From Hanleya hanleyi (lineage: Eukaryota; Mollusca; Polyplacophora; Lepidopleurida; Hanleyidae): a DNA stretch of 64,000 nt. Location of the stretch: contig JAVTVY010045542.1 in the NCBI GenBank assembly GCA_036873755.1, positions 1 through 64,000 of the forward strand, read 5' to 3'. The position numbers and the translations under genes were made by a program. The notes under the pieces are model-generated. The model did no database searches, was not told the origin of the DNA, and worked only from the letters and a program-made list of their open reading frames with translations. This document shows positions 1 to 64,000 of the stretch, in pieces (within the stretch, counting starts at the first letter, position 1; every line of letters begins with the position of its first letter).

Positions 1-1017
1 AGTGTAATACTCGCAGACTGTGTCAGTCTCTCCATCAATGACCAGTGTAATACTCGCAGACTGTGTCAGTCTCTCCATCAATGACCAGTGTAATACTCAC
101 AGACTGTGTCAGAGTCTCTCCATCAATGACCAATGTAATACTCACACAGACTGTGTCAGTCTCTCCATCAATGACCAGTGTAATACTCACAGACTGTGTC
201 AGTCTCTCCATCAATGACCAGTGTAATACTCACAGACTGTGTTAGTCTCTCCATCAATGCCCAGTGTAATACTCACAGACTGTGTTAGTCTCTCCATCAA
301 TGACCAGTGTAATACTCACAGACTGTGTCAGTCTCTCCATCAATGACCAGTGTAATACTCACAGACTGTGTCAGTCTCTCCATCAATGACCAGTGTAATA
401 CTCACAGACTGTGTCAGTCTCTCCATCAATGACCAGTGTAATACTCACAGACTGTGTCAGTCTCTCCATCAATGACCAGTGTAATACTCACAGACTGTGT
501 TAGTCTCTCCATCAATGACCAGTGTAATACTCACAGACTGTGTCAGTCTCTCCATCAATGACCAGTGTAATACTCACAGACTGTGGCAGTCTCTCCATCA
601 ATGACCAGTGTAATACTCACAGACTGTGTCAGTCTTTCCATCAATGACTAGCGTAATACTCACAGACTGTGTTAGAGTCTCTCCATCAATGACCAGTGTA
701 ATACTCACAGACTGTGTCAGTCTCTCCATCAGTGACCAGTGTAATACTCACAGACTGTGTCAGTCTCTCCATCAATGACCAGTGTAATACTCACAGACTG
801 TGTTAGAGTCTCTCCATCAATGACCAGTGTAATACTCACAGACTGTGTTAGAGTCTCTCCATCAATGACCAGTGTAATACTTACAGACTGTGTCAGAGTC
901 TCTCCATCAATGACCCGTGTAATACTTACAGACTGTGTCAGTCTCTCCATCAATGACCCGTGTAATACTTACAGACTGTGTCAGAGTCTCTCCATCAATG
1001 ACCAGTGTAATACTTAC
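1..1017. repeat. Minisatellite made of GSTZ1 exon-4 end plus splice donor
   Basis: About 24 head-to-tail units of 41-45 bp run from the left edge to base 1017. On the minus strand each unit reads as the last ~35 nt of GSTZ1 exon 4 (peptide LVIDGETLTQS) followed by a donor, GTGAGTATTA or GTAAGTATTA. The units join directly onto the true exon 4 at 1018-1098. Units near the exon have the full 45-bp form and keep the reading frame. Many distal units lack two bases (CAGTCTCTCC instead of CAGAGTCTCTCC). The array therefore repeats a 5' splice site many times just inside intron 4. It continues past the left edge. Confidence 0.9.
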
Positions 1018-2852
1018 AGACTGTGTCAGAGTCTCTCCATCAATGACCAGTGCAGGCACCTGATTCATGGGGTTTAGCTTCCTGTATTCGTCTTGATGCT
1101 GGAAATAAGGACATTATTCCAAAATTGAATTGAATGTAATTTACCTTGGAATCCTTTATCAATGAAATGGTTAGCCCAGTCTGGTCTCCTATTCTGTTCC
1201 AGCCTGTGCTACCATGGTTACGGGGACAGGTTTTGTACTGGCTGTATACATGCATGGTCAAATGTCTGCATCATATTTTGATTCCCTTATTGTGACATTT
1301 GGAATGTTGAGTGTCTTCTCATTGAGTAGCTTCCACTGTAGAAGGTACATACTGTCAGAACTAGAATCACAATACTACAGTACTTCTCTAATTACATCAA
1401 GTGATATTTCCTGGTTGATTCTATCCTCGTTATGAGTTCATGGCTAACAGCGAACTTCCATTATTTTAAAATTGTTACTCCCCATTGTTTGATAAGTAGG
1501 ACAGAATCTTCCACTAAAACTCTGGCAAAGTTATTATCCATAAAAAGTTCAAAATACCTTTGAGAACATCGATCATCGAGTCAGACACATAATGACATTG
1601 ATCATTAATCATCGAGTCAGACACATAATGACATTGATCATTAATCATCGAGTCAGACACATAATGACATTGATCATTAATCGAGTCAGACACATAATGA
1701 CATTGATCATTAATCACCGAGTCAGACACATAATGACATTGATCATTAACCGAGTCAGACACATAATGACATTGATCATTAATCACCGAGTCAGACACAT
1801 AATGACATTGATCATTAATCACCGAGTCAAGACACATGACATTGATCATTAATCATCGAGTCAGACACATAATGACATTGATCATTAATCATCGAGTCAG
1901 ACACATAATGACATTGATCATTAATCACCGAGTCAAGACACATAATGACATTGATCATTAATCATCGAGTCAGACATATAATGACATTAATCATCGAGTC
2001 CGACACATAATGACATTGATCATTAATCATCGAGTCAGACACATAATGACATTGATCATTAATCACCGAGTCAGACACATAATGACATTGATCATTAATC
2101 ATCGAGTCGGACACATCAGAGTTAGATACAGGGTCTCACAGCGTCCTTAAAAAGGACACCACTATAAAATCAAATGACCATTTTTCCACAAAATCAAATG
2201 ACTTTATTTTAGAAAACTCATAGATTAAAGTGAATATCATGGGCAAAAGGCACAGTAGTTTGTGTAAAACACTCAAACAACACAAACTGACAATGTTTTG
2301 GCATGTTCAACACCATTTGAGTGATATTAGCCATTTTGCAAAATTAATTTTTTCAAATAACGACAAACCTTTTCAAACAAGGACTTTGGCGAAAATCCTG
2401 CATCTAACCCTGCACATAATGACATTGATCATTAATCATCGAGTCAGACACATAATGACATTGATCATTGATCATCGAGTCAGACACATAATGACATTGA
2501 TCATTAATCATCGAGTCAGACACATAATGACATTGATCATTGATCATCGAGTCAGACACATAATGACATTGATCATTAATCAGCCAGTTTTGACAGAGCT
2601 GACAATTACATACATGTAGCTATAACACTAACCTGCTGTCCTCCATCCTTCACCAAGTGAACGGCTTTGTATTCATAATCAATCCCTTTTAGAGCAAGTG
2701 CTGCAAGTAATACCATAGTGAGTTAGAATGGGCTGACATAGATCTTGAAGTACATTAATACTATGTAATGGAAAATCAGAAAACATCAGAGAATACTCAC
2801 CAATTCTCACCCTCCATGCACAAGAGCTTCGATAGTAAGAATACAGGATAGG
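1018..2852 (-). CDS. GSTZ1: Maleylacetoacetate isomerase (GST zeta), exons 2-4, partial host gene
   Basis: Host gene, minus strand, partial. GST zeta isomerises maleylacetoacetate to fumarylacetoacetate in tyrosine breakdown, using glutathione. Exon 2 (2852-2801) encodes PILYSYYRSSCAWRVRI, which holds the family's catalytic SSC-x-x-R motif. Exon 3 (2700-2633) encodes ALALKGIDYEYKAVHLVKDG then GQQ. Exon 4 (1098-1018) encodes HQDEYRK then LNPMNQVPALVIDGETLTQS. All three have AG acceptors and GT donors (GTGAGT, GTTAGT, GTAAGT), and the phases agree (exon 2 ends in phase 1, exon 3 in phase 0). These residues form the N-terminal thioredoxin-like domain. Exon 1 was not found upstream and later exons lie beyond the left edge. 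Introns 3 and 4, and the upstream intron, contain minisatellites. Confidence 0.9.
1145..1203 (-). pseudogene. Possible stray GSTZ1 later-exon relic in intron 3
   Basis: On the minus strand this 59-bp stretch has an AG at its 5' edge and a GTAAAT donor at its 3' edge. It reads RRPDWANHFIDKGFQ, with a one-base carry-over. The spacing of W, H, I, GF and the following Ala phase resembles the helical C-terminal domain of GST zeta. It sits upstream of exon 4, so it is out of order for this gene, and its length would break the frame between exons 3 and 4. It may be a shuffled exon copy or a coincidence. Confidence 0.3.
1568..2113. repeat. 36-bp minisatellite, block 1
   Basis: About 15 tandem copies of a 33-37 bp unit containing GAGTCAGACACATAATGACA and TTGATCATTAATCATC. 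The unit includes the near-palindrome TTGATCATTAATCA. It lies within GSTZ1 intron 3. The open frames across it (e.g. repeated HYVSDSMINDQC) arise from the unit length being a multiple of three and are not genes. Confidence 0.92.
2114..2411. other. Intron spacer between two blocks of the same minisatellite
   Basis: AT-rich unique sequence within GSTZ1 intron 3, separating the two blocks of the 36-bp repeat. An open frame from 2230 owes its length to the repeat downstream. No exon or RNA gene was recognised. Confidence 0.6.
2412..2583. repeat. 36-bp minisatellite, block 2
   Basis: Five more copies of the CATAATGACATTGATCATTA unit. Copies alternate between TTAATCATCGAG and TTGATCATCGAG, which suggests a two-unit higher-order period. 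The block ends about 50 bp downstream of exon 3 in the direction of transcription. Confidence 0.9.
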
Positions 2853-3240
2853 CTGTTGAAGGGAAAATAAATTCAATTCAGAAGAGGACACATGTAGCAA
2901 GATTCTCACAATAAGCATTATGTATGTACCTACAATTTAGTTAATAATAATAAACTGTTAATAATCACTGTTAGGCTTATTCCAGTATATAGTAGTTCTA
3001 CAGTGCTGCATGGATTAATCTGCTAATTTGAAGATTTAATCAGGCCAACCTTACTGCCATATGAGGAGGAATGACGTCACTACCAAGAGAATATACGTCA
3101 CCCTACAAACAGTCATAGGGTATGCTCTGATTGGCTCGCCTCTGGTTTGTAGATAAAATTTACACCTCGGATATCTGCTATCAAGGCTGATTCAAAGTGT
3201 GCACAGAGGAGGCAACTTGTGTATGAAGATGAGATTTTGA

Positions 3241-4887
3241 GTAGTAAATACAGATGATCATGTGTGTGCAGGTCTGTACCAGTTTAGTGAGTCAGGATGA
3301 TGTGTGTGCAGGTCTGTACCAGTTTAGTGAGTCAGGATGATGTGTGTGCAGGTCTGTACCAGTTTAGTGAGTCAGAATGATGTGTGTGCAGGTCTGTACC
3401 AGTTTAGTGAGTCAGGATGATGTGTGTGCAGGTCTGTACCAGTTTAGTGGGTCAGGATGATGTGTGTGCAGGTCTTTACCAGTTTAGTGAGTCAGGATGA
3501 TGTGTGTGCAGGTCTGTACCAGTTTAGTGAGTCAGAATGATGTGTGTGCAGGTCTGTACCAGTTTATTGAGTCAGGATGATGTGTGTGCAGGTCTGTACC
3601 AGTTTAGTGGGTCAGGATGATGTGTGTGCAGGTCTGTACCAGTTTAGTGGGTCAGGATGATGTGTGTGCAGGTCTGTACCAGTTTAGTGGGTCAGGATGA
3701 TGTGTGTGCAGGTCTGTACCAGTTTAGTGAGTCGGGATGATGTGTGTGCAGGTCTGTACCAGTTTAGTGAGTCAGAATGTTGTGTGTGCAGGTCTGTACC
3801 AGTTTAGTGAGTCAGAATGATGTGTGTGCAGGTCTGTACCAGTTTAGTGGGTCAGGATGATCAAGTGTGTGCAGGTCTGTACCAGTTTAGTGAGTCAGGA
3901 TGATGTGTGTGCAGGTCTGTACCAGTTTAGTGAGTCAGGATGATGTGTGTGCAGGTCTGTACCAGTTTAGTGGGTCAGAATGATGTGTGTGCAGGTCTGT
4001 ACCAGTTTAGTGAGTCAGGGTGATGTGTGTGCAGGTCTGTACCAGTTTAGTGAGTCAGAATGATGTGTGTGCAGGTCTGTACCAGTTTAGTGAGTCAGGA
4101 TGATGTGTGTGCAGGTCTGTACCAGTTTAGTGGGTCAGAATGATGTGTGTGCAGGTCTGTACCAGTTTTCGTGAGTCAAGAATGATGTGTGTGCAGGTCT
4201 GTACCAGTTTAGTGAGTCAGGATGATGTGTGTGCAGGTCTGTACCAGTTTAGTGGGTCAGAATGATGTGTGTGCAGGTCTGTACCAGTTTAGTGAGTCAG
4301 AATGATGTGTGTGCAGGTCTGTACCAGTTTAGTGAGTCAGGATGATGTGTGTGCAGGTCTGTACCAGTTTAGTGAGTCAGGATGATGTGTGTGCAGGTCT
4401 GTACCAGTTTTTCGTGAGTCAGGATGATGTGTGTGCAGGTCTGTACCAGTTTAGTGAGTCAGGATGATGTGTGTGCAGGTCTGTACCAGTTTAGTGGGTC
4501 AGGATGATGTGTGTGCAGGTCTGTACCTGTTTAGTGAGTCAGGATGATGTGTGTGCATATCTGTACCGTACCAGTTTAGTGAGTCAGGATGATGTGTGTG
4601 CAGGTCTGTACCAGTTTAGTGAGTCAGGATGATGTGTGCACGTCCACGTCTGTACCAGTTTAGTGAGTCAGGATGATCAAGTGTGTGCAGGTCTGTACCG
4701 GTTTAGTGAGTCAGGATGATGTGTGTGCAGGTCTGTACCAGTTTAGTGAGTCAGGATGATGTGTGTGCAGGTCTGTACCAGTTTAGTGAGTCAGGATGAT
4801 GTGTGTGCAGGTCTGTACCAGTTTAGTGAGTCGGGATGATGTGTGTGCAGGTCTGTACCAGTTTAGTGAGTCAGGATTTCTTGAGTG
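3241..4887. repeat. 40-bp minisatellite, about 41 copies
   Basis: A long regular array of the 40-bp unit formed by GATGATGTGTGTGCAGGTCT and GTACCAGTTTAGTGAGTCAG. Variants include GGGTCAG or GAATGA endings, an inserted CAA (GATGATCAAGTGTG), and one TTTTCGTGAG change. It lies upstream of GSTZ1 exon 2, probably in intron 1. No coding function is evident. Low unit divergence suggests recent homogenisation. Confidence 0.95.
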
Positions 4888-7679
4888 GTGGTTCGCTTTC
4901 ATTGTATTGCATGTTTGAGGTCCTAGTTTCTCACCTATAACGAATGTGAATTGTGATAGTGCCAATAAGGAAATGAAAATTAAACTTCAAAAGGGCACAC
5001 CAGGGAGTTCATTCAGTAGAAAATGGTACACAGTAGAGGTTCACCTTCATCTGAAAAGAGCATTTTCATAGAATTGTTTTTATTTTAGCACTTTTTCCAA
5101 TAGGGGTACCAACACAAAAGTTCTCCACCCCATCACTTGCATGAACCACTTCAGCTTCAAATCTACTGCTTTGATGGAAGGGCGAGGGGATGGTAGCCTA
5201 TCATGAAGCCTCAACTTTGGGCTTGTCTGTTAATAATTGCATGAAGAGTGAACTCGTATTGAACTAGGCCTATGTATTACATAATTTAATTGAGGTTGAA
5301 CCATTATCACAGTGTGATTCTCTTTAACTGAAATACCGCACTTCATCAAGTTATCTTATATTGTCAAAGTCTGGAGGGTTTTTTTGTTTTTTTTCAGAGC
5401 GAGACTCTTGCACTGCAGCGGAAACGAGATGATCATCAATCACTTACCTATTAATCAATAGCAAAACCTACCCATGGAAATATCATAATTGAAGAAATAA
5501 CGCACTTACTTAGTTTATTAATTAGTTTACGGTGTCAGTCACTGTAAAGGTGATAATTCTGACGATGAAGTTCAATATTGACGATTATAAACTGTGTGGA
5601 CTCTGTGAAGAATTACTACCGGCGGTTGGTGTGTAATAAAAAAGACAATGGAATACACGGAATTTGCTTTATGTACAGTGAAGAATATTAAGTAACACCA
5701 GGGCTGATACCCAATCATCTCCCATAAGGAATTCACAAAGAAAATTGCTGTAAAAGTAGGCATATTGCATGACATTAACATAATTTACCTATTTACATAG
5801 GCATCAATAATATTAAAGTGTTCCTTCAGGTCATGTATTTAAGCCATAATGATGTTTCTATTTCTTCTGTCTCTAAAATATAGGCTCTTGCGCATCTCTC
5901 TGCTCACCTAGGCTCTCTTCATTCACCCAGCTCCTATCCTCCTCATGCAGATAAAGCTGCGCATCAACCCCCCTCCTTTGTCGCACCAGCCCATCTTCCG
6001 TCTTCCGTCTTCCGTGAGCAATTAGTACTCTCTACCCAGTCAAAGAGAAATATCCAAAGTGTGGTAGTTTATCCCAGTTAGTCCTTTTCTCTGACCAGTT
6101 TAATATTAATAGTAAAGATAGATTGACAAATTATGGTCACGAATTGTTGGAAAAATTCTAGTACAGTACAGTAGTAGTACAGTACGGTCATACAGGCTGC
6201 CATGCTGGAAAACCTAAATGTTTTATTTCATGTTCCTATTTAAATACCTATAACACGCCAGCGTATGGGTCGCAAAAATAGATAGCATGAATCTAACTAA
6301 TACTACACAGATTGAAGTGTTAATGTAACCGTACTTTCACTGAAGCCATGTTTCTCAGCTGTTGCAGCCACGTGGTCTGTTCAATCCTCCTCTAACAGAG
6401 CTATTTACATGGTGAAAACGTGCACTGCAGGCTACCTGCGAGGAGATCGTGCTTTTCCATTGGCTAACTGGAGACAACGCCCACCAATCTAGCCCCAGAA
6501 CTCATTTTAGCTGCGAAAACTGACCTCTGGCCTAGTGGATTTCTGGGAGCAGAAACGGAAATGTCGCACCCGTTTGTTTACTTTCTTATTTGTTCTACTT
6601 TTTATGTGTTTTGGACTCTGTCCCAAATGGGATGCTCAGTACAATAAAGAATCTTATATTATCTTGCGCACAATTAATTTTCGGCGGAACCAATCTCGCA
6701 TTCGTCTATTTCCGTTGCTGAGTTCTGGGGATATATTGCTATTATTCAACTAAACATAGAAATAGTTTTGTATAATTTGAATGAATTATGTTCGTTTGGT
6801 TAAAATTAACTTCATTTCACAATAAAATGAGATCGGATCGCTCGATTACCATAGGCACTATTTCTTAGCCGGCTCACTACTTGATCGCCATACGCTCCCC
6901 ACGGGTGGGGAGTTGTGCGTTCTATGTGAGAGGTCAGTTCCGCCAATACGGAAATAGCCGAACGTGAGATTGAACGCCCACCTACCTGTGGACGTGAATC
7001 CAACCAGCGCCGGAGCAGGCAGGAGTGCAGCGATATTCCTCTTCACTTAGCAGGCTCTGGAGCTGTTGGCTCTTTTTACTGTGAAAATTAAACCACGTTT
7101 ATTTGAAGTCTAATATTTTAGTATGCATTGCAAAATTGCTAACTCATACTGTAATTTTAGGATAATTCATCTGTAGAAATACTCAAATTGAAGAAAATAC
7201 TGAAAACTGAATCCACTCATTTGAGTAAAAAAATCTTCAAATTTTCGACTTGTATGAATCCCTGAGTCTCATGAAGGTGTATTCACAGGGCGGAAACGGA
7301 AGTGACGCGAATGTACAGTTTTCAGTATACCGACGAATAATTGGTTGTTTTTAGCTTTGATAGAATAGCTGACGCAAGTAAAGTTGCCCGTATAAAAGGC
7401 CATCTTTTTCGACAATCGCAGGTAATATCTATACATCTTCGATTTGGAAACATACAGCTATAGCCATGCACCACACTGAAAAGACTTCTCAATGAAACTG
7501 CGAAAATATTCTGCAAACATTGATATAGATGACCACTGATTTCTTAACTTTACTTTATTTCCATACATGAATGCATACAGAAACATAAAAATATATATGC
7601 ATACATCAATGATTGTTAAAAACAATGCCATGTGCAAACAAGATTATCACAATTCCCAGGCAAACATGCACATACGTAC
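4888..7679. other. Host sequence, no gene recognised
   Basis: AT-rich single-copy-like sequence. It has a short pyrimidine stretch with CTTCCGT repeated three times near 6000. Open frames are short, lack splice-consistent neighbours and match nothing recognised. GSTZ1 exon 1 or its promoter may lie here but could not be identified. Confidence 0.5.
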
Positions 7680-7818
7680 TGCATACAGCTCTAATAATAC
7701 AGAATACTGCATACAGCTCGACTAATACAGAATACTGCATACAGCTCTAATAATACAGAATACTGCATACAGCTCTAATAATACAGAATACTGCATACAG
7801 CTCTAATAATACAGAATA
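7680..7818. repeat. 28-bp tandem repeat
   Basis: Five copies of a 28-bp unit, CTGCATACAGCTCTAATAAT plus ACAGAATA. One unit has CTCGACTAAT instead of CTCTAATAAT. AT-rich host sequence lies on both sides. Confidence 0.9.
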
Positions 7819-8675
7819 GTTAGTTGGGATAGGACCATTATCCCCGTTCTATTGACCATGCAATTCTTCTCAGATAAAAAGATTACAAACCACTAAAACA
7901 ATCGTCTTTTTATCCGTGTTGGAGACAATCTGAGCTGATTAAAGGTCAAAATGTTCCAATATTCTTGTGCTGTGTTGTGGATATCTTCCTCAGACCATGG
8001 AGCTAAAATAGATGGAGGCACAACTCCGTCAGATCAAAGTGTACTATGTGCGTGATATCACCAAGGCTGGTGCATGGCATTACACAACTGAACAGATCAT
8101 TTATTCGGGCAGTTTGTTAACTATGATCATGGGGGTAAATGCTCTGTTATAATTATTTGAATAAGATAGATTTCGGGGGGAAATAAATATAGCAAAAATG
8201 CCATCTTGTTTGTAGAAATGGTGTCTGGATATATTTGATTTATTGGTAAATTTTAACGTCTTTTATTTTAAAAACCAATGTCCAAATCTGTCATATGTCA
8301 ATAAAAATCCATTCAAAGATATTGCAGTTTTACGACCATATCGCGTATTTTGCGGCCTATCAAACTTGTTAGGGCCTATCTAAAAAATACCAGTATGATT
8401 CATTTCTTTATTATCTAAAACAAGTATAATAAGTATAAGGAAATTATTGAAGTATTAATTGTTTTGAATAAATAATAAATGAAGGAACTCAGGAATGCTC
8501 AGACCATGGAGCTATAAATCGGAAGGAGGCACTGTTCCACAAGCCAGGACTGACTGGCCAGCGCTCACGCCCGCTGAGCTTTTGTGTTTTGAATAGCCGT
8601 CCAGCTGGGCTGCGTCTCTTTCTTGTTCAATGTACGATGCCGCTCTCTGATCCTGCGACTCCTTTCTGTTAAATT
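7819..8675. other. Host sequence, no gene recognised
   Basis: AT-rich sequence leading up to the first copy of the 454-bp duplicated segment. No supported exon, RNA gene or repeat family was found in it. Confidence 0.4.
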
Positions 8676-9129
8676 GGCATCAGACTACAATTAATCACTT
8701 CCGGGTCAGTGCCCACGACCTACATTGTTTAGAAATTTGAGAGCAGATCTTTATGGATTTTATGAGCTGCGATTTTTCAGCATTTCTGATACATCTGATA
8801 TTTCAACTTGCAGATGAGTCTTCAAACTGTACTTCCTGGAGTTGATTTGGGCCACTTTGGAAAAAGCATGGTGGATGAAGACATGATCAGTGAAGGGTGA
8901 GAAGGCTCCCTGTTTACAAATTGAATGACATTCTGTAGCACCAATCAGCTGTCAGTGGCGGTAATTTGAAATTTCCATGGTCAACATCTGTCAAGACTTC
9001 CACTGGTAATGTCCCACAAGGTAAATATTGACATGCCAGGTGTATTTATGCATTGTGAATTTTCTGGATTTTTGCCGATTTTTAACGCTAATACATAACA
9101 AGTAACGGAATTAATAGTGGGCTGATGCC
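8676..9129 (+). repeat. 454-bp duplicated segment, copy 1
   Basis: This segment is repeated at 13848-14301 in the same orientation and at the same length, with only scattered substitutions. Both copies begin at GGCATCAGACTACAATTAAT and end at GGGCTGATGCC, after which the flanks differ completely. Each holds an AG acceptor (TTTCAACTTGCAG) directly before an ATG that opens a 28-codon frame (8814-8900 here), ending at GAAGGGTGAGAAGG. That end could be a GTGAGA donor or a TGA stop. It may be a duplicated first coding exon or a dispersed repeat. Confidence 0.85.
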
Positions 9130-10003
9130 TGACACGTGACATTTTCACATTTGACCAGAGAACTTTAAATCGTCACTGTGGCTACAGTTTTGACTGGATC
9201 AGCCCAATTTTTTCCATGCTGACTCATGAACAACGTACAAATATTAGGGTTGTTTCAAATTTATTTATTAAATTATTAATAAAATAAAATAAATGTTTTA
9301 ATTAATTTTAATCATTTTTTTCATTGTTAAATTATTTTTTTTCTTGCTAAATGTGGTTGAAATAAATATCATACTGATAATGCTGGGTAACATCTCTTGT
9401 ATTGTTATGCCATTTCTGCGACAAAATTGAGACCTTTTGGAGCAACTATAGGCAAAAAATGACTGATTTGTCAGTACTAGGGCCAAATAGTCAATGCCAA
9501 ATATGACGAGGTTCATTTAACACAGCTGGTAATTATGAGCAAATTAACTTTCAAGATACAATAAAATGTAAAGAAAGGAAATTCACGTAGATACAATTAC
9601 ATGCTTTTTTTCAAAATCTAGACCTCAGTTCAAATCTTCAATGCTTCAATCATTTATGCATTAATTCACTTTATATCAGTCTAAAACCACATGAAATTAA
9701 TAATAATCAAATCACCTGTAAAAACTCAGATGTTTGTTCCACACACAAAGAATTTCCAAAATGCCTTTTGCATTTGTAACTTCAATGAGACAAATACAAT
9801 CTGATTAACTGAGTCAACAACTAGAGGTTCCGCTTTGACCCTTGAGTTGCCGCTCCGGCATGAAGCCTATGCTGGTTGTTTTTTTAACAAAAACATACGT
9901 CTCCCCCATCCTCCCACCCTGCCTTGAATGGGCACATTATTTAAGGGAAAGTGCTATAAAATGAATGCAATAAGTATCTTAAACAAAGCTGCGTATCTAA
10001 ATA
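9130..10003. other. Host sequence, no gene recognised
   Basis: Strongly AT-rich sequence with short open frames only. It ends where the GGACGGACGG-containing array begins. Confidence 0.4.
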
Positions 10004-12545
10004 TATTAATTACAAAGAAGCGATACAAGTAGATGAACGGATGGACAGACACCGGACACGGATGCATGCATGCACACATACACCAAAACCTGATCAAATG
10101 CGGGGGCTATGCCATTGAAGCTTCCATCCAAGTTTCGTGAAATTCCGTCCAGTAGTTCTCCAGATATCTTGCAGACAAGCCCTGTATATACATGTACAAG
10201 TAGATGGAAGGACGGACGGACACTGGACATGGATGAATGCACGCACACACACCAAAACCTAATCAAGTGAGGGGCTATCCCACTGAAGCTTCCATCCAAG
10301 TGGGGTGAAATTCCGTCCAGTAGTTCTCAAGATATCTTGCAGACAAGGCCTGTATATACATGTACAAGTAGATGGACGGACGGACGGACACCGGACATGG
10401 ATGAATGCACGCACATACACCAAAACCTAATCAAATGAGGGGGCTATCCCAGTGAAGCTTCTATCCAAGTTTGGTGAAATTCCATCCAGTAGTTCTCCAG
10501 ATATCTTGCAGACAAGCCCTGTATATACATGTACAAGTAGATGGACGGACGGACGCCCTTACCCACATTTGATACCTTAAGTGGTTACAATTGTGCAACA
10601 TTGTAACGAAACATTGTTGAAAGTTGGCTGCAATGTTGCACAATAATACCACTGATGGATGTTTAGTTCAAAAACACCAAGAAAAAAACAGTGTTTTAAA
10701 ATCGTTTCTTATAGAGAAAACACTGTTTTAAAATCGTTTCTTATAGAGAATATCCATCACTTTAGACAGGATTGTAGAGAATTGCACAAGGCATTCTTAG
10801 GAGGTTAACCACTTAAGAAGGAAAAACCACTTAAGACGTCCTTATACGCAATAATGACCACTTAAGCTATCAAATGCAAGAACGGACGGACACCGAACAC
10901 GGATGAACGCATGCACACACACCAAAACCTAATCAAATGAGGGGGCTATCCCAATGAAGCTTTCATCCAAGTTTGGTGAAATTCTGTCCAGTAGTTCTCC
11001 AGATATCTTGCAGACAAGCCCTGTATATACATGTACAAGTAGATGGACGGACGGACGACACCGGACATGGATGAATGCAGACACACAAACCAAAACCTAA
11101 TCAAATGAGGGGGCTATCCCACTGAAGCTTCCATCCAAGTGGGGTGAAATTCTGTCCAGTAGTTCTCAAGATATCTTGCCGACAAGGCCTGTATATACAT
11201 GTACAAGTAGATGGACGGACGGACAGACACCGGACACGGATGAATGCACGCACATACACCAAAACCTAATCAAATGAGGGGCTATCCCAATGAAGCTTCC
11301 ATCCAAGTTTGGTGAAATTCCATCCAGTAGTTCTCCAGATATCTTGCAGACAAGCCCTGTATATACATGTGCAAGTAGATGGACGGACGGACGGACACCG
11401 GACACGGATGAATGCACGCACATACACCAAAACCTAATCAAATGAGGGGGCTATCCCAATGAAGCTTCCATACAAGTTTGGTGAAATTCCATGCAGTAGT
11501 TCTCCAGATATCTTGCAGACAAGCCCTGTATATACATGTACAAGTAGATGGACGGACGGACGGACACCGGACACGGATGAATGCACGCACATACACCAAA
11601 ACCTAATCAAATGAGGGGGCTATCCCAATGAAGCTTCCATCCAAGTTTGGTGAAATTCCATCCAGTAGTTCTCAAGATATCTTGCAGACAAGGCAAGGGG
11701 ACGGACAGACATGAGGGGGCTATCCCAATAAAGCTTTCATCCAAGTTTGGTGAAATTCTGTCCAGTAGTTCTCCAGATATCTTGCAGACAAGCCCTGTAT
11801 ATACATGTACAAGTAGATGGACGGACGGACGGACACCGGACATGGATGAATGCAGACACACAAACCAAAACCTAATCAAATGAGGGGGCTATCCCACTGA
11901 AGCTTCCATCCAAGTGGGGTGAAATTCTGTCCAGTAGTTCTCAAGATATCTTGCAGACAAGGCCTGTATATACATGTACAAGTAGATGGACGGACGGACA
12001 GACACCGGACACGGATGAATGCACGCACATACACCAAAACCTAATCAAATGAGGGGGCTATCCCAATGAAGCTTCCATCCAAGTTTGGTGAAATTCCATC
12101 CAGTAGTTCTCCAGATATCTTGCAGACAAGCCCTGTATATACATGTGCAAGTAGATGGACGGACGGACGGACACCGGACACGGATGAATGCACGCACATA
12201 CACCAAAACCTAATCAAATGAGGGGGCTATCCCAATGAAGCTTCCATACAAGTTTGGTGAAATTCCATCCAGTAGTTCTCCAGATATCTTGCAGACAAGC
12301 CCTGTATATACATGTACAGTAGATGGACGGACGGACGGACACCGGACACGGATGAATGCACGCACATACACCAAAACCTAATCAAATGAGGGGGCTATCC
12401 CAATGAAGCTTCCATCCAAGTTTGGTGAAATTCCATCCAGTAGTTCTCAAGATATCTTGCAGACAAGGCAAGGGGACGGACAGACAGACATCCAGACAGA
12501 CAGACATCCATCCATCCATCCAGACAGACAGACAGCACAAACACT
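10004..12545. repeat. Satellite-like array, ~169-bp units with GGACGGACGG motif
   Basis: About 13 units. GATGGACGGACGG recurs at roughly 10204, 10371, 11042, 11210, 11380, 11548, 11817, 11987, 12157 and 12325, giving a period of 167-170 bp. A second period is visible: the variant GCAGACACACAAACC occurs near 11080 and 11858, and GGCAAGGGGACGGACAGAC near 11691 and 12469. Both pairs are 778 bp apart, so a higher-order unit has been duplicated. The array is broken at 10566-10876 by a MITE-like insert. Repeated peptide frames such as MIRFWCMCVHSSVSG are artefacts of the repeat. Confidence 0.92.
10566..10876. mobile_element. MITE-like insertion in the satellite array
   Basis: A 311-bp segment interrupts the array. 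Its ends are inverted repeats: CATTTGATACCTTAAGTGGT on the left and ACCACTTAAGCTATCAAATG on the right, with one mismatch. It contains a 32-bp internal direct repeat (around AAAATCGTTTCTTATAGAG) and no coding frame. A target duplication is not clear because both flanks are degenerate array units. Confidence 0.6.
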
Positions 12546-12547
12546 AG

Positions 12548-12579
12548 ATGTCTCCCCCCAACATAGTTGGGGGAGACAT
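12548..12579. other. Perfect-stem hairpin at the array end
   Basis: ATGTCTCCCCCCAAC, then ATA, then GTTGGGGGAGACAT forms a 14-bp stem with one bulged C and a 3-nt loop. It marks the right end of the GGACGG array and may be the terminus of the element that seeded it. Confidence 0.6.
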
Positions 12580-12683
12580 AATTAATCTGACTGTTGATGG
12601 TTTCACATTTTTGTGTGTCTATTGTCAGTCACATTTGCATCATAGCTAATACTTTCTCTTCATTCCATTTCCTCTATCTCCAG

Positions 12684-13632
12684 GATTATAAGTTTGTAAT
12701 TCTCTTTCATATTCATATCAGAGATCTTGTGGGTAGCAAGGAACATGGATTACAGACAACTCTGGGAATTTCGCACAGTGTGACTCAGAGGTATGGCCTC
12801 CAACTCTGTTGGAAGATAGGCCTTGCTCTCTGTAAGTTGGCACTTTAATGTTTCACCAAACAGTTAACAGTTTAAGTGAGGCAACTTCCAGCTGTCCTCA
12901 TCTTTCTTGGTTGTTAATGTAGCAGAGATCAGCAAATGATCATCAGATATGTTGTCATTGAATTTTATTCCTTTTTTCTTCTATGTTGTGTTTTGACAAG
13001 TGTTGCCTGTTTGCAGACATTGCATTCATGGACTTGAAAACTGACACAGAATATATTCCTCAATGTTATTTGGGAGTTTTCTCAGTAATAATAACTGTTT
13101 ACAAGTAATATGTGCATCTTTCTAATTACTGCCAGCAAGATCTTGATGAGATGTAGATCCATCCAATTGAACTGACATATATTCTCTATATGGAGTTGTG
13201 TATACCATAAACACCTCTATGTTATATTTTGGTATGTGTTGTTTACACATTTGTGTATATTGCTGTCACTTATTACAGGATTAAACATGTCTTTGATCTT
13301 TGTATCAACATCAAATTTTAATCACATTTGATAGATTACTGGGATGACCCACTGATTACATGGGGAAGTTAACCACTGCCATGAAGGAAATGTTGATCAA
13401 ATGTAGTCTAAATGAGCAGCTTGTAAACAAAGTATGTTTTGTCACATTTTGAATTTAATTTTTCTTTATTTTTAAATTTTAATTTGAAAAATTTCATAAA
13501 AAATGAATTAAAATAATAAAAAAAATAATTTAAAATAGTGTTTAACATATCTAGTTCATGCTTTATGCTTCTTTTTATAGGCAGAAGGATTGTCGACTTG
13601 GTGCTTTTTACCAGATGGAAAAATATGTACAG
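12684..13632 (+). CDS. Two candidate exons of an unidentified host gene
   Basis: Candidate exon a (12684-12790) follows a pyrimidine tract and CAG and ends CAGAG/GTATGG. It is open throughout and reads DYKFVILFHIHIRDLVGSKE and onward. Candidate exon b (13581-13632) follows TTCTTTTTATAG and ends GTACAG/GTTAGT. Joined in phase it reads QKDCRLGAFYQMEKYVQ. The phases agree (two bases carried from a, one from b). The product was not recognised. Only splice signals and compatible frames support this, so either exon could be chance. Confidence 0.3.
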
Positions 13633-13847
13633 GTTAGTGAGATATTGTACTTTTTACTTGTACCTCAGTCTTAAGTCGTATGGGGCAAACTGAGGGGAAA
13701 TTATAAAGGGGATACCCTTGGTATATAGGCTGTAAAATCTCTATCTGTGCATAGTTTTATCTGTGCCTTCTCAAGATAGTTTGGGGATGGGTATGGTTTG
13801 TTCAGATGAGAGCATTCCTTATTTTAACAATGGTTCCATCCCTGACA

Positions 13848-14301
13848 GGCATCAGACTACAATTAATCACTTCCGGGTCAGTGCCCACGACCTACATTGT
13901 TTAGAAATTTGAGAGCAGATCTTTATGGATTTTATGAGCTGCGATTTTTCAACATTTCTGATACATTTGATATTTCAACTTGCAGATGAGTCTTCAAACT
14001 GTACTTCCTGGTGTTGATTTGGGCCACTTTGAAAAAAGCATGGTGGATGAAGACATGATCAGTGAAGGGTGAGAAGGCTCCCTGTTTACAAATTGAATGA
14101 CATTCTGTAGCGCCAATCAGCTGTCAGTGGCGGTAATTTGAAATTTCCATGGTCAACATCTGTCAAGACTTCCACTGGTAATGTCCCACAAGGTAAATAT
14201 TGACATGCCAGGTGTATTTATGCATTGTGAATTTTCTGGATTTTTGCCGATTTTTAACGCTAATACATAACAAGTAACGGAATTAATAGTGGGCTGATGC
14301 C
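13848..14301 (+). repeat. 454-bp duplicated segment, copy 2
   Basis: Second copy of the segment at 8676-9129, 5.17 kb downstream. The 28-codon frame (13986-14072) is again uninterrupted. Relative to copy 1 it has only one amino-acid change visible (G to E in the LGHF-x-KSMVD stretch). Confidence 0.85.
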
Positions 14302-16111
14302 AATTAGAAATGGCCGGAAGTGAGGTGTCATCATGCGCAGTCTCCACAAATTAAAATCACCAAGTGAAAATTATGCGCATATGTCATGTTTATTTATTTG
14401 AAATAATTTCCCTTATCACAATATTTGAGTCATGGCTGTATGTCTTATTGGTGCTGAGCTACGGGACTTTGAAAACAGGCTGTCATTTCTCTATCTATAT
14501 TGTATTTTCTCCTTTTATGCTAACTTCCGCATTTCCAAACATGACCCAAAAATGTGAGCGAGTTGCTATTACTATAGGGAATCGGAAAATCTATGGTTCT
14601 TACGGGAGGCTTATCCCGTTCGTGCAAAATTAGCGATTGAAAATATACATATTTCTCCATTTGAAATACATGGTGACTTCTGCCAAACTATGAAAATTGC
14701 ACACTTTTAATGACAAAATAACCCACTTTCCGCATTTCAAATCGGGAAAAAGTTATGTTTATGTTAAAGATCGTAAACAGATCTATATCCTCGTGTTTAG
14801 CATTTCCGGGATGCTTACCTCAATTTGAATAAAATGGGATTTAGTAAGCATTACTTCGGCGTTTTCTCTGTATTTGATGCTTCAAAAAAGCTATTAAGTA
14901 ATGACCCGGCGTCGTTTGTGTATACCCCCATGGGAGCTGATTGCTCGGCGAGTAATCCGCGAATACACAATTGGCAGTGCGATCGTTTAACGGTCGCTTT
15001 TGAGATTATAACAGGCCCATTGAATGTTATTGTTTTGCCGTTAGAAGATTGCGATTGCAGGTATTTATAATCAAGAAAAAGATATTACTCAAGCCAGGAC
15101 AAATTATTGTCAATACCACGAAAAATATATACATGCGGTGTTCCTCACAATGGGAAAAGAACAAATTTTTTTGATATTTAAAGCCAGACGAGCGGTATTT
15201 AACATCAGTTTAATGGATAAATATTAATGAATACCCAGCACGGTATCAATAACATAGTTTCCTTAAAAGGACTTGCTATCCACCTGTACTGATCAACACT
15301 TGCTCAGATACAATTCTCTCATTTTCGCCTTTGCTTCATAGATTATGTATATAAAACTATATATTTTTAGAAAGCGTATTTTCTAAGGACTCTAATCATG
15401 TTCATACATTTAAACTTTGAAAAAAATTAAGCCTATAATTCATATTTGAACTTTGCTGTTCGCAGATTCTACCGATCAGTTTCAAATGTCAATTTCAAGA
15501 AAAGTACCAGAGATAACTGCCTGAAAATCGGCAGCACGGTAGAACACCCCTCGATCTAGAAACGCGTCTCTCAGTTTTTTTATTTTTTTCTTAGTTTTCT
15601 CTCTAGAGCCTTCTAGAGCCAAAAACCGGAGAAATATCGCTAAAATTACCGAACAATGCGAAAGCCGGAATATCTCATTCCGTCATTCTCGTCATTCTAT
15701 GATGTACGGTTTTCGAGAAATTTGAGTTTTTTCCAGCGAAACCGCTCAAAACTTAATGTACGATAAATCGACATAAAGAGCCGAGAAGGTGATTATACTA
15801 CTTTATTAGCCAATTATTCCCCGATAAAATCCTTCACTGGCATGGATTACTCTTGTCATGCTAAAAAATATTGTATTGTTTGCTTCTTACTTTGAAGCTT
15901 TGTAAAACTGTAAATTAAAAGGGGATAAATTGGGTTTTACGTCTAAAAAATATGCTCAGAAACTAAGCCTCATTCCTTACCCGCTATGCACGCAGCGGGG
16001 GTTTGAGTAAATGTCACTTGTGGTTAGGCATAAAGGACGCCGGCGAAGGGGGTTCAATCAACAATTAGCACCGAGTCTCTGATTGCTGCACAACGAATAT
16101 ACGCTACAATA
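14302..16111. other. Host sequence upstream of the three-exon gene
   Basis: No gene recognised. Short open frames at 14364 and 14825 have no supporting splice context. The last ~100 bases before 16112 would hold the promoter and 5' UTR of the next gene; no TATA box is obvious. Confidence 0.4.
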
Positions 16112-16842
16112 ATGCCGAAAGCGATTCCAGCAAAGAAATCATCGGGAAGACGAGTTAGCCAGCACCCAAAGCGCGGAGATTTAGTTGCAGCTATGAATAC
16201 TTTGGGGTATGTATACGAATTCGTATGGAATGCCTTTGAATAGATGAAATATTTTCATATGCATACAGTTGTAGAATGTTCAAGTGAAAATGACTGCTTG
16301 CTCGTTTCTGTTTTATATGATATAAAGGTTTACCTACACGAGTCTTCTTTTTCTTTCAGGTATAACGGAGAACAATTTGCGGACTCGCTGGAGATGTCCG
16401 TGCATGTCCATAAAATCAGGCGTGGGCAGGCAGATAAGAAAATACGATTCTATCACTACGCTAGCTGGGCTAATAAACTGAAGGTAGGAGAGCAATGAGC
16501 ATTCGTGCTTAGAAAATAAGTTGACAAAACATCTCGATAGTTTGTGGAAAGTTTTCTGTATATTTCTCCGTAGGTTATAGACTTATAATAAACCACGGTA
16601 TATTATTCATTATGGTCGAAGCAATAGTATATTCTACAACATGGTCGACTTGTATTCATCAATTCTTTATTTATTTATTGTAGGCTAAAGGCGTGGAGAT
16701 ACCCGATGACAGATGTGGGTACGGCTTTCCAGAAGTAGTGCTTGCCTTTATACGAGACATCCTGCCAAACAAGGTCGTCGGTGAAATTCGATTGGATGCG
16801 TTTGCCATAGATCTGGAGACCTTTTGTAAAAGTATTTTTTGA
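16112..16842 (+). CDS. Unidentified small basic protein, three exons
   Basis: Three exons give a complete frame of 125 codons plus stop. Exon 1 (16112-16206) starts MPKAIPAKKSSGRRVSQHPK and ends before GTATGT. Exon 2 (16360-16483) follows TTTCTTTCAG and ends before GTAGGA. Exon 3 (16684-16842) follows TTTATTGTAG and ends in TGA. Phases match at both joins (phase 2, then phase 0). The N-terminus is Lys/Arg-rich, so nucleic-acid binding is possible. The middle part carries HVHK and RFYHYASW. The C-terminal part (about 74-125) is mixed hydrophobic/acidic and probably folded. An AATAAA signal lies at 17135. The protein was not recognised. Confidence 0.6.
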
Positions 16843-17648
16843 GGTAGCCCGACAGATTACAATGAAATGAAGAAAAATAATTCCTCATTAGCTGGAGTCT
16901 CACAATACAACTTTAGCTGGCAATCAACGAGCTATCACCGGGGCGTCAGCGGGGAACCTAGTAGAATTCGTGAAGGCATTCTAATCCCCTGTAATCCTCA
17001 CACCTTTTAGACTGTACGAGGACCCCAAGAACCAAAACAAAATCAAAACTCCAAATTTTACTTATTTAGAAAATGAATTTGAAAACGCTGTTTTCACTAT
17101 ATGTTAGATCAATTGATGAACTTTGTAACAAGACAATAAAAAAAAAGAGATATTTCAACCCCTCAGGTGGATAGCAAGTCCTTAATTCTTTGGAAGCAGG
17201 AAATGTTAATTAACACATCGCTTGAGAATCTGCCCGATGTTATACCAAAAATATTCGTTATAAAAGTGGAAAATTTCTTTCGTGCGTCTCATAACTTGGC
17301 GACGGAATTCTGAAAGCAATCTACTCACGATACAACGCAGTCTTACGGCGCAATTTTCACGTGTTTCCAAAGTAAAGGTTTTGTTTTTATATGCATTATA
17401 TCCCATGCTATACAACTTCATTTGCATTTGTAAGCTGAGAATCAGTCATCAGATAAAAGACATTCTTACGGACAAGTACTTCTTGCAAAAATCATTAACC
17501 GGGCACGTGTACGGTTCGTTACAAAATCTAGTTTTCTACTCATGGAACTTCTCATGTTGATAAAATATAATAAGTAATTCAAGTGGTCTAAGTCTTTTCA
17601 AAACTTCAAAAACTTTTTTACACAAACACATCAACACAACGGGAGATT
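16843..17648. other. 3' UTR/intergenic, AATAAA at 17135, then Polinton E1 target site
   Basis: Holds the probable 3' UTR of the preceding gene (AATAAA at 17135-17140) and otherwise no gene. Bases 17643-17648 (GAGATT) are the left copy of the E1 target duplication. Confidence 0.5.
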
Positions 17649-18015
17649 AGTAGTATGTAAACAGCAAATTCCTTAGCATTTATGCAAATGAGATGACGTC
17701 ATCGCTGACGTCACAGAGCTCTCATCCAATCAGAAGCCGTCAACGGTCATTTCCGGGTCAAAAGTAGTTCTGTTACTTCCGGTCACGTGACCGGAAATGA
17801 CCCTTTGTATTCTTCCGCGGTCAGGCGGTCAGGCGGCCAGAAAGTAGTCCGGCGGTGATGCGGTCCGGAGAAAAAGTAGTCCCAGGGCCATACGTTGCTT
17901 TTCGCCTATGACGTCACATCCGGGTCAAAAGGTCGCGCCCGGGTCAAAAGGTCACTGTGGGGTGACAGCCCGGAGTTATCTCCCCCCAGTTTTTGCCACC
18001 AGGGGCAACGAGGGG
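17649..18015. repeat. E1 left terminal inverted repeat
   Basis: Pairs with the inverse of about 24690-25077. Shared blocks include AGTAGTA, CAAATTCCTTAG, TTTATGCAAATGAGATGACG, CCAATCAGAAGCCGTCAA, GGCGGCCAGAAAGTAGTCCG, and CCATACGTTGCTTTTCGCCT. Contains the Oct-1 octamer (17682-17689), CCAAT boxes, several GACGTC sites and CCGGAA/TTCCGG sites. Confidence 0.85.
17682..17689 (+). promoter_or_regulatory. Oct-1 octamer at nt 34-41 of the E1 left end
   Basis: ATGCAAAT, inside TTTATGCAAATGAGATG. It sits 34-41 nt from the element terminus, the same offset as in the other three well-defined Polinton ends in this window. A replication-origin or promoter role is inferred by analogy with the Oct-1 site of adenovirus origins. 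Confidence 0.6.
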
Positions 18016-18023
18016 ACCTGGGC

Positions 18024-18123
18024 CATAAATACGAGGGTCGGTCACAGTGTGCGTCATTCACCGTTCGTTATTGGGTCAACCATGTCACCGAGGGACCTAC
18101 CCATAAATACGAGGGTCAGTCAG
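18024..18123 (+). promoter_or_regulatory. Tandem TATA promoters (CATAAATACGAG) before gene A
   Basis: CATAAATACGAGGGTC occurs at 18024 and 18112, 88 bp apart. Each is followed ~40-50 bp later by an ATG opening with MSP. The same duplicated arrangement precedes gene A in E2 (42685-42774, minus strand). TATA function is inferred from position and recurrence. Confidence 0.7.
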
Positions 18124-18211
18124 AGTGTACGTCATTCACCCTTCGGCATTTCGTCAACCATGTCACCAGTCCTACGAGCCATCCTGTCCCTTAATCCTGA
18201 GGTGGGGTTAC

Positions 18212-18909
18212 TACATATCTTATATTATTCGATGATATACCCATACCTATCCTACTGTAACATCCTCTGGGGAAACACATATATGACTCATCTGAAACCG
18301 TTAATATTGCTCCAGAAGCGTATCCTCAGAGTTATTACTCTATCGCAGAAACGCGAGCATACTCAACCACTATTCACTCATCTAAAAATCATCCCTCTGC
18401 CCGATCTGAATTTATATTCCTGTTTAAACCTGGTTCAAAAGTTTTTGTATCACCCTGAAACTATGCCGGTTCTTTTCCGTAACTATTTTACAAAACTGTC
18501 TGAAGTACACCGCTATCCCACAAGGAACCAATAAGTAAATTTATATAGACCTTTCTATTCCTCTAATCTTTCGTATTATACAATTGGAGTCACGGGGCCA
18601 CGGGAATGGAACAAGTTACCCTCAGTTCTCAAAACCATAAAATCTTCATCACTATTCAGATCTAAGCTTAAATCTTATTTACTCGAAGTTTTACCCGTTT
18701 CTCGTTGATAATTCCTAGATTGTATGCCCAAAGTTTTAAAGTTTTTTTTTTATTCACCGTTCGCATTCTCCCTATATTCAGATACTTATACTTATATTCC
18801 TAACTGGGATAGAACAAGCCCCCTGGGGCTTTATTCCCACCATTATTTTGTCAACCTACATGTTATTATACCCATATCTTATTGGTGAATAAAATTCATT
18901 CATTCATTC
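18212..18909 (+). mobile_element. 5'-truncated LINE (CR1/L2/Jockey-type) inside gene A
   Basis: The frame from 18212 to 18534 reads IYPYLSYCNILWGNTYMTHL and LLQKRILRVITLSQKREHT. This is the C-terminal end of the reverse transcriptase domain of CR1/Jockey-group non-LTR retrotransposons. The insert ends in ATTCATTCATTCAT, a tandem 3' tail typical of such LINEs. Comparison with E2 gene A places the insertion between GGTGGGGTTAC and TGTCTATGAAGATAAAG. The rest of the frame is broken by stops. Confidence 0.8.
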
Positions 18910-19192
18910 ATGTCTATGAAGATAAAGTCACCCTCGTGGAAGACCGGGATGTCTGTGGGTCGGGTCCGGAGTCCACATTGAATACGGTTACCCTAAACCG
19001 TGACGGTTGGACCAAATTTAAACGGGTGTTGAGCGGTGAGCTCGACGGAAACCTCATCCACATAGACAATGCCATCTACGTACACCGTGGACCCTTCTTC
19101 GCACGCCTGGGACGTTACCAAGACCATACGCGAGGCTTCACCCTAGACCCCGATCTGTGGACAGCCTTCGAGAACCCGAACATGAGACCTCG

Positions 19193-19202
19193 TTATAAAT
19201 AA
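19193..19202 (+). promoter_or_regulatory. TATA box of the integrase gene, overlapping the upstream stop codon
   Basis: TTATAAATAA lies 36-45 bp before the integrase ATG at 19238. The TAA that ends the preceding gene is part of this box. E2 has the same TTATAAATAAACGATA at the matching position. Confidence 0.65.
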
Positions 19203-19237
19203 ACGATACTCTCCGGGTCCATCATCATTTTGTCACC

Positions 19238-20308
19238 ATGAAGAGCTGGGAGAAGGTGTTGGATAACTTATACTACAGTCCCGACAGTCCGGCGGCCTAT
19301 AGTGCATTGTCGGCTCTCTATCGAGCGGCCAAACCCCAGGGGATACAACGTGCCCAAGTCCGAGATTGGTTAAAACAACAAGACACCTATACCTTACATC
19401 GAGCTGCCCGCCGTCATTTTCCACGGAACCGGGTCATCGTGGGTGGTATAGATGCCCAATGGCAGGTGGATTTGGTCGATATGAGTGCGTTTGCCAAACA
19501 CAATGATGGGAATCGGTATATCTTGACGTGCATCGATATCCTGTCTAAGTATGCGTGGGTGGTATCCATCCGCACGAAAACAGGGGCGAATCTCATAGCG
19601 GCTTTCAAGGACATCTTCAAGACTGGGCGCAAACCCTTGTATTTGCAAACCGACGAAGGCACAGAATTCCTCAAACGACCATTCCAAGCCTTTCTCAAGA
19701 AACAGGTCTTCTTCTTTCACACCTACAACGAGACGAAGGCTTCCGTGGTGGAAAGGTTCAACAGGACATTCAAAGGCCGCATGTACAAATATTTCACGTA
19801 CAAGAATACACGGCGGTACATCGCTGTTCTCGCGAAACTTGTGAATGGTTACAATCGAGCCTATCACCGGAGTATACAGAGAGCCCCCATTACCGTCACC
19901 CAACGCAATGGAGCCCAAGTCCGACGTGTCTTGTGCCCCATGCAATCGCAACGAGCACTCAAGGAGATGTTCAAGGTCGGGCACCCTGTACGGATCAGTA
20001 AAGTCAAGGGCAAGTTCGAGAAGAGTTATCTCCCCAACTGGAGCGATGAACACTTCTTGATTAAACGGCGCCTACCCCGACAACCGCGAGTCTATGAACT
20101 GGAAGATCTACACGGAGAACCGTTGCAAGGGACGTTTTACGACGTAGAATTACAGCCTGTCGTAAAAACAAAGCAAGACTACTACAGGGTGGAGCAGATT
20201 TTGAAAACCGAACGTCGACGTGGCAAACTGTTTCATTTCGTCAAATGGCGAGGCTGGCTCAGCTCGTTCAATTCCTGGGTCGCGGCCAACCAGGTGAAAC
20301 GACTATAA
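19238..20308 (+). CDS. Polinton integrase with C-terminal chromodomain
   Basis: Intact 356-residue retroviral-type integrase that would insert element DNA and make 6-bp target duplications. The DDE core is visible: D78 in WQVDLVDM, D139 in LQTDEGTEF, E172 in VVERFNRTFKG. An N-terminal helical/HHCC-like part covers about 1-65; its zinc ligands are not clear. An SH3-like stretch (about 245-310, GHPVRISKVKGKFEKSYLPN) follows. A chromodomain ends the protein (about 317-356, YRVEQILKTERRRGKLFHFV, KWRGW), which would target histone-marked chromatin. The start is fixed by the TATA box at 19193. The stop TAA is inside the next TATA box (CTATAAAA). This is the only uninterrupted integrase in the window. 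Confidence 0.93.
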   Translation: MKSWEKVLDNLYYSPDSPAAYSALSALYRAAKPQGIQRAQVRDWLKQQDTYTLHRAARRHFPRNRVIVGGIDAQWQVDLVDMSAFAKHNDGNRYILTCIDILSKYAWVVSIRTKTGANLIAAFKDIFKTGRKPLYLQTDEGTEFLKRPFQAFLKKQVFFFHTYNETKASVVERFNRTFKGRMYKYFTYKNTRRYIAVLAKLVNGYNRAYHRSIQRAPITVTQRNGAQVRRVLCPMQSQRALKEMFKVGHPVRISKVKGKFEKSYLPNWSDEHFLIKRRLPRQPRVYELEDLHGEPLQGTFYDVELQPVVKTKQDYYRVEQILKTERRRGKLFHFVKWRGWLSSFNSWVAANQVKRL

Positions 20309-20310
20309 AA
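20303..20310 (+). promoter_or_regulatory. TATA box (CTATAAAA) of the small membrane gene
   Basis: GACTATAAAACC contains the integrase stop codon and lies about 60 bp before the next ATG. E2 has GACTATAAAGCC in the same place. Confidence 0.6.
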
Positions 20311-20364
20311 CCAGACATCACTACCGTCATCCTTCATTCCACGCTCGACCATGAACACGGTGCT

Positions 20365-20574
20365 ATGGACAAACAATGACCGCCTCTGAACATTACGTTT
20401 CCCAAAACGCGCAAAGCGCAAGTGGGCTTTGTGGTGACATTGGTAACCCTGCTGGGTGTGTTGTACGGCGGTGTGTTTTACGACGTCGTGTACCTCGTCT
20501 CTCTACTTAACCAACCTAGAACACCAACCGTGAGTGCCAGTCAAACCAGTCTACAGATAGTACCCGTGGTCTAA
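20365..20574 (+). pseudogene. Small membrane protein, E1 copy with early stop
   Basis: Aligns with the E2 gene at 40249-40437. The frame reads MDKQ, then TGA at codon 5, then continues KTRKAQVGFVVTLVTLLGVL, a membrane helix followed by YGGVFYDVVYLVSLLNQ. An extra base after LLNQ shifts the frame, and it ends in TAA. A downstream Ser/Thr/Pro-rich frame (about 20590-20760) follows in another phase, as in E2. Function unknown. Confidence 0.7.
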
Positions 20575-20792
20575 ACCACCCCATTCACCACCACACCGAG
20601 TATACAGTCCACATCGAGCTCCACACCGAGTATACAGTCCACACCTACGCCAAGTATTGCGGTGTCCAGTACGACCACCCACAGTGAGCGTTCGTCGACA
20701 ACGGTACCAAAGCTCGACGCACCGACGACTCCCGTTCACTCGTACCAAATTTACAAGAGCGGTTTACCACGACAGCGGATACACGTTCAACC

Positions 20793-21400
20793 ATGGACCC
20801 CGGTGGCAACATCCCTTCACTTGCGTCATTGCAGGACCGACGGGTTCCGGCAAAACGCACTTCGTCAGGAAGCTCCTCCAACACGCCGACAGCATGATCA
20901 CCCCACCCATTGCCCGAGTCGTGTGGTGTTACGGAGAATGGCAAGCGGCGTATGCAGCAATGCCCCACATCACTTTCGTGGAAGGGTTACCCAACTTGGC
21001 CGATTTGGAACCGGACACCTTGGTGGTTCTGGATGATCTCATGGCGGAAACGGATGCCCGGGTCACCCAACTCTTTACGAAAGGCAGCCATCATCGACGG
21101 TTGAGCATCATCTATATCGTTCAGAATCTGTTCAGTAAAAACAAAGAACATCGGAACATCAGCTTAAATGCCCACTATCTGGTGATCTTCAAAAACCCGA
21201 GAGATACCACTCAACTGCTGCACCTGGCGAGATAGATGTACCCCGGACGCACTGCGTTTGCGTTGGAAGCCTTTAAAGATGCCACAACTCCTCAGTATGG
21301 GTATATGCTCTTCGACCTGAAGCAAACCACCCCCGACCACCTTCAACTACGGACCGGTATCTTTCCCGGAGAGACCCACCACGTGTACATGCAAAAATAA
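20793..21400 (+). pseudogene. Packaging ATPase (FtsK/HerA type), E1 copy, broken
   Basis: Genome-packaging ATPase of the Polinton/adenovirus IVa2/FtsK-HerA group. Walker A GPTGSGKT and Walker B LVVLDDLM are present, with the conserved RVVWCYGEWQ and YIVQNLFSKN. Compared with the E2 copy, one base is missing right after the ATG (GACCCCGG versus GACCCTCGG). A CAG to TAG change then stops the frame after HLAR (at 21233), with homologous sequence continuing (FKDATTPQYGYMLFDLKQ) to TAA at 21400. The breaks make it a pseudogene unless read-through occurs. A hairpin and polyA signal follow immediately. Confidence 0.88.
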
Positions 21401-21405
21401 TGTAA

Positions 21406-21440
21406 ACACACCCACAGTTGCTCCCCCAGCTGGGGTGTGT
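21406..21440 (+). terminator. Conserved 3' hairpin H1 with AATAAA at 21457
   Basis: ACACACCC pairs with GGGTGTGT and CAG with CTG, enclosing the loop motif GCTCCCCCAG. AATAAA follows 16 nt after the stem. This is one of six such hairpins in the window (also 30619, 39299, 45081, 51966, 55559). Stem bases differ between copies but pairing is largely kept. Confidence 0.75.
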
Positions 21441-21549
21441 ATGTGGCGATGGGGATAATAAAATATATAGAACACACCCTCTTTGTTTATGTTGTCTTTG
21501 TCGACCCATAATAAAAGGCTAGGATTGGAGGTTCTAGCATTAGTTGTAC

Positions 21550-21891
21550 ATGTCTGCTCGAGTACGGAAGCACGCTCCGACGCTCCGTGTATTGAAGACG
21601 GCCCCACCCGAGTTGGTTCGAACCATTGTACGCGGCGCAGACCCTGCTCTCGTGTGCTGTCTGTGTGTGATTGGACTCAATATTTTAAAAGGCAACGTAC
21701 CACTGACTCCGGTTCAGAAGGCGAAGTTGGCCAAGCAGAAGACAGGTCTGCGAACCTTAGTCCAGAAGCGAGTCTCTCAAACACAAAAGAAAAAGGTGTT
21801 ACAGAAAGGCGGCTTTCTCGGGGGCATTTTAGCACCGTTGGCGGCTTCCGTGTTAGGTCCAGTATTGGGTGGACTGTTCGGCCGACAATGA
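21550..21891 (+). CDS. Polinton small basic protein (LKGNVPL family), intact copy
   Basis: 113-residue basic protein, start MSARVRKHAPTLRVLKTAPP. A TATA-like ATAATAAAAG lies about 40 bp upstream. The core LNILKGNVPLTPVQKAKLAK is followed by a Lys/Arg/Gln-rich stretch (VSQTQKKKVLQK) and a Gly/hydrophobic tail, GGFLGGILAPLAASVLGPVL. That tail could be membrane-active or structural. Small proteins with an LKGNVPL motif recur in animal Polintons, but I know of no assigned function. The E2 copy at 38843-39188 is frameshifted. The first bases of the PX gene (ATGGTC at about 21906) follow and then break off. Confidence 0.75.
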   Translation: MSARVRKHAPTLRVLKTAPPELVRTIVRGADPALVCCLCVIGLNILKGNVPLTPVQKAKLAKQKTGLRTLVQKRVSQTQKKKVLQKGGFLGGILAPLAASVLGPVLGGLFGRQ

Positions 21892-21911
21892 ACCACACGA
21901 AAAAAATGGTC

Positions 21912-22265
21912 ACGTGGCATGTATTCTTCCGCGGCCTGGCGGTGAGGCGGCCAGAAAGTAGTCCGGCGGTGCTGCGGTTCGCACAGAAAAAGTAGTCCCA
22001 GGGCCATACGTTGCTTTTCGCCTATGAAGTCACTATGACGTCACATCCGGGTCAAAATTCAAACCCAGGTCAAAAGGTCACTGTGGGGTGACAATCTGGA
22101 GTTATCTCCCCCTAGTTTTTGCCACCAGGGGCAACGAGGCGACCTGGCCAGTCAGGGACTGACCAGTCATGACTGACCAGGGTCAGCCATCAAGGTCAAT
22201 ACGAGTCAATTAGCTCTTTGTGGTTAACTACGGTATACAAAAGAACCCAAACTCACAATGTTGTA
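21912..22265 (+). repeat. Internal extra copy of the E1 terminal-repeat segment
   Basis: From ACGTGGCATGTATTCTTCCG onward this matches the inverse of 24592-24945, including the CCATACGTTGCTTTTCGCCT block and the AAAGAACCCAAACTCACAAT end. It is in direct orientation with the left end and inverted relative to the right end. It marks where a second, smaller element (about 21912-25077) has been fused to or nested in E1. Confidence 0.8.
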
Positions 22266-22591
22266 TTGACGCTTTCGCCGATTCGTGATTTGATTGGATT
22301 ATTATCGCGCGTGCTCTGGAAACCTAAAAATAGCATAGAACTCGGCCTGCGACTTAGGGTGTATAATTCATTATTACAGTTGAAATATTATTTTTATAAT
22401 TCACCCCTCATGTTGAAAAGGGTGATTTACTGTTATATGATATGCGGTATTATTGTTATCAGAATAAAAAAAAATCATCTCATCGGATGGTGTTGTTGTT
22501 AATTACTATTATTATTATGTAGGCAGCGGATGTGTTGTTGTTTACTATAAGTGTATTATGTAGGGAGCTGGTGTTAAAATTAAAAAAAAAT

Positions 22592-23023
22592 TCATCTCAT
22601 CGGAAGGGCCCATTCCAAACTATCCAAGCCTTCTAGTTGGTCCAGTACCGTGTCCAGGGACGGGCGATCGGTAATGGTGAAAGGCTGCTCGAACACCAGG
22701 GTATTGTTACTGGGGTAAAAGTAGTGGAGCTGGTCTGTCTCCTTATGCCGTAATAAATACCCAAAGGTGATATTTAATTTGAACGCTGTGGCTTGGTCCT
22801 CGAAAATAGTATAGGCGAAGTGGGGGAGACGGGTGTTTTCCTGTAACCGAAAATTGTATAAGTCCAGTATCGGGCGAAAACAGTGCCGGATAGTAGGCCA
22901 ATGCCGTTGGTAGATTGTACGCACAGCTTGTTGTCTCGGTAGTACTTCTATAGGCGGGTCGTCAGGATCTGTGGTAAAATTTCCCTCAGCAGTGGGCGAA
23001 CTGGCGAGCGGTGAACGTTGCAT
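22592..23023 (-). CDS. Polinton protein with conserved C-terminal domain, zinc fingers absent
   Basis: 143 residues from ATG at 23023 (MQRSPLASSPTAEGNF). The start is set by a TATA box (CTATAAAAAG, 23121-23130) about 100 bp upstream; an open frame continues further but crosses this box. The protein aligns with the C-terminal part of the E2 zinc-finger protein (43826-44935): IYQRHWPTIRH, then DLYNF, then FEDQATAFKLNITFGYLLRH and KETDQLHYFYPSNNTLVFEQ. The three C2H2 fingers of the E2 protein are missing, so this may act without DNA binding or as a competitor. The domain is not one I can name. Confidence 0.65.
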   Translation of the reverse strand: MQRSPLASSPTAEGNFTTDPDDPPIEVLPRQQAVRTIYQRHWPTIRHCFRPILDLYNFRLQENTRLPHFAYTIFEDQATAFKLNITFGYLLRHKETDQLHYFYPSNNTLVFEQPFTITDRPSLDTVLDQLEGLDSLEWALPMR

Positions 23024-24263
23024 GCCACTGTTTGTATTTGTGTAGATTGTATTCGTATTATTGCGTAAGAGGGCTTCGCCTAGACTTTGAGAAAATGGAT
23101 ACAGATTTCGAAAACTGCCCCTTTTTATAGAAAAATACCCGCCCATGCTCTGGAAAACCCCCGACGATCGACCAACGTATTTTTCAACCGCCAATCACAG
23201 ACGCGCAAAATCGGTGTCATGCCAACGTACGCGATCACCTTTAGCGACGTACACCAAACGTACCGACTGGGCTATTGTTTACATTCTGTGAGCGGTCTCA
23301 TTTAAAAAAAAATGTATAGTTTTGTTAATTAAAAAAAATGTGTTGATCCCATAAAAGTATGTGTTCGATGAAAATGGGGCGGGGAGAGAAATATTTTATT
23401 TTATGGTCAAGTGTACATATTCTTGTTTGGTACGTCGTAATTCATCAAAAAACACGGGGGACCCTCTCCACAGAGTAGGCATTTTACACCAAAAAAAATA
23501 TCTGAACCCATGGGGACTAATAAACATAATCTATAGGTGTTGTACCATGTTATTATGACGACTCTTCTAGCATTCGTGCTACCCCAGTGTCGAGCGTTTA
23601 TTGTCCAGTTTGCACAAACAAACAAAGAAAAATTGGCGGTCACACAACGTTCGTCCTACGTATGCTGAGCGACAGAGCATGACGTCATCGGGCACCAACA
23701 TGTGGTCTTCCGTGGTATGAATGATATACACCCGCCCGTTTTTTTTATATAATTTTGCATGGTACAATCACTTGCAAAAGGGTGAAAATCATCCGTGCAG
23801 GTCTGTTTGTGTAAGATTATGAAAAATGGCGTCCCAGGGGCCAATTTCCCCGGATGCTAGCTGAATTCAGATCGTAGTCCCATCTATACACTCTGACGCA
23901 AGGGAGACAACTCGGACTAGGCCAACCCTCTTGTAGGCCAAATTGCCCGGTGATGTCCCCTGATTCGTACATTTCCATCTATTTTGCTTGTATGGGGTAT
24001 AGGGGTGGTCATTTGTGGATTTTACTATGGGTTGTGGGGTTCTTCGTCTCACCATGTAGAACACGATGGGAAAAGCTATGAAATTTTGTTTTAAGTACCG
24101 TGTAGGTCTGTATATAGATCCATACTGGTTCAGTGCATAGGTGCATACTGGGTGGACATTTTGGGGTCTAGGTGGATCACTAGTGGTGCGATTGGGTCGA
24201 GTGAGGTATCAATGTAAAGTATACATGGAGGAGCATCCGACGGGATGGGTGTGACGTGAAACT
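23024..24263. other. E1 non-coding stretch with subterminal-repeat fragments
   Basis: No supported gene. 23510-23600 (AATAAACATAATCTATAGGT and flanks) matches 28490-28580 and 32720-32750. 24115-24250 (GGTCGAGTGAGGTATCAA with flanks) matches the subterminal repeats of E2 and E3. It is filler common to these elements rather than coding sequence. Confidence 0.55.
23121..23130 (-). promoter_or_regulatory. TATA box of the 22592-23023 gene
   Basis: CTATAAAAAG on the minus strand, preceded by a GC-rich stretch and followed by an untranslated leader of about 70 nt to the ATG. Confidence 0.6.
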
Positions 24264-24543
24264 GACGTCATTCCTCCTCCTCCTCACTCCTCTTCCTCAT
24301 TCTCCTCACACCTCCTCCTACTCCTCACTCCTCACCCCCCTCCTCCTCCCTCCTCCTCCTTCTCACTCCTCCTCCCCCTCACTCCTCCTCCTCCTCCTCC
24401 TCCTACTCCTCCTCCCCCTCCTCCTCACTCCTCCTCCTACTCCTCCTCACTCCTCTTCTTCACTCCTCCTCACTTCTACTCCTCCTTCTCCTCCTCACTC
24501 CTCCTCCTCCTCCTCACGCCTCCTCCTCCTCACTCCACTTCAC
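24264..24543. repeat. CTC/CTCCT microsatellite
   Basis: Pure pyrimidine-rich tract dominated by CTC and CTCCT units. The Ser/Leu/Pro-rich frame through it is a low-complexity artefact. Such tracts can form triplex DNA. Confidence 0.9.
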
Positions 24544-24591
24544 AATGTTATAATAAGGCGAATACCTGGGGTATATATGTTGTGTTCTCTG

Positions 24592-25077
24592 TTATAAAAT
24601 GTGTTTTTTCATACAACATTGTGAGTTTGGGTTCTTTTTGTATACCGTAGTTAACCACAAAGAGCTAATTCGGTCGTATTGACCGTGATGACTGACCCTC
24701 GTATTTATGGCCCAGGTGCCCTCGTTGCCCCTGGCGGCAAAAACTAGGGAGAGATAACTCCAGGTTGTCACCCCACAGTGACCTTTTGACCTGGGTTTGA
24801 CCTTTTGACCCGGATGTGACGTCATAGTGACTTCATAGGCGAAAAGCAACGTATGGCCCTGGGACTACTTTTTCTGTCCGAACCGCAGCACCGCCGGACT
24901 ACTTTCTGGCCGCCTCACCGCCAGACCGCGGAAGAATACATGCCACGTGACCGGAAGTAACCTTTGACCCGGATGTGACCTTTGACCTGGATTTGACCTT
25001 TGACGGCTTCTGATTGGACGAGAGCGACGTCATCTCATTTGCATAAATACTAAGGAATTTGCGGTTTACCTACTACT
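24592..25077. repeat. E1 right terminal inverted repeat with octamer at 25037-25044
   Basis: Inverse of the left terminus and of the internal copy. It includes an inverted CATAAATACGAG promoter motif (24698-24709) with no gene attached. The octamer ATTTGCAT lies 34-41 nt from the end. The element ends TACTACT at 25077, followed by GAGGTT. Confidence 0.85.
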
Positions 25078-27587
25078 GAGGTTAATTGGCAATAGCCACT
25101 TCGAATACACAACGCTTAATAGGTCGACAGCAAGTCCATGGCACGCATGCGCGTGAAATCGAATGCTACCGAATCAACGGCTGACATGGCCGAGCCAGCT
25201 ATAATCCCTCAGGTTAATCCGCTATACCCCGCTGTGTCGGCATCGTACATTGAACACTTTCATCACCCCAATGTGTGCCTCCTTCCGATTTATAGCTCCA
25301 TGCTTAGACGATCATTAGGCTCCCTGGTGGATGAAGTTTGAATGGAATGTATATACAGTTAGGGGAGTTCCGAATCACTCTTTACATCTAGACTGCTGGC
25401 GCTCGTTTTGTTAAGAGTTGAGAGTGATTGTTGGTCTTATTTTTAAGAAAATCTGTGGTCGATAATTGTATGTAATATATTCTCTAATCGAGCTTGTGAA
25501 TAAATGAGAAAATCACGCCCGTCTCAGTGCACCAGCGCGGGCAGTTGCGAATCACTTTGGTGAGAAGCAGATCACGCCATCTAGCGGTCGTTACAGCCAC
25601 TGAAAATGGATTTTTTTATCAGCCTGAGCGGGCATCTATCACCAATATCCCAATAGGCAAAACAAATAACATGCCTGGACTTTGTTGGATTGCCATTACT
25701 GAGGCGGAAATTCTTGACAACGACGGCCTGATCTGTCTGACCATGCCATATACGGCAATTATCCTCACTAATTAAATTAATTCTCGCAGCATTTCGGTAG
25801 ATCGAACCATGATTATTTGTACAAGGACGAGACCATTCATTTAAGATTGAACCTAACAAACCTGGTTCAATAGAAACCTCGCGAAAATGTTTCCCCATGG
25901 GATCTGATATTGATTCTTCTTATTCAGATTCAAAATTTTTAAGAAAGTTACACTCACATTTCCATCGTGTTTCGGACAGCAGAATGAAATCGACTCACAT
26001 CTTCAAGATTACAATATATAAATTCTGGACTATATGGATGAAAGAATATAGAGGAAAGAACAAATTGATATTAGTTCACAATTTTAATACTGAACACAAA
26101 TGATGAACATTTTGAAATCTGTGGTGGTGGTGGGGGAGGGGATGGGGGGTAAGACCATCTCGTTCTGTGACTCAAAATTATTCTAAAACAATAACTTTGC
26201 CCTCGGATATTTGTCCGTGTGCAAAGTCTTCAGTGTCACAATTTTCGGAATTACGTAATTAAATCACACGGAATAAACGGGGCGTATTTCATTGATCCGG
26301 AATTGACATCTCTACTGCGGAATTATGTTACAACGCTGGTGAGTTAAGATTTATCGCAAATCATTACATATATTGTTTGACCATTAATATGATATCAGTG
26401 AAATAAATACTGAAATTACCACTTGAACCCACCTTATGTAGTGGAGAAAGCACGAGTAACTGTCGATTCTTGAAAAAGAATGGACGAGGCGCGAAGCGCC
26501 GAGTCCATTCTTTTTCAAGAATCGACAGTTACGAGTGTTTTCTCTAACTTAAACGATAGCTTCTTTGTTGTAAAGGATATAGATTATTTTTCCCGAATCT
26601 ACACTTCCACAGCCGGTGTGTTCCGTTACGTAATTGGGTGAATATTATTGTACAATGAAGGTGCAGTTACGAGTCGGCTTCTCGGACTCAGTGGTATATT
26701 GACATACTTCATGTAAGCAGACATTAATTTTGTCAAGAAATTCAGCTCTAAAAAATCGGTGGTCTCGGTGTAAGAAGAAGTGGTATCTATTTGTTGCACA
26801 TTTGTGTCCCTTTGGTCAAAAATATCGCTTCGCTATGTTGATATTATATTATCAGTTTTTATCATTTTATTGTATGACTTTGTATTTATAAAATGAACTA
26901 TAGTATTTAGCTGTTGTGCGTAGTCGACACATCGCCTGGTTATCTTCGTTCCAGTTTACGTGGCCAAATTAATAATTGTGTTAATGTTTTGTCCGTACCG
27001 TCATGACTGCCTGTACCAGTTCTATTGATATGACGGATCCGCTGTAAACAATTTGAGCAGGTCAATACTCGGTCAACTCTTTCGAGGGGACGTAGAGACT
27101 TGACGGCAGAGTCGCTCACATCTTCATTGATGAGAGCGTCTGCACTGTGATTGTCTTTTGTTTGTTGATATGTGTGACTAACTTTTACCTAACTAACTTA
27201 ACTGACATGGACATTTCTAGGATGGACAACCAGGAAAGATTTACGGTGTTGAAGCGACTCCTTTCGTTATGATTTCGGAAGTGGATTTACCAGGAAGTGC
27301 CTTGTTTCACTTGGATTTGTTGTGTGTTTTCCAGATTTGTTGCAGGTTTAAAACAGCACACGCCTCTTCTCTATTTCGGAATAGGAAATCTCACCAGCCT
27401 GTGTGTACTAAAGGGACTATGCATGTGTGAAAATAACATGTAGTGGCTGAAGTACATTCTAGAAAAATAATCTACAGTTGCTGAATAGTGTGACGTCACA
27501 ACTATCGTTTAATTCTGGCAGATTTAACACTGAAGAAATCACACGCGTTTTTTGACCCAACGTCAATTTGCCATTGCGTAGTACCGG
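25078..27587. other. Host sequence between E1 and E0
   Basis: No gene recognised. It begins with the right E1 target duplication. An AT-rich stretch holds one long hairpin (26456-26532). Short open frames at 25138 and 25527 have no identified similarity. Confidence 0.45.
26456..26532. other. 77-bp near-perfect palindrome
   Basis: Arms of 37 bp, starting GTAACTGTCGATTCTTGAAA and running through GAATGGAC and GGCGC, enclose GAA. Only a 2-bp internal mismatch (GA/GA) breaks the pairing. Partial pairing continues outward (GAGAAAGCAC/GTGTTTTCTC). It may be a foldback MITE or a structured RNA. Confidence 0.8.
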
Positions 27588-27819
27588 AGTAGTATATAGA
27601 CCACATATTGACGTAAGTTTGGTTCACTGCGCATGCGCAGAAAAAAACGGAAGTGCGCAGGTCTGTGTGGGCAGGTCACGTGGTTTGATGGTGTGGGTCT
27701 GCGCAAGTGTGTGATGTCACTTCCGGTTTAGAACGATGAAATGACCAAAAACTACCCCCGAACACAGAAGAGTTCCACTTTTTTCTTAGACCTTAGACGT
27801 ATGCGTGGATGATTTGTAC

Positions 27820-28070
27820 TGACCTTCAACATCCGGGTACTCTTCAACATCCGGGGTTTTCCCTCTGGAGTGGAGTGCGTCGTCCCTCAATCTTACATCC
27901 GTGTACTCTTCAACATCCGGGTACCCTGGTTTCCAGGCAAAGGTTCCCATGCAATGGTTCCCATGCAATGGTTCCTACAGCCGCGTTATGTAGAGTCGGT
28001 AAAAACTGGATTGCATCAGCCTTACATCCGGGGACCTTGGAACATTCGTATACATCCGGGTACCCCTGAG
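27820..28070. repeat. Short CATCCGGG(T/G)ACTCTTCAA repeats
   Basis: ACATCCGGGTACTCTTCAAC and close variants occur about five times, mixed with two direct copies of GGTTCCCATGCAATGGTTCC. The region is rich in CCGGAA/TTCCGG ETS-type sites. No gene. Confidence 0.6.
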
Positions 28071-28639
28071 GTCACAGAGGTCAAGTTCACTATAGTTCCG
28101 GCATTTCCGGAAATGGCCTTTGGGGGCATGTATTCGTCCGCGGTGATGCGGTCTGCCGGTGATGCGGTCTGCCGGTGATGCGTCGCGGGGAGAAGCTTCC
28201 GTGGACAGAAAGTAGTCCCGAGACTTCAAATACGCTGCGTCTTAATCTTCGGCAATCTCCGGCAATGTCCGGTCATTTCCGGCAATATTCAGCCCTCTCC
28301 GGGCCAATATGTAGCCTTTATCTGCCTTTACGAAGCATTCATGGAATGCACAGGGTCTCCGACAATATCGCCATCTGTGTGCCCATTTTAAATGGCCAGT
28401 GGGGAACCCTCAGTGTCTCCATACAGGTTTCCCCAAAACCGTCTTGGCACGAAAAAAATACAAGAAACCATGGGAAGGAAGACTTATAGTAATAAACATA
28501 ATCTATAGGTGTTGGACGATGTTATTATGACCAGTCTAGCATCCGTGCGACCCCAGGGTCGAGCGTTTATTGTCTAATATATCTCCGCAAAATATAAACA
28601 AACAAAATGGTGGCTCCGCTTGCTGTTGGGGTTTCCCTT

Positions 28640-29470
28640 TCGACATCACGGCATGGGGGAGTGGGTGTATGCAAATTTAGGATTTGTCCCGAAAATATAA
28701 AAAGCGGAACACGGACTTTACCACTACAATAGGGAAAAACCCTATCAACCACGTCTAGTGGGGCTTATATCGGTCCCCGGCTTATCGGAGCCTGCCGAGA
28801 GAGGTGGGGTGGGGGAGTGGGTGTATGTAAAATTTAGGATTTGTCCCGAAAATATAAAAAGCGGAACACGGACTTTACCTCTACAATATGGAAAACTCCT
28901 ATCAACCAGGTCTAGAGGGGCTAATATCGATCTCCGGCTTATCGGGGCCTGCCGACGAAGGCAGGGTGGGGGAGTGGGTGTATGTAAATTTAGGATTTGT
29001 CCCGAAAATATAAAAAGCGGAACACGGACTTTACCGCTACAGTAGGGGAAACCCCTATCAACCCGGTCTAGAGGGGCTAATATCGGTCTCCGGCTTATCG
29101 TGGCCTGCGGACGGAGGCAGGGTGGGGGAGTGGGTGTATGCAAATTTAGGATTTTCCCCGAAAATATAAAAAGCGGAACACGGACTTTACCCCTAAAATA
29201 GGGGAAACCCCTATCAACCAGGTCTAGAGGGGCTAATACCGGTCCCCGGCTTATCGGGGTTTGCCGACATAGGCAGGGTGGGGGAGTGTAGACTTAGGAT
29301 TTGTCCCGAAAATATACAAAGCGGAACACGGACTTCACCCCTAAAATAGGCAAAACCCTTATCAACCAGGTCTAGCGGGGCTAATATCGGTCCCCGGCTT
29401 ATCGGGGTCTGCTCACAAAGGCAGGGTATGGGAGTGGGTGTGTGTGAATTTAGGATTTGTCCCGAAAATA
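28640..29470 (+). repeat. ~160-bp tandem repeat, each unit with a TATA box
   Basis: Five to six units, each containing GTAAATTTAGGATTTGTCCC, then GAAAATATAAAAAGCGGAAC, then ACGGACTTTACCCCTA, and a GGCTTATCGGGGCCTGC block. The family resumes at 30475-30550, 31330-31690 and 31990-32260. Similar but degenerate units lie in the E3 arms (50340-50540). Peptide frames across it are artefacts. Confidence 0.88.
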
Positions 29471-30478
29471 TAACAAGAGTTCAATTGAACCCAATACCCA
29501 AATTGTACAAAAAATACAGTCGATAAACAACATTTTTATCTCCTGAATGTTGTTATAGACAAAGGCTAACAATACAAATGAACCTACCTGGACTGTATGT
29601 CGTTTGTATTGTTGAAATTGTCATAATACTGTACATTTATAAACCATCATTGTTGTATCAAGTGGTGTAGGCAGGTTTGGAAATCAGGTCGAAAATGAAG
29701 GGGAATAACTCAAGAAAATGTCGAATGGGGTCGAAATAATAGTAGGTGCCAAATACAATGATTTCAGACTAAAATCAAGGAGAGTAACTGAAGAAAACGT
29801 CGAATCGGTTCAAAAACAGTTTGTGCACATCAACACATGGTACTGATCATATGTACCAAATTTCAAAAGAATCCATCGAAAAGTCTGAGACGAGTTGCGT
29901 TCACGACAGTACCTGCCAAATAAAAGATTTCAGACCAAAATTAAGGGGAGTAACTCAAGAAACTGTCGAATCAATTCGAAAAAAATTCTTGCACTTGTGC
30001 ACTCGGTACCAATCATGTGTACCTAATTTCACAAGAATGCAATGAAACCCCTGGGACGAGTTTCGTTCACGAGGACCGTAGGTGCCAAATAAAAGGATTC
30101 CCGACTAAAATCAAGGGGGATAACTCAAGAAAACGTCGAATTGGTTCGAAAAAACTTCATGCGCATCTACACACTGATCATGTGTACCAAATTTCAGAAG
30201 AATCCATTGAAAACTCTGGGACGAGTTGCATTCACAGACAGTAGGTGCCAAATGCAAGGATTTCAGACCAAAATCAAGGGGAGTAACCCAAGAAAACGTC
30301 GAATCGGGCCGAAAAAGTTCGTGCACATCTACACATGGTACCGATCACGTGCACTAAATATCAAAAGAATCCACTGAAAACTCTAGGACGAGTTGCGTTG
30401 ACGAGAAAAAGTTAACGGACGGACAGGCGGACAGACGGACGACGCCATACCATAATACGTCCCCTCAAAATTGACGGG
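29471..30478 (+). repeat. ~165-bp tandem units of another dispersed element
   Basis: GGGGAGTAACTCAAGAAAAC with GTCGAATCGG recurs near 29783, 29946, 30117 and 30281 (period 163-171 bp). The block ends GACGGACGACGCCATACCAT then ACGTCCC, an end shared with GGACGGACGG-type elements like the array at 10-12.5 kb. It interrupts the 160-bp TATA repeat, so it inserted later. No coding capacity. Confidence 0.75.
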
Positions 30479-30596
30479 CGTATAAAAAGCGGAACACGGA
30501 CTTTACCCCTAAGATAGGGAAACCCCTATCAACCAGGTTTACAGGGTCATATATAGACCGGAGAGAGAACAACGACAACAACAAGTGTTCATATAG

Positions 30597-30972
30597 TTTA
30601 TTATCCCCTCCCGTACATCATACCCACGCTGGAGGAGCCGCGTTAGGTATGTTTACAATACAAGTAGGCTCTTGTCCAATCAGAAGCCGCCATTTGGCGC
30701 TGCATCTCTCATATTCGTTCTTGCCCGTTAGATGTATTCTCGGCTGCTCTTATCCAATCAAAAGCCGTCCTTTGAGAAAGTTCAATGTTCGGTCATGTTC
30801 GCTCTAATCCGTATGTTCTAATCCTGGCCGGGCAGACCAGGATATTGTTCAGGCAGTTGTTTGCATGGGGCATGGGAATGGACGTTTTGGGTCGAAAATG
30901 ATCCAGTAGTGGGCGTACTGGGTCGGGGAGATTGCACGTGTTTGGAATACGCTTGCTTTTATGGACAGTAAC
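30597..30972 (-). pseudogene. Remnant of C2H2 gene: 3' end, hairpin H2 and promoter only
   Basis: On the minus strand the order is promoter, a short piece of the C-terminal coding end, 3' UTR, hairpin H2 (30619-30651; CATACC(T/C) stems around CTCCTCCAG), then AATAAA (TTTATT at 30597 on plus). It matches the E3 gene at 52152-52724 with most of the coding region removed. CCAATCAGAAGCCGCC boxes in the 3' flank are conserved with E3. Confidence 0.7.
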
Positions 30973-31329
30973 GCCCGCAGTAGTCTACAACTACCCTCTT
31001 ATTTGCCTCTGTCATGGGGAGGTGTGCGCAGGAGTTGTGCGCAAGTATGACGTCACTTCCGGTTTTGTGGAGGTTTCGTGGAGGTCATGAGGTGTGCGCA
31101 GGAGTGTTCTGCGCAGGTATGACGTCACTTCCGGTCTGCGTGAATCGGGCGTAACCTTGGGGCATGTATTCCTTCGCGGTGATGCGGTCTGCCTCCACGG
31201 ACAGAAAGTAGTCACAAATACGTGGGTTTTCGTGAGAATGTTCGGCAATCTTCAGGGGCGAGAGGGGCCCAGTGGACTGATTGGGTCGAGTGAGGTGTCA
31301 AAGTGAAGCGCTCCTCCAGGGTCATTCAG

Positions 31330-33110
31330 TCATGGGTGGGTGTATATGTAAATTTAGGATTTCTCCCGAAAATATAAAAAGCGGAACACAGACTTTACCC
31401 CTACAATAAGAGAAAACTCCTATCAACCCTATCCCAAAGGGCTAATATCGGGACCTGCTGAGAGAGGTAGGGTGGGGGAGTGGGTGTATGTAAATTTAGG
31501 ATTTGTCCCGAAAATATAAAATGTGGAACACGGACTTTACCCCTACAATAGGGGTAAACCCCTATCAACCCTATCCCAAAGGGCTAATATCGGTCTCCGG
31601 GCTTATCGGGATCTGCCTATCAGGTCTTGGATGGGTGCTTGTAAAATGAGGATTTGTCCCCGAAAATATAAAAAGCGGAACACAATCAAAGCGTGACTGA
31701 GATACATCATTCTTTAGATGACGACTTTACAACGAATATTATGGATTGAGAATATTGATCAGCGATACGGATTTGATATTTTTGGAATATCATGATGTCT
31801 TGCCGGCATCATTGAAAACTGTTGACCGCTTCTCTCTTGCAGGAAACAAGCCTATGTTTATGTATACTATGATTGTCTTTTTGAATTTGGTGCTAATACT
31901 GTTATATGGAATATGGAATAGGTCTTTGGATTATGGACGCGGATATTCTCTAATGAACGACGGCTGGATTATGAATGACGGACTAGACGCTTGTAATTTA
32001 CCTCTAAAATAGGGGAAAACTCCTATCAACCCTATCCCAAAGGGCGAATATCGGTCCCCCGGGCTTATCGGGGCCTGCAGAGAGAGGCAGGGTGAGTGTA
32101 TGTAAATTGAGGATTTGTTCCCGGAAAATATAAAAAGCGGAACACGGACTTACTCCCCTACAATAGGGGAAAACTCCTATCAGCCCTGTCTAGTGGGGGC
32201 TAATATCGGCCTCCGGGCTTATCGGGGCCTGTGCATGGGTGGGTGCATGTAAAATTAGGGTACTCCTCTTACATCCGGGGTTTTGTAGGTTACTGCGCAG
32301 GTCATTGTGGTGGGTCTGCGCAAGTGTGTGACGACACTTTCGGTTTTCAGAATGACCAGAAAAAATACCTCCGAACACAGAAGAGTTCCAATTTTCCCTT
32401 AGGCGTATGGTCCGGATTTTCCATCCGGGTTATCCCCGACCCGGCTGCAGCGCGCGCGGGTTATCCGGAAGTGCGCGAGGGAATTTCGGGTCAAAAGGTC
32501 AAAGTTCACATGCAGATCAAAAGGTCAAAGGTCCCCCTTCCGGCTAGGTTCGGGCCAATAGATAGCCTTTATCCGCCCTTCCCAAGCACCCATGGAATGC
32601 ACAGGGTCCCCCACAATATCGCCAGCACTATGCCCATGTTAAATGGCCAGTGAGGGACCCTCAGTTTTCCCCAGAACCGTATTGGCACGAAAAAATACAT
32701 GAACCCATGGAACTTATAGTAATAAACATAATCTATAGGTGTTGGACGAGTCTCTGTTGGACGAGTCTCCACTCGCCGTCTTCCTGGTCTTTACCCGCAC
32801 CTCGAACCTCTTTAGTTTTTCACTCCATCTGTTGCTCTTGTAACTTGTAACTCCTCGTCAAAAATTTTGTGCTGGAATGCCCGCTCTTAAGCTAGACCAA
32901 AACATGTGCTTGGTCTGTGGGCTGATTTCATTGGCTCTCTATTTTACTGCAGTGCTCTTGCATTGTTTCCTGGACATTGATTGGTTACATTTGGCCCCAT
33001 CCTAGGCCACTGATTGGCTACTTTCTCAACGGTGTTCAAGGTCAGTTTGACCGAATCTCCACATGCCTGTTATAGCCTTCATGGCCGCTTGTTTTATGCT
33101 CATTTTGTTT
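31330..33110. other. E2 left non-coding region: TATA repeats and filler
   Basis: Three more ~160-bp TATA repeat units, one of which is interrupted by about 310 bp of unrelated sequence (31683-31990). 32330-32760 repeats parts of 27700-28540 (CCGGAAG sites, AATAAACATAATCTATAGGT). A minus-strand AATAAA at 33112-33120 could serve the structural genes. No gene supported. Confidence 0.5.
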
Positions 33111-33154
33111 TTTTATTCAACAATAAATAACAACAACAACGTGAGAACAACCGC

Positions 33155-33330
33155 GTGAAAACTGAAGCCCAGAACAGGGGGGCTTGTACATTAAAATCGA
33201 CAGAACTTAAGCCCAGAACAGGGGGCTTGTACATTGAAATCGATAGAACTTAAGCCCAGAACAGGGGGCTTGTACATTGAAAGAACTTAAGCCCAGAACG
33301 GGGCTTGTACATTGAAATGATGGACGGCCC
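33155..33330. repeat. Tandem duplication of the protease 3' end
   Basis: Four copies of about 48 bp containing AAGCCCAGAACAGGGGGCTT and GTACATTGAAATCGA. The copy at 33287-33330 encodes the last residues of the protease frame (minus strand). The others are degenerate copies beyond the stop codon. Confidence 0.8.
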
Positions 33331-33760
33331 AGTCATATACGAGTACATCTTTGTTCGCGGCCTTGGGATACTCGTCATACATCTGTACGCTTGTAGATAA
33401 GGTTCTTCCCCGGCATCGATGGTACAGGTAAAACAAGCAATATTATCTGCACACGCTACTGGTCAGGCATTGCAACGTTTGACTGTTCCAATACCACGTC
33501 TCTGTGCCTTGATCCATGAAGTCTGTTAAATCGGGATGGAGGGGTGGCGGGCCGTACCGGTCAAAGCATTCACCTTGCTGTTCTGTCAAGTACACGCCCA
33601 CCCAATGTTCACCGGGCCGATCCATCGGGTCCGTGTTGAGAAGGTAAGCAGCAGGATACATACGGTCTAATGGGAACACATCTCGGGCGAACACCCCTTG
33701 AAAGACCATACGTGTCTCTGGGTCATTCTCCAGCACGGTGGTTATCTAGTCTGTATCCAT
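33287..33760 (-). pseudogene. Adenain-like cysteine protease, decayed
   Basis: Maturation protease of the adenovirus/Polinton family, which cleaves capsid precursors. The ATG at 33760 follows the capsid gene stop with one base between them. Stop TAG occurs at codon 5. The frame then reads MVFQGVFARDVFPLDRMYPA, GEHWVGVYL (catalytic His in GEHW), and CFDRYGPPPLHPD (the family Asp/Glu region). The catalytic Cys region LTSSVC is followed by an in-frame TAA (VCR-stop-YCLFYLYHRC), then open sequence to TAA at 33287. Two nonsense codons make it inactive as read. Confidence 0.85.
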
Positions 33761-33761
33761 G

Positions 33762-35070
33762 TTAGGTGGAGAAGTCACACAGGACGTTGCGCGCCTTGTC
33801 CACTTGAATGATGTTGTCAAACTCGGCGTAGCAGATCACATTGACGGTGGTCGCCAGGGCTCGTGCAAAGTGGATTTCCAACCGTAAGTTGCCTTGCTTG
33901 GCCAGGGCCAGCTGATGGTCGTTCTCTAAGGTGGGGGTCAGATCGAAACAGAACAACGTGTATCCGTTCGCGTAGTCCTCCCGACTGATCATATTCCCTT
34001 CGTCCTGGTTGATTTGACCGGTGGCTGTAAACAGGTTCTGATAGGCTCGAATGAAATTCCTGGGCCCAAAGTTCGGTGTTAAGGCCGTGGCTGGGACCTG
34101 TTGTCCGTCCACATGCAGGGCCACAAAATTGATACCGAAATGTTTAAAGTCAAACGGATTCTCTGGTTAGTCCGCTGAAACTGGTATTTTCCACACAGGC
34201 CAGGATCAATCGCTTGGGTAGTTCCCCCAGGAACAGGTTTTCTTTGTTGGCGCTCATATTTCCAGCAGGCACAGAGAACACTTTGGTTTGCACACGTCGA
34301 ATAGGGTACTGGGCTGGGGGTTTTTCCAAGGCTTTGAGGTGTCCCAATTGAACGGCTGGATTCGTTTTCACTTTTCAGACATACAGGACTGCGTCTTAGA
34401 TGACGATCTTATAGTCGGCTGCATGCCCCTCTACGTCAGTGGCCATCAAGGCGAAGGTCGGAGGCGCCCATATCAGTCAGATTTTGATGGGGATCTTGTT
34501 CAAGAGGTACCGGTCTTGCATGAAAATGTCTGCGTGCAGTCGACCCATGAGATCTACCGAGACGCCGTTCGCGGTGAAAGCTTTCCGTTTGTTATATCCT
34601 TCATTGTCCACTGTGCTGATGTGCTCGGCTGTGTCTTGGTGGAATAAAGCGGCTGTCAGCTGAGACTTTTTAGCCTCTCATCCATACGACAACAGCGTCT
34701 CGATGTAGGCTCGATAGGGGTACGTGTTGGTCGAGTCACTGATGAGTTTGTCGCTGAGAAAAATATCCACCTGTTGAAACATAGAGTGCAGCCAGAGATT
34801 CGTCGGGCCCACCCTTGCAGCTTGGACGATTCTGGAGCCATCCCCATTGACGTCCTTGGCTTACACATACAAGTACGTATGCGCTAAATCCACATAGGCC
34901 GCATCCGCATTACTGATGGTGAACTCGATGGGCCCTGTTTCGTTGATACTGGAGAGCGGGAGATGTTCCACCCATAATCCTTGTTCGGCACTGGTCTGTG
35001 TAGGCGGGACGGTCCACAAATCAAATTCACTGTTGGTGGAGGGGCAAGACTCTGCGTGGATTAAGAACAT
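33762..35070 (-). pseudogene. Major capsid protein (double jelly-roll), decayed
   Basis: Hexon-like major capsid protein of adintovirus/Polinton type, about 436 codons from ATG at 35070 (MFLIHAESCPSTNSEFDLWT) to TAA at 33762. One frame carries stops at 34861, 34678, 34477, 34396 and 34375, and shifts at about 34155. Recognisable blocks are WLHSMFQQVDIFLSDKLIS, GRLHADIFMQDRYLLNKIPI, KVKTNPAVQLGHLKALEKP, and the C-terminal [20 protein letters not shown] followed by [11 protein letters not shown], typical of this family. It should form the icosahedral shell. It sits between the core protein and protease genes, the usual Polinton late order. Confidence 0.87.
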
Positions 35071-35094
35071 GTTTTAAGAAAAGATATCCTGGGT

Positions 35095-35477
35095 CTAAGA
35101 TGTGCGTCGTCGCTGGGTCGGTCGTCGACTGGTGCGTGGTCTCGGTGGTGCAGGTCTTTTATTCCCTACGGTGCGTTGTGCTTTGGCGACCAATACGCCT
35201 CCCGATTCTTCGGCCCGCCGTTTCAAGGCTTCTTTGGGTGCCGTACCCCCCAAGATAGCACCGGCGACTTGCAGTCCACTTCGGACCGCTTGTTTACCGA
35301 TTGCTTTTACCCCACGCGTCACCAAGGGCAGGAACGTTTTGACGATACTCCCGAGTATGTCCCCAGCCCATGTCCTCGTTGCATGCGTGCACCACTAAAG
35401 ACCGGAAGGCCACCCCCGGCCTGTTGAATATAATAGTCCATATAGCTGCGTGCATCGCACTCGTAAGGTACTTTCAT
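35095..35477 (-). pseudogene. Core/membrane-active minor protein (pX/pVI-like), frameshifted
   Basis: Starts MKVPYECDARSYMDYYIQQA at 35477. It continues GGGLPVFSGARMQRGHGLG, then the frame shifts by one base near 35358 and resumes as ILGSIVKTFLPLVTRGVKAI and AKAQRTVGNKRPAPPRPRTS. The Gly-rich start, amphipathic helices and Arg-rich tail suit an adenovirus pX/pVI-like protein that binds DNA or disrupts membranes. The gene lies directly upstream of the major capsid gene, as in related elements. The role is inferred from position and composition. Confidence 0.65.
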
Positions 35478-35517
35478 TATACAAAGTGGGGAGAAAGTGC
35501 TTGTCGGAAATGAAGTG

Positions 35518-37997
35518 TCAGCACCACTTTCCCTCGTTCGGTTGTCCCGTGTCATCTCTTATATCCACCGTGATAGTGTTGACGTCGGTTTGTCGTACGG
35601 GTAGGTAGAGCATGTGGGCGAAACTGTGGGTGACTTGATCTCCATACGTCTTTTTAATGGGGACCACCCGTAACAGAGGTGTGTTGATATCGCCCCCGAT
35701 GTGGTTGACGACCACGTCCGAGTAGACGTAGAGCCCGTACATACCTGACTTCATATCCATCGGGATCTGGCCATGGTCCTCGGATGGACCCGTGTAGATC
35801 GGGTGAGCGAGACCCAGCATTTGCTGTAGGATAGGACTCACGTTGGCGGTGAGGAGGATCTGTGCCTTGTCGTTGTGTGCGTTGTAATCGAAATCCACGT
35901 GGTTCTTGAAGGGAAAGGTTTTCACAGGTTTTGAAGTATTCGTGACCTCCCGTAAAACCTTATAATGTCTTGTCAGCCCCTGCATGAACTCCTTGGGGGT
36001 ATCGTATTGGCCTTCGGAGAGGGTGAGTCGGGTGTTTTTTCCTTCGTAGGTCACCTCCTAGCACACTTCATTGGCTCGCACGTTGCACCACGAGTAAGGG
36101 TATTGGAAATCCACGAGGCCACATTCCCATCGTAAATGCAACGGTTGATTAAAATCGTCACATTTAACACAGGATCTAGCAAATGCTACTAAGCGAGATA
36201 TATATACGCCATATGCAGGTCCCACTGAAATATTACTGTCCAGAAAGGGATAGTTTACGATGTCGAAATTGTAATCATCTCTTTTGTCATAAAGTCGACG
36301 AGAGAGAATGCCCGCTTCATTTTTATAGAGATATAGATCTAAATATGATGTGCCTGTAGGGCTATCTGTAGTTTCCTTCAAATCCAGTGAAGGTGGATAT
36401 ATATCCTGCACTGCGTCATTTATATAGCGATTATCCACAGCGAGAAGATCGTCTATATAGCGTTTGGTGAATGAGAAGGAACGGGCTTTGAATGGATCGT
36501 TTTTTGAAAGCGCCTGCATACAATCATATTCATAAGAGAACAGATACAGGTCAGCCAATAGGGGTGCACAATTAGTACCCATTGGAATACCTATATGCTG
36601 CTGATATATTGTGTTGCCAAATTTCACATAGATAATTTTTCATGAGAAATTCAAGCAACTCTATAAACAAAGAAACATCCCATGAATGATATCTCTTGTA
36701 TGTAGTAGAGCTAAAGAATGCTTTATGGCTTCCGACATTAATATATCTACGATCAGTTTTTTTGAACACAGATACTATTAATGAACTTAGACGGTCAATA
36801 AGGTCCTGATGAGGGATTGTAGTATAGAGCGTCGAGAAATCCCATGTGGATACATGTCTCTACGGTATGTGACCTTTAGCATCAAGTTCTTCCGTGATAC
36901 ATTTTGAGTTTTTCAATATCCACATACATTCAACGCCAGAGTTCTTAGAAATAGTGGCGCGATACCTTTCCCAAAATGATTTTACCTCCTGAAGGGCCCT
37001 CGTCAATAGGGTTGAAAGAAGCTTGGTGGTGCAGCTTCTAGAACCAGCTATGAATCTAGCTTTGTATGGTGATTTACGCATTTTGGGAGTCCATTATAGT
37101 TTTGGTATGTCGTTATGATTGGTTGGAAGACAAATACCTCTTTCCCTCAGAAACTTTTTGTGATTGTTAAATAAATTTTTCAGAGTAAATGCAGTTTGGG
37201 AGTAAGTAGACGTATTTGATGAAGATATGTCTACACTCAATTCTTTAACCAGCACCTGGTAATAGTAATATTTACATATGAATATTATATTATTCGGAGC
37301 TTTGTCTGCTGGGACTATGACGAATTTACTCTGGAGATTTGCTAGAACTTCTTGCGAATTGAGGTTTCTAAGTACTTGTTTTGCTTAGGGAAGAGTACTT
37401 CTGTCAATATGGCGAATTGTTTCAACGGCCTTGCTCTTGGTGAGGTCCAGCCAATCAGCGAGTACTGTAGGTTCAACTTTTTCTCAGACCAATCAATAAC
37501 GTACTGTTCCAATGCAGACAGGACTATCTTCTGGTCGGCCTTCAGATTTATTCTTCTTGGTTCTCTATATTTAGGTCCTTTCATCAGGAGTAATTTCAGA
37601 TCCTTATCACTCACCACATCAAGGTCACCAGTCACAATATGTTTGCATGGTGTATAGATAAAGTTCGACGATTCACAATCACAACTATAGCCTCCTGACG
37701 TGTATAAGTTCCAGTCAAACTCCTTGACAGCGTTGGAGTAATTGAATATTTTGGTGGCTATAGATTTAGTATACTTATATGAAATGCAAGGAGGTTCTGT
37801 GAACTTAAAATAGTTTGGTACAGCGTTGCGTACCTCTGGATCATTCAGGATTCGAGGTAAATTAATGATGTCCAGTCCTTTATCTAAGTAGTTGAGTTTC
37901 AAGAAAAGCCGATCTTGAGATGTTTCGATTATGTTCACTGGACGATACAACCGAAAATACGCAGCGAACTGTTACTGTGTAGGGTGAGGTAAAACAT
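35518..37997 (-). pseudogene. Penton/minor capsid protein, split by a retroelement
   Basis: Single jelly-roll penton-type protein. An N-terminal piece begins at ATG 37997 (MFYLTLHSNSSLRIF) and is cut at about 37953 by a 1.8-kb reverse-transcriptase element. The rest resumes near 36145 (HLRWECGLVDFQYPYSW) and runs to TGA/TAA at 35518. It carries one in-frame TAG (ANEVC-stop-EVTYEGKN). Conserved parts include MYGLYVYSDVVVNHIGGDIN and TPLLRVVPIKKTYGDQVTHS. Some N-terminal residues appear lost at the insertion. In the virion this protein would sit at the vertices. Confidence 0.78.
36145..37953 (-). mobile_element. Penelope-like/related reverse transcriptase fragment inside the penton gene
   Basis: Minus-strand frames in three phases give one degenerate protein. 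The N-terminal part (37342-37950) has CDCESSNFIYTPCKHIVTGD. Next come KFVIVPADKAPNNIIFICKY, STWDFSTLYTTIPHQDLIDR, then IGIPMGTNCAPLLADLYLFS (RT palm region) and RYIDDLLAVDN (YIDD, the catalytic YxDD box). It breaks off after VAFARSCVKCDDFN, where penton sequence resumes. RTs of this type (TLYTTIP, GIPMGTNCAPLLADL) are close to Penelope-like elements; the exact clade is uncertain. No terminal repeats are seen, so it is truncated at both ends. Confidence 0.8.
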
Positions 37998-38127
37998 GGC
38001 GATTGAGCTGTCCTGCTGCTGCTGTTGGTTTTAATAGGTGTTCCAGGCCTTGGGCGGTTGTGTCGCGGTGACTTGCTACGTGTAACGGCTCTGGAGATGT
38101 GGGGTGTCTTGATCAAGGGTGGTTTTT

Positions 38128-38829
38128 TCAAGGAGTGAAAAGAAGGTGCCCGTCGTTGTGGTGTTTTGGGGGTGACTCCGGTTCGTCCGGTTCCCACTCG
38201 GCTTCCCAAGAAGGTAGTGGACCACTCGGCGATTGCTGGGTCCGCTGCATCCAGGCCCAGCGCTGGGGATTCCCCACCAATTCTTGTGGTACATGCATGT
38301 CTTTCAAGCCTTGAGCGAAGACCTCCCATCCTCGAGGATCCGTGTGCGACCTGCGTTGACGCATCAGGTCATTCACTAAATCCGTCATGTGGGTCCCAGG
38401 GACCACCTGATTCTGTACCAGGAGTTCGCCTTTATCATTCCAAGTCATGTTAGGATTCTGTTTCATCCGTTGTAATACCAGGCCAGCTTGTTTCTTAAAC
38501 GATGCAGGTACACTCTTCAGCACTTCGTCTTCGACCCACTGTGGGGCTGTGGGTGATACCCCTGGTAATGGCGGCTGTTGGAGCGGTGCTGAGGTCGGCG
38601 GTGTGTCACGTGGTGGTGCTGCGGTAGAGAGGGTTTTGTATTGGTCCATGAACGTCATGTATCGTTGAAGCGTCTCATTGTACCGTTGTACTTTCTCACT
38701 GTCGCTTAACCCCGGTCTTTGTAAGATCTGTTGCATCTCTTCATCGAGGGTGTTTATGGTCTTCACCGTAGGTGGAACAGGGTAGGGCGATTGGAGGTTT
38801 TGAAGGAACCGTGGTTCGACGAGGACCAT
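38128..38829 (-). CDS. Polinton PX-like structural protein
   Basis: Start taken as ATG 38829 (MVLVEPRFLQNLQSPYPVPP), which overlaps the region after the small basic gene's stop. The start region NTLDEEMQQILQRPGLSDSE is helical. Then comes a Pro-rich linker (about 75-110). A C-terminal domain follows with KQAGLVLQRMKQNPNMTWND, VPGTHMTDLVNDLMRQRRSH, and WEVFAQGLKDMHVPQELVGN. This is a conserved Polinton gene of unknown function. The frame ends at 38128, but a one-base shift near 38160 would continue into a basic tail (KKPPLIKTPHISRAVTRSKS) reaching about 38000, so the C-terminus is probably frameshifted. E1 keeps only the first codons. Confidence 0.7.
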   Translation of the reverse strand: MVLVEPRFLQNLQSPYPVPPTVKTINTLDEEMQQILQRPGLSDSEKVQRYNETLQRYMTFMDQYKTLSTAAPPRDTPPTSAPLQQPPLPGVSPTAPQWVEDEVLKSVPASFKKQAGLVLQRMKQNPNMTWNDKGELLVQNQVVPGTHMTDLVNDLMRQRRSHTDPRGWEVFAQGLKDMHVPQELVGNPQRWAWMQRTQQSPSGPLPSWEAEWEPDEPESPPKHHNDGHLLFTP

Positions 38830-38842
38830 TTTTTCGTGTGGT

Positions 38843-39188
38843 TCATTGTTGGCCGAAGAGTCCACCCAATACTGGACCCAACACGGAAGCGGCCAACGGT
38901 GCTAAGATGGCCCCGAGAAAGCCGCCTTTCTGTAACACCTTTTTCTTTTGTGTTTGAGAGACTCGCTTTTGGGCTAGGGTTCGGAGACCTGTCTTATGCT
39001 TGGTCAACTTGGGTCTTCTGAGCCGGAGTCAGTGGTACGTTGCCTTTTAACAGGTTGTACCCGATCTCGCACAGACAGCGTACAATATCAGGGTCCGCAC
39101 CGCGTACAATGGTTCGGACCAACTCGGGTGGGGCCGTCTTCAATACACGGAGCGTCTGGGCGTGCTTCCGTACTCGCGCAGACATCAT
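38843..39188 (-). pseudogene. Small basic protein (LKGNVPL family), frameshifted E2 copy
   Basis: Same gene as 21550-21891. MSARVRKHAQTLRVLKTAPP and LLKGNVPLTPAQKTQ are in frame. A one-base change near 39000 then ends the frame (VDQA). The other phase continues VSQTQKKKVLQKGGFLGAIL to TGA at 38843. Confidence 0.75.
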
Positions 39189-39298
39189 GTACAACTAATG
39201 CTAGAACTCACAACTCTGCTCTTTTTATCTACCTCAGAGAACACAGACAAAGTCAACCATGCTGTGGTATTAATTCTTTTTATTATCCCCATCATCAA

Positions 39299-39336
39299 AC
39301 ACACACTCCAGCTGGGGGAGCCACTGTGGGTGTGTT
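39299..39336 (-). terminator. Conserved 3' hairpin H3 with AATAAA (minus)
   Basis: On the minus strand ACACACCCAC and AGTGTGTGT flank the loop CTCCCCCAG, and AATAAA follows (TTTATT at 39279-39284 on plus). It lies 4 bp after the ATPase stop, as H1 does in E1. Confidence 0.75.
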
Positions 39337-39340
39337 TACA

Positions 39341-39944
39341 TTATTTTTGCATGTACACGTGGTGGGTCTCTCCGGGAAAGATGCCGGTCCGTAGTCGAAG
39401 GTGGGCGGGGGTGGCTTGCTTGAGGTCGAAGAGCATATACCCGTGCTGAGGGGTTGTCGCATCTTTGAAGGCTTCCAAACGGTGTGCGGCCGGGATACAT
39501 CTGTCTCGCCAGGTGCAGCAGTTGAGTGGTATCTCTCCGGTTTTTGAAGACCACCAGGTAGTGGGCATTTAAGCTGATGTTCCTATGTTCTTTGTTTTTA
39601 CTGAACAGATTCTGCACAATGTAGATGATGCTGAACCGTCGATGGTGGCTGCCTTTGGTAAAGAGTTGGGTGACCCGCGCATCCGTCTCCGCCATGAGAT
39701 CATCCAGAACCACCAAGGTGTCGGGTTCCAAATCGGCCAGGTTGGGTAGGCCTTCCACGAGCGTGATGTGGGGCATTGCTGCATACGCTGCCTGCCATTC
39801 TCCGTAACACCACACGACTCGGGCAATGGGTGGGGTGATCATGCTGTCGGCGTGTTGAAGGGGCTTCCTGACGAAGTGCGTTTTGCCGGAGCCCGTCGGT
39901 CCTGCGATGACGCAAGTGAAGGGATGCTGCCACCGAGGGTCCAT
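39341..39944 (-). pseudogene. Packaging ATPase (FtsK/HerA type), E2 copy, frameshifted near the end
   Basis: Start MDPRWQHPFTCVIAGPTGSG at 39944. Walker A GPTGSGKT (15-22), Walker B LVVLDDLM (77-84), sensor-type YIVQNLF. The frame is open for about 150 codons to RQMYPGRTPFG, where four bases present in E1 are missing. The homologous C-terminus (TTPQHGYMLFDLKQATPAHL to VYMQK) then continues in another phase to TAA at 39341. The ATPase would pump DNA into the capsid. Its preserved N-terminal two thirds includes all nucleotide-binding motifs. Confidence 0.88.
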
Positions 39945-40248
39945 GGTTCGAGCTGTATGCGCTTTCGTGGTAACCCGCTCTTGTAAATTTGGTACGAGTG
40001 AACTGGAGTGGTGGTGGTGGGTACAACGTCGGTCGTCGTTGTCTGTTCACTGTGAGTGATGATGGTGGTTGGTATAACGTCGGTCGTCGTTGTCTGTTCA
40101 CTGTGAGGGATGAAATTCCGTGGGTTTTCAGACGTAGTGGGTGTTCTTGGTGTAGGTGTGGGCTGTTTACTTGGTGTGGAGCTCGATGTGGCTTGTACAC
40201 GGGGTGTGGTGGTGGTGATGTCTGGGCTCGATACGGGGTTGACTGGTG
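39900..40248 (-). other. Ser/Thr/Pro-rich open frame overlapping the ATPase start
   Basis: In the phase one base off the small membrane gene, an open frame reads SSPDITTTTPRVQATSSSTP, then two copies of HSEQTTTTDV, then VHSYQIYKSGLPRKRIQLEP. E1 has a matching STP-rich frame ending in the same VHSYQIYKSGLPR block. It looks like a mucin-type ectodomain that may once have continued the membrane protein. It has no ATG of its own. Confidence 0.45.
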
Positions 40249-40437
40249 CTATCTGTAGACTGGTTTGACTGGTGGCTGGTGTTCTAGTTGGTTAAGTAGC
40301 GTGCTGACATAGGCTACGTCGTAAAACACACCTCCGTACAACACACTCAGCAGGGTTAGCACTATCATCACAAAGCCCACTTGCGCTTTGCGCGTTTTGG
40401 GAGACGCTGTGTTCAGAGGCAGCTGCTGTTTGTCCAT
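40249..40437 (-). CDS. Small single-pass membrane protein
   Basis: 62 residues, MDKQQLPLNTASPKTRKAQV, then a membrane helix (GFVMIVLTLLSVLYGGVF) and YDVAYVSTLLNQLE. An open frame extends upstream to 40551, but the TATA box (GGCTTTATAG, 40484-40493 on plus) lies inside it, so Met at 40437 is preferred. The gene is placed between integrase and ATPase in both E1 and E2. A frame change at the TAG stop leads into a Ser/Thr-rich stretch, so the protein may originally have been longer. A viral membrane or entry-related role cannot be shown. Confidence 0.6.
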   Translation of the reverse strand: MDKQQLPLNTASPKTRKAQVGFVMIVLTLLSVLYGGVFYDVAYVSTLLNQLEHQPPVKPVYR

Positions 40438-40483
40438 AGCACTGTGGTCGAACGTGGAATGAAGGATGACGGCAGTGTTGTCT

Positions 40484-40493
40484 GGCTTTATAG
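40484..40493 (-). promoter_or_regulatory. TATA box containing the integrase stop codon
   Basis: CTATAAAGCC on the minus strand. The TAA at 40488-40490 terminates the integrase frame and is part of the TATA box for the 40437 start. Confidence 0.6.
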
Positions 40494-41561
40494 TCGTTTC
40501 ATCTGATTGGAAGCGACCCAGGAATTGCAGGAACTGGGCCAGCCTTGCCATTTGACGAAATGAAACAGTTTGCCACGTCGACGTTCCGTTTTCAAAATCT
40601 ACTCCACCGTGTAGTAGTCTTACTGTCTTTTTACGACAGGCTGTAATTCCATCTCGTAAAACGTCCCTAGCAACGGTTCCCCTTGAAGATCTTCCAGTTC
40701 ATAGACTCGCTGCTGTCGCGGTAGGCGCCGTTCAATCAGGAAGTGCTCATCGCTCCAGTTGGGCAAGAAACTTTTCTCAAATTGACCTTTGACTTTACTG
40801 ATCCGTACAGGGTCCCCGACCTTGTACACCTCCTTCGTCGTTCGCTGCGATTGCCGGGGATACAAGACACGCCGGACTTGGGCTTCATTGCGTTGGGTCA
40901 CGGTAAAAGGGGGTCTCTCTATACTCCGGTGATAGGCTCGATTGTAACCACTCACAAGTTTCGGGAGAACATCGATGTACCGCCTTTTATTCTTATAGGT
41001 GAAATATTTATACATGCGGCCTTTGAATGTCCTGTAGAACCTTTCCACCACGGAAACCTTGGTCTCGTTGTACGTATGGAAGATAAACACCTTCTTGGCT
41101 TTCAGAAACTGTTGGAACGGTCTGTTGAGGAATTCCGTGCCTTCGTCGGTTTGCAAATAGATGGGTTTGCGCCCGGTCTTGAAGATGTCCTTGAACGCCG
41201 CTACGAGATTCGCCTCCGTTTTCGTCCGGATGGGTACCACTCACGCATACTTCGACAGGATATCAATGCCCGTCAAGATATACCGATTCCCATCGTTGTG
41301 TTTGGCAAAGGCGCTCATATCGACCAAATCCGCTTGCCATTGGGCATCTAGTCCTCCCACGATAACCCGGTTCCGTAAAAAATGGCGACGGGCAGTTCGA
41401 TGTAAGGTATAGGTATCTTGTTTTCTTAACCAATCTCGGACTTGAGCACGTTGTATCCCCTAGGGTTTGGCTGCTCGATAGAGAGCCGTCAATGCACTAT
41501 AGGCCGCCGGACTGTCGGGACTGTAGTATAAGTTATCCAACACCTTCTCCCAGCTCTTCAT
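40488..41561 (-). pseudogene. Polinton integrase, E2 copy with three nonsense codons
   Basis: Aligns end to end with the intact E1 integrase. ATG at 41561. Relative to E1 there is a CAG to TAG change (41460), TGG to TGA (41241) and CAA to TAA (40620). The longest open part (40620-41240) holds the second D (LQTDEGTEF) and the E (VVERFYRTFKG) of the DDE triad. The chromodomain follows the last stop and ends in the same KRL. All three stops are C-to-T type changes on one strand or the other. Confidence 0.9.
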
Positions 41562-41588
41562 GGTGACAAATGATGATGGACCCTGGCT

Positions 41589-42065
41589 CTATCGTTTATT
41601 TATAACGGGTATATCTTGGGCCGAAGTTTCTTTCTGATTTTCTTCGTTGGCTTCTGCCAGCACATTGTCCATGGTAAATGACCAGTCCAACTCGTCTGAT
41701 GACCGCTTGATAAGCACTTGATCCACATCTACCACGGCATCTTCCAATGCAGACCATAGATCAGGGTGAAGGGTAAAATACACTGTACCCCCATCTAGCC
41801 GAGCCAATTGAGCAAAGAAAGGGCCGCGTCGGATGTACACATCGTGACACAAGTGGATGAGGTCGCCGTCCAGTTCAGCAGACAACACCCGTTTGAATTT
41901 GGTCCAGCCCTCCTGGGACAGACGAATGTGGGCCGGGCACGGTTGTGTAGGGTCTGCATCACAGATGTCTCCCACCTCCTCCATGATATCGACCTTACCC
42001 GCATAAACGTGGAGGAAAACCTCGGGGGTCAAGCTGAGATACGCCAGTATTATATGCTCCGTCAT
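41589..42065 (-). CDS. Polinton gene B (paralogue of gene A), unknown function
   Basis: 158 residues, start MTEHIILAYLSLTPEVFLHV, with a CTCGTATTTATAG (TATAAATACGAG) box ~40 bp upstream. The core EGWTKFKRVLSAELDGDLIH, RRGPFFAQL, FTLHPDLWSALED is shared with gene A. An acidic C-terminus (EANEENQKETSAQD) follows. The last codons (VINKR) lie over the integrase TATA box (TTATAAATAA). A and B are tandem duplicates. Early expression and a DNA- or chromatin-related role are possible, but no family was recognised. Confidence 0.7.
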   Translation of the reverse strand: MTEHIILAYLSLTPEVFLHVYAGKVDIMEEVGDICDADPTQPCPAHIRLSQEGWTKFKRVLSAELDGDLIHLCHDVYIRRGPFFAQLARLDGGTVYFTLHPDLWSALEDAVVDVDQVLIKRSSDELDWSFTMDNVLAEANEENQKETSAQDIPVINKR

Positions 42066-42100
42066 GGTCAGTACGTGAATGATACCAGATTTGAGTGTCT

Positions 42101-42112
42101 CTCGTATTTATA
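42101..42112 (-). promoter_or_regulatory. TATA motif of gene B
   Basis: CTATAAATACGAGAGA on the minus strand, about 40 bp before the ATG at 42065. It lies in the last codons of gene A. Confidence 0.65.
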
Positions 42113-42638
42113 GGGAGAACCCCGTGAGATCAAAGGATCGGGTGGTCATGTCACCGAGTCTAGCCGGGTAATCAATGGCATCGTCGTCTGTCTCCGCTTC
42201 ATTGCTAGAAATTTGTTCATTGGGTTCTGCCGCCGCTTCTCTCAGGGCACGAGCCCACTCCAACTCGTCTGATGATCGCTCGTCCGGTGTAAACAGCTGG
42301 TCCACAATAGGCACCACTTTCTCGAAGGCTGTCCACAGATCGGGGTCTAGGGTGAAGCCTCGCGGAGGGTCTTGGTAACGGCCCAGGCGTGGGAAGAAGG
42401 GTCCACGGTGTACGTAGGTGGCATTGTCTATGTGGATGAGGTTACCGTCGAGCTCACCACTCAACACCCGTTTAAATTTGGTCCAGCCGTCACGGTGTAG
42501 CGTAACCGTATTCGATACGGTCTCAGCGCGCGACCAGCAAACATTTCCACGGTCTTCCACGAGGATGACTTTATCTTCATAGACGTGTAACCCCACCCGG
42601 GGTGTAAGGGGAAGGATGGCTCGTAGAACTGGTGACAT
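42108..42638 (-). CDS. Polinton gene A, unknown function, intact
   Basis: 176 residues, start MSPVLRAILPLTPRVGLHVY. The core is VILVEDRGNVCW, then RDGWTKFKRVLSGELDGNLI, HRGPFFPRLGRYQ, and FTLDPDLWTAFEKVV. The C-terminal third is acidic (SSNEAETDDDAID). It is paralogous to gene B just downstream and to the LINE-broken copy in E1. The duplicated promoter in front (42685-42696 and 42763-42774) is preserved between E1 and E2, so it is probably functional. No assigned domain; a small alpha/beta nucleic-acid-binding fold is only a guess. Confidence 0.72.
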   Translation of the reverse strand: MSPVLRAILPLTPRVGLHVYEDKVILVEDRGNVCWSRAETVSNTVTLHRDGWTKFKRVLSGELDGNLIHIDNATYVHRGPFFPRLGRYQDPPRGFTLDPDLWTAFEKVVPIVDQLFTPDERSSDELEWARALREAAAEPNEQISSNEAETDDDAIDYPARLGDMTTRSFDLTGFSL

Positions 42639-42684
42639 CGTTCACCCAATGATGAACGGTGACTGACACACCCTCTGACTGTCT

Positions 42685-42774
42685 CTCGTATTTATGGTCA
42701 GGTCCCTCGGTGACATGGTTGATCCAATGACGAACGGTGAATGACGCACACTGTGTCTGACCCTCGTATTTATG
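42685..42774 (-). promoter_or_regulatory. Tandem TATA motifs (CATAAATACGAG) before gene A
   Basis: CATAAATACGAGAGAC (42685-42696) and CATAAATACGAGGGTC (42763-42774), 78 bp apart on the minus strand. The flanking repeat includes GTCATTCACCGTTCGTCATT and an ATG in MSPRD context. A short leader frame starts between them. Confidence 0.68.
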
Positions 42775-42788
42775 TTGAGGTCCCACTG

Positions 42789-43106
42789 TCAATGCCACAG
42801 CGTCAGGGTCAATACGGCACAGACCATTACTAGGCCAACCAGCCGTCGCTGGTTGCGGCGTGAGCGCTCGTGGTCCATAGCCCGAGCATCAAGGATGGCT
42901 GTCATAGTCCAGTAGTGGTGAGTGATGACACCTCCGTGCACTCTGTCGAGGACCGCTTCTGTGAACTCTTTCAGGATCTGGCGTTGCCCATCGTTGTCGT
43001 CGCCATCTGCAAACATGGACGGAACCACTGCTCGGTAACCCGTGAGTGAATTAACCACGGTCGCATGCCGTAAAATGCGAGTCGCATAGGGATGGGTGTC
43101 CGTCAT
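42789..43106 (-). CDS. Small protein with C-terminal membrane helix
   Basis: 105 residues, start MTDTHPYATRILRHATVVNS at 43106, with TATA box CTATAAAACACG ~45 bp upstream (43150-43160). The middle part is polar/helical (DDNDGQRQILKEFTEAVLDR). An Arg-rich stretch (HERSRRNQRR) precedes a C-terminal hydrophobic helix, LVGLVMVCAVLTLTLWH, typical of tail-anchored proteins. First gene of the minus-strand unit in E2; not present in E1. Unrecognised. Confidence 0.6.
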   Translation of the reverse strand: MTDTHPYATRILRHATVVNSLTGYRAVVPSMFADGDDNDGQRQILKEFTEAVLDRVHGGVITHHYWTMTAILDARAMDHERSRRNQRRLVGLVMVCAVLTLTLWH

Positions 43107-43289
43107 GGCTCTGCAACCATAGGAATGGGGGTGTGGGATCCAGAGGGACGTGTTTTATAGACCATGTCACACATGCTCGTCTATACTTGGCTCTACGGGT
43201 GTAGTCCGTGATACGTACTATTCTGATTGGTTAGTCCAAAAAAGAGAGCAACAACAACAAAGATTACAGGTCAATCCTTTTATTATACG

Positions 43290-43500
43290 TGAATTGGGCG
43301 TGACCTGGGTAGGAAACATGATAGCAATGCATGTACTGACCTGTCTGTGGGGTTTTTTCCTATGTATGAGGGTCTGGGTGAATGGGGCGTGACCTGGGAA
43401 CATGATGGGTTTTTTCTATGTATGAGGGTCTGGGTGAATGGGGCGTGACCTGGGAACATGATAGGAATGTATGTACTGACCTGTCTGTGGGGGTTTTTCA
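43290..43500. repeat. ~55-bp direct repeats, GGGCGTGACCTGGGAACATG
   Basis: Three imperfect copies of TGAATGGGGCGTGACCTGG followed by AACATGATAG and a CTATGTATGAGGGTCTGGG block. Part of the divergent promoter region between the minus-strand unit and the plus-strand zinc-finger gene. Confidence 0.7.
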
Positions 43501-43504
43501 CAAT

Positions 43505-43617
43505 TTCGCTTACGTTCGTGTCTTTTCGGTGACGTCCGTGTCTTCGGCGACATCCGTGTCTTTTCGGTGACGTCCGTGTCTTTTCGGTGACGTCCGTATT
43601 TTTCGCTGACGTCCGCG
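43505..43617 (+). promoter_or_regulatory. Five GACGTCCGTGTCTTTTCGGT repeats upstream of the zinc-finger gene
   Basis: Five direct copies of a ~20-bp unit, each with a CRE-like TGACGTCC, end about 30 bp before the TATA box (GTATAAAG near 43645). An enhancer role is inferred from position. Confidence 0.5.
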
Positions 43618-43825
43618 CCTGCATCCGGGTACTTCTATGTAGGTGTATAAAGTGGGAATGTTGAGGGCATTGCTGCATTCATTGGCCTGCTTGACCTGAC
43701 CAGCCGGAACCTGCCTGACCAGCCTGAGCCTATCTCACGAGAGGAGCTACTTGCCTCACCAGTGCAACTTCACCAGCCTATCTGACCATAGCAGCTACTT
43801 GCCTGACCAGCCTGAGCCAACAGTC

Positions 43826-44935
43826 ATGGAGTCATCTCACCGAGCAAACCTTCTACAGCACCGTATTGGCCTCGTTGATGAGATGCAGCATGTGGCTGAT
43901 ATAAGTGATCTGCTTATGGTGGAAAACATAATCCTTAAACACGGTGTGGAAGATATCATGGCGGAGAAGACCTATATGGCAGGAAATAGCACCAAGATGT
44001 TCACTTGCACAACTTGCCAGAAGCAGTTTACTCACCTGGAAGATTTGCGACGGCACGAGTCCTCCATCCACAACGGCGCACGATATACTTGTATAACCTG
44101 CGCACGGTCATTTAATCGGGAGGATCATTTACTGCGCCACGAACGCTCATTCCACGAGGGGACGACGGAACAATGTAATGAATGTGGTCAACTCTTCAAA
44201 CGACCCAGTCAGTTAAGACGGCATCAGCGTTTGATTCATACCCCGTCTCTATGGTTTGGGCGACAACTTCCCACTAAAGAGGCACCCAGGAGGGTCAGAC
44301 CCAGTGAGCCCGGGGAGACGAATGCCACTGGTGATGCGATCACGGAGAGCCCGCCGATACCCACAGTTCAGAAGAGCCTAGATATCCTGCCAGTTTCTAG
44401 CATTACTGTTGCCAGTCATACGCTTGACGACATCGAACATTTTCTGGAAGATGCAGTGGATATTCCTAGCGATCTGTTACAGGACGCCCATCCAGTGAAT
44501 GACATCTATCGGCGCCAATGGCCCATGATACGGCACATTTTCCACCGTGATCGCCCTATTCCAGATATCTACAATTTCCCATTGACCGACCTCACCCGTC
44601 TGCGCAGCTACGTGGAAGCCATTTTCAATGACCAAGCTACGGTCTTCAGATTGAATGTCGCTTTCGGGTACATCTTACGTCACAAAGAGACGGACCAGTT
44701 ACGGTATTATTATGCCAGTAATAACAGCCATGTGTTTGACCAACCGTTCACCATCATTAACCGGGCGTCGCTAGAGACGATGCTGGAGAAACTGGACAAC
44801 GTGGATCCCTTGAGATGGGCACATCGTCAACGCCCCAACACACAATGGGTCGTAGAGAGGGTCACCAATGCTACGTTCTTCGTTACCAAGCTGACCGACC
44901 ACCCCCATCGGCTGAATGCGTCACCCTTGCACTGA
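43826..44935 (+). CDS. Polinton C2H2 zinc-finger protein with conserved C-terminal domain
   Basis: 369 residues from ATG 43826 (MESSHRANLLQHRIGLVDEM). A TATA box (TGTATAAAGTGG) at about 43645 sets the transcript. Three C2H2 fingers, all C-x2-C-x12-H-x4-H, lie at about 61-82, 89-110 and 117-138. A Pro/Ser-rich linker follows. The C-terminal domain (about 235-360) includes NDIYRRQWPMIRHIFHRD, NDQATVFRLNVAFGYILRHK, VFDQPFTIINRASLETMLEK, and RQRPNTQWVVERVTNATFFV. The E1 gene at 22592-23023 has the same domain without fingers. Probably a sequence-specific DNA-binding regulator or replication factor of the element. Fully open, unlike the structural genes. Confidence 0.8.
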   Translation: MESSHRANLLQHRIGLVDEMQHVADISDLLMVENIILKHGVEDIMAEKTYMAGNSTKMFTCTTCQKQFTHLEDLRRHESSIHNGARYTCITCARSFNREDHLLRHERSFHEGTTEQCNECGQLFKRPSQLRRHQRLIHTPSLWFGRQLPTKEAPRRVRPSEPGETNATGDAITESPPIPTVQKSLDILPVSSITVASHTLDDIEHFLEDAVDIPSDLLQDAHPVNDIYRRQWPMIRHIFHRDRPIPDIYNFPLTDLTRLRSYVEAIFNDQATVFRLNVAFGYILRHKETDQLRYYYASNNSHVFDQPFTIINRASLETMLEKLDNVDPLRWAHRQRPNTQWVVERVTNATFFVTKLTDHPHRLNASPLH

Positions 44936-45080
44936 TGAATAGCATAACATGCCGTATATACTCTCTATGTCTACATGCTGATCGTTGACTTGAGCTCTGT
45001 AAACATTAAATGTGACGGTGCGTTAAATAATAAAACATGATGTTTGATATTTCAATTTGTTTTGCTGTGAACATACTAAA

Positions 45081-45113
45081 CATACCCAGGGCGGCTCCCC
45101 CAGCTTGAGTATG
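45081..45113 (+). terminator. Conserved 3' hairpin H4 with AATAAA at 45130
   Basis: CATACCCA and TTGAGTATG flank GGCTCCCCCAGC. One stem mismatch. AATAAA lies 17 nt downstream, after the shared ATTGGGGATAATAAA. It ends the zinc-finger gene transcript. Confidence 0.7.
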
Positions 45114-45479
45114 ATGCAACATTGGGGATAATAAACTGTATAAACCTTGCTGAACTTGTTGTTGTTCACGACAACCGCTTTCCGCTATACTTGGATGAAA
45201 TATATACGCGGATGTGATATAGTGCCCTTGCACACTTCCGGATAACCCGCGCGAGCGCGCACTCGGCCGGAAAACCCGAGCGCGCGCGCTTCGGCCGGGC
45301 CGGGGAAAACCCGGATGTTGAAAATCCGGACCCTACGTCTACGGGAAAATTGGAACTCTTCTGTATTCGGAGGTAGTTTACTGAAACCGGAAGTGACGTT
45401 TGTGCGAACAACCCACACCACCAAACCATAACCATGGACCCATAGTGGTTGGTCAAACACACTCCCACGCATCCCCAAA

Positions 45480-46425
45480 ATGCCTGCTTTCTATACTACG
45501 ACCAGACTGCGGATGCGCAGACTATTGAACACGGACGAACCAGGAGTCCAGTCGGATGCTGCTTCACGAGAGCTTCAAAATAAGACATCATACGACTCCA
45601 TCGGATCCATAGTGACCCATGTCGGCGCCAAAATGTCTATTTCCATACCCTTGGTCTACTGCGCATGCGTAGAATGATGTCAGTTTTACGTCACATCCAC
45701 CCAGTCGGATGCTCCTTCACATATGCTTCACATTGATATCTCACTCGACTCCATCGGACCATTAGGGGCCTACCTAGACCCCAAAACATCTATGTCCATA
45801 CCCTTTTCCCATAATTCCCTGTCTGCGCATGGGGTGAACACGAACGACACACTAGTCCAGGCGCATGCTCCCTCACGAGAGCTTCAAAATAAGACCTTAT
45901 ACGACACCATCGGCCCATTAGGGGCTCCCTTAGATCCCAACACGTCTATTTCCATACCCTTTTCCCACAATTCCCTGTCTGCGCATGCGCAGAACGTCGA
46001 AAACGAACGACACACTAGTCCAGGCGGATGCTCCTTCACGAATGCTTCACATTGATACCTCACTCGACTCCATCGGACCATTAGTGGCTCACCTAGACCC
46101 CAAAACGTCTATTCCCATACCCTTTTCCCACAATTCCCTGTCTGCGCATGCGCAGAATGTTGACAACGGGCGAAACGCTAGACCAGGTGGATGCTCCCTC
46201 ACGAATGCTTCACATTGATACCTCATACGACTCCATAGGGCCACTAGTGGCCCACCTCGACCCCAAAACGTATATTTCCATACACTTTGTCCACCGCGCA
46301 TGCGCAGAATGACGATATTTCAACCCCACACCCAGCCCATCAGATGCCCCTTCACGAATGCTTCACTTTGATACCTCACTCGACCCAATCGGTCCACTAG
46401 CGGTCCCTACAGATTGCCGAACACT
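45480..46425. repeat. Subterminal ~150-bp tandem repeats with TGCGCATGCGCA palindromes
   Basis: About six units containing CTTCACATTGATACCTCACT, CGACTCCATCGGACCATTAG, CTAGACCCCAAAACGTCTAT, TTTTCCCACAATTCCCTGTC and TGCGCATGCGCAGAA. The unit matches repeats in the E3 arms (50100-50330, 51380-51620 and their mirror), E1 (24115-24250) and 63280-63600. The palindrome fits the NRF1 consensus. Confidence 0.85.
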
Positions 46426-46429
46426 CTCA

Positions 46430-46668
46430 CGAAAACCCACGGTTTTGGGACTACTTTCGGTCCGCGGCGGCAGACCGCATCACCGCCAGACCGCATCACC
46501 GCGGAGAAATACATGCTCCCAAGGTCACGCCCCATTCACCCAGACCGGAAGTGACGTCATATCTGCGCACAACACTCCTGCGCACACCGCCCCAATACCG
46601 CCCCATTTTTTGTTCTCGCGCTTGCGCAGTGAGGCGCCAGAGCGTCGAACGGTCCTTTGGTTACTACT
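46430..46668. repeat. E2 right terminal repeat
   Basis: Inverse of about 30979-31270: GCATCACCGCGGAGAAATAC, GACCGGAAGTGACGTCATAT, and AACACTCCTGCGCACACC match the left end. It ends TTACTACT at 46668. It lacks the octamer seen at the E1 and E3 ends. Confidence 0.65.
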
Positions 46669-49025
46669 GACAATCCATGTGCCGTCATACCCCAGTAGAT
46701 AGAACATCGGCGCGGTCGTGGATTGGAATCCCGCTGACGACCAATCAGACGACCAGTTTCAATGTTACGAGTTCTATGAAAATTGCGTACCGTGAAAGAA
46801 AATATGGCAGGTCGTTTTACCGCAGTTGATTTCACTGAATATCAACGACGAGAACAAAGTCACGCAAACTTCCAATATCAAATAGATCGTTCAGCTTAAT
46901 TTCTCTGCAGCTTCAGAACAATTTGATTTTTTGGGACTGGAGCGATAAAATGATTAATGCATGATACGACTTTTCTCTGGTAACTTGTCTCACAATAAAT
47001 CTATCTGATTACAAAGCGGTTTAGATATCGACTTATTAGTAGTCACGTGTATATATGGAGGCCTAATTTGTAAATGGCACATGCATCCTCTCCCAATCAG
47101 GGGGTTCCGCCATCCGACCAAACCTCCCTGTTCCAATCGCCACTGGGGGAAAAAGTGTTTTCCGTTTTTACGATACGTACACACGTAAAATGTGTTCTAA
47201 TAAAGCGAACCAACTGTTCTTGCCATATGCATGAAACGGCACTTGTTAAAATACAGATCAGCGATTTTATGGATAGGTTTGTGTAGCCTGTAATTTTCCA
47301 CATCGCGAACTGGCAAACTGTGCAAATTGTCCTGGCTAATTATATGAAATGGCCATCATCGTTTACCCCGATCACTCTGGAGCTGGGTACTCGGATATAA
47401 TTGATCTATGTGCTTACATAGAGGAAAAGTGAGAAATGACTACATTGTAGTCAAAACCTGCGGCAGTGGCAATAATACAGTGAAAGGCATATCAGCGGAG
47501 GTAGTGGTAATGGTAGAAAAAACATCTGCCAGTGTTTTCATGCCCAGGGAAGTAATTTCCAGATTCTAACTCACAATTGTAGGAATTGCCTAATAGGTCT
47601 GATACCATATATATATATATTCACTTTCCCCGTTCAAAATCCAACGATTTTGACTGGTCCATGCCGTCTATACTGAATTGACAGACGAAGTCACAATTAT
47701 CGGTTTGGCAATATCTTGGTATAAGTATCGTGTATGCCAAATTTCAAAACATTCGGTTCAGCCGTTGATTTTTGCAAATCAAAAAGGCTTTCAAATATTT
47801 GGAATCCAAATAAATTTCAAGGGTTTAGTCATAGCGCAAAAATCTACGCTCTTCAGTCTCCCTTCTCGCTTACGTTGCCGAGCATAATGGAAAGTTTATA
47901 TTTCCTTAATTTTCAATGAATTTAGTATAAGGTCTATCACTCTGATCTGTGAAACTATGGAATGGGGGTGAAGGCTTTATCAAACTGTCCAAGAGGCATA
48001 ATGACACTTTTCACTATTAAATTAAGGCCTGTGACAGTCTTGATATTCAATTAGACTAATTAATTAAGTTTCTGTATTTGCGTGTCACCTGCAAACTAAA
48101 TACCTTGACACTATTTTCCATGCAGCGAGTCAATACCAAGATATTAACTATTTCATTCTTAGGAAATATCATCTCATCTGGCAAGTTCTACCTTGCCTTT
48201 TCGAAGGTAATTTAAGTAGAAAATGTCAGGGCTAGTTCACTAAACAAGGTATGTGTGTAAGAGAATGATGTCGAATTCTTCTCTCCTGGAAATCAAGGCC
48301 CTAGCTTTTGACAACGAGGACAAATAGATCGCTTTTATGGTCAGCATGTGCTAATAAATAACGTCCTTCCATTCGTAAAACTGACAAAGTAACGTAAATT
48401 GTGTATAGAACCAGTAAATTCTAGCAGAATTGGGCTCTGACTTGAGAGAATGATGTCAAATGCAATATGTTTTTGCGCATTGTCTGCTGATACACATAAG
48501 TATTGAATTTACGTAAGTGATTAATGCTATTCTAAAGGGATTATGAGTGCGGAAGAGGACGGGAATATCAATACCAGCGAATCAAGGCCCTGGCTTGCGA
48601 GAATGAGGATAGAGAGGCTGTGTTCTGAAAGAGAATCATTCAAAATAGCTATTTGCCGAATGTCATGCAACCGAAAGTGCACAATATAACTGCACGACTG
48701 CGAGGTATTGTTCGCGCACAGGGGTGTCCAACTCATTAAATACTACATAGTCATTTCTGTCTCTTCGAAGTGGGCTACCATTTGAAATTGTCCGGTAATG
48801 AGTGAGTCCATCTGAATCCTTTCGTCGGCAAAATAATCATTCGAGATTCAAGATTTTATTGTACAAACACCAGTCAAAGGCAGAGTACAAAATCTTAAGA
48901 GGAATACAACTAGAGAAAAAATGGAACAGTGACATGAATATTAATATTTATATATATGTTATATCTGAGAGATATGTTATATTTGAGTGTTACTGTTGAT
49001 ATTAGAACCTTGATTTTTAGGATTA
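46669..49025. other. Host sequence between E2 and E3
   Basis: No gene recognised. 46690-46740 contains a tRNA T-arm-like GGATTGGAATCCCGCTGACG, which could be part of a tRNA-derived SINE; no complete cloverleaf was found. The rest is AT-rich unique sequence with short frames. Confidence 0.4.
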
Positions 49026-49441
49026 AAGTGCATCAGGGGACTGTTGCCAGCATGTTTCGAGTGGACCTACTTTTGATGAAAATGTCTGGTGATTTTTGAT
49101 TAAAATCACTGGTGATTCTAACTTGGGCCGTGCCCATCTTAAAATTGGCAGGATTTCAACTGGGGGTCCAAGAATTCAGTGCGTGTCTGAGTTCTAATGC
49201 ATACACTACTTCGTAGGTCCTCTGACGTTATTCACACTGGGCATGAAGGTGCATTAGGGGACTGTTGCCAGCATTTTTCGAGTGGACCTACTTTTGATGA
49301 AAATTTCTGGGGATTTTTGATTAAAATCACTGATGATTCTAACTTGGGCCGTGCCCATCTTAATATTGGCAGGATTTCAACTGGGGGCCCAAGAGCACAG
49401 TGCGTGTCGGAGTCCTAACGCCTACCCTACTTCGTAGGTCC
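49026..49441. repeat. Two tandem copies of a 220-bp unit
   Basis: Copies start at GTGCATCAGGGGACTGTTGC (about 49029) and GTGCATTAGGGGACTGTTGC (about 49249). Each runs through TTTTTGATTAAAATCACT, AACTTGGGCCGTGCCCATCT and ACTTCGTAGGTCCT. Dispersed-repeat type; no gene. Confidence 0.85.
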
Positions 49442-49877
49442 TTTGACGTTATTCACACTATTCTCATATATAATAATTAACGAAGCAATAATTCATTCCA
49501 TCGAATATAGTTGCAAATGAATTCAAACGCGCTTGAAGACAGTATTGTCATGTGAGATCGGAGGTTGAAAAGAAAAGTGTGGCAGAGATCACACTCTCTT
49601 AGCGCATGCGCATTTCAAAAAGTCACAAGAACAAGAACAACAACAACAACAAGAAGAAGAACAACAACGCGAGCCTCCCGTAGACCTGCGTGCCGCAGGT
49701 AAAAATGTATTTTAAGTTGGTTTCATCGGACCGTTCTGCTCAATCTGATGACCGTGTGTCATGTTGACTATCCCAGAGCCTGCTCCAAATCTGACAAGAG
49801 CGCGTTCACTCTCCAAAAAAAGCGCTTCTTTTCCTAAGAGGGCGAGTAGTATATAAAATGGAAATTCCTTATTATTT

Positions 49878-49885
49878 ATGCAAAT
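49878..49885 (+). promoter_or_regulatory. Oct-1 octamer at nt 34-41 of the E3 left end
   Basis: ATGCAAAT within ATTTATGCAAATGAGATG. Mirror copy ATTTGCAT at 57682-57689, also 34-41 nt from its end. Same spacing in E1. Confidence 0.6.
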
Positions 49886-50099
49886 GAGATGAATTTGTGG
49901 AGCATGTGTGGAGCTCTCGTCCAATCAGAAGCGAGTATTTCAAATCCGTCACAGAGCTCTCGTCCAATCAGAAGCGAGTATTTCAAATTGACCAAAAAGC
50001 TACCTCCAGCACAGGAGAGTTCCAATTTTTCCAGGTCAAAAATAGTTCCATGTATTCATCCGCGGTGATGCGGTTTTGGTGGTGATGCGGTCTGCTTCC

Positions 50100-51620
50100 G
50101 CGGAGAAAAAGTAGTCCCTAAATAAAATGGTCCGATGGGGTCGAGTGAGGTATCAAAGTGAAGCTAATGTGAAGGGGCATCTAATGGGCTGGGTGTGGGG
50201 TTGAAATATCGGCATTCTGCGCATGCGCGGTGGCCGAAGGGTATGAAAATAGCCGTTTTGGAGCTAGGGGATCCCCTAATGGGCCGATGGAGTTGTATGA
50301 GGTATCAAAGTGAAGCCTATGTGAAGGGGCATCCAGACATGGGTGGGTGCATGTAAAATTTTTCCTGAAAAAAAAAAATACGGAACACGGACTTTATCGA
50401 AAAACCTGGGAAAATGCCTATATGGGGTATGGGGGGTATATAGGTCGCCGGGCTTAACGGGGCTTGCCTATCAATAGAGTTATCTCCCCCTAGTTCCAGG
50501 GTGGGTGTATGTAAAATTTTGCCTGAAAAAATACGGAATACGGACTTTATCCTAAATTACGGGAAAATGCCTATATGGGAGGTATAGGATGGTATAGGAT
50601 CAATGTTTGTCCCCCTGGGAAACCTACTTCTCGACATTTGCGGTATGGGTTGTGGGGTCGCGTTTTCTTAGTCTCGTCATTTAGAACATGATAGGAAGTG
50701 TCCCGGCACGAATCGCTGAAATTTTTGAAAATAGTCACCGAGCCCCATATAGGCCCATACTGGGGTATAGGATCAATGTTTGTCCCCCTGGGAAACGTAC
50801 TTCTATACATTTGCGGTAGGGTTGTGGGGTCTCGTTTTACTCGTCTCGTCAAGACAAACATGATAGGAAGTGTCCCCGTGCGAATCGGTGAAATTTTTGA
50901 AAAAGTACGATATAGCCCCATATAGACATATATATATAAATATATATTCCCATACTGGGGTATAGGTTCAATGTTTATCCTACTGGGAAACCCACTTCTA
51001 TACATTTGCGGTAGGGTTGTGGGGTCTCGTTTTTCTCGTCTCGTCATGTAGAACATGATAGGAAGTGTTGCGGAGCGAATCGGTCAAATTTTTGAAAAAC
51101 AGTCATCAAGGCCTGGGTAGGCCCATAGGCCTATACTGCATGGCTATGGGTGTATAGGGCCATACGGGGTGGACATGTTGGAGTCTAGGTGAGTCCCTGG
51201 TGGTCCAATGGGGTCGAGTGAGGTCTTATTTTGAAGCTCTCGTGGAGGAGCACTTGACTAGTGTATTGTTTGTTTTCAATAGTCTGCGCATGCGCAGACT
51301 GGCCCGTAGTATAGAAAGTAGGCATTTTGGGGGTATGTGGGTGTGTGTTTGGGTTAGAGATGGGCTATTCACGGTTCGAATGGGTCGTGTGAGGTATCCA
51401 TGTGAAGCCTAGGTGAGGGAGCCTCTGATGGCGTGGATGTGGGGTTGGAATATCGGGATTCTGAGTATGCGCGGTGGTCAAAGGGTATGAAAATAGCCGT
51501 TTTGGGAGCTAGGGGAGCCACTATTGGTCCGATTGGGTCGAGTGAGGTATCAAAGTGAAGCATTCGTGAAGGGGCATCTGATGGGTTGGGTGTGCGGTAG
51601 GAATATCATTCTGCGCATGC
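50100..51620. repeat. Subterminal repeats in the E3 left arm
   Basis: Includes several GGTCGAGTGAGGTATCAAAG units, TGCGCATGCGCA palindromes (near 50219, 51285, 51610), and three ~130-170 bp repeats around TAGGATCAATGTTTGTCCCC and GGTTGTGGGGTCTCGTTTT (50575-51070). The peptide frame across 50571-51056 repeats because of these units. The mirror lies at 55945-57460. Confidence 0.8.
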
Positions 51621-51965
51621 GCAGACGCAATGCGGAGCTCTCGTCCAATCAGAAGCGAGTATTTCAAATCCGTCACAGAGCTCTCAGCCAATCAGAAGCG
51701 AGTATTTTGACCCGGTGCATTATGGGACATATCCAAGATGGCGGCACGTATGTTCAAGATGGCGGCACATCCGGTGTCGAAAACTGGCCATTTCTTCGGG
51801 ATGTGGTCACCTAGTGTCGAAAACTGGACCCTGTATGGGTCCCGCTAGCGCCTTGACGCCATGATATAGACCGGAGAGAGAAAACAACAACAACAAGGAT
51901 GACACATGAGGGAACAACAACAACAACAAGTTTTTTTTCATATAGTTTATTTTCCCCTCCATCAT

Positions 51966-52002
51966 AACATACCCACGCTGGGGGAGCCGCGTTGGGTATG
52001 TT
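51966..52002 (-). terminator. Conserved 3' hairpin H5 with AATAAA (minus)
   Basis: On the minus strand AACATACCCAACGC pairs with GCGTGGGTATGTT (13 bp, one bulge) around GGCTCCCCCA. AATAAA follows (TTTATT at 51946-51951 on plus). It ends the C2H2 gene at 52152. Confidence 0.8.
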
Positions 52003-52151
52003 TACAATTCAAGAAAGACTCTTGTCCAATCAGAGACCGCCATTTGCATCTGTCCTATTCGTTCCTGTCCGTTAGATGTATTCTTGTCCAATCAGAAGTC
52101 GCCATTTCAGAGAGTTCCTTCTTCGGTCATGTTCATTCTGAACCGTTTATT

Positions 52152-52724
52152 CTAATCATCGTCGGACAGGCCTGGATATTCTTCGGGCAGCATGTCCTGA
52201 AACAGTTGTTTGCGCATTCTGATCGCATTTTCCAGGGCCTCGGTGGGTGGTAAACCCATATCCTCTTCCAAGTGACGCTTGGTCTTCATGATGGACCTGT
52301 GCGTGGGGTCCCCTTTCATTTCAAGCGGTAGTAAGGTATACTGTTCATAGATCGCCATGGCTGTTTTCCTGATGCGGGGGCGCATTTGGGTGTACGTCTG
52401 TTGTAAATTATCCTCTCCGGCGTCCTCGATCGCTTCAGCGTGAGTATTGATAGCTGCTGTCACAATACGATCCCAGAAGGTAGGTTCTGCCTCACTTTCC
52501 TGGGATGAAGGCTGATTCTCTGAGGTCAAGCTCTCCATATCAGTAGATAGACTGTCAGCCATCTTGGATTCGGTATCAGTCGATGCACTCTCATCAATCT
52601 CTGTATCAGTATCTGCCTCAACGGGCTCCTCGGCGTCTTCAGTCCCATGTATATTTTTCTGGTGTCGCATCATATCGTAATGTCTGGTGAACGTGCGTTC
52701 ACACTCAGAACAAGTATAAGCCAT
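52152..52724 (-). CDS. C2H2 zinc-finger/acidic protein, E3 left copy
   Basis: 190 residues from ATG 52724 (MAYTCSECERTFTRHYDMMR). A TATA box (CTATAAAAGCGAG, about 52763-52775) sits 40 bp upstream; the longer open frame crosses it. One C2H2 finger (5-26), an acidic Ser/Thr/Glu/Asp-rich linker (about 30-80), and a helical C-terminal domain follow: FWDRIVTAAINTHAEAIEDA, MRPRIRKTAMAIYEQYTLLP, THRSIMKTKRHLEEDMGLPP, EALENAIRMRKQLFQDMLPE. The C-terminal domain resembles the neighbouring 52949-53326 protein, so the two are paralogues. Likely a DNA-binding regulatory or replication protein. The right-arm copy differs at two or three positions. Confidence 0.75.
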   Translation of the reverse strand: MAYTCSECERTFTRHYDMMRHQKNIHGTEDAEEPVEADTDTEIDESASTDTESKMADSLSTDMESLTSENQPSSQESEAEPTFWDRIVTAAINTHAEAIEDAGEDNLQQTYTQMRPRIRKTAMAIYEQYTLLPLEMKGDPTHRSIMKTKRHLEEDMGLPPTEALENAIRMRKQLFQDMLPEEYPGLSDDD

Positions 52725-52762
52725 GTTGACGGTTGAACGTCGACTGCGTGTTTTGGGAATAC

Positions 52763-52775
52763 GCTCGCTTTTATA
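52763..52775 (-). promoter_or_regulatory. TATA box of the E3 C2H2 gene
   Basis: CTATAAAAGCGAGCGTATTC on the minus strand. The same promoter survives in E0 (30930-30972). The mirror lies at about 54788-54802. Confidence 0.7.
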
Positions 52776-52948
52776 GACAGTAACGCCCATCAACGCTTAG
52801 CTCAACGCTTCAACGCCCTGGTGAATTAGCTCAGAAGCTCTGATTTCATGGAATTGACACCAATTCATCGAAATGCAGTGACGCCCGTCAACGCCCGTCG
52901 TTACGCCTTAACGCTCGTCTCAACGCTTTAACACACTTTCTTAATGCT

Positions 52949-53480
52949 TTAACGTTGTTTAATGATGCGTTCGAACAAATGTTTCTTTTGTGCTATTGCT
53001 CTGACATACGCCGCTTTCCAGTTCATGCCCGAGGTTTTCAACATCGACGCTGTTCTTTCAATTTCCATATGGACTGGGTCCTTATCCAACAATTTCATAT
53101 GGGTCAGTAAGTCGACATACTGCTGACGTAAAGCCCGTCGTAGTCTGGGTGCCAATCTGTTATGGGCTAAAATTGCAGCTTCCTCTTTCGAATACCCTTT
53201 GCGTTGAAACTTGTTTCCTGTGGCCTCCAAAATCTCGCCCATCTCGGCGTCCATACTTTCTTTGAACAAATCCTTCCATAGCCTCGAGTTCACATTATGT
53301 TCTTCAACCTCGGGTTGGGCCTTCACGGTTGGGTGATATTCCGGGACTGATGGTATGAAGCGGACCCGCTGTATGGGGGTGGGCTGCTGCTGCTGCTCTG
53401 CCAGGAGTGGACTCGGCGGATGGTGTAGGGGTATATGCCGTTGTGGTGATTCCTCGCCGGGTAACAGGTGGGTCGTCAGC
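52949..53480 (-). CDS. Helical domain protein downstream of the ATPase, E3 left copy
   Basis: No ATG is apparent at the front. The open frame runs from inside the ATPase C-terminal region (phase shifted by one base), through a Gln-rich AEQQQQPTPIQRVRFIPSVP, then VKAQPEVEEHNVNSRLWKDL, NRLAPRLRRALRQQYVDLLT, DPVHMEIERTASMLKTSGMN, AIAQKKHLFERIIKQR to TAA at 52949. It shares its C-terminal domain with the C2H2 protein next to it. Because its frame also continues the conserved ATPase C-terminus, the ATPase and this domain may once have formed one protein. Confidence 0.6.
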
Positions 53481-54156
53481 CGACGATCTTCGGGGTATGG
53501 GCTTTTAAATCTACGAACAGGTAGCCGTACGGACGAATTGTCGCTTCTTGAAACGCCCGCATAAAATGGTCAATGTTCTGAGGATAAATTCGACTACCAA
53601 ACACACGGATTTGTGCTCTGTCAATGGGATTGGAGAACAACACAAAGTATTGGCAGTTCAAGGCAATATCTCTGGACGCCTTCCCTTGAGGAAAGAGATT
53701 CTGAGTCAAATAGATGACGGACAGATTGCGATGATGGGACCCTTTGGTGAATAGGTCGGCGATTTTCGAATTGTCCTTGGCCGCACTCATCAGATCATCG
53801 AGCACTACCACGTTGGTCTGCTCGGAATCGAAGTAATAGGGTTCGTCTATGTCGTGAGGAATTCCTGGGACAAAGCTCACATTCTGTAACCTTGTAGTTT
53901 CGTAGGCGGGCTGCCATTGGCTATAACACCAAACAACACGTGTCGGAGCTGGGGTTGCCACACCTCCCTCTAAGAACTTCATCACCCAGGATGTCTTTCC
54001 ACACCCTGTAGGGCCGCTCACCGTCATCGTATAGGGATGCTCTACTGCTCTTGTTGGACCTATAGCGGGACTCGGCTGTGTCTCTTGGTTGTGTTTGCGT
54101 TGAATGTGCCTGAGCATACTATTGCGACGAGAGAATGCTCTCTCACAGAACGTACA
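53476..54156 (-). CDS. Packaging ATPase with N-terminal C2H2 finger, core of E3
   Basis: Divergent FtsK/HerA packaging ATPase. The first ATG is at 54117 (MLRHIQRKHNQETQPSPAIG), but the frame is open upstream. It includes CTFCERAFSRRNSMLRHIQR then KH, a good C2H2 finger whose first Cys codon spans the arm junction (54154/54155). Walker A SGPTGCGKTSW, Walker B NVVVLDDLMS, RVVWCYSQWQ, and IYLTQNLFPQG are all present. The frame ends HTPKIVG at 53476, about 25 codons earlier than the E1/E2 proteins. A one-base slip at the CCCC run near 53490 would continue EDRRLTTHLLPGEE, so the end is probably frameshifted. The 5' end was cut when the palindrome formed. Confidence 0.8.
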   Translation of the reverse strand, partial: CTFCERAFSRRNSMLRHIQRKHNQETQPSPAIGPTRAVEHPYTMTVSGPTGCGKTSWVMKFLEGGVATPAPTRVVWCYSQWQPAYETTRLQNVSFVPGIPHDIDEPYYFDSEQTNVVVLDDLMSAAKDNSKIADLFTKGSHHRNLSVIYLTQNLFPQGKASRDIALNCQYFVLFSNPIDRAQIRVFGSRIYPQNIDHFMRAFQEATIRPYGYLFVDLKAHTPKIVG

Positions 54157-54169
54157 CTCCTGGCAGAGC

Positions 54170-54615
54170 AGCAGCAGCAGCCCACCCCCATACAGCGGGT
54201 CCGCTTCATACCATCAGTCCCGGAATATCACCCAACCGTGAAGGCCCAACCCGAGGTTGAAGAACATAATGTGAACTCGAGGCTATGGAAGGATTTGTTC
54301 AAAGAAAGTATGGACGCCGAGATGGGCGAGATTTTGGAGGCCACAGGAAACAAGTTTCAACGCAAAGGGTATTCGAAAGAGGAAGCTGCAATTTTAGCCC
54401 ATAACAGATTGGCACCCAGACTACGACGGGCTTTACGTCAGCAGTATGTCGACTTACTGACCCATATGAAATTGTTGGATAAGGACCCAGTCCATATGGA
54501 AATTGAAAGAACAGCGTCGATGTTGAAAACCTCGGGCATGAACTGGAAAGCGGCGTATGTCAGAGCAATAGCACAAAAGAAACATTTGTTCGAACGCATC
54601 ATTAAACAACGTTAA
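54170..54615 (+). CDS. Helical domain protein, E3 right copy (5' end chimeric)
   Basis: Same protein as 52949-53480, identical from LAEQQQQPTPIQRV onward. Upstream of the junction the open frame (to ATG 54037) runs antisense through the ATPase gene, so those ~40 residues are not homologous and probably not native. No ATG exists in the duplicated part before FKESMDAEMGEI. Confidence 0.55.
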
Positions 54616-54836
54616 AGCATTAAGAAAGTGTGTTAAAGCGTTGAGACGAGCGTTAAGGCGTAACGACGGGCGTTGACGGGCGTCACTGCATTTCGATGAA
54701 TTGGTGTCAATTCCATGAAATCAGAGCTTCTGAGCTAATTCACCAGGGCGTTGAAGCGTTGAGCTAAGCGTTGATGGGCGTTACTGTCTATAAAAGCGAG
54801 CGTATTCCCAAAACACGCCGAGGTTCAACCGTCAAC

Positions 54837-55409
54837 ATGGCTTATACTTGTTCTGAGTGTGAACGCACGTTCACCAGACATTACGATATGATGCGACACC
54901 AGAAAAATATACATGGGACTGAAGACGCCGAGGAGCCCGTTGAGGCAGATACTGATACAGAGATTGATGAGAGTGCACCGACTGATACCGAATCCAAGAT
55001 GGCTGACAGTCTATCTACTGATATGGAGAGCTTGACCTCAGAGAATCAGCCTTCATCCCAGGAAAGTGAGGCAGAACCTACCTTCTGGGATCGTATTGTG
55101 ACAGCAGCTATCAATACTCACGCTGAAGCGATCGAGGACGCCGGAGAGGATAATTTACAACAGACGTACACCCAAATGCGCCCCCGCATCAGGAAAACAG
55201 CCATGGCGATCTATGAACAGTATACCTTACTACCGCTTGAAATGAAAGGGGACCCCACGCACAGGTCCATCATGAAGACCAAGCGTCACTTGGAAGAGGA
55301 TATGGGTTTACCACCCACAGAGGCCCTGGAAAATGCGATCAGAATGCGCAAACAACTGTTTCAGGACATGCTGCCCGAAGAATATCCAGGCCTGTCCGAC
55401 GATGATTAG
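54837..55409 (+). CDS. C2H2 zinc-finger/acidic protein, E3 right copy
   Basis: 190 residues from ATG 54837, TATA box CTATAAAAGCGAG about 40 bp upstream. Nearly identical to the left copy (one visible change, SASTD to SAPTD). Both copies are open, so both could be expressed. The hairpin and polyA signal follow at 55559-55615. Confidence 0.75.
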   Translation: MAYTCSECERTFTRHYDMMRHQKNIHGTEDAEEPVEADTDTEIDESAPTDTESKMADSLSTDMESLTSENQPSSQESEAEPTFWDRIVTAAINTHAEAIEDAGEDNLQQTYTQMRPRIRKTAMAIYEQYTLLPLEMKGDPTHRSIMKTKRHLEEDMGLPPTEALENAIRMRKQLFQDMLPEEYPGLSDDD

Positions 55410-55558
55410 AATAAACGGTTCAGAATGAACATGACCGAAGAAGGAACTCTCTGAAATGGCGACTTCTGATTGGACAAGAATACATCTAACGGACAGGAAC
55501 GAATAGGACAGATGCAAATGGCGGTCTCTGATTGGACAAGGGTCTTTCTTGAATTTTA

Positions 55559-55595
55559 AACATACCCAACGCGGCTCCCCCAGCGTGGGTATGTT
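55559..55595 (+). terminator. Conserved 3' hairpin H6 with AATAAA at 55610
   Basis: Mirror of H5: AACATACCCAACGC/GCGTGGGTATGTT around GGCTCCCCCA. AATAAA begins 15 nt after the stem. Confidence 0.8.
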
Positions 55596-57722
55596 ATGAT
55601 GGAGGGGAAAATAAACTATATGAAAAAAAACAAACTTGTTGTTGTTGTTGTTCCCTCATGTGTCATCCTTGTTGTTGTTGTTTTCTCTCTCCGGTCTATA
55701 TCATGGCGTCAAGGCGCTAGCGGGACCCATACAGGGTCCAGTTTTCGACACTAGGTGACCACATCCCGAAGAAATGGCCAGTTTTCGACACCGGATGTGC
55801 CGCCATCTTGAACATACGTGCCGCCATCTTGGATATGTCCCATAATGCACCGGGTCAAAATACTCGCTTCTGATTGGCTGAGAGCTCTGTGACGGATTTG
55901 AAATACTCGCTTCTGATTGGACGAGAGCTCCGCATTGCGTCTGCGCATGCGCAGAATGATATTCCTACCGCACACCCAACCCATCAGATGCCCCTTCACG
56001 AATGCTTCACTTTGATACCTCACTCGACCCAATCGGACCAATAGTGGCTCCCCTAGCTCCCAAAACGGCTATTTTCATACCCTTTGACCACCGCGCATGC
56101 GCAGAATCCCAATATTCCAACCCCACATCCACGCCATCAGAGGCTCCCTCACCTAGGCTTCACATGGATACCTCACACGACCCATTCGAACCGTGAATAG
56201 CCCATCTCTAACCCAAACACACACCCACATACCCCCAAAATGCCTACTTTCTATACTACGGGCCAGTCTGCGCATGCGCAGACTATTGAAAACAAACAAT
56301 ACACTAGTCAAGTGCTCCTCCACGAGAGCTTCAAAATAAGACCTCACTCGACCCCATTGGACCACCAGGGACTCACCTAGACTCCAACATGTCCACCCCG
56401 TATGGCCCTATACACCCATAGCCATGCAGTATAGGCCTATGGGCCTACCCAGGCCTTGGTGACTTTTTTCAAAAATTTCACCGATTCGCTCCGCAACACT
56501 TCCTATCATGTTCTACATGACGAGACGTGAAAAACGAGACCCCACAACCCTACCGCAAATGTATAGAAGTGGGTTTCCCAGTAGGATAAACATTGAACCT
56601 ATACCCCAGTATGGGAATATATATTTATATATATATGTCTATATGGGGCTATATCGTACTTTTTCAAAAATTTCACCGATTCGCACGGGGACACTTCCTA
56701 TCATGTTTGTCTTGACGAGACGAGTAAAACGAGACCCCACAACCCTACCGCAAATGTATAGAAGTACGTTTCCCAGGGGGACAAACATTGATCCTATACC
56801 CCAGTATGGGCCTATATGGGGCTCGGTGACTATTTTCAAAAATTTCACCGATTCGTGCCGGGACACTTCCTATCATGTTCTAAATGACGAGACTAAGAAA
56901 ACGCGACCCCACAACCCATACCGCAAATGTCGAGAAGTAGGTTTCCCAGGGGGACAAACATTGATCCTATACCTCCCATACCCCATATAGGCATTTTCCC
57001 GTAATTTAGGATAAAGTCCGTATTCCGTATTTTTTCAGGAAATTTTTTACATACACCCACCCTGGAACTAGGGGGAGATAACTCTATTGATAGGCAAGCC
57101 ACGTTAAGCCCGGCGACCTATATACCCCCCATACCCCATATAGGCATTTTCCCAGGTTTTTCGATAAAGTCCGTGTTCCGTATTTTTTTTTTTCAGGAAA
57201 AATTTTACATGCACCCACCCATGTCTGGATGCCCCTTCACATAGGCTTCACTTTGATACCTCATACAACTCCATCGGCCCATTAGGGGCTCCCCTAGCTC
57301 CAAAACGGCTATTTTCATACCCTTCGGCCACCGCGCATGCGCAGAATGCCGATATTTCAACCCCACACCCAGCCCATTAGATGCCCCTTCACATAAGCTT
57401 CACTTTGATACCTCACTCGACCCCATCGGACCATTTTATCTAGGGACTACTTTTTCTCCGCGGAAGCAGACCGCATCACCACCAAAACCGCATCACCGCG
57501 GATGAATACATGGAACTATTTTTGACCTGGAAAAATTGGAACTCTCCTGTGCTGGAGGTAGCTTTTTGGTCAATTTGAAATACTCGCTTCTGATTGGACG
57601 AGAGCTCTGTGACGGATTTGAAATACTCGCTTCTGATTGGTATCGGACGAGAGCTCCACACATGCTCCACAAATTCATCTCATTTGCATAAATAATAAGG
57701 AATTTCCATTTTATATACTACT

Positions 57723-60700
57723 AGGGCGCTTTGGCTGAACAGCGTGTAGTGGCTGAAAGCATGGACGATCGGAATGGCAGGAGGGAGACAGCCCTGTTTG
57801 AAGGTTGGCATTAGCTTTTATGGTGAAAGTTTATGTGGCTATATTTCATTGGTTGATTAGCGCGTGGTCCGTGTTATTTTTGTATGGCTATATTTCATTG
57901 GTTGATTAATACGGACCGTGTTACTCACCCTTGCCAATCTACAGACATGAAAACAGTTTTAAAAATACCAAAAACCAAAAACAAAACAAAAAAACCCCAA
58001 CCGCCTGATAAATACATAAATACAGAAAGATGAAATGGAAAGCGAATATTGAAAATGTTTTTTCATGACCATACTCCAAGCCATTGGGAAGAAATCGCCG
58101 AAAGACTGACAAGGGCTGGACAATTTTGGTTAGTCAGATGATCCTATCTGGCCTGGGCTACTTGGGACCTGTCCAGGCCTGATTTTATCCCCCACCCCCT
58201 CGTAAATATATTTCTTATCCCTTGGGCTATGGGACTGAAACTTACCACAAGCTCTACCAGAAAATGTAAAAAACCCATTTTTGACGTAATTTTCAAAAAT
58301 GGTATTTTTTGGTCGAGTTTTTGGTCAGATTTTTCCAATTTTTCGTTTATGTATTTTGTTAAAAAAAAATGCCTAATAAATTAGTAAATAATAATCTGTT
58401 GTGAAACAAAATAGTTTTTGCCCAATTTCTCTCACAGAAAAGAAGGAATTTTGAAGAAAAACGACGAAAATCTCACTTTTCTGATACCCCCACATGGCCA
58501 CCATTCTGAATTTACCCATGATCCTATGCAAATTGTGTGTGTGGGGGGGGGGCTGGGAGAGTATGGAAATAGGCTCAAAATGACCCCAATATGATAAACT
58601 ACAAAGTCACGGGGTATCAGCCCTCAATGTTTTGCCGTTCCGGAGATAGGCCTGGCAGGGTTAAAGCAAACCATGGGCGCTTGGGAACCCGATATAGTGT
58701 CGAGGTACAAGAGTATAATAAGGGAAGAAATTGAATATTAATGAAGTATATGGGCGATTGCCTTTAATCCGATCACCAAATCGAAAGCATATTTACAAAT
58801 ATACACAATTGCTGCCCCTGTTGAAGTATGAAAGTGAAGAAAGATTCATCTACTGCCCATGTCATTGTGATGGTATTCCGCCCTAGTCCGCTGTCATGTA
58901 GTCCCGTCCTCTAAAACTGGGTGTTCATCAATTCTACAAATTCTGGAAAAGAAAGGCAATATGTTTGGTTTAAACTTCTATCATAACATTAAGATTTAAC
59001 TGAGTGGTATTTTTAATGGCCTAGTGTGTCGCGGATTTTGAATGGATTATCATGTGATATTCTCAATTAAAATTAAATAATACACAGATATAGTGCTGTT
59101 ATATTCCTTAACATGATTTCATGTGGATGCTTGGCGTGGATGTATGATAATATTGTTTGTCACGCATTTGCATCATATATTTCAATATCTGGCACGCATC
59201 GTGACTGCTTCTCTCCTAATACAAGAAATGCAGATGTTCATCTGTGTTATTATTTCAAATTTGCTTGGATTTTTTTTTCTAATATTGTAATGTTCGCACC
59301 CAACATTCGACCGTGAAACGAAAATCTGCACACTGGGGTGCTACGGTCGGATGTAGGGTGTGATGTTCTTCTAGCGACGGCGGCCTACTGACTGTCGAAT
59401 CTGAAGCTTGTCTTTAAGGTAGACCCCTGTTCATTGTGTACGTTGGTGGTCATTGTCGGTGTTTTTACGTGTTTTTCCTAGTAGGTTATCTCCCTTCCTG
59501 GGTCAACAGATGGGGATTTCACTTGTGAATTTTACGCAATCACATCCATCCAATATAATATAGATTTTGATAGACATTGTGATTATATTCAAATAGTTGA
59601 ATATAAGAAGTTAAATAATATTTCTATGATTTTTTCAAATCAGGATTCTAGAGCTAACAAAAAGGCACGAACCTATGAATGTTTCTTTGCTTTCCCTCAT
59701 ATTACAGAAATATGAATGCAAAAACACACATTATTCAAATATTAAATACTAGTATATTTACTTTAAAGCAAGTTATTGTGCATAAATTGCCATACTCGAA
59801 AACTTTTGTTTTGTATTGGAATTATTTGTTCCTGAATGATGCCTCAACAACATAACAGGGGGTATGGTCTGCAAAACAGCATCTTACCGAGCTGAGGGAA
59901 TTCCTCGTTTCATTTCATAATATTGTACAGAAGTGTCTATGTAAATTGGCGTGATATTGTACAAATCCAGGGAGGTCACTCGTCTAACTTACTAGTTTGT
60001 GCACGGTTTGGGGTTATATCCCATCGATCGTATTTGAGGGTTAATGTAGATTAATGCAAAAAGAGATAAATTTATAAACATTTAATGTTCATAGGACCGC
60101 GCAATAATTTAATCCTGATCATACTAAATGTGTTAACTATATATGTGCAAGTACAGAATGTCACATGCACAGCAAATGAGTCATCGCCAATGACACTAAA
60201 TCTTTAATTCTGACAATGGGAGGGCACGAAACGTTCACCATCGCCTATCGATCCATCCATACAGGTCGATGACCATATTACTGCAGGTTGTCTTATTTCT
60301 GATCATTATTATTAACTTTCTGTACATATATCTCGTGAATTATATCTATTTTTGTATTTGTTTTGAACATATGTCGAACATCTCTTGGGAGCAATTTCGT
60401 TTTAGTTTTAGTGGTTCGGCTTTTTAGGCATATCAAATTTAAAGATTTACCAGAATTTCCAAACGAAATAAATTATTATCCTATCAACGCCATCCAATTG
60501 TGTATATAGCGACATATACAATTGAGGAGCGTTGAGAGGCAATTAATTCATGTAGATAGCTGATATCCATCTCAGAGTGTAAAATCAGTACCCTTCGTAG
60601 ATTTCCGCTCGAAATTTCCGCATGAATTGTGCCATGGCAAATAGCTCAGAGCAAATCTGCGCCGTGTTCCTGGGATCCATCTTTGCATACAAATTTCTTT

Positions 60701-61402
60701 TCTACGCATACGCTTCTTCCTTTGGTACATTAGCCCACCAGTTGTCTTCAAACGCATGTTGTAAATTTATAAATAGACCCGAGACGTCATGAACCTCGAA
60801 TCAATTTGAATTTGAGACAGAATGGAGTTATTGCTTGGATGAATTACTTATCGCGCCACCCATACCTTCATATAACGGAAGTGACCCAGCTACTGGAACA
60901 TGACCTCAATCTATACAAAGTAGGCGTGAGCTGGTGCTGAAATGTTCATAGATGAAACGAACACCAATTCTGAAGACATTTGGGGGCTAACATACCATAG
61001 CTAATTTGGAGAGTATGCGTATGTGTATGAAGGTGACCCAAACTCATCGGAACGACTTCCGTCTTGGCTTCAAGCACTGCCCGCAATGGAAATATCATTA
61101 GCACGCTCTCAGATTACTCTGGAATATAAACCTTCCCTCTACCCGCTAATAGCCTTGGTTTCATCAGCAAAATATATCCCCAAAGCATTTAATCAATAGC
61201 TTACACCGTCAAAGAGGTTAGAATCTGGATTTTCTCTACGTACTCAACCAATCTGTTCGTGTAGGGAGCTCCATTAGTGTGTGATTAGTCCCAGAAAATC
61301 TGAGAAAATTCTTCTGAACTGTGCTAGACCATTCTACTGCTGTCAGGTTCTAACGACCCCTGTGATGAGATCGGACTGTGACCAGCCTCAACAATGACAT
61401 AC
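57723..61402. other. Host sequence, no gene recognised
   Basis: Starts with the right AGGGCG target copy. AT-rich, with short direct repeats (GGCTATATTTCATTGGTTGATTA twice near 57836-57905). A minus-strand TATA-like TATTTATAAATTT near 60770 precedes short open frames (60572-60757, and MDPRNTAQICSELFAMAQFM at 60680-60585). These might be a small gene or terminal exon, but nothing confirms it. Confidence 0.4.
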
Positions 61403-62585
61403 CACCGTATTCGATGTACCCGTTCTTGTCTTTGTCGGCCACGCTGAACAGTTTTTTAACGTCCACATCGACGCAGAGACGTTTCATGACATCCGAGACG
61501 TCCGACTCGCTCAGACGTCCTTCGCCGGACTTGTCGTATATCCTGAACGCTTCTCTGTACTCCGAGTCCATGTCACGCAGTTGCTGGAACTTACCAACGG
61601 AGTTGATGAACGCCGGAAAGGTTATCCCTCGACCTGATGAAAAAAAAAATGATTATGACAATCTGTTCAATATGAGGCTGAATGTATCAAGCTGTTCATG
61701 TATCGAACTGTCCATGTATCAAGCTTTCCATGTATCGATCTGTCCCTGTATCAAGCTGTCCATGTATCAAGCTCTCCGTGTATCGAACTGTCCATGTATC
61801 AATCTGTCCGTGCATCAAGCTTTCCATGTATCAAGCTTCCCATGTATCGAACTGTCCATCAAGCTGTCCATGTATGGAACTGTTAAGCAATAACAGAGAC
61901 ATTCCCCTGTCTATGTTAAGCAATAACAGAGACTTTCCCCTGTCCGACTTAAGCAACAACAGAGGCCTACAGCCTTTCACAACAGATATTTTTGGGGGTA
62001 ATTTAGCTAATAACGGCAATTTCGCGTTTCACTTAACCATGCCCAAGCTGACTGATGTCCCACAACGTTTATATGACACGGTGCCAACACCATTTAGAAT
62101 TATGTCACGTTATCTGCCCTGTTTGAAAGAGCCAATCAAATTATCTGCTGTGCCTGGAAGTCAAAACACGATCAAAGTTTGGGATACCACACCTCTCCAT
62201 ATGGTCATATGATGGAGTGTATTGGTTTTAGCTAAATCAATTCGACATATGTGCAATTCATGCCAAGACGACGCGAAAACTTGGACGAAAAACCGCGAAC
62301 CACTTACGTCCACCATTTTGAATTAAGCCACGATTCTCCCTACCAAAGATTATGCCAATATAATAGGCTAAAAAGTGTAACTAATTTTGTTGTTGATTCG
62401 GACTAATAAGACAGAAATCTGTGATGAGCTATAACAGTGACACTCACAATCGACGCTGATAGAGTTAATAATTTGCCCCACTTCCTCGTCTGTCGGATCT
62501 CTACCAGCTCTCTCCAAGATGGCGCGCAACTCGTTTGGCCCAATCACGCCGTCCACCTTCACGCTGTTGAAGTAACCAACGAAAC
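61403..62585 (-). CDS. Calmodulin-like EF-hand protein, two exons (partial)
   Basis: Exon a (62585-62448) follows TTTCTTTTCAG and ends before GTGAGT. It encodes GYFNSVKVDGVIGPNELRAI and the following LERAGRDPTDEEVGQIINSI. Exon b (61633-61403) follows TTTTTTTCATCAG and ends before GTATGT. It encodes RGITFPAFINSVGKFQQLRD, EYREAFRIYDKSGEGRLSES, and VADKDKNGYIEYGG. Phases agree (one base plus two). The order matches four EF-hands. Loop 3 DKSGEGRLSESD and loop 4 DKDKNGYIEYGG look able to bind calcium; loops 1 and 2 are degenerate. First and last exons were not found. Probably a troponin C/calmodulin-related calcium sensor of the host. Confidence 0.8.
61684..61880. repeat. 16-bp tandem repeat (TGTATCAAGCTGTCCA)
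   Basis: About 12 copies alternating TGTATCAAGCT(G/T)TCCA and TGTATCGAACTGTCCA, in the intron of the EF-hand gene. The peptide frames with repeated CPCIKLSMYQ are artefacts. Confidence 0.9.
61889..61960. repeat. 33-bp repeat, about 2.5 copies
   Basis: TTAAGCAATAACAGAGACAT with TCCCCTGTC recurs three times in the same intron. Confidence 0.7.
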
Positions 62586-62935
62586 CTGAAAAGAAATTGC
62601 TGACGGTTCTTATCGACCTCAACTCAACATCGTAAGCATATATACAAGTTTGCACTTCCTTGTTTTGGAAGAACATACGTTTTGTTGAACTGCTCCACAG
62701 AGCTTGAATTGGAAATGCATTTTTTTAGGGGATAATGGTTGGATTGCACCATAATTCAAGTGAATACTTAGACAATACTATTTTGCCCCGATAGCAGCGG
62801 CAGGTGTATTGGCATATGGCTCACTACGTGAGATCTAGTTCGTTCCCCTGAACTCTCTCCGGGTAGGGTTTTTTTTATGGCTGGTGTGAATATGACAAAT
62901 ATGGATCAAATTTTCATGCTATTCCAGGAAAGTAC
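62586..62935. other. Upstream part of the EF-hand gene, no exon seen
   Basis: AT-rich intron or upstream sequence. No first exon could be identified. Confidence 0.4.
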
Positions 62936-63600
62936 CAAACCAATGACGTCACAGATGCTGTGGACAGCCCCAAATCGGGGTTTGCACCCCGAGAACTACA
63001 AGATGACACCCCACACGACGCATTCGGACTGAGGATGGAGCATCTCTACCCCAAATACCTTCCTTCACCGCCCCAAAATGCACACTTTCGCTACTACTCG
63101 TACTGATGACGTCATCGATGACGTCACAGATGCTGTGAACAGCCCCCAAATCGGGGTCTACATCCCGAGAGCTACAAAAGGACACCTCCCAGGACGCATT
63201 CGGACCGAGGATGGTCCATCGCTACCCCAAACTCACCTCCACGCACTCCCAAAATGGCCACTTTACTTACTACACCCAACTGCGCATGCGCAGATTGACG
63301 CGACTTGCACTTAAAAACACGCCATTCTGACTCTGCCCCACACAAGCTTCACTTTGACACCTCCCACAACCCATTCGGACCCATAGCGGTCCATCTCTAC
63401 CCCAAACAAACCGCCACATACCCCCCAAAATGCCTGCTTTCTATATTACGGTCAGACTGCGCATGCGTAGACTATTGCACACGGACGAACCATTAGTCTA
63501 TACATTACAAACTCCACGGGAGCTTCAAAATAAGACCTCATACGACACCATAGGATCATAAGGGGCTCACCTAGACCCCAAAACGTTCACCCCGTATGTA
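62936..63600. repeat. Polinton-type subterminal repeat remnant
   Basis: Two ~165-bp units with GATGACGTCACAGATGCTGT, CCCCAAATCGGGGT and GACGCATTCGGAC. Units of the family seen in E2 and E3 follow: CTTCACTTTGACACCTC, TGCGCATGCGCAG near 63283, TGCGCATGCGTAG near 63460, and ACTCCACGGGAGCTTCAAAA. Probably the eroded end of a further element. No genes. Confidence 0.7.
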
Positions 63601-63604
63601 TGGT

Positions 63605-63895
63605 TGGCCATCCCTGCCAGAATTCGTCATTTAGAGGCTGCCTCTAAATAATATATACCATGGTATAAAATGCCAAGCCTGCCATAATTCGTATTTAGAG
63701 GCTGCCTCTAATTATTTTGTACCATGGTATAAAATGCCGAGCCTGCCATAATCCCTATTTAGAGGATGCCTGTAAATCGCCAAGCCTGCCACAATTCGTA
63801 TTTAGAGGCTGCCTCTAATTATTTTGTACCATGGTATAAAATCGCCAAGCCTGCCATAATTCCTATTTAGAGGATGCCTCTAATTCATTTTAGCC
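63605..63895. repeat. ~75-80-bp tandem repeat with TTAGAGGCTGCCTCTAA palindrome
   Basis: Four to five units with GCCAAGCCTGCCATAATTCG, TTTAGAGGCTGCCTCTAA and TTTTGTACCATGGTATAAAA. Two different palindromes per unit (TTAGAGGC/GCCTCTAA and TACCATGGTA). Probably a MITE-derived array. Confidence 0.85.
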
Positions 63896-64000
63896 GTAAG
63901 TCGTAAATTTTCGCCTTCTTATTACTTCCACCAATGATATGCGCTTTCACAAATTTGGTGCCATATCTCTACGCTTGTTACAAGTTTACTCATTGGTCAA

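Follow-up and report, generated by a model that had tools for sequence, protein, structure and literature searches.

An integrated palindromic Polinton-type element and its inverted siblings in the genome of Hanleya hanleyi

We characterized an element, E3, within a 64,000-nucleotide stretch of contig JAVTVY010045542.1 (hereafter the window) from the polyplacophoran mollusc Hanleya hanleyi. E3 is an integrated, non-autonomous Polinton-type element with a total length of 7.9 kb, and its two halves are inverted copies of one another. It was concluded that E3 probably belongs to a multi-copy mobile family of palindromic Polintons, and we assign a probability of about three in four to this explanation as a whole, including the mode of replication and the central deletion proposed below. 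A full family member is read as two inverted halves, each with a terminus, repeats, a C2H2 gene, a packaging-ATPase gene and a promoter, joined at a conserved hairpin-like tip. Among the open-licence papers listed in a literature search, read by title and abstract opening, none described a palindromic Polinton family.

Architecture and gene content of E3

The first-pass annotation had described a near-complete inverted duplication with 3.57-kb arms around a 745-bp core, bounded on both sides by a perfect AGGGCG, and both descriptions were borne out. The arms align as inverted copies over 3,578 BLAST columns at 98.94% identity, with 20 substitutions and 6 indel events separating them within their clean portions. 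An assembly or library artefact through fold-back reads was considered, and the many contigs ending at or near a palindrome centre (L015, L016, L029, L047, L053, L057, L062, L063, L065, L066, L072 and L073) are compatible with one. However, the inverted match stops exactly at the final base of the element, beside the duplication and differing flanks (600 bp on each side shared merely short chance words; best E 1.8), the two arms differ by 26 events, and many contigs are in accord, which leaves an artefact barely credible. The features of E3 are as follows.

49839..49844, unstranded: target-site duplication AGGGCG, left copy (sequence comparison)
49845..53409, plus strand: left arm, the native half, continuous with the core (the ATPase gene runs from core into arm)
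49845..49858, plus strand: left terminus AGTAGTATATAAAA, with the Maverick end motif AGTAGT (motif as given in PMC8097293)
52152..52724, minus strand: C2H2 protein gene of the left arm, 190 aa
52949..53326, minus strand: C-terminal part of the ATPase gene, resembling a separate small gene (blastp and sibling ORFs)
53410..54154, unstranded: single-copy core with the ATPase domain, 745 bp
53476..54117, minus strand: A32/FtsK-HerA-type packaging ATPase, open part
54154..54155, unstranded: E3-specific junction, read as a central deletion with 3-bp microhomology CAC
54155..57722, minus strand: right arm, inverted copy of the left arm
54238..54615, plus strand: ATPase C-terminal part in inverted copy, lacking the ATPase domain (coordinates obtained by mirroring the left arm)
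54837..55409, plus strand: C2H2 protein gene of the right arm, 190 aa
57709..57722, minus strand: right terminus, AGTAGTATATAAAA on the minus strand
57723..57728, unstranded: target-site duplication AGGGCG, right copy (sequence comparison)

Like Polintons/Mavericks, E3 possesses AGTAGT//ACTACT ends, that is (AGT)2//(ACT)2, a 6-bp target duplication and an A32-like packaging ATPase with an N-terminal C2H2 finger. The same end motif and duplication length are reported for vertebrate Mavericks (PMC8097293), where intact elements are given terminal repeats of 46-1,447 bp and total lengths of 12.7-24.6 kb, compared with 3.57 kb and 7.9 kb in E3. Unlike autonomous Polintons, E3 was found to lack integrase, PolB and capsid genes among its ORFs of at least 80 aa: neither a retroviral-type integrase nor a protein-primed PolB was detected among these ORFs (three of them scanned with Pfam), and the same ORF list held no major or minor capsid gene. 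It was noted that rve integrase sequence does occur elsewhere in the window, in E1 and near 40.6 kb.

The frame of each C2H2 gene is open over all 190 aa, in agreement with the annotation of an intact gene in each arm. The ATPase of E3 is broken, having lost its start codon at the 54154/54155 junction and its continuous frame ahead of the C-terminal part. Judging from sequence comparison, the small 125-aa ORF ("gene 2") is this C-terminus and no gene of its own; by blastp it matches the C-termini of the ATPase relatives P0045 (3e-10), P0009, P0087 and P0043, and the ATPase is a single ORF of 400-415 aa in 12 of 20 sibling loci. Pfam matches of E3's own broken ATPase fall below the curated cut-offs; among the matches listed, PF04665 or PF02456 was carried by many of at least 120 homologues, and Foldseek pointed to STIV2 B204 and to A32-like ATPases of viruses. 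Both genes look to be under selective constraint, with a pN/pS ratio of 0.33 in the ATPase and of 0.43 in the C2H2 gene (P about 5e-4 in each case).

Several further searches returned nothing. No relatives came from IMG/VR, whether the query was the ATPase, an alignment of ATPases, the C2H2 protein or the integrase of E1, and neither the C2H2 protein nor the C-terminal frame of the ATPase found a match in protein searches. A 29-base pattern of the ends was absent from genome_contigs. Three loci from genome_contigs (L001-L003), whose ATPases are 36-43% identical, showed no inverted repeats at E 1e-5.

Palindromic siblings, their shared centre and their insertion sites

Within the same genome, 39 further full-length matches to the E3 core were scored at 38 places. 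A second inverted arm was present at 30 of the 38, while six stop at a contig end and two are cut or interrupted; these copies were picked by likeness to the E3 core, and 18 of them were covered over 0.2-1.5 kb only. The siblings hold both arms about a common hairpin-like centre that lies farther out than the E3 junction, many of them with both ATPase copies. The exact tip was found in 10 of 20 longer sibling stretches, and the two centres that were folded each gave a stem with a 4-nt loop and a 7-nt bulge. Since many copies retain the tip, and palindromes whose arms are quite different have it too, it is suggested that the tip matters or marks a repeated process.

These siblings bear directly on how the palindrome arose. 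The first-pass annotation had it born at the ATPase zinc finger, through a single snap-back by which one half of an ordinary Polinton replaced the other before integration. Such an event would be expected to yield the same product (arms, a 745-bp loop and a short microhomology), and among human fold-back inverted duplications, PMC3907307 gives spacers between 766 and 70,466 bp long, with microhomology of 2-8 bp at 13 of 21 sequenced junctions. Room for a former non-palindromic form is also left by L018, which is cut just beyond the tip and continues into repeats and reverse-transcriptase-like sequence; this extension recurs in the E2 region of the window (up to 94% alike over 982 bp), and on this sequence L018 could be a remnant of such a form. 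Two loci that bear the tip but have unlike arms, L059 and L061, may likewise be parents of palindromes, or recombinants. However, the genome search for a parent recovered no clear non-palindromic one among the 38 sampled core copies, and the siblings' outer centre and paired ATPase cores speak against a birth at the zinc finger, so that a snap-back there is rather improbable.

The E3 junction itself also appears to be private. A 28-mer across 54154/54155 occurs once in the genome, so no other copy with this arm junction exists there, and CAC forms a 3-bp microhomology between two points of a sibling-like palindrome. Because of this uniqueness and microhomology, a central deletion is the simpler explanation, and from the sequence the zinc-finger junction is best read as a deletion particular to E3 and not as the event that created the palindrome. 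In the E3 frame a Cys codon is indeed split by the junction, as had been annotated, but in the siblings a further Cys and the start codon lie upstream of that codon. We infer that the deletion came after the palindrome had formed.

Both ends were read in nine palindromes. Perfect and mutually different 6-bp duplications flank five of them, E3 and four of the eight others (AGGGCG, TTCGCC, TGCCAG, CACGGT and TGGGAT). A matching duplication is absent from the remaining four (L021, L023, L028 and L031); their outer ends are also less alike, and they may therefore be recombinants. The chance that two random 6-mers of the window are equal is 3.4e-4, on which ground the end-to-end joining of two separate elements was rejected.

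It had been claimed that the palindrome itself was the integration substrate. The E3 duplication alone is no proof of this, because it would also survive an in-place conversion between terminal repeats; the five different perfect duplications make the claim most likely, and several members of the family appear to have been palindromic already when they inserted. An in-place origin would have break repair after the integration of a normal Polinton copy one half into the other and end in the opposite terminal repeat, with the original duplication preserved. That would need independent events, all with the same centre, at tens of loci, it fits poorly with five different duplications on the palindromes of one family, and the E3 ends show no excess of arm differences (3 in the outermost 400 bp and 16 in the next 1,255 bp). 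We consider this origin very improbable.

Arm likeness and a proposed mode of replication

Over the outer 1.5 kb, partner arms were 98.4-99.5% alike in E3, L019, L022 and L020 (12, 24, 80 and 298 gap columns, respectively), whereas arm pairs from different elements (n = 60) averaged 75% with 750 gap columns, some of them reaching 93-96% where alignable. The arms of L026 were 99.2% alike across the outer 250 bp. Because likeness within an element far exceeds likeness to the arms of other elements, partner arms of the duplication-bearing elements seem, on these alignments, to have been re-copied from one another. The gene-bearing part of the arms gave a near-star tree in which many partner arms are not nearest neighbours, and the two arms of L017 differ there by 8.9%. 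Within E3, arm differences follow an end-to-centre gradient (P 0.009-0.02) and are absent from the inner 666 bp (P 0.005-0.008); both patterns are partly a contrast between coding and non-coding sequence (P 0.04-0.08), and the non-coding part of the arms held no gradient (P 0.23-0.26).

Even in an ordinary Polinton the two terminal repeats should resemble each other, so arm likeness alone does not require hairpin replication. Alternatively, the terminal inverted repeats of ordinary non-autonomous Polintons could have expanded until they filled almost the entire element; the usual panhandle exchange would then keep the arms alike, and the central hairpin would have no role. Repeats of kilobase size are on record, since one survey of polinton-like viruses retained elements whose repeats measured between 100 bp and 8 kb (PMC12220804). 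The persistence of the tip in many copies and between quite different arms argues against this alternative, which we regard as unlikely.

To the observed palindromic structure, family, five duplications, arm likeness in the elements that carry them, shared tip and unique junction, the preferred explanation adds dependence on a helper and replication through a whole-genome panhandle or hairpin. Helper dependence is inferred from the genes that E3 lacks. The protein-primed polymerase of a helper Polinton would start at either of the identical ends, and the strand that it displaces would snap back into a hairpin of half the element's length. Copying round the tip would then restore the double-stranded palindrome and hold its arms to the same sequence, and an integrase would insert this linear molecule, producing a 6-bp duplication. 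In E3, the subsequent central deletion at the microhomology would account for the missing tip and the missing ATPase core.

A more speculative and rather unlikely possibility is that the integrated palindromes are inverted dimers, the unit being either a satellite or the segments into which a Polinton genome has been divided. The free unit would be linear and half as long, protein-primed and integrase-competent at one end and closed by a hairpin at the other. On this view the tip is a hairpin telomere, common to several segment types with different genes.

Comparison with other palindromic genomes

Poxvirus hairpin telomeres and concatemer junctions provide a palindromic junction with a few unpaired bases, a feature that the tip of the E3 family resembles; a resolvase and closed ends set poxviruses apart from what was seen of the E3 family. 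Symmetrical defective genomes of adenovirus are reportedly inverted duplications, and E3 similarly is an inverted duplication of one genome end, with the same terminus at both ends and a palindrome about a short centre. In contrast to those genomes, the E3 family is inherited; its centre is conserved, its genes are constrained and its copies are chromosomal. The first-pass analogy with them is plausible for the ancestor but not for E3 itself. Incomplete adenovirus particles are described in a review as containing left-end DNA. In yeast ODIRA, hairpin-capped linear DNA is likewise turned into an inverted dimer that later integrates (PMC4689423); there the dimeric plasmid enters by homologous recombination, whereas integrase-type insertion with target duplications is the probable route of the E3 family.

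These results indicate that the self-palindrome can be a lasting form of a virus-like DNA transposon, one whose packaging ATPase and C2H2 gene look constrained and which, in E3, lacks genes for polymerase, integrase and capsid. Palindrome formation in protein-primed genomes is otherwise known from defective virus stocks, and the many copies in one genome offer a natural record of such genomes forming, keeping and losing palindromes. Should the tip prove to be a hairpin end, Polintons would gain a second kind of genome end, and the half-length form, if real, would give them a life cycle with a telomere-like end.

Palindromic structure and target duplications

E3, a palindromic element of Polinton type, was found to consist of three parts:

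49845-53409: left arm, about 3.57 kb, inverted relative to the right arm
between the arms: core, 745 bp
54155-57722: right arm, about 3.57 kb, inverted copy

The first-pass annotation had described a palindrome with 3.57-kb arms, a 745-bp core and a perfect AGGGCG at both ends, and this description was borne out. The arms matched at 98.94% over 3,578 columns (BLAST), the inverted match ended with the element's final base, and AGGGCG lay immediately outside both ends. The clean arms differed by 20 substitutions and 6 indel events. The termini read AGTAGTATATAAAA; for intact vertebrate Mavericks, one study gives the end motif (AGT)2//(ACT)2, duplications of 6 bp and repeat lengths of 46-1,447 bp (PMC8097293). 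It was also noted that the innermost 666 bp of the arms (52746-53409 and 54155-54818) contained zero differences (P 0.005-0.008), which may reflect constraint or recent conversion.

Both ends were readable in nine palindromes, including sibling loci sampled elsewhere in the genome. Perfect target-site duplications flanked five of them, namely E3 (AGGGCG), L019 (TTCGCC), L022 (TGCCAG), L020 (CACGGT) and L026 (TGGGAT), and no matching duplication was found at L023 (4/6), L028 (1/6), L021 or L031 (3/6 each). Across the outer 1.5 kb, the two arms were 98.9% alike in E3 (12 gap columns), 99.5% in L019 (24), 98.6% in L022 (80) and 98.4% in L020 (298), and the outer 250 bp of the L026 arms were 99.2% alike. 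The ends were less alike in the palindromes without a duplication (L023 96.6% and L028 86% over 1.5 kb; L021 90% over 87 bp; L031 92% over 250 bp). Between elements, the outer 1.5 kb averaged 75% with 750 gap columns (60 pairs), the highest pairs being L023/L028 (96.2%) and E3/L023 (93-94%, with more than 900 gap columns). End variants were mostly private to one element and common to both its ends. Judging from these shared private variants and the arm likeness within elements, the integrated unit was likely a palindrome with arms recently copied from one another. The earlier proposal that the palindrome itself was the integration substrate is likely correct, given the perfect and different duplications in five of the nine palindromes.

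The gene part of the arms is less telling than the outer ends. Its tree was near-star; the E3 arms were nearest each other by distance and the L013 arms grouped together (support 0.99), many other arm partners were not nearest neighbours, and the L017 arms differed by 8.9%. As a separate observation, one L017 arm was 7-9% diverged in this part from its partner and from the other arms.

Copies in the genome and their common centre

We searched the Hanleya hanleyi genome (2.48 Gb, 52,793 contigs) with the E3 core. With the best 40 of 3,359 candidates scored, the search gave 40 full-length matches including E3 and 4 partial ones; because two sit in one element, the 39 others represent 38 places. 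All 38 were sampled, 20 as stretches of 5.6-9.9 kb and 18 as 0.2-1.5 kb outwards from the core, and a second inverted arm was seen in 15 of the 20 longer and 15 of the 18 shorter stretches. The contig end was reached first in six (L015, L016, L029, L047, L053, L057), although L053 still showed both tip halves. The L012 centre was interrupted by long ORFs that resemble a LINE reverse transcriptase. L018 was cut just past the tip (4990-9300 region), where repeats and reverse-transcriptase-like sequence follow; this continuation also occurs in the E2 region of the window (31681-32001, and 36144-37123 at 94% over 982 bp). The L018 ORFs of at least 80 aa included none recognised as an integrase, polymerase or capsid gene. 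Of the core copies, L018 alone may be what remains of a non-palindromic form.

Beyond the ATPase start, siblings carried a promoter-like stretch, CCA-rich repeats and then a tip that is palindromic but for a few bases, present exactly in 10 of 20 longer stretches. Two sibling centres, folded as DNA, gave a stem with a 4-nt loop and a 7-nt bulge, each beating all 200 shuffles. Allowing at most 2 mismatches, a 30-mer from the tip had 165 matches on one strand and 179 on the opposite strand, against none on either strand for the reversed control. Only 2 bases separate this 30-mer from its own complement, so most places are counted twice and the total is about 170. Twenty tip places were hand-picked among the matches listed, 8 with the E3 core and 12 with other arms. 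In sixteen the two sides were alike at 92% or more, a likeness that in six of them (L062, L063, L065, L066, L072, L073) meets a contig end and spans only 28-325 bp. The two sides were unlike in L059, L061, L069 and L077. In L069 and L077 both sides were of E3 type, with unequal deletions. In L059 the tip lay between a CCA-repeat arm and a multi-finger C2H2 gene; L059 and L061 are possible non-palindromic parents or recombinants. Palindromes at the same tip in L067, L068, L070, L071, L072, L074, L075 and L076 have long microsatellite-like repeats replacing the ATPase gene in their arms. Some of the arms lacking the E3 core (L066, L073, L078, L079) carried multi-finger C2H2 genes akin to the window ORF at 43751-44935, and outward sequence of L078 and L079 was 81-88% like parts of the E3 arm.

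Past the zinc finger, siblings read GAACGTA followed by CACGTACACG and, at the arm side, GAGTC followed by CACTCCTGG, and E3 reads GAACGTA followed directly by CACTCCTGG. The palindrome had been thought to originate at this zinc-finger junction, a view that was not supported: siblings carry both arms around a centre further out, and from the aligned bases the E3 junction is best read as a deletion at a shared CAC that eliminated the tip together with the second ATPase core. Looking for other copies with the same junction returned none, the spanning 28-mer occurring once in the genome. Other central asymmetries were found in L019, L020, L022, L024, L028 and L048, a pattern that unstable palindrome centres would predict.

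Candidate helpers and proposed replication

Two other regions of interest lie in the window:

17649-25077: E1, Polinton-like, AGTAGT ends, terminal repeats of about 0.4 kb that are 80% alike
27588-46668: E2-like region, starting AGTAGTATATAGAC, possible right end near 46668

Integrase and ATPase genes adjoin E3 in E1 and the 38.8-42.6 kb region. E1 carries genes for an rve-chromo integrase and an A32-like ATPase, its flanks GAGATT and GAGGTT match at 5/6, and the last 48 bp at its right end share 87.5% likeness with those of E3; no long inverted arms were found in it. The E2-like region showed no duplication (right flank GACAAT, left TACCGG). From their motifs, some of its ORFs presumably resemble a Polinton capsid protein and a Penelope-type reverse transcriptase, and no Pfam match to them passed a cut-off. 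The left end of the window (1-4877) was occupied by tandem arrays with spacings near 43, 36 and 40 bp.

The palindrome is multi-copy and has a hairpin-like centre in common; five copies have target duplications and arms that are alike, and E3 has a junction private to it. A helper Polinton would supply polymerase, capsid and integrase to the family; a displaced strand would fold as a hairpin, and replication through it would rebuild both arms from one. The founding palindrome possibly arose by snap-back at the tip. Published work describes terminal repeats of up to kilobases in polinton-like viruses (PMC12220804) and fold-back inverted duplications in human chromosomes (PMC3907307). No palindromic Polinton family was found among the papers listed in searches of an open-licence library.

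Genes carried by the palindrome

The E3 core encodes a packaging ATPase with 2,121 homologues; among the 120 matches listed, identity was 43-57% and many carried PF04665 or PF02456, and the Pfam scores of the E3 protein itself fell below curated cut-offs. Its structural model (mean pLDDT 81) matched the STIV2 B204 packaging NTPase and viral A32-like ATPases in Foldseek. In several relatives a C2H2 finger starts a few residues past the start codon. A 125-aa ORF of E3, seemingly a second gene, corresponds to the C-terminal end of ATPase relatives, at least four in number (P0045, E = 3e-10), and both parts form a single ORF of 400-415 aa in 12 of 20 sibling loci; the core is therefore natively continuous with the left arm, which makes the junction on the right the secondary one. 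The E3 ATPase has lost its start and is out of frame ahead of its C-terminal part; open copies are present elsewhere in the genome. Each E3 arm carries an open 190-aa C2H2 gene, and the E3 ORFs of at least 80 aa showed no gene for an integrase, a polymerase or a capsid protein. It was noted that, within 52152-53326, the C-terminal part of the C2H2 protein resembles that of the ATPase, both matching P0045; the C2H2 protein thereby looks like a paralogue of the ATPase that lacks the ATPase domain.

Counting distinct variants against the E3 sequence, the 27 ATPase rows, picked by likeness to E3, gave a pN/pS of 0.33 (22 to 19, with 2 stops in addition) and the 35 rows of the C2H2 gene gave 0.43 (52 to 31, with 4 stops in addition), each with a binomial P of about 5e-4; tree structure and transition bias do not enter these counts, and gapped codons are left out. 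Such ratios suggest that both genes have worked while the family spread.
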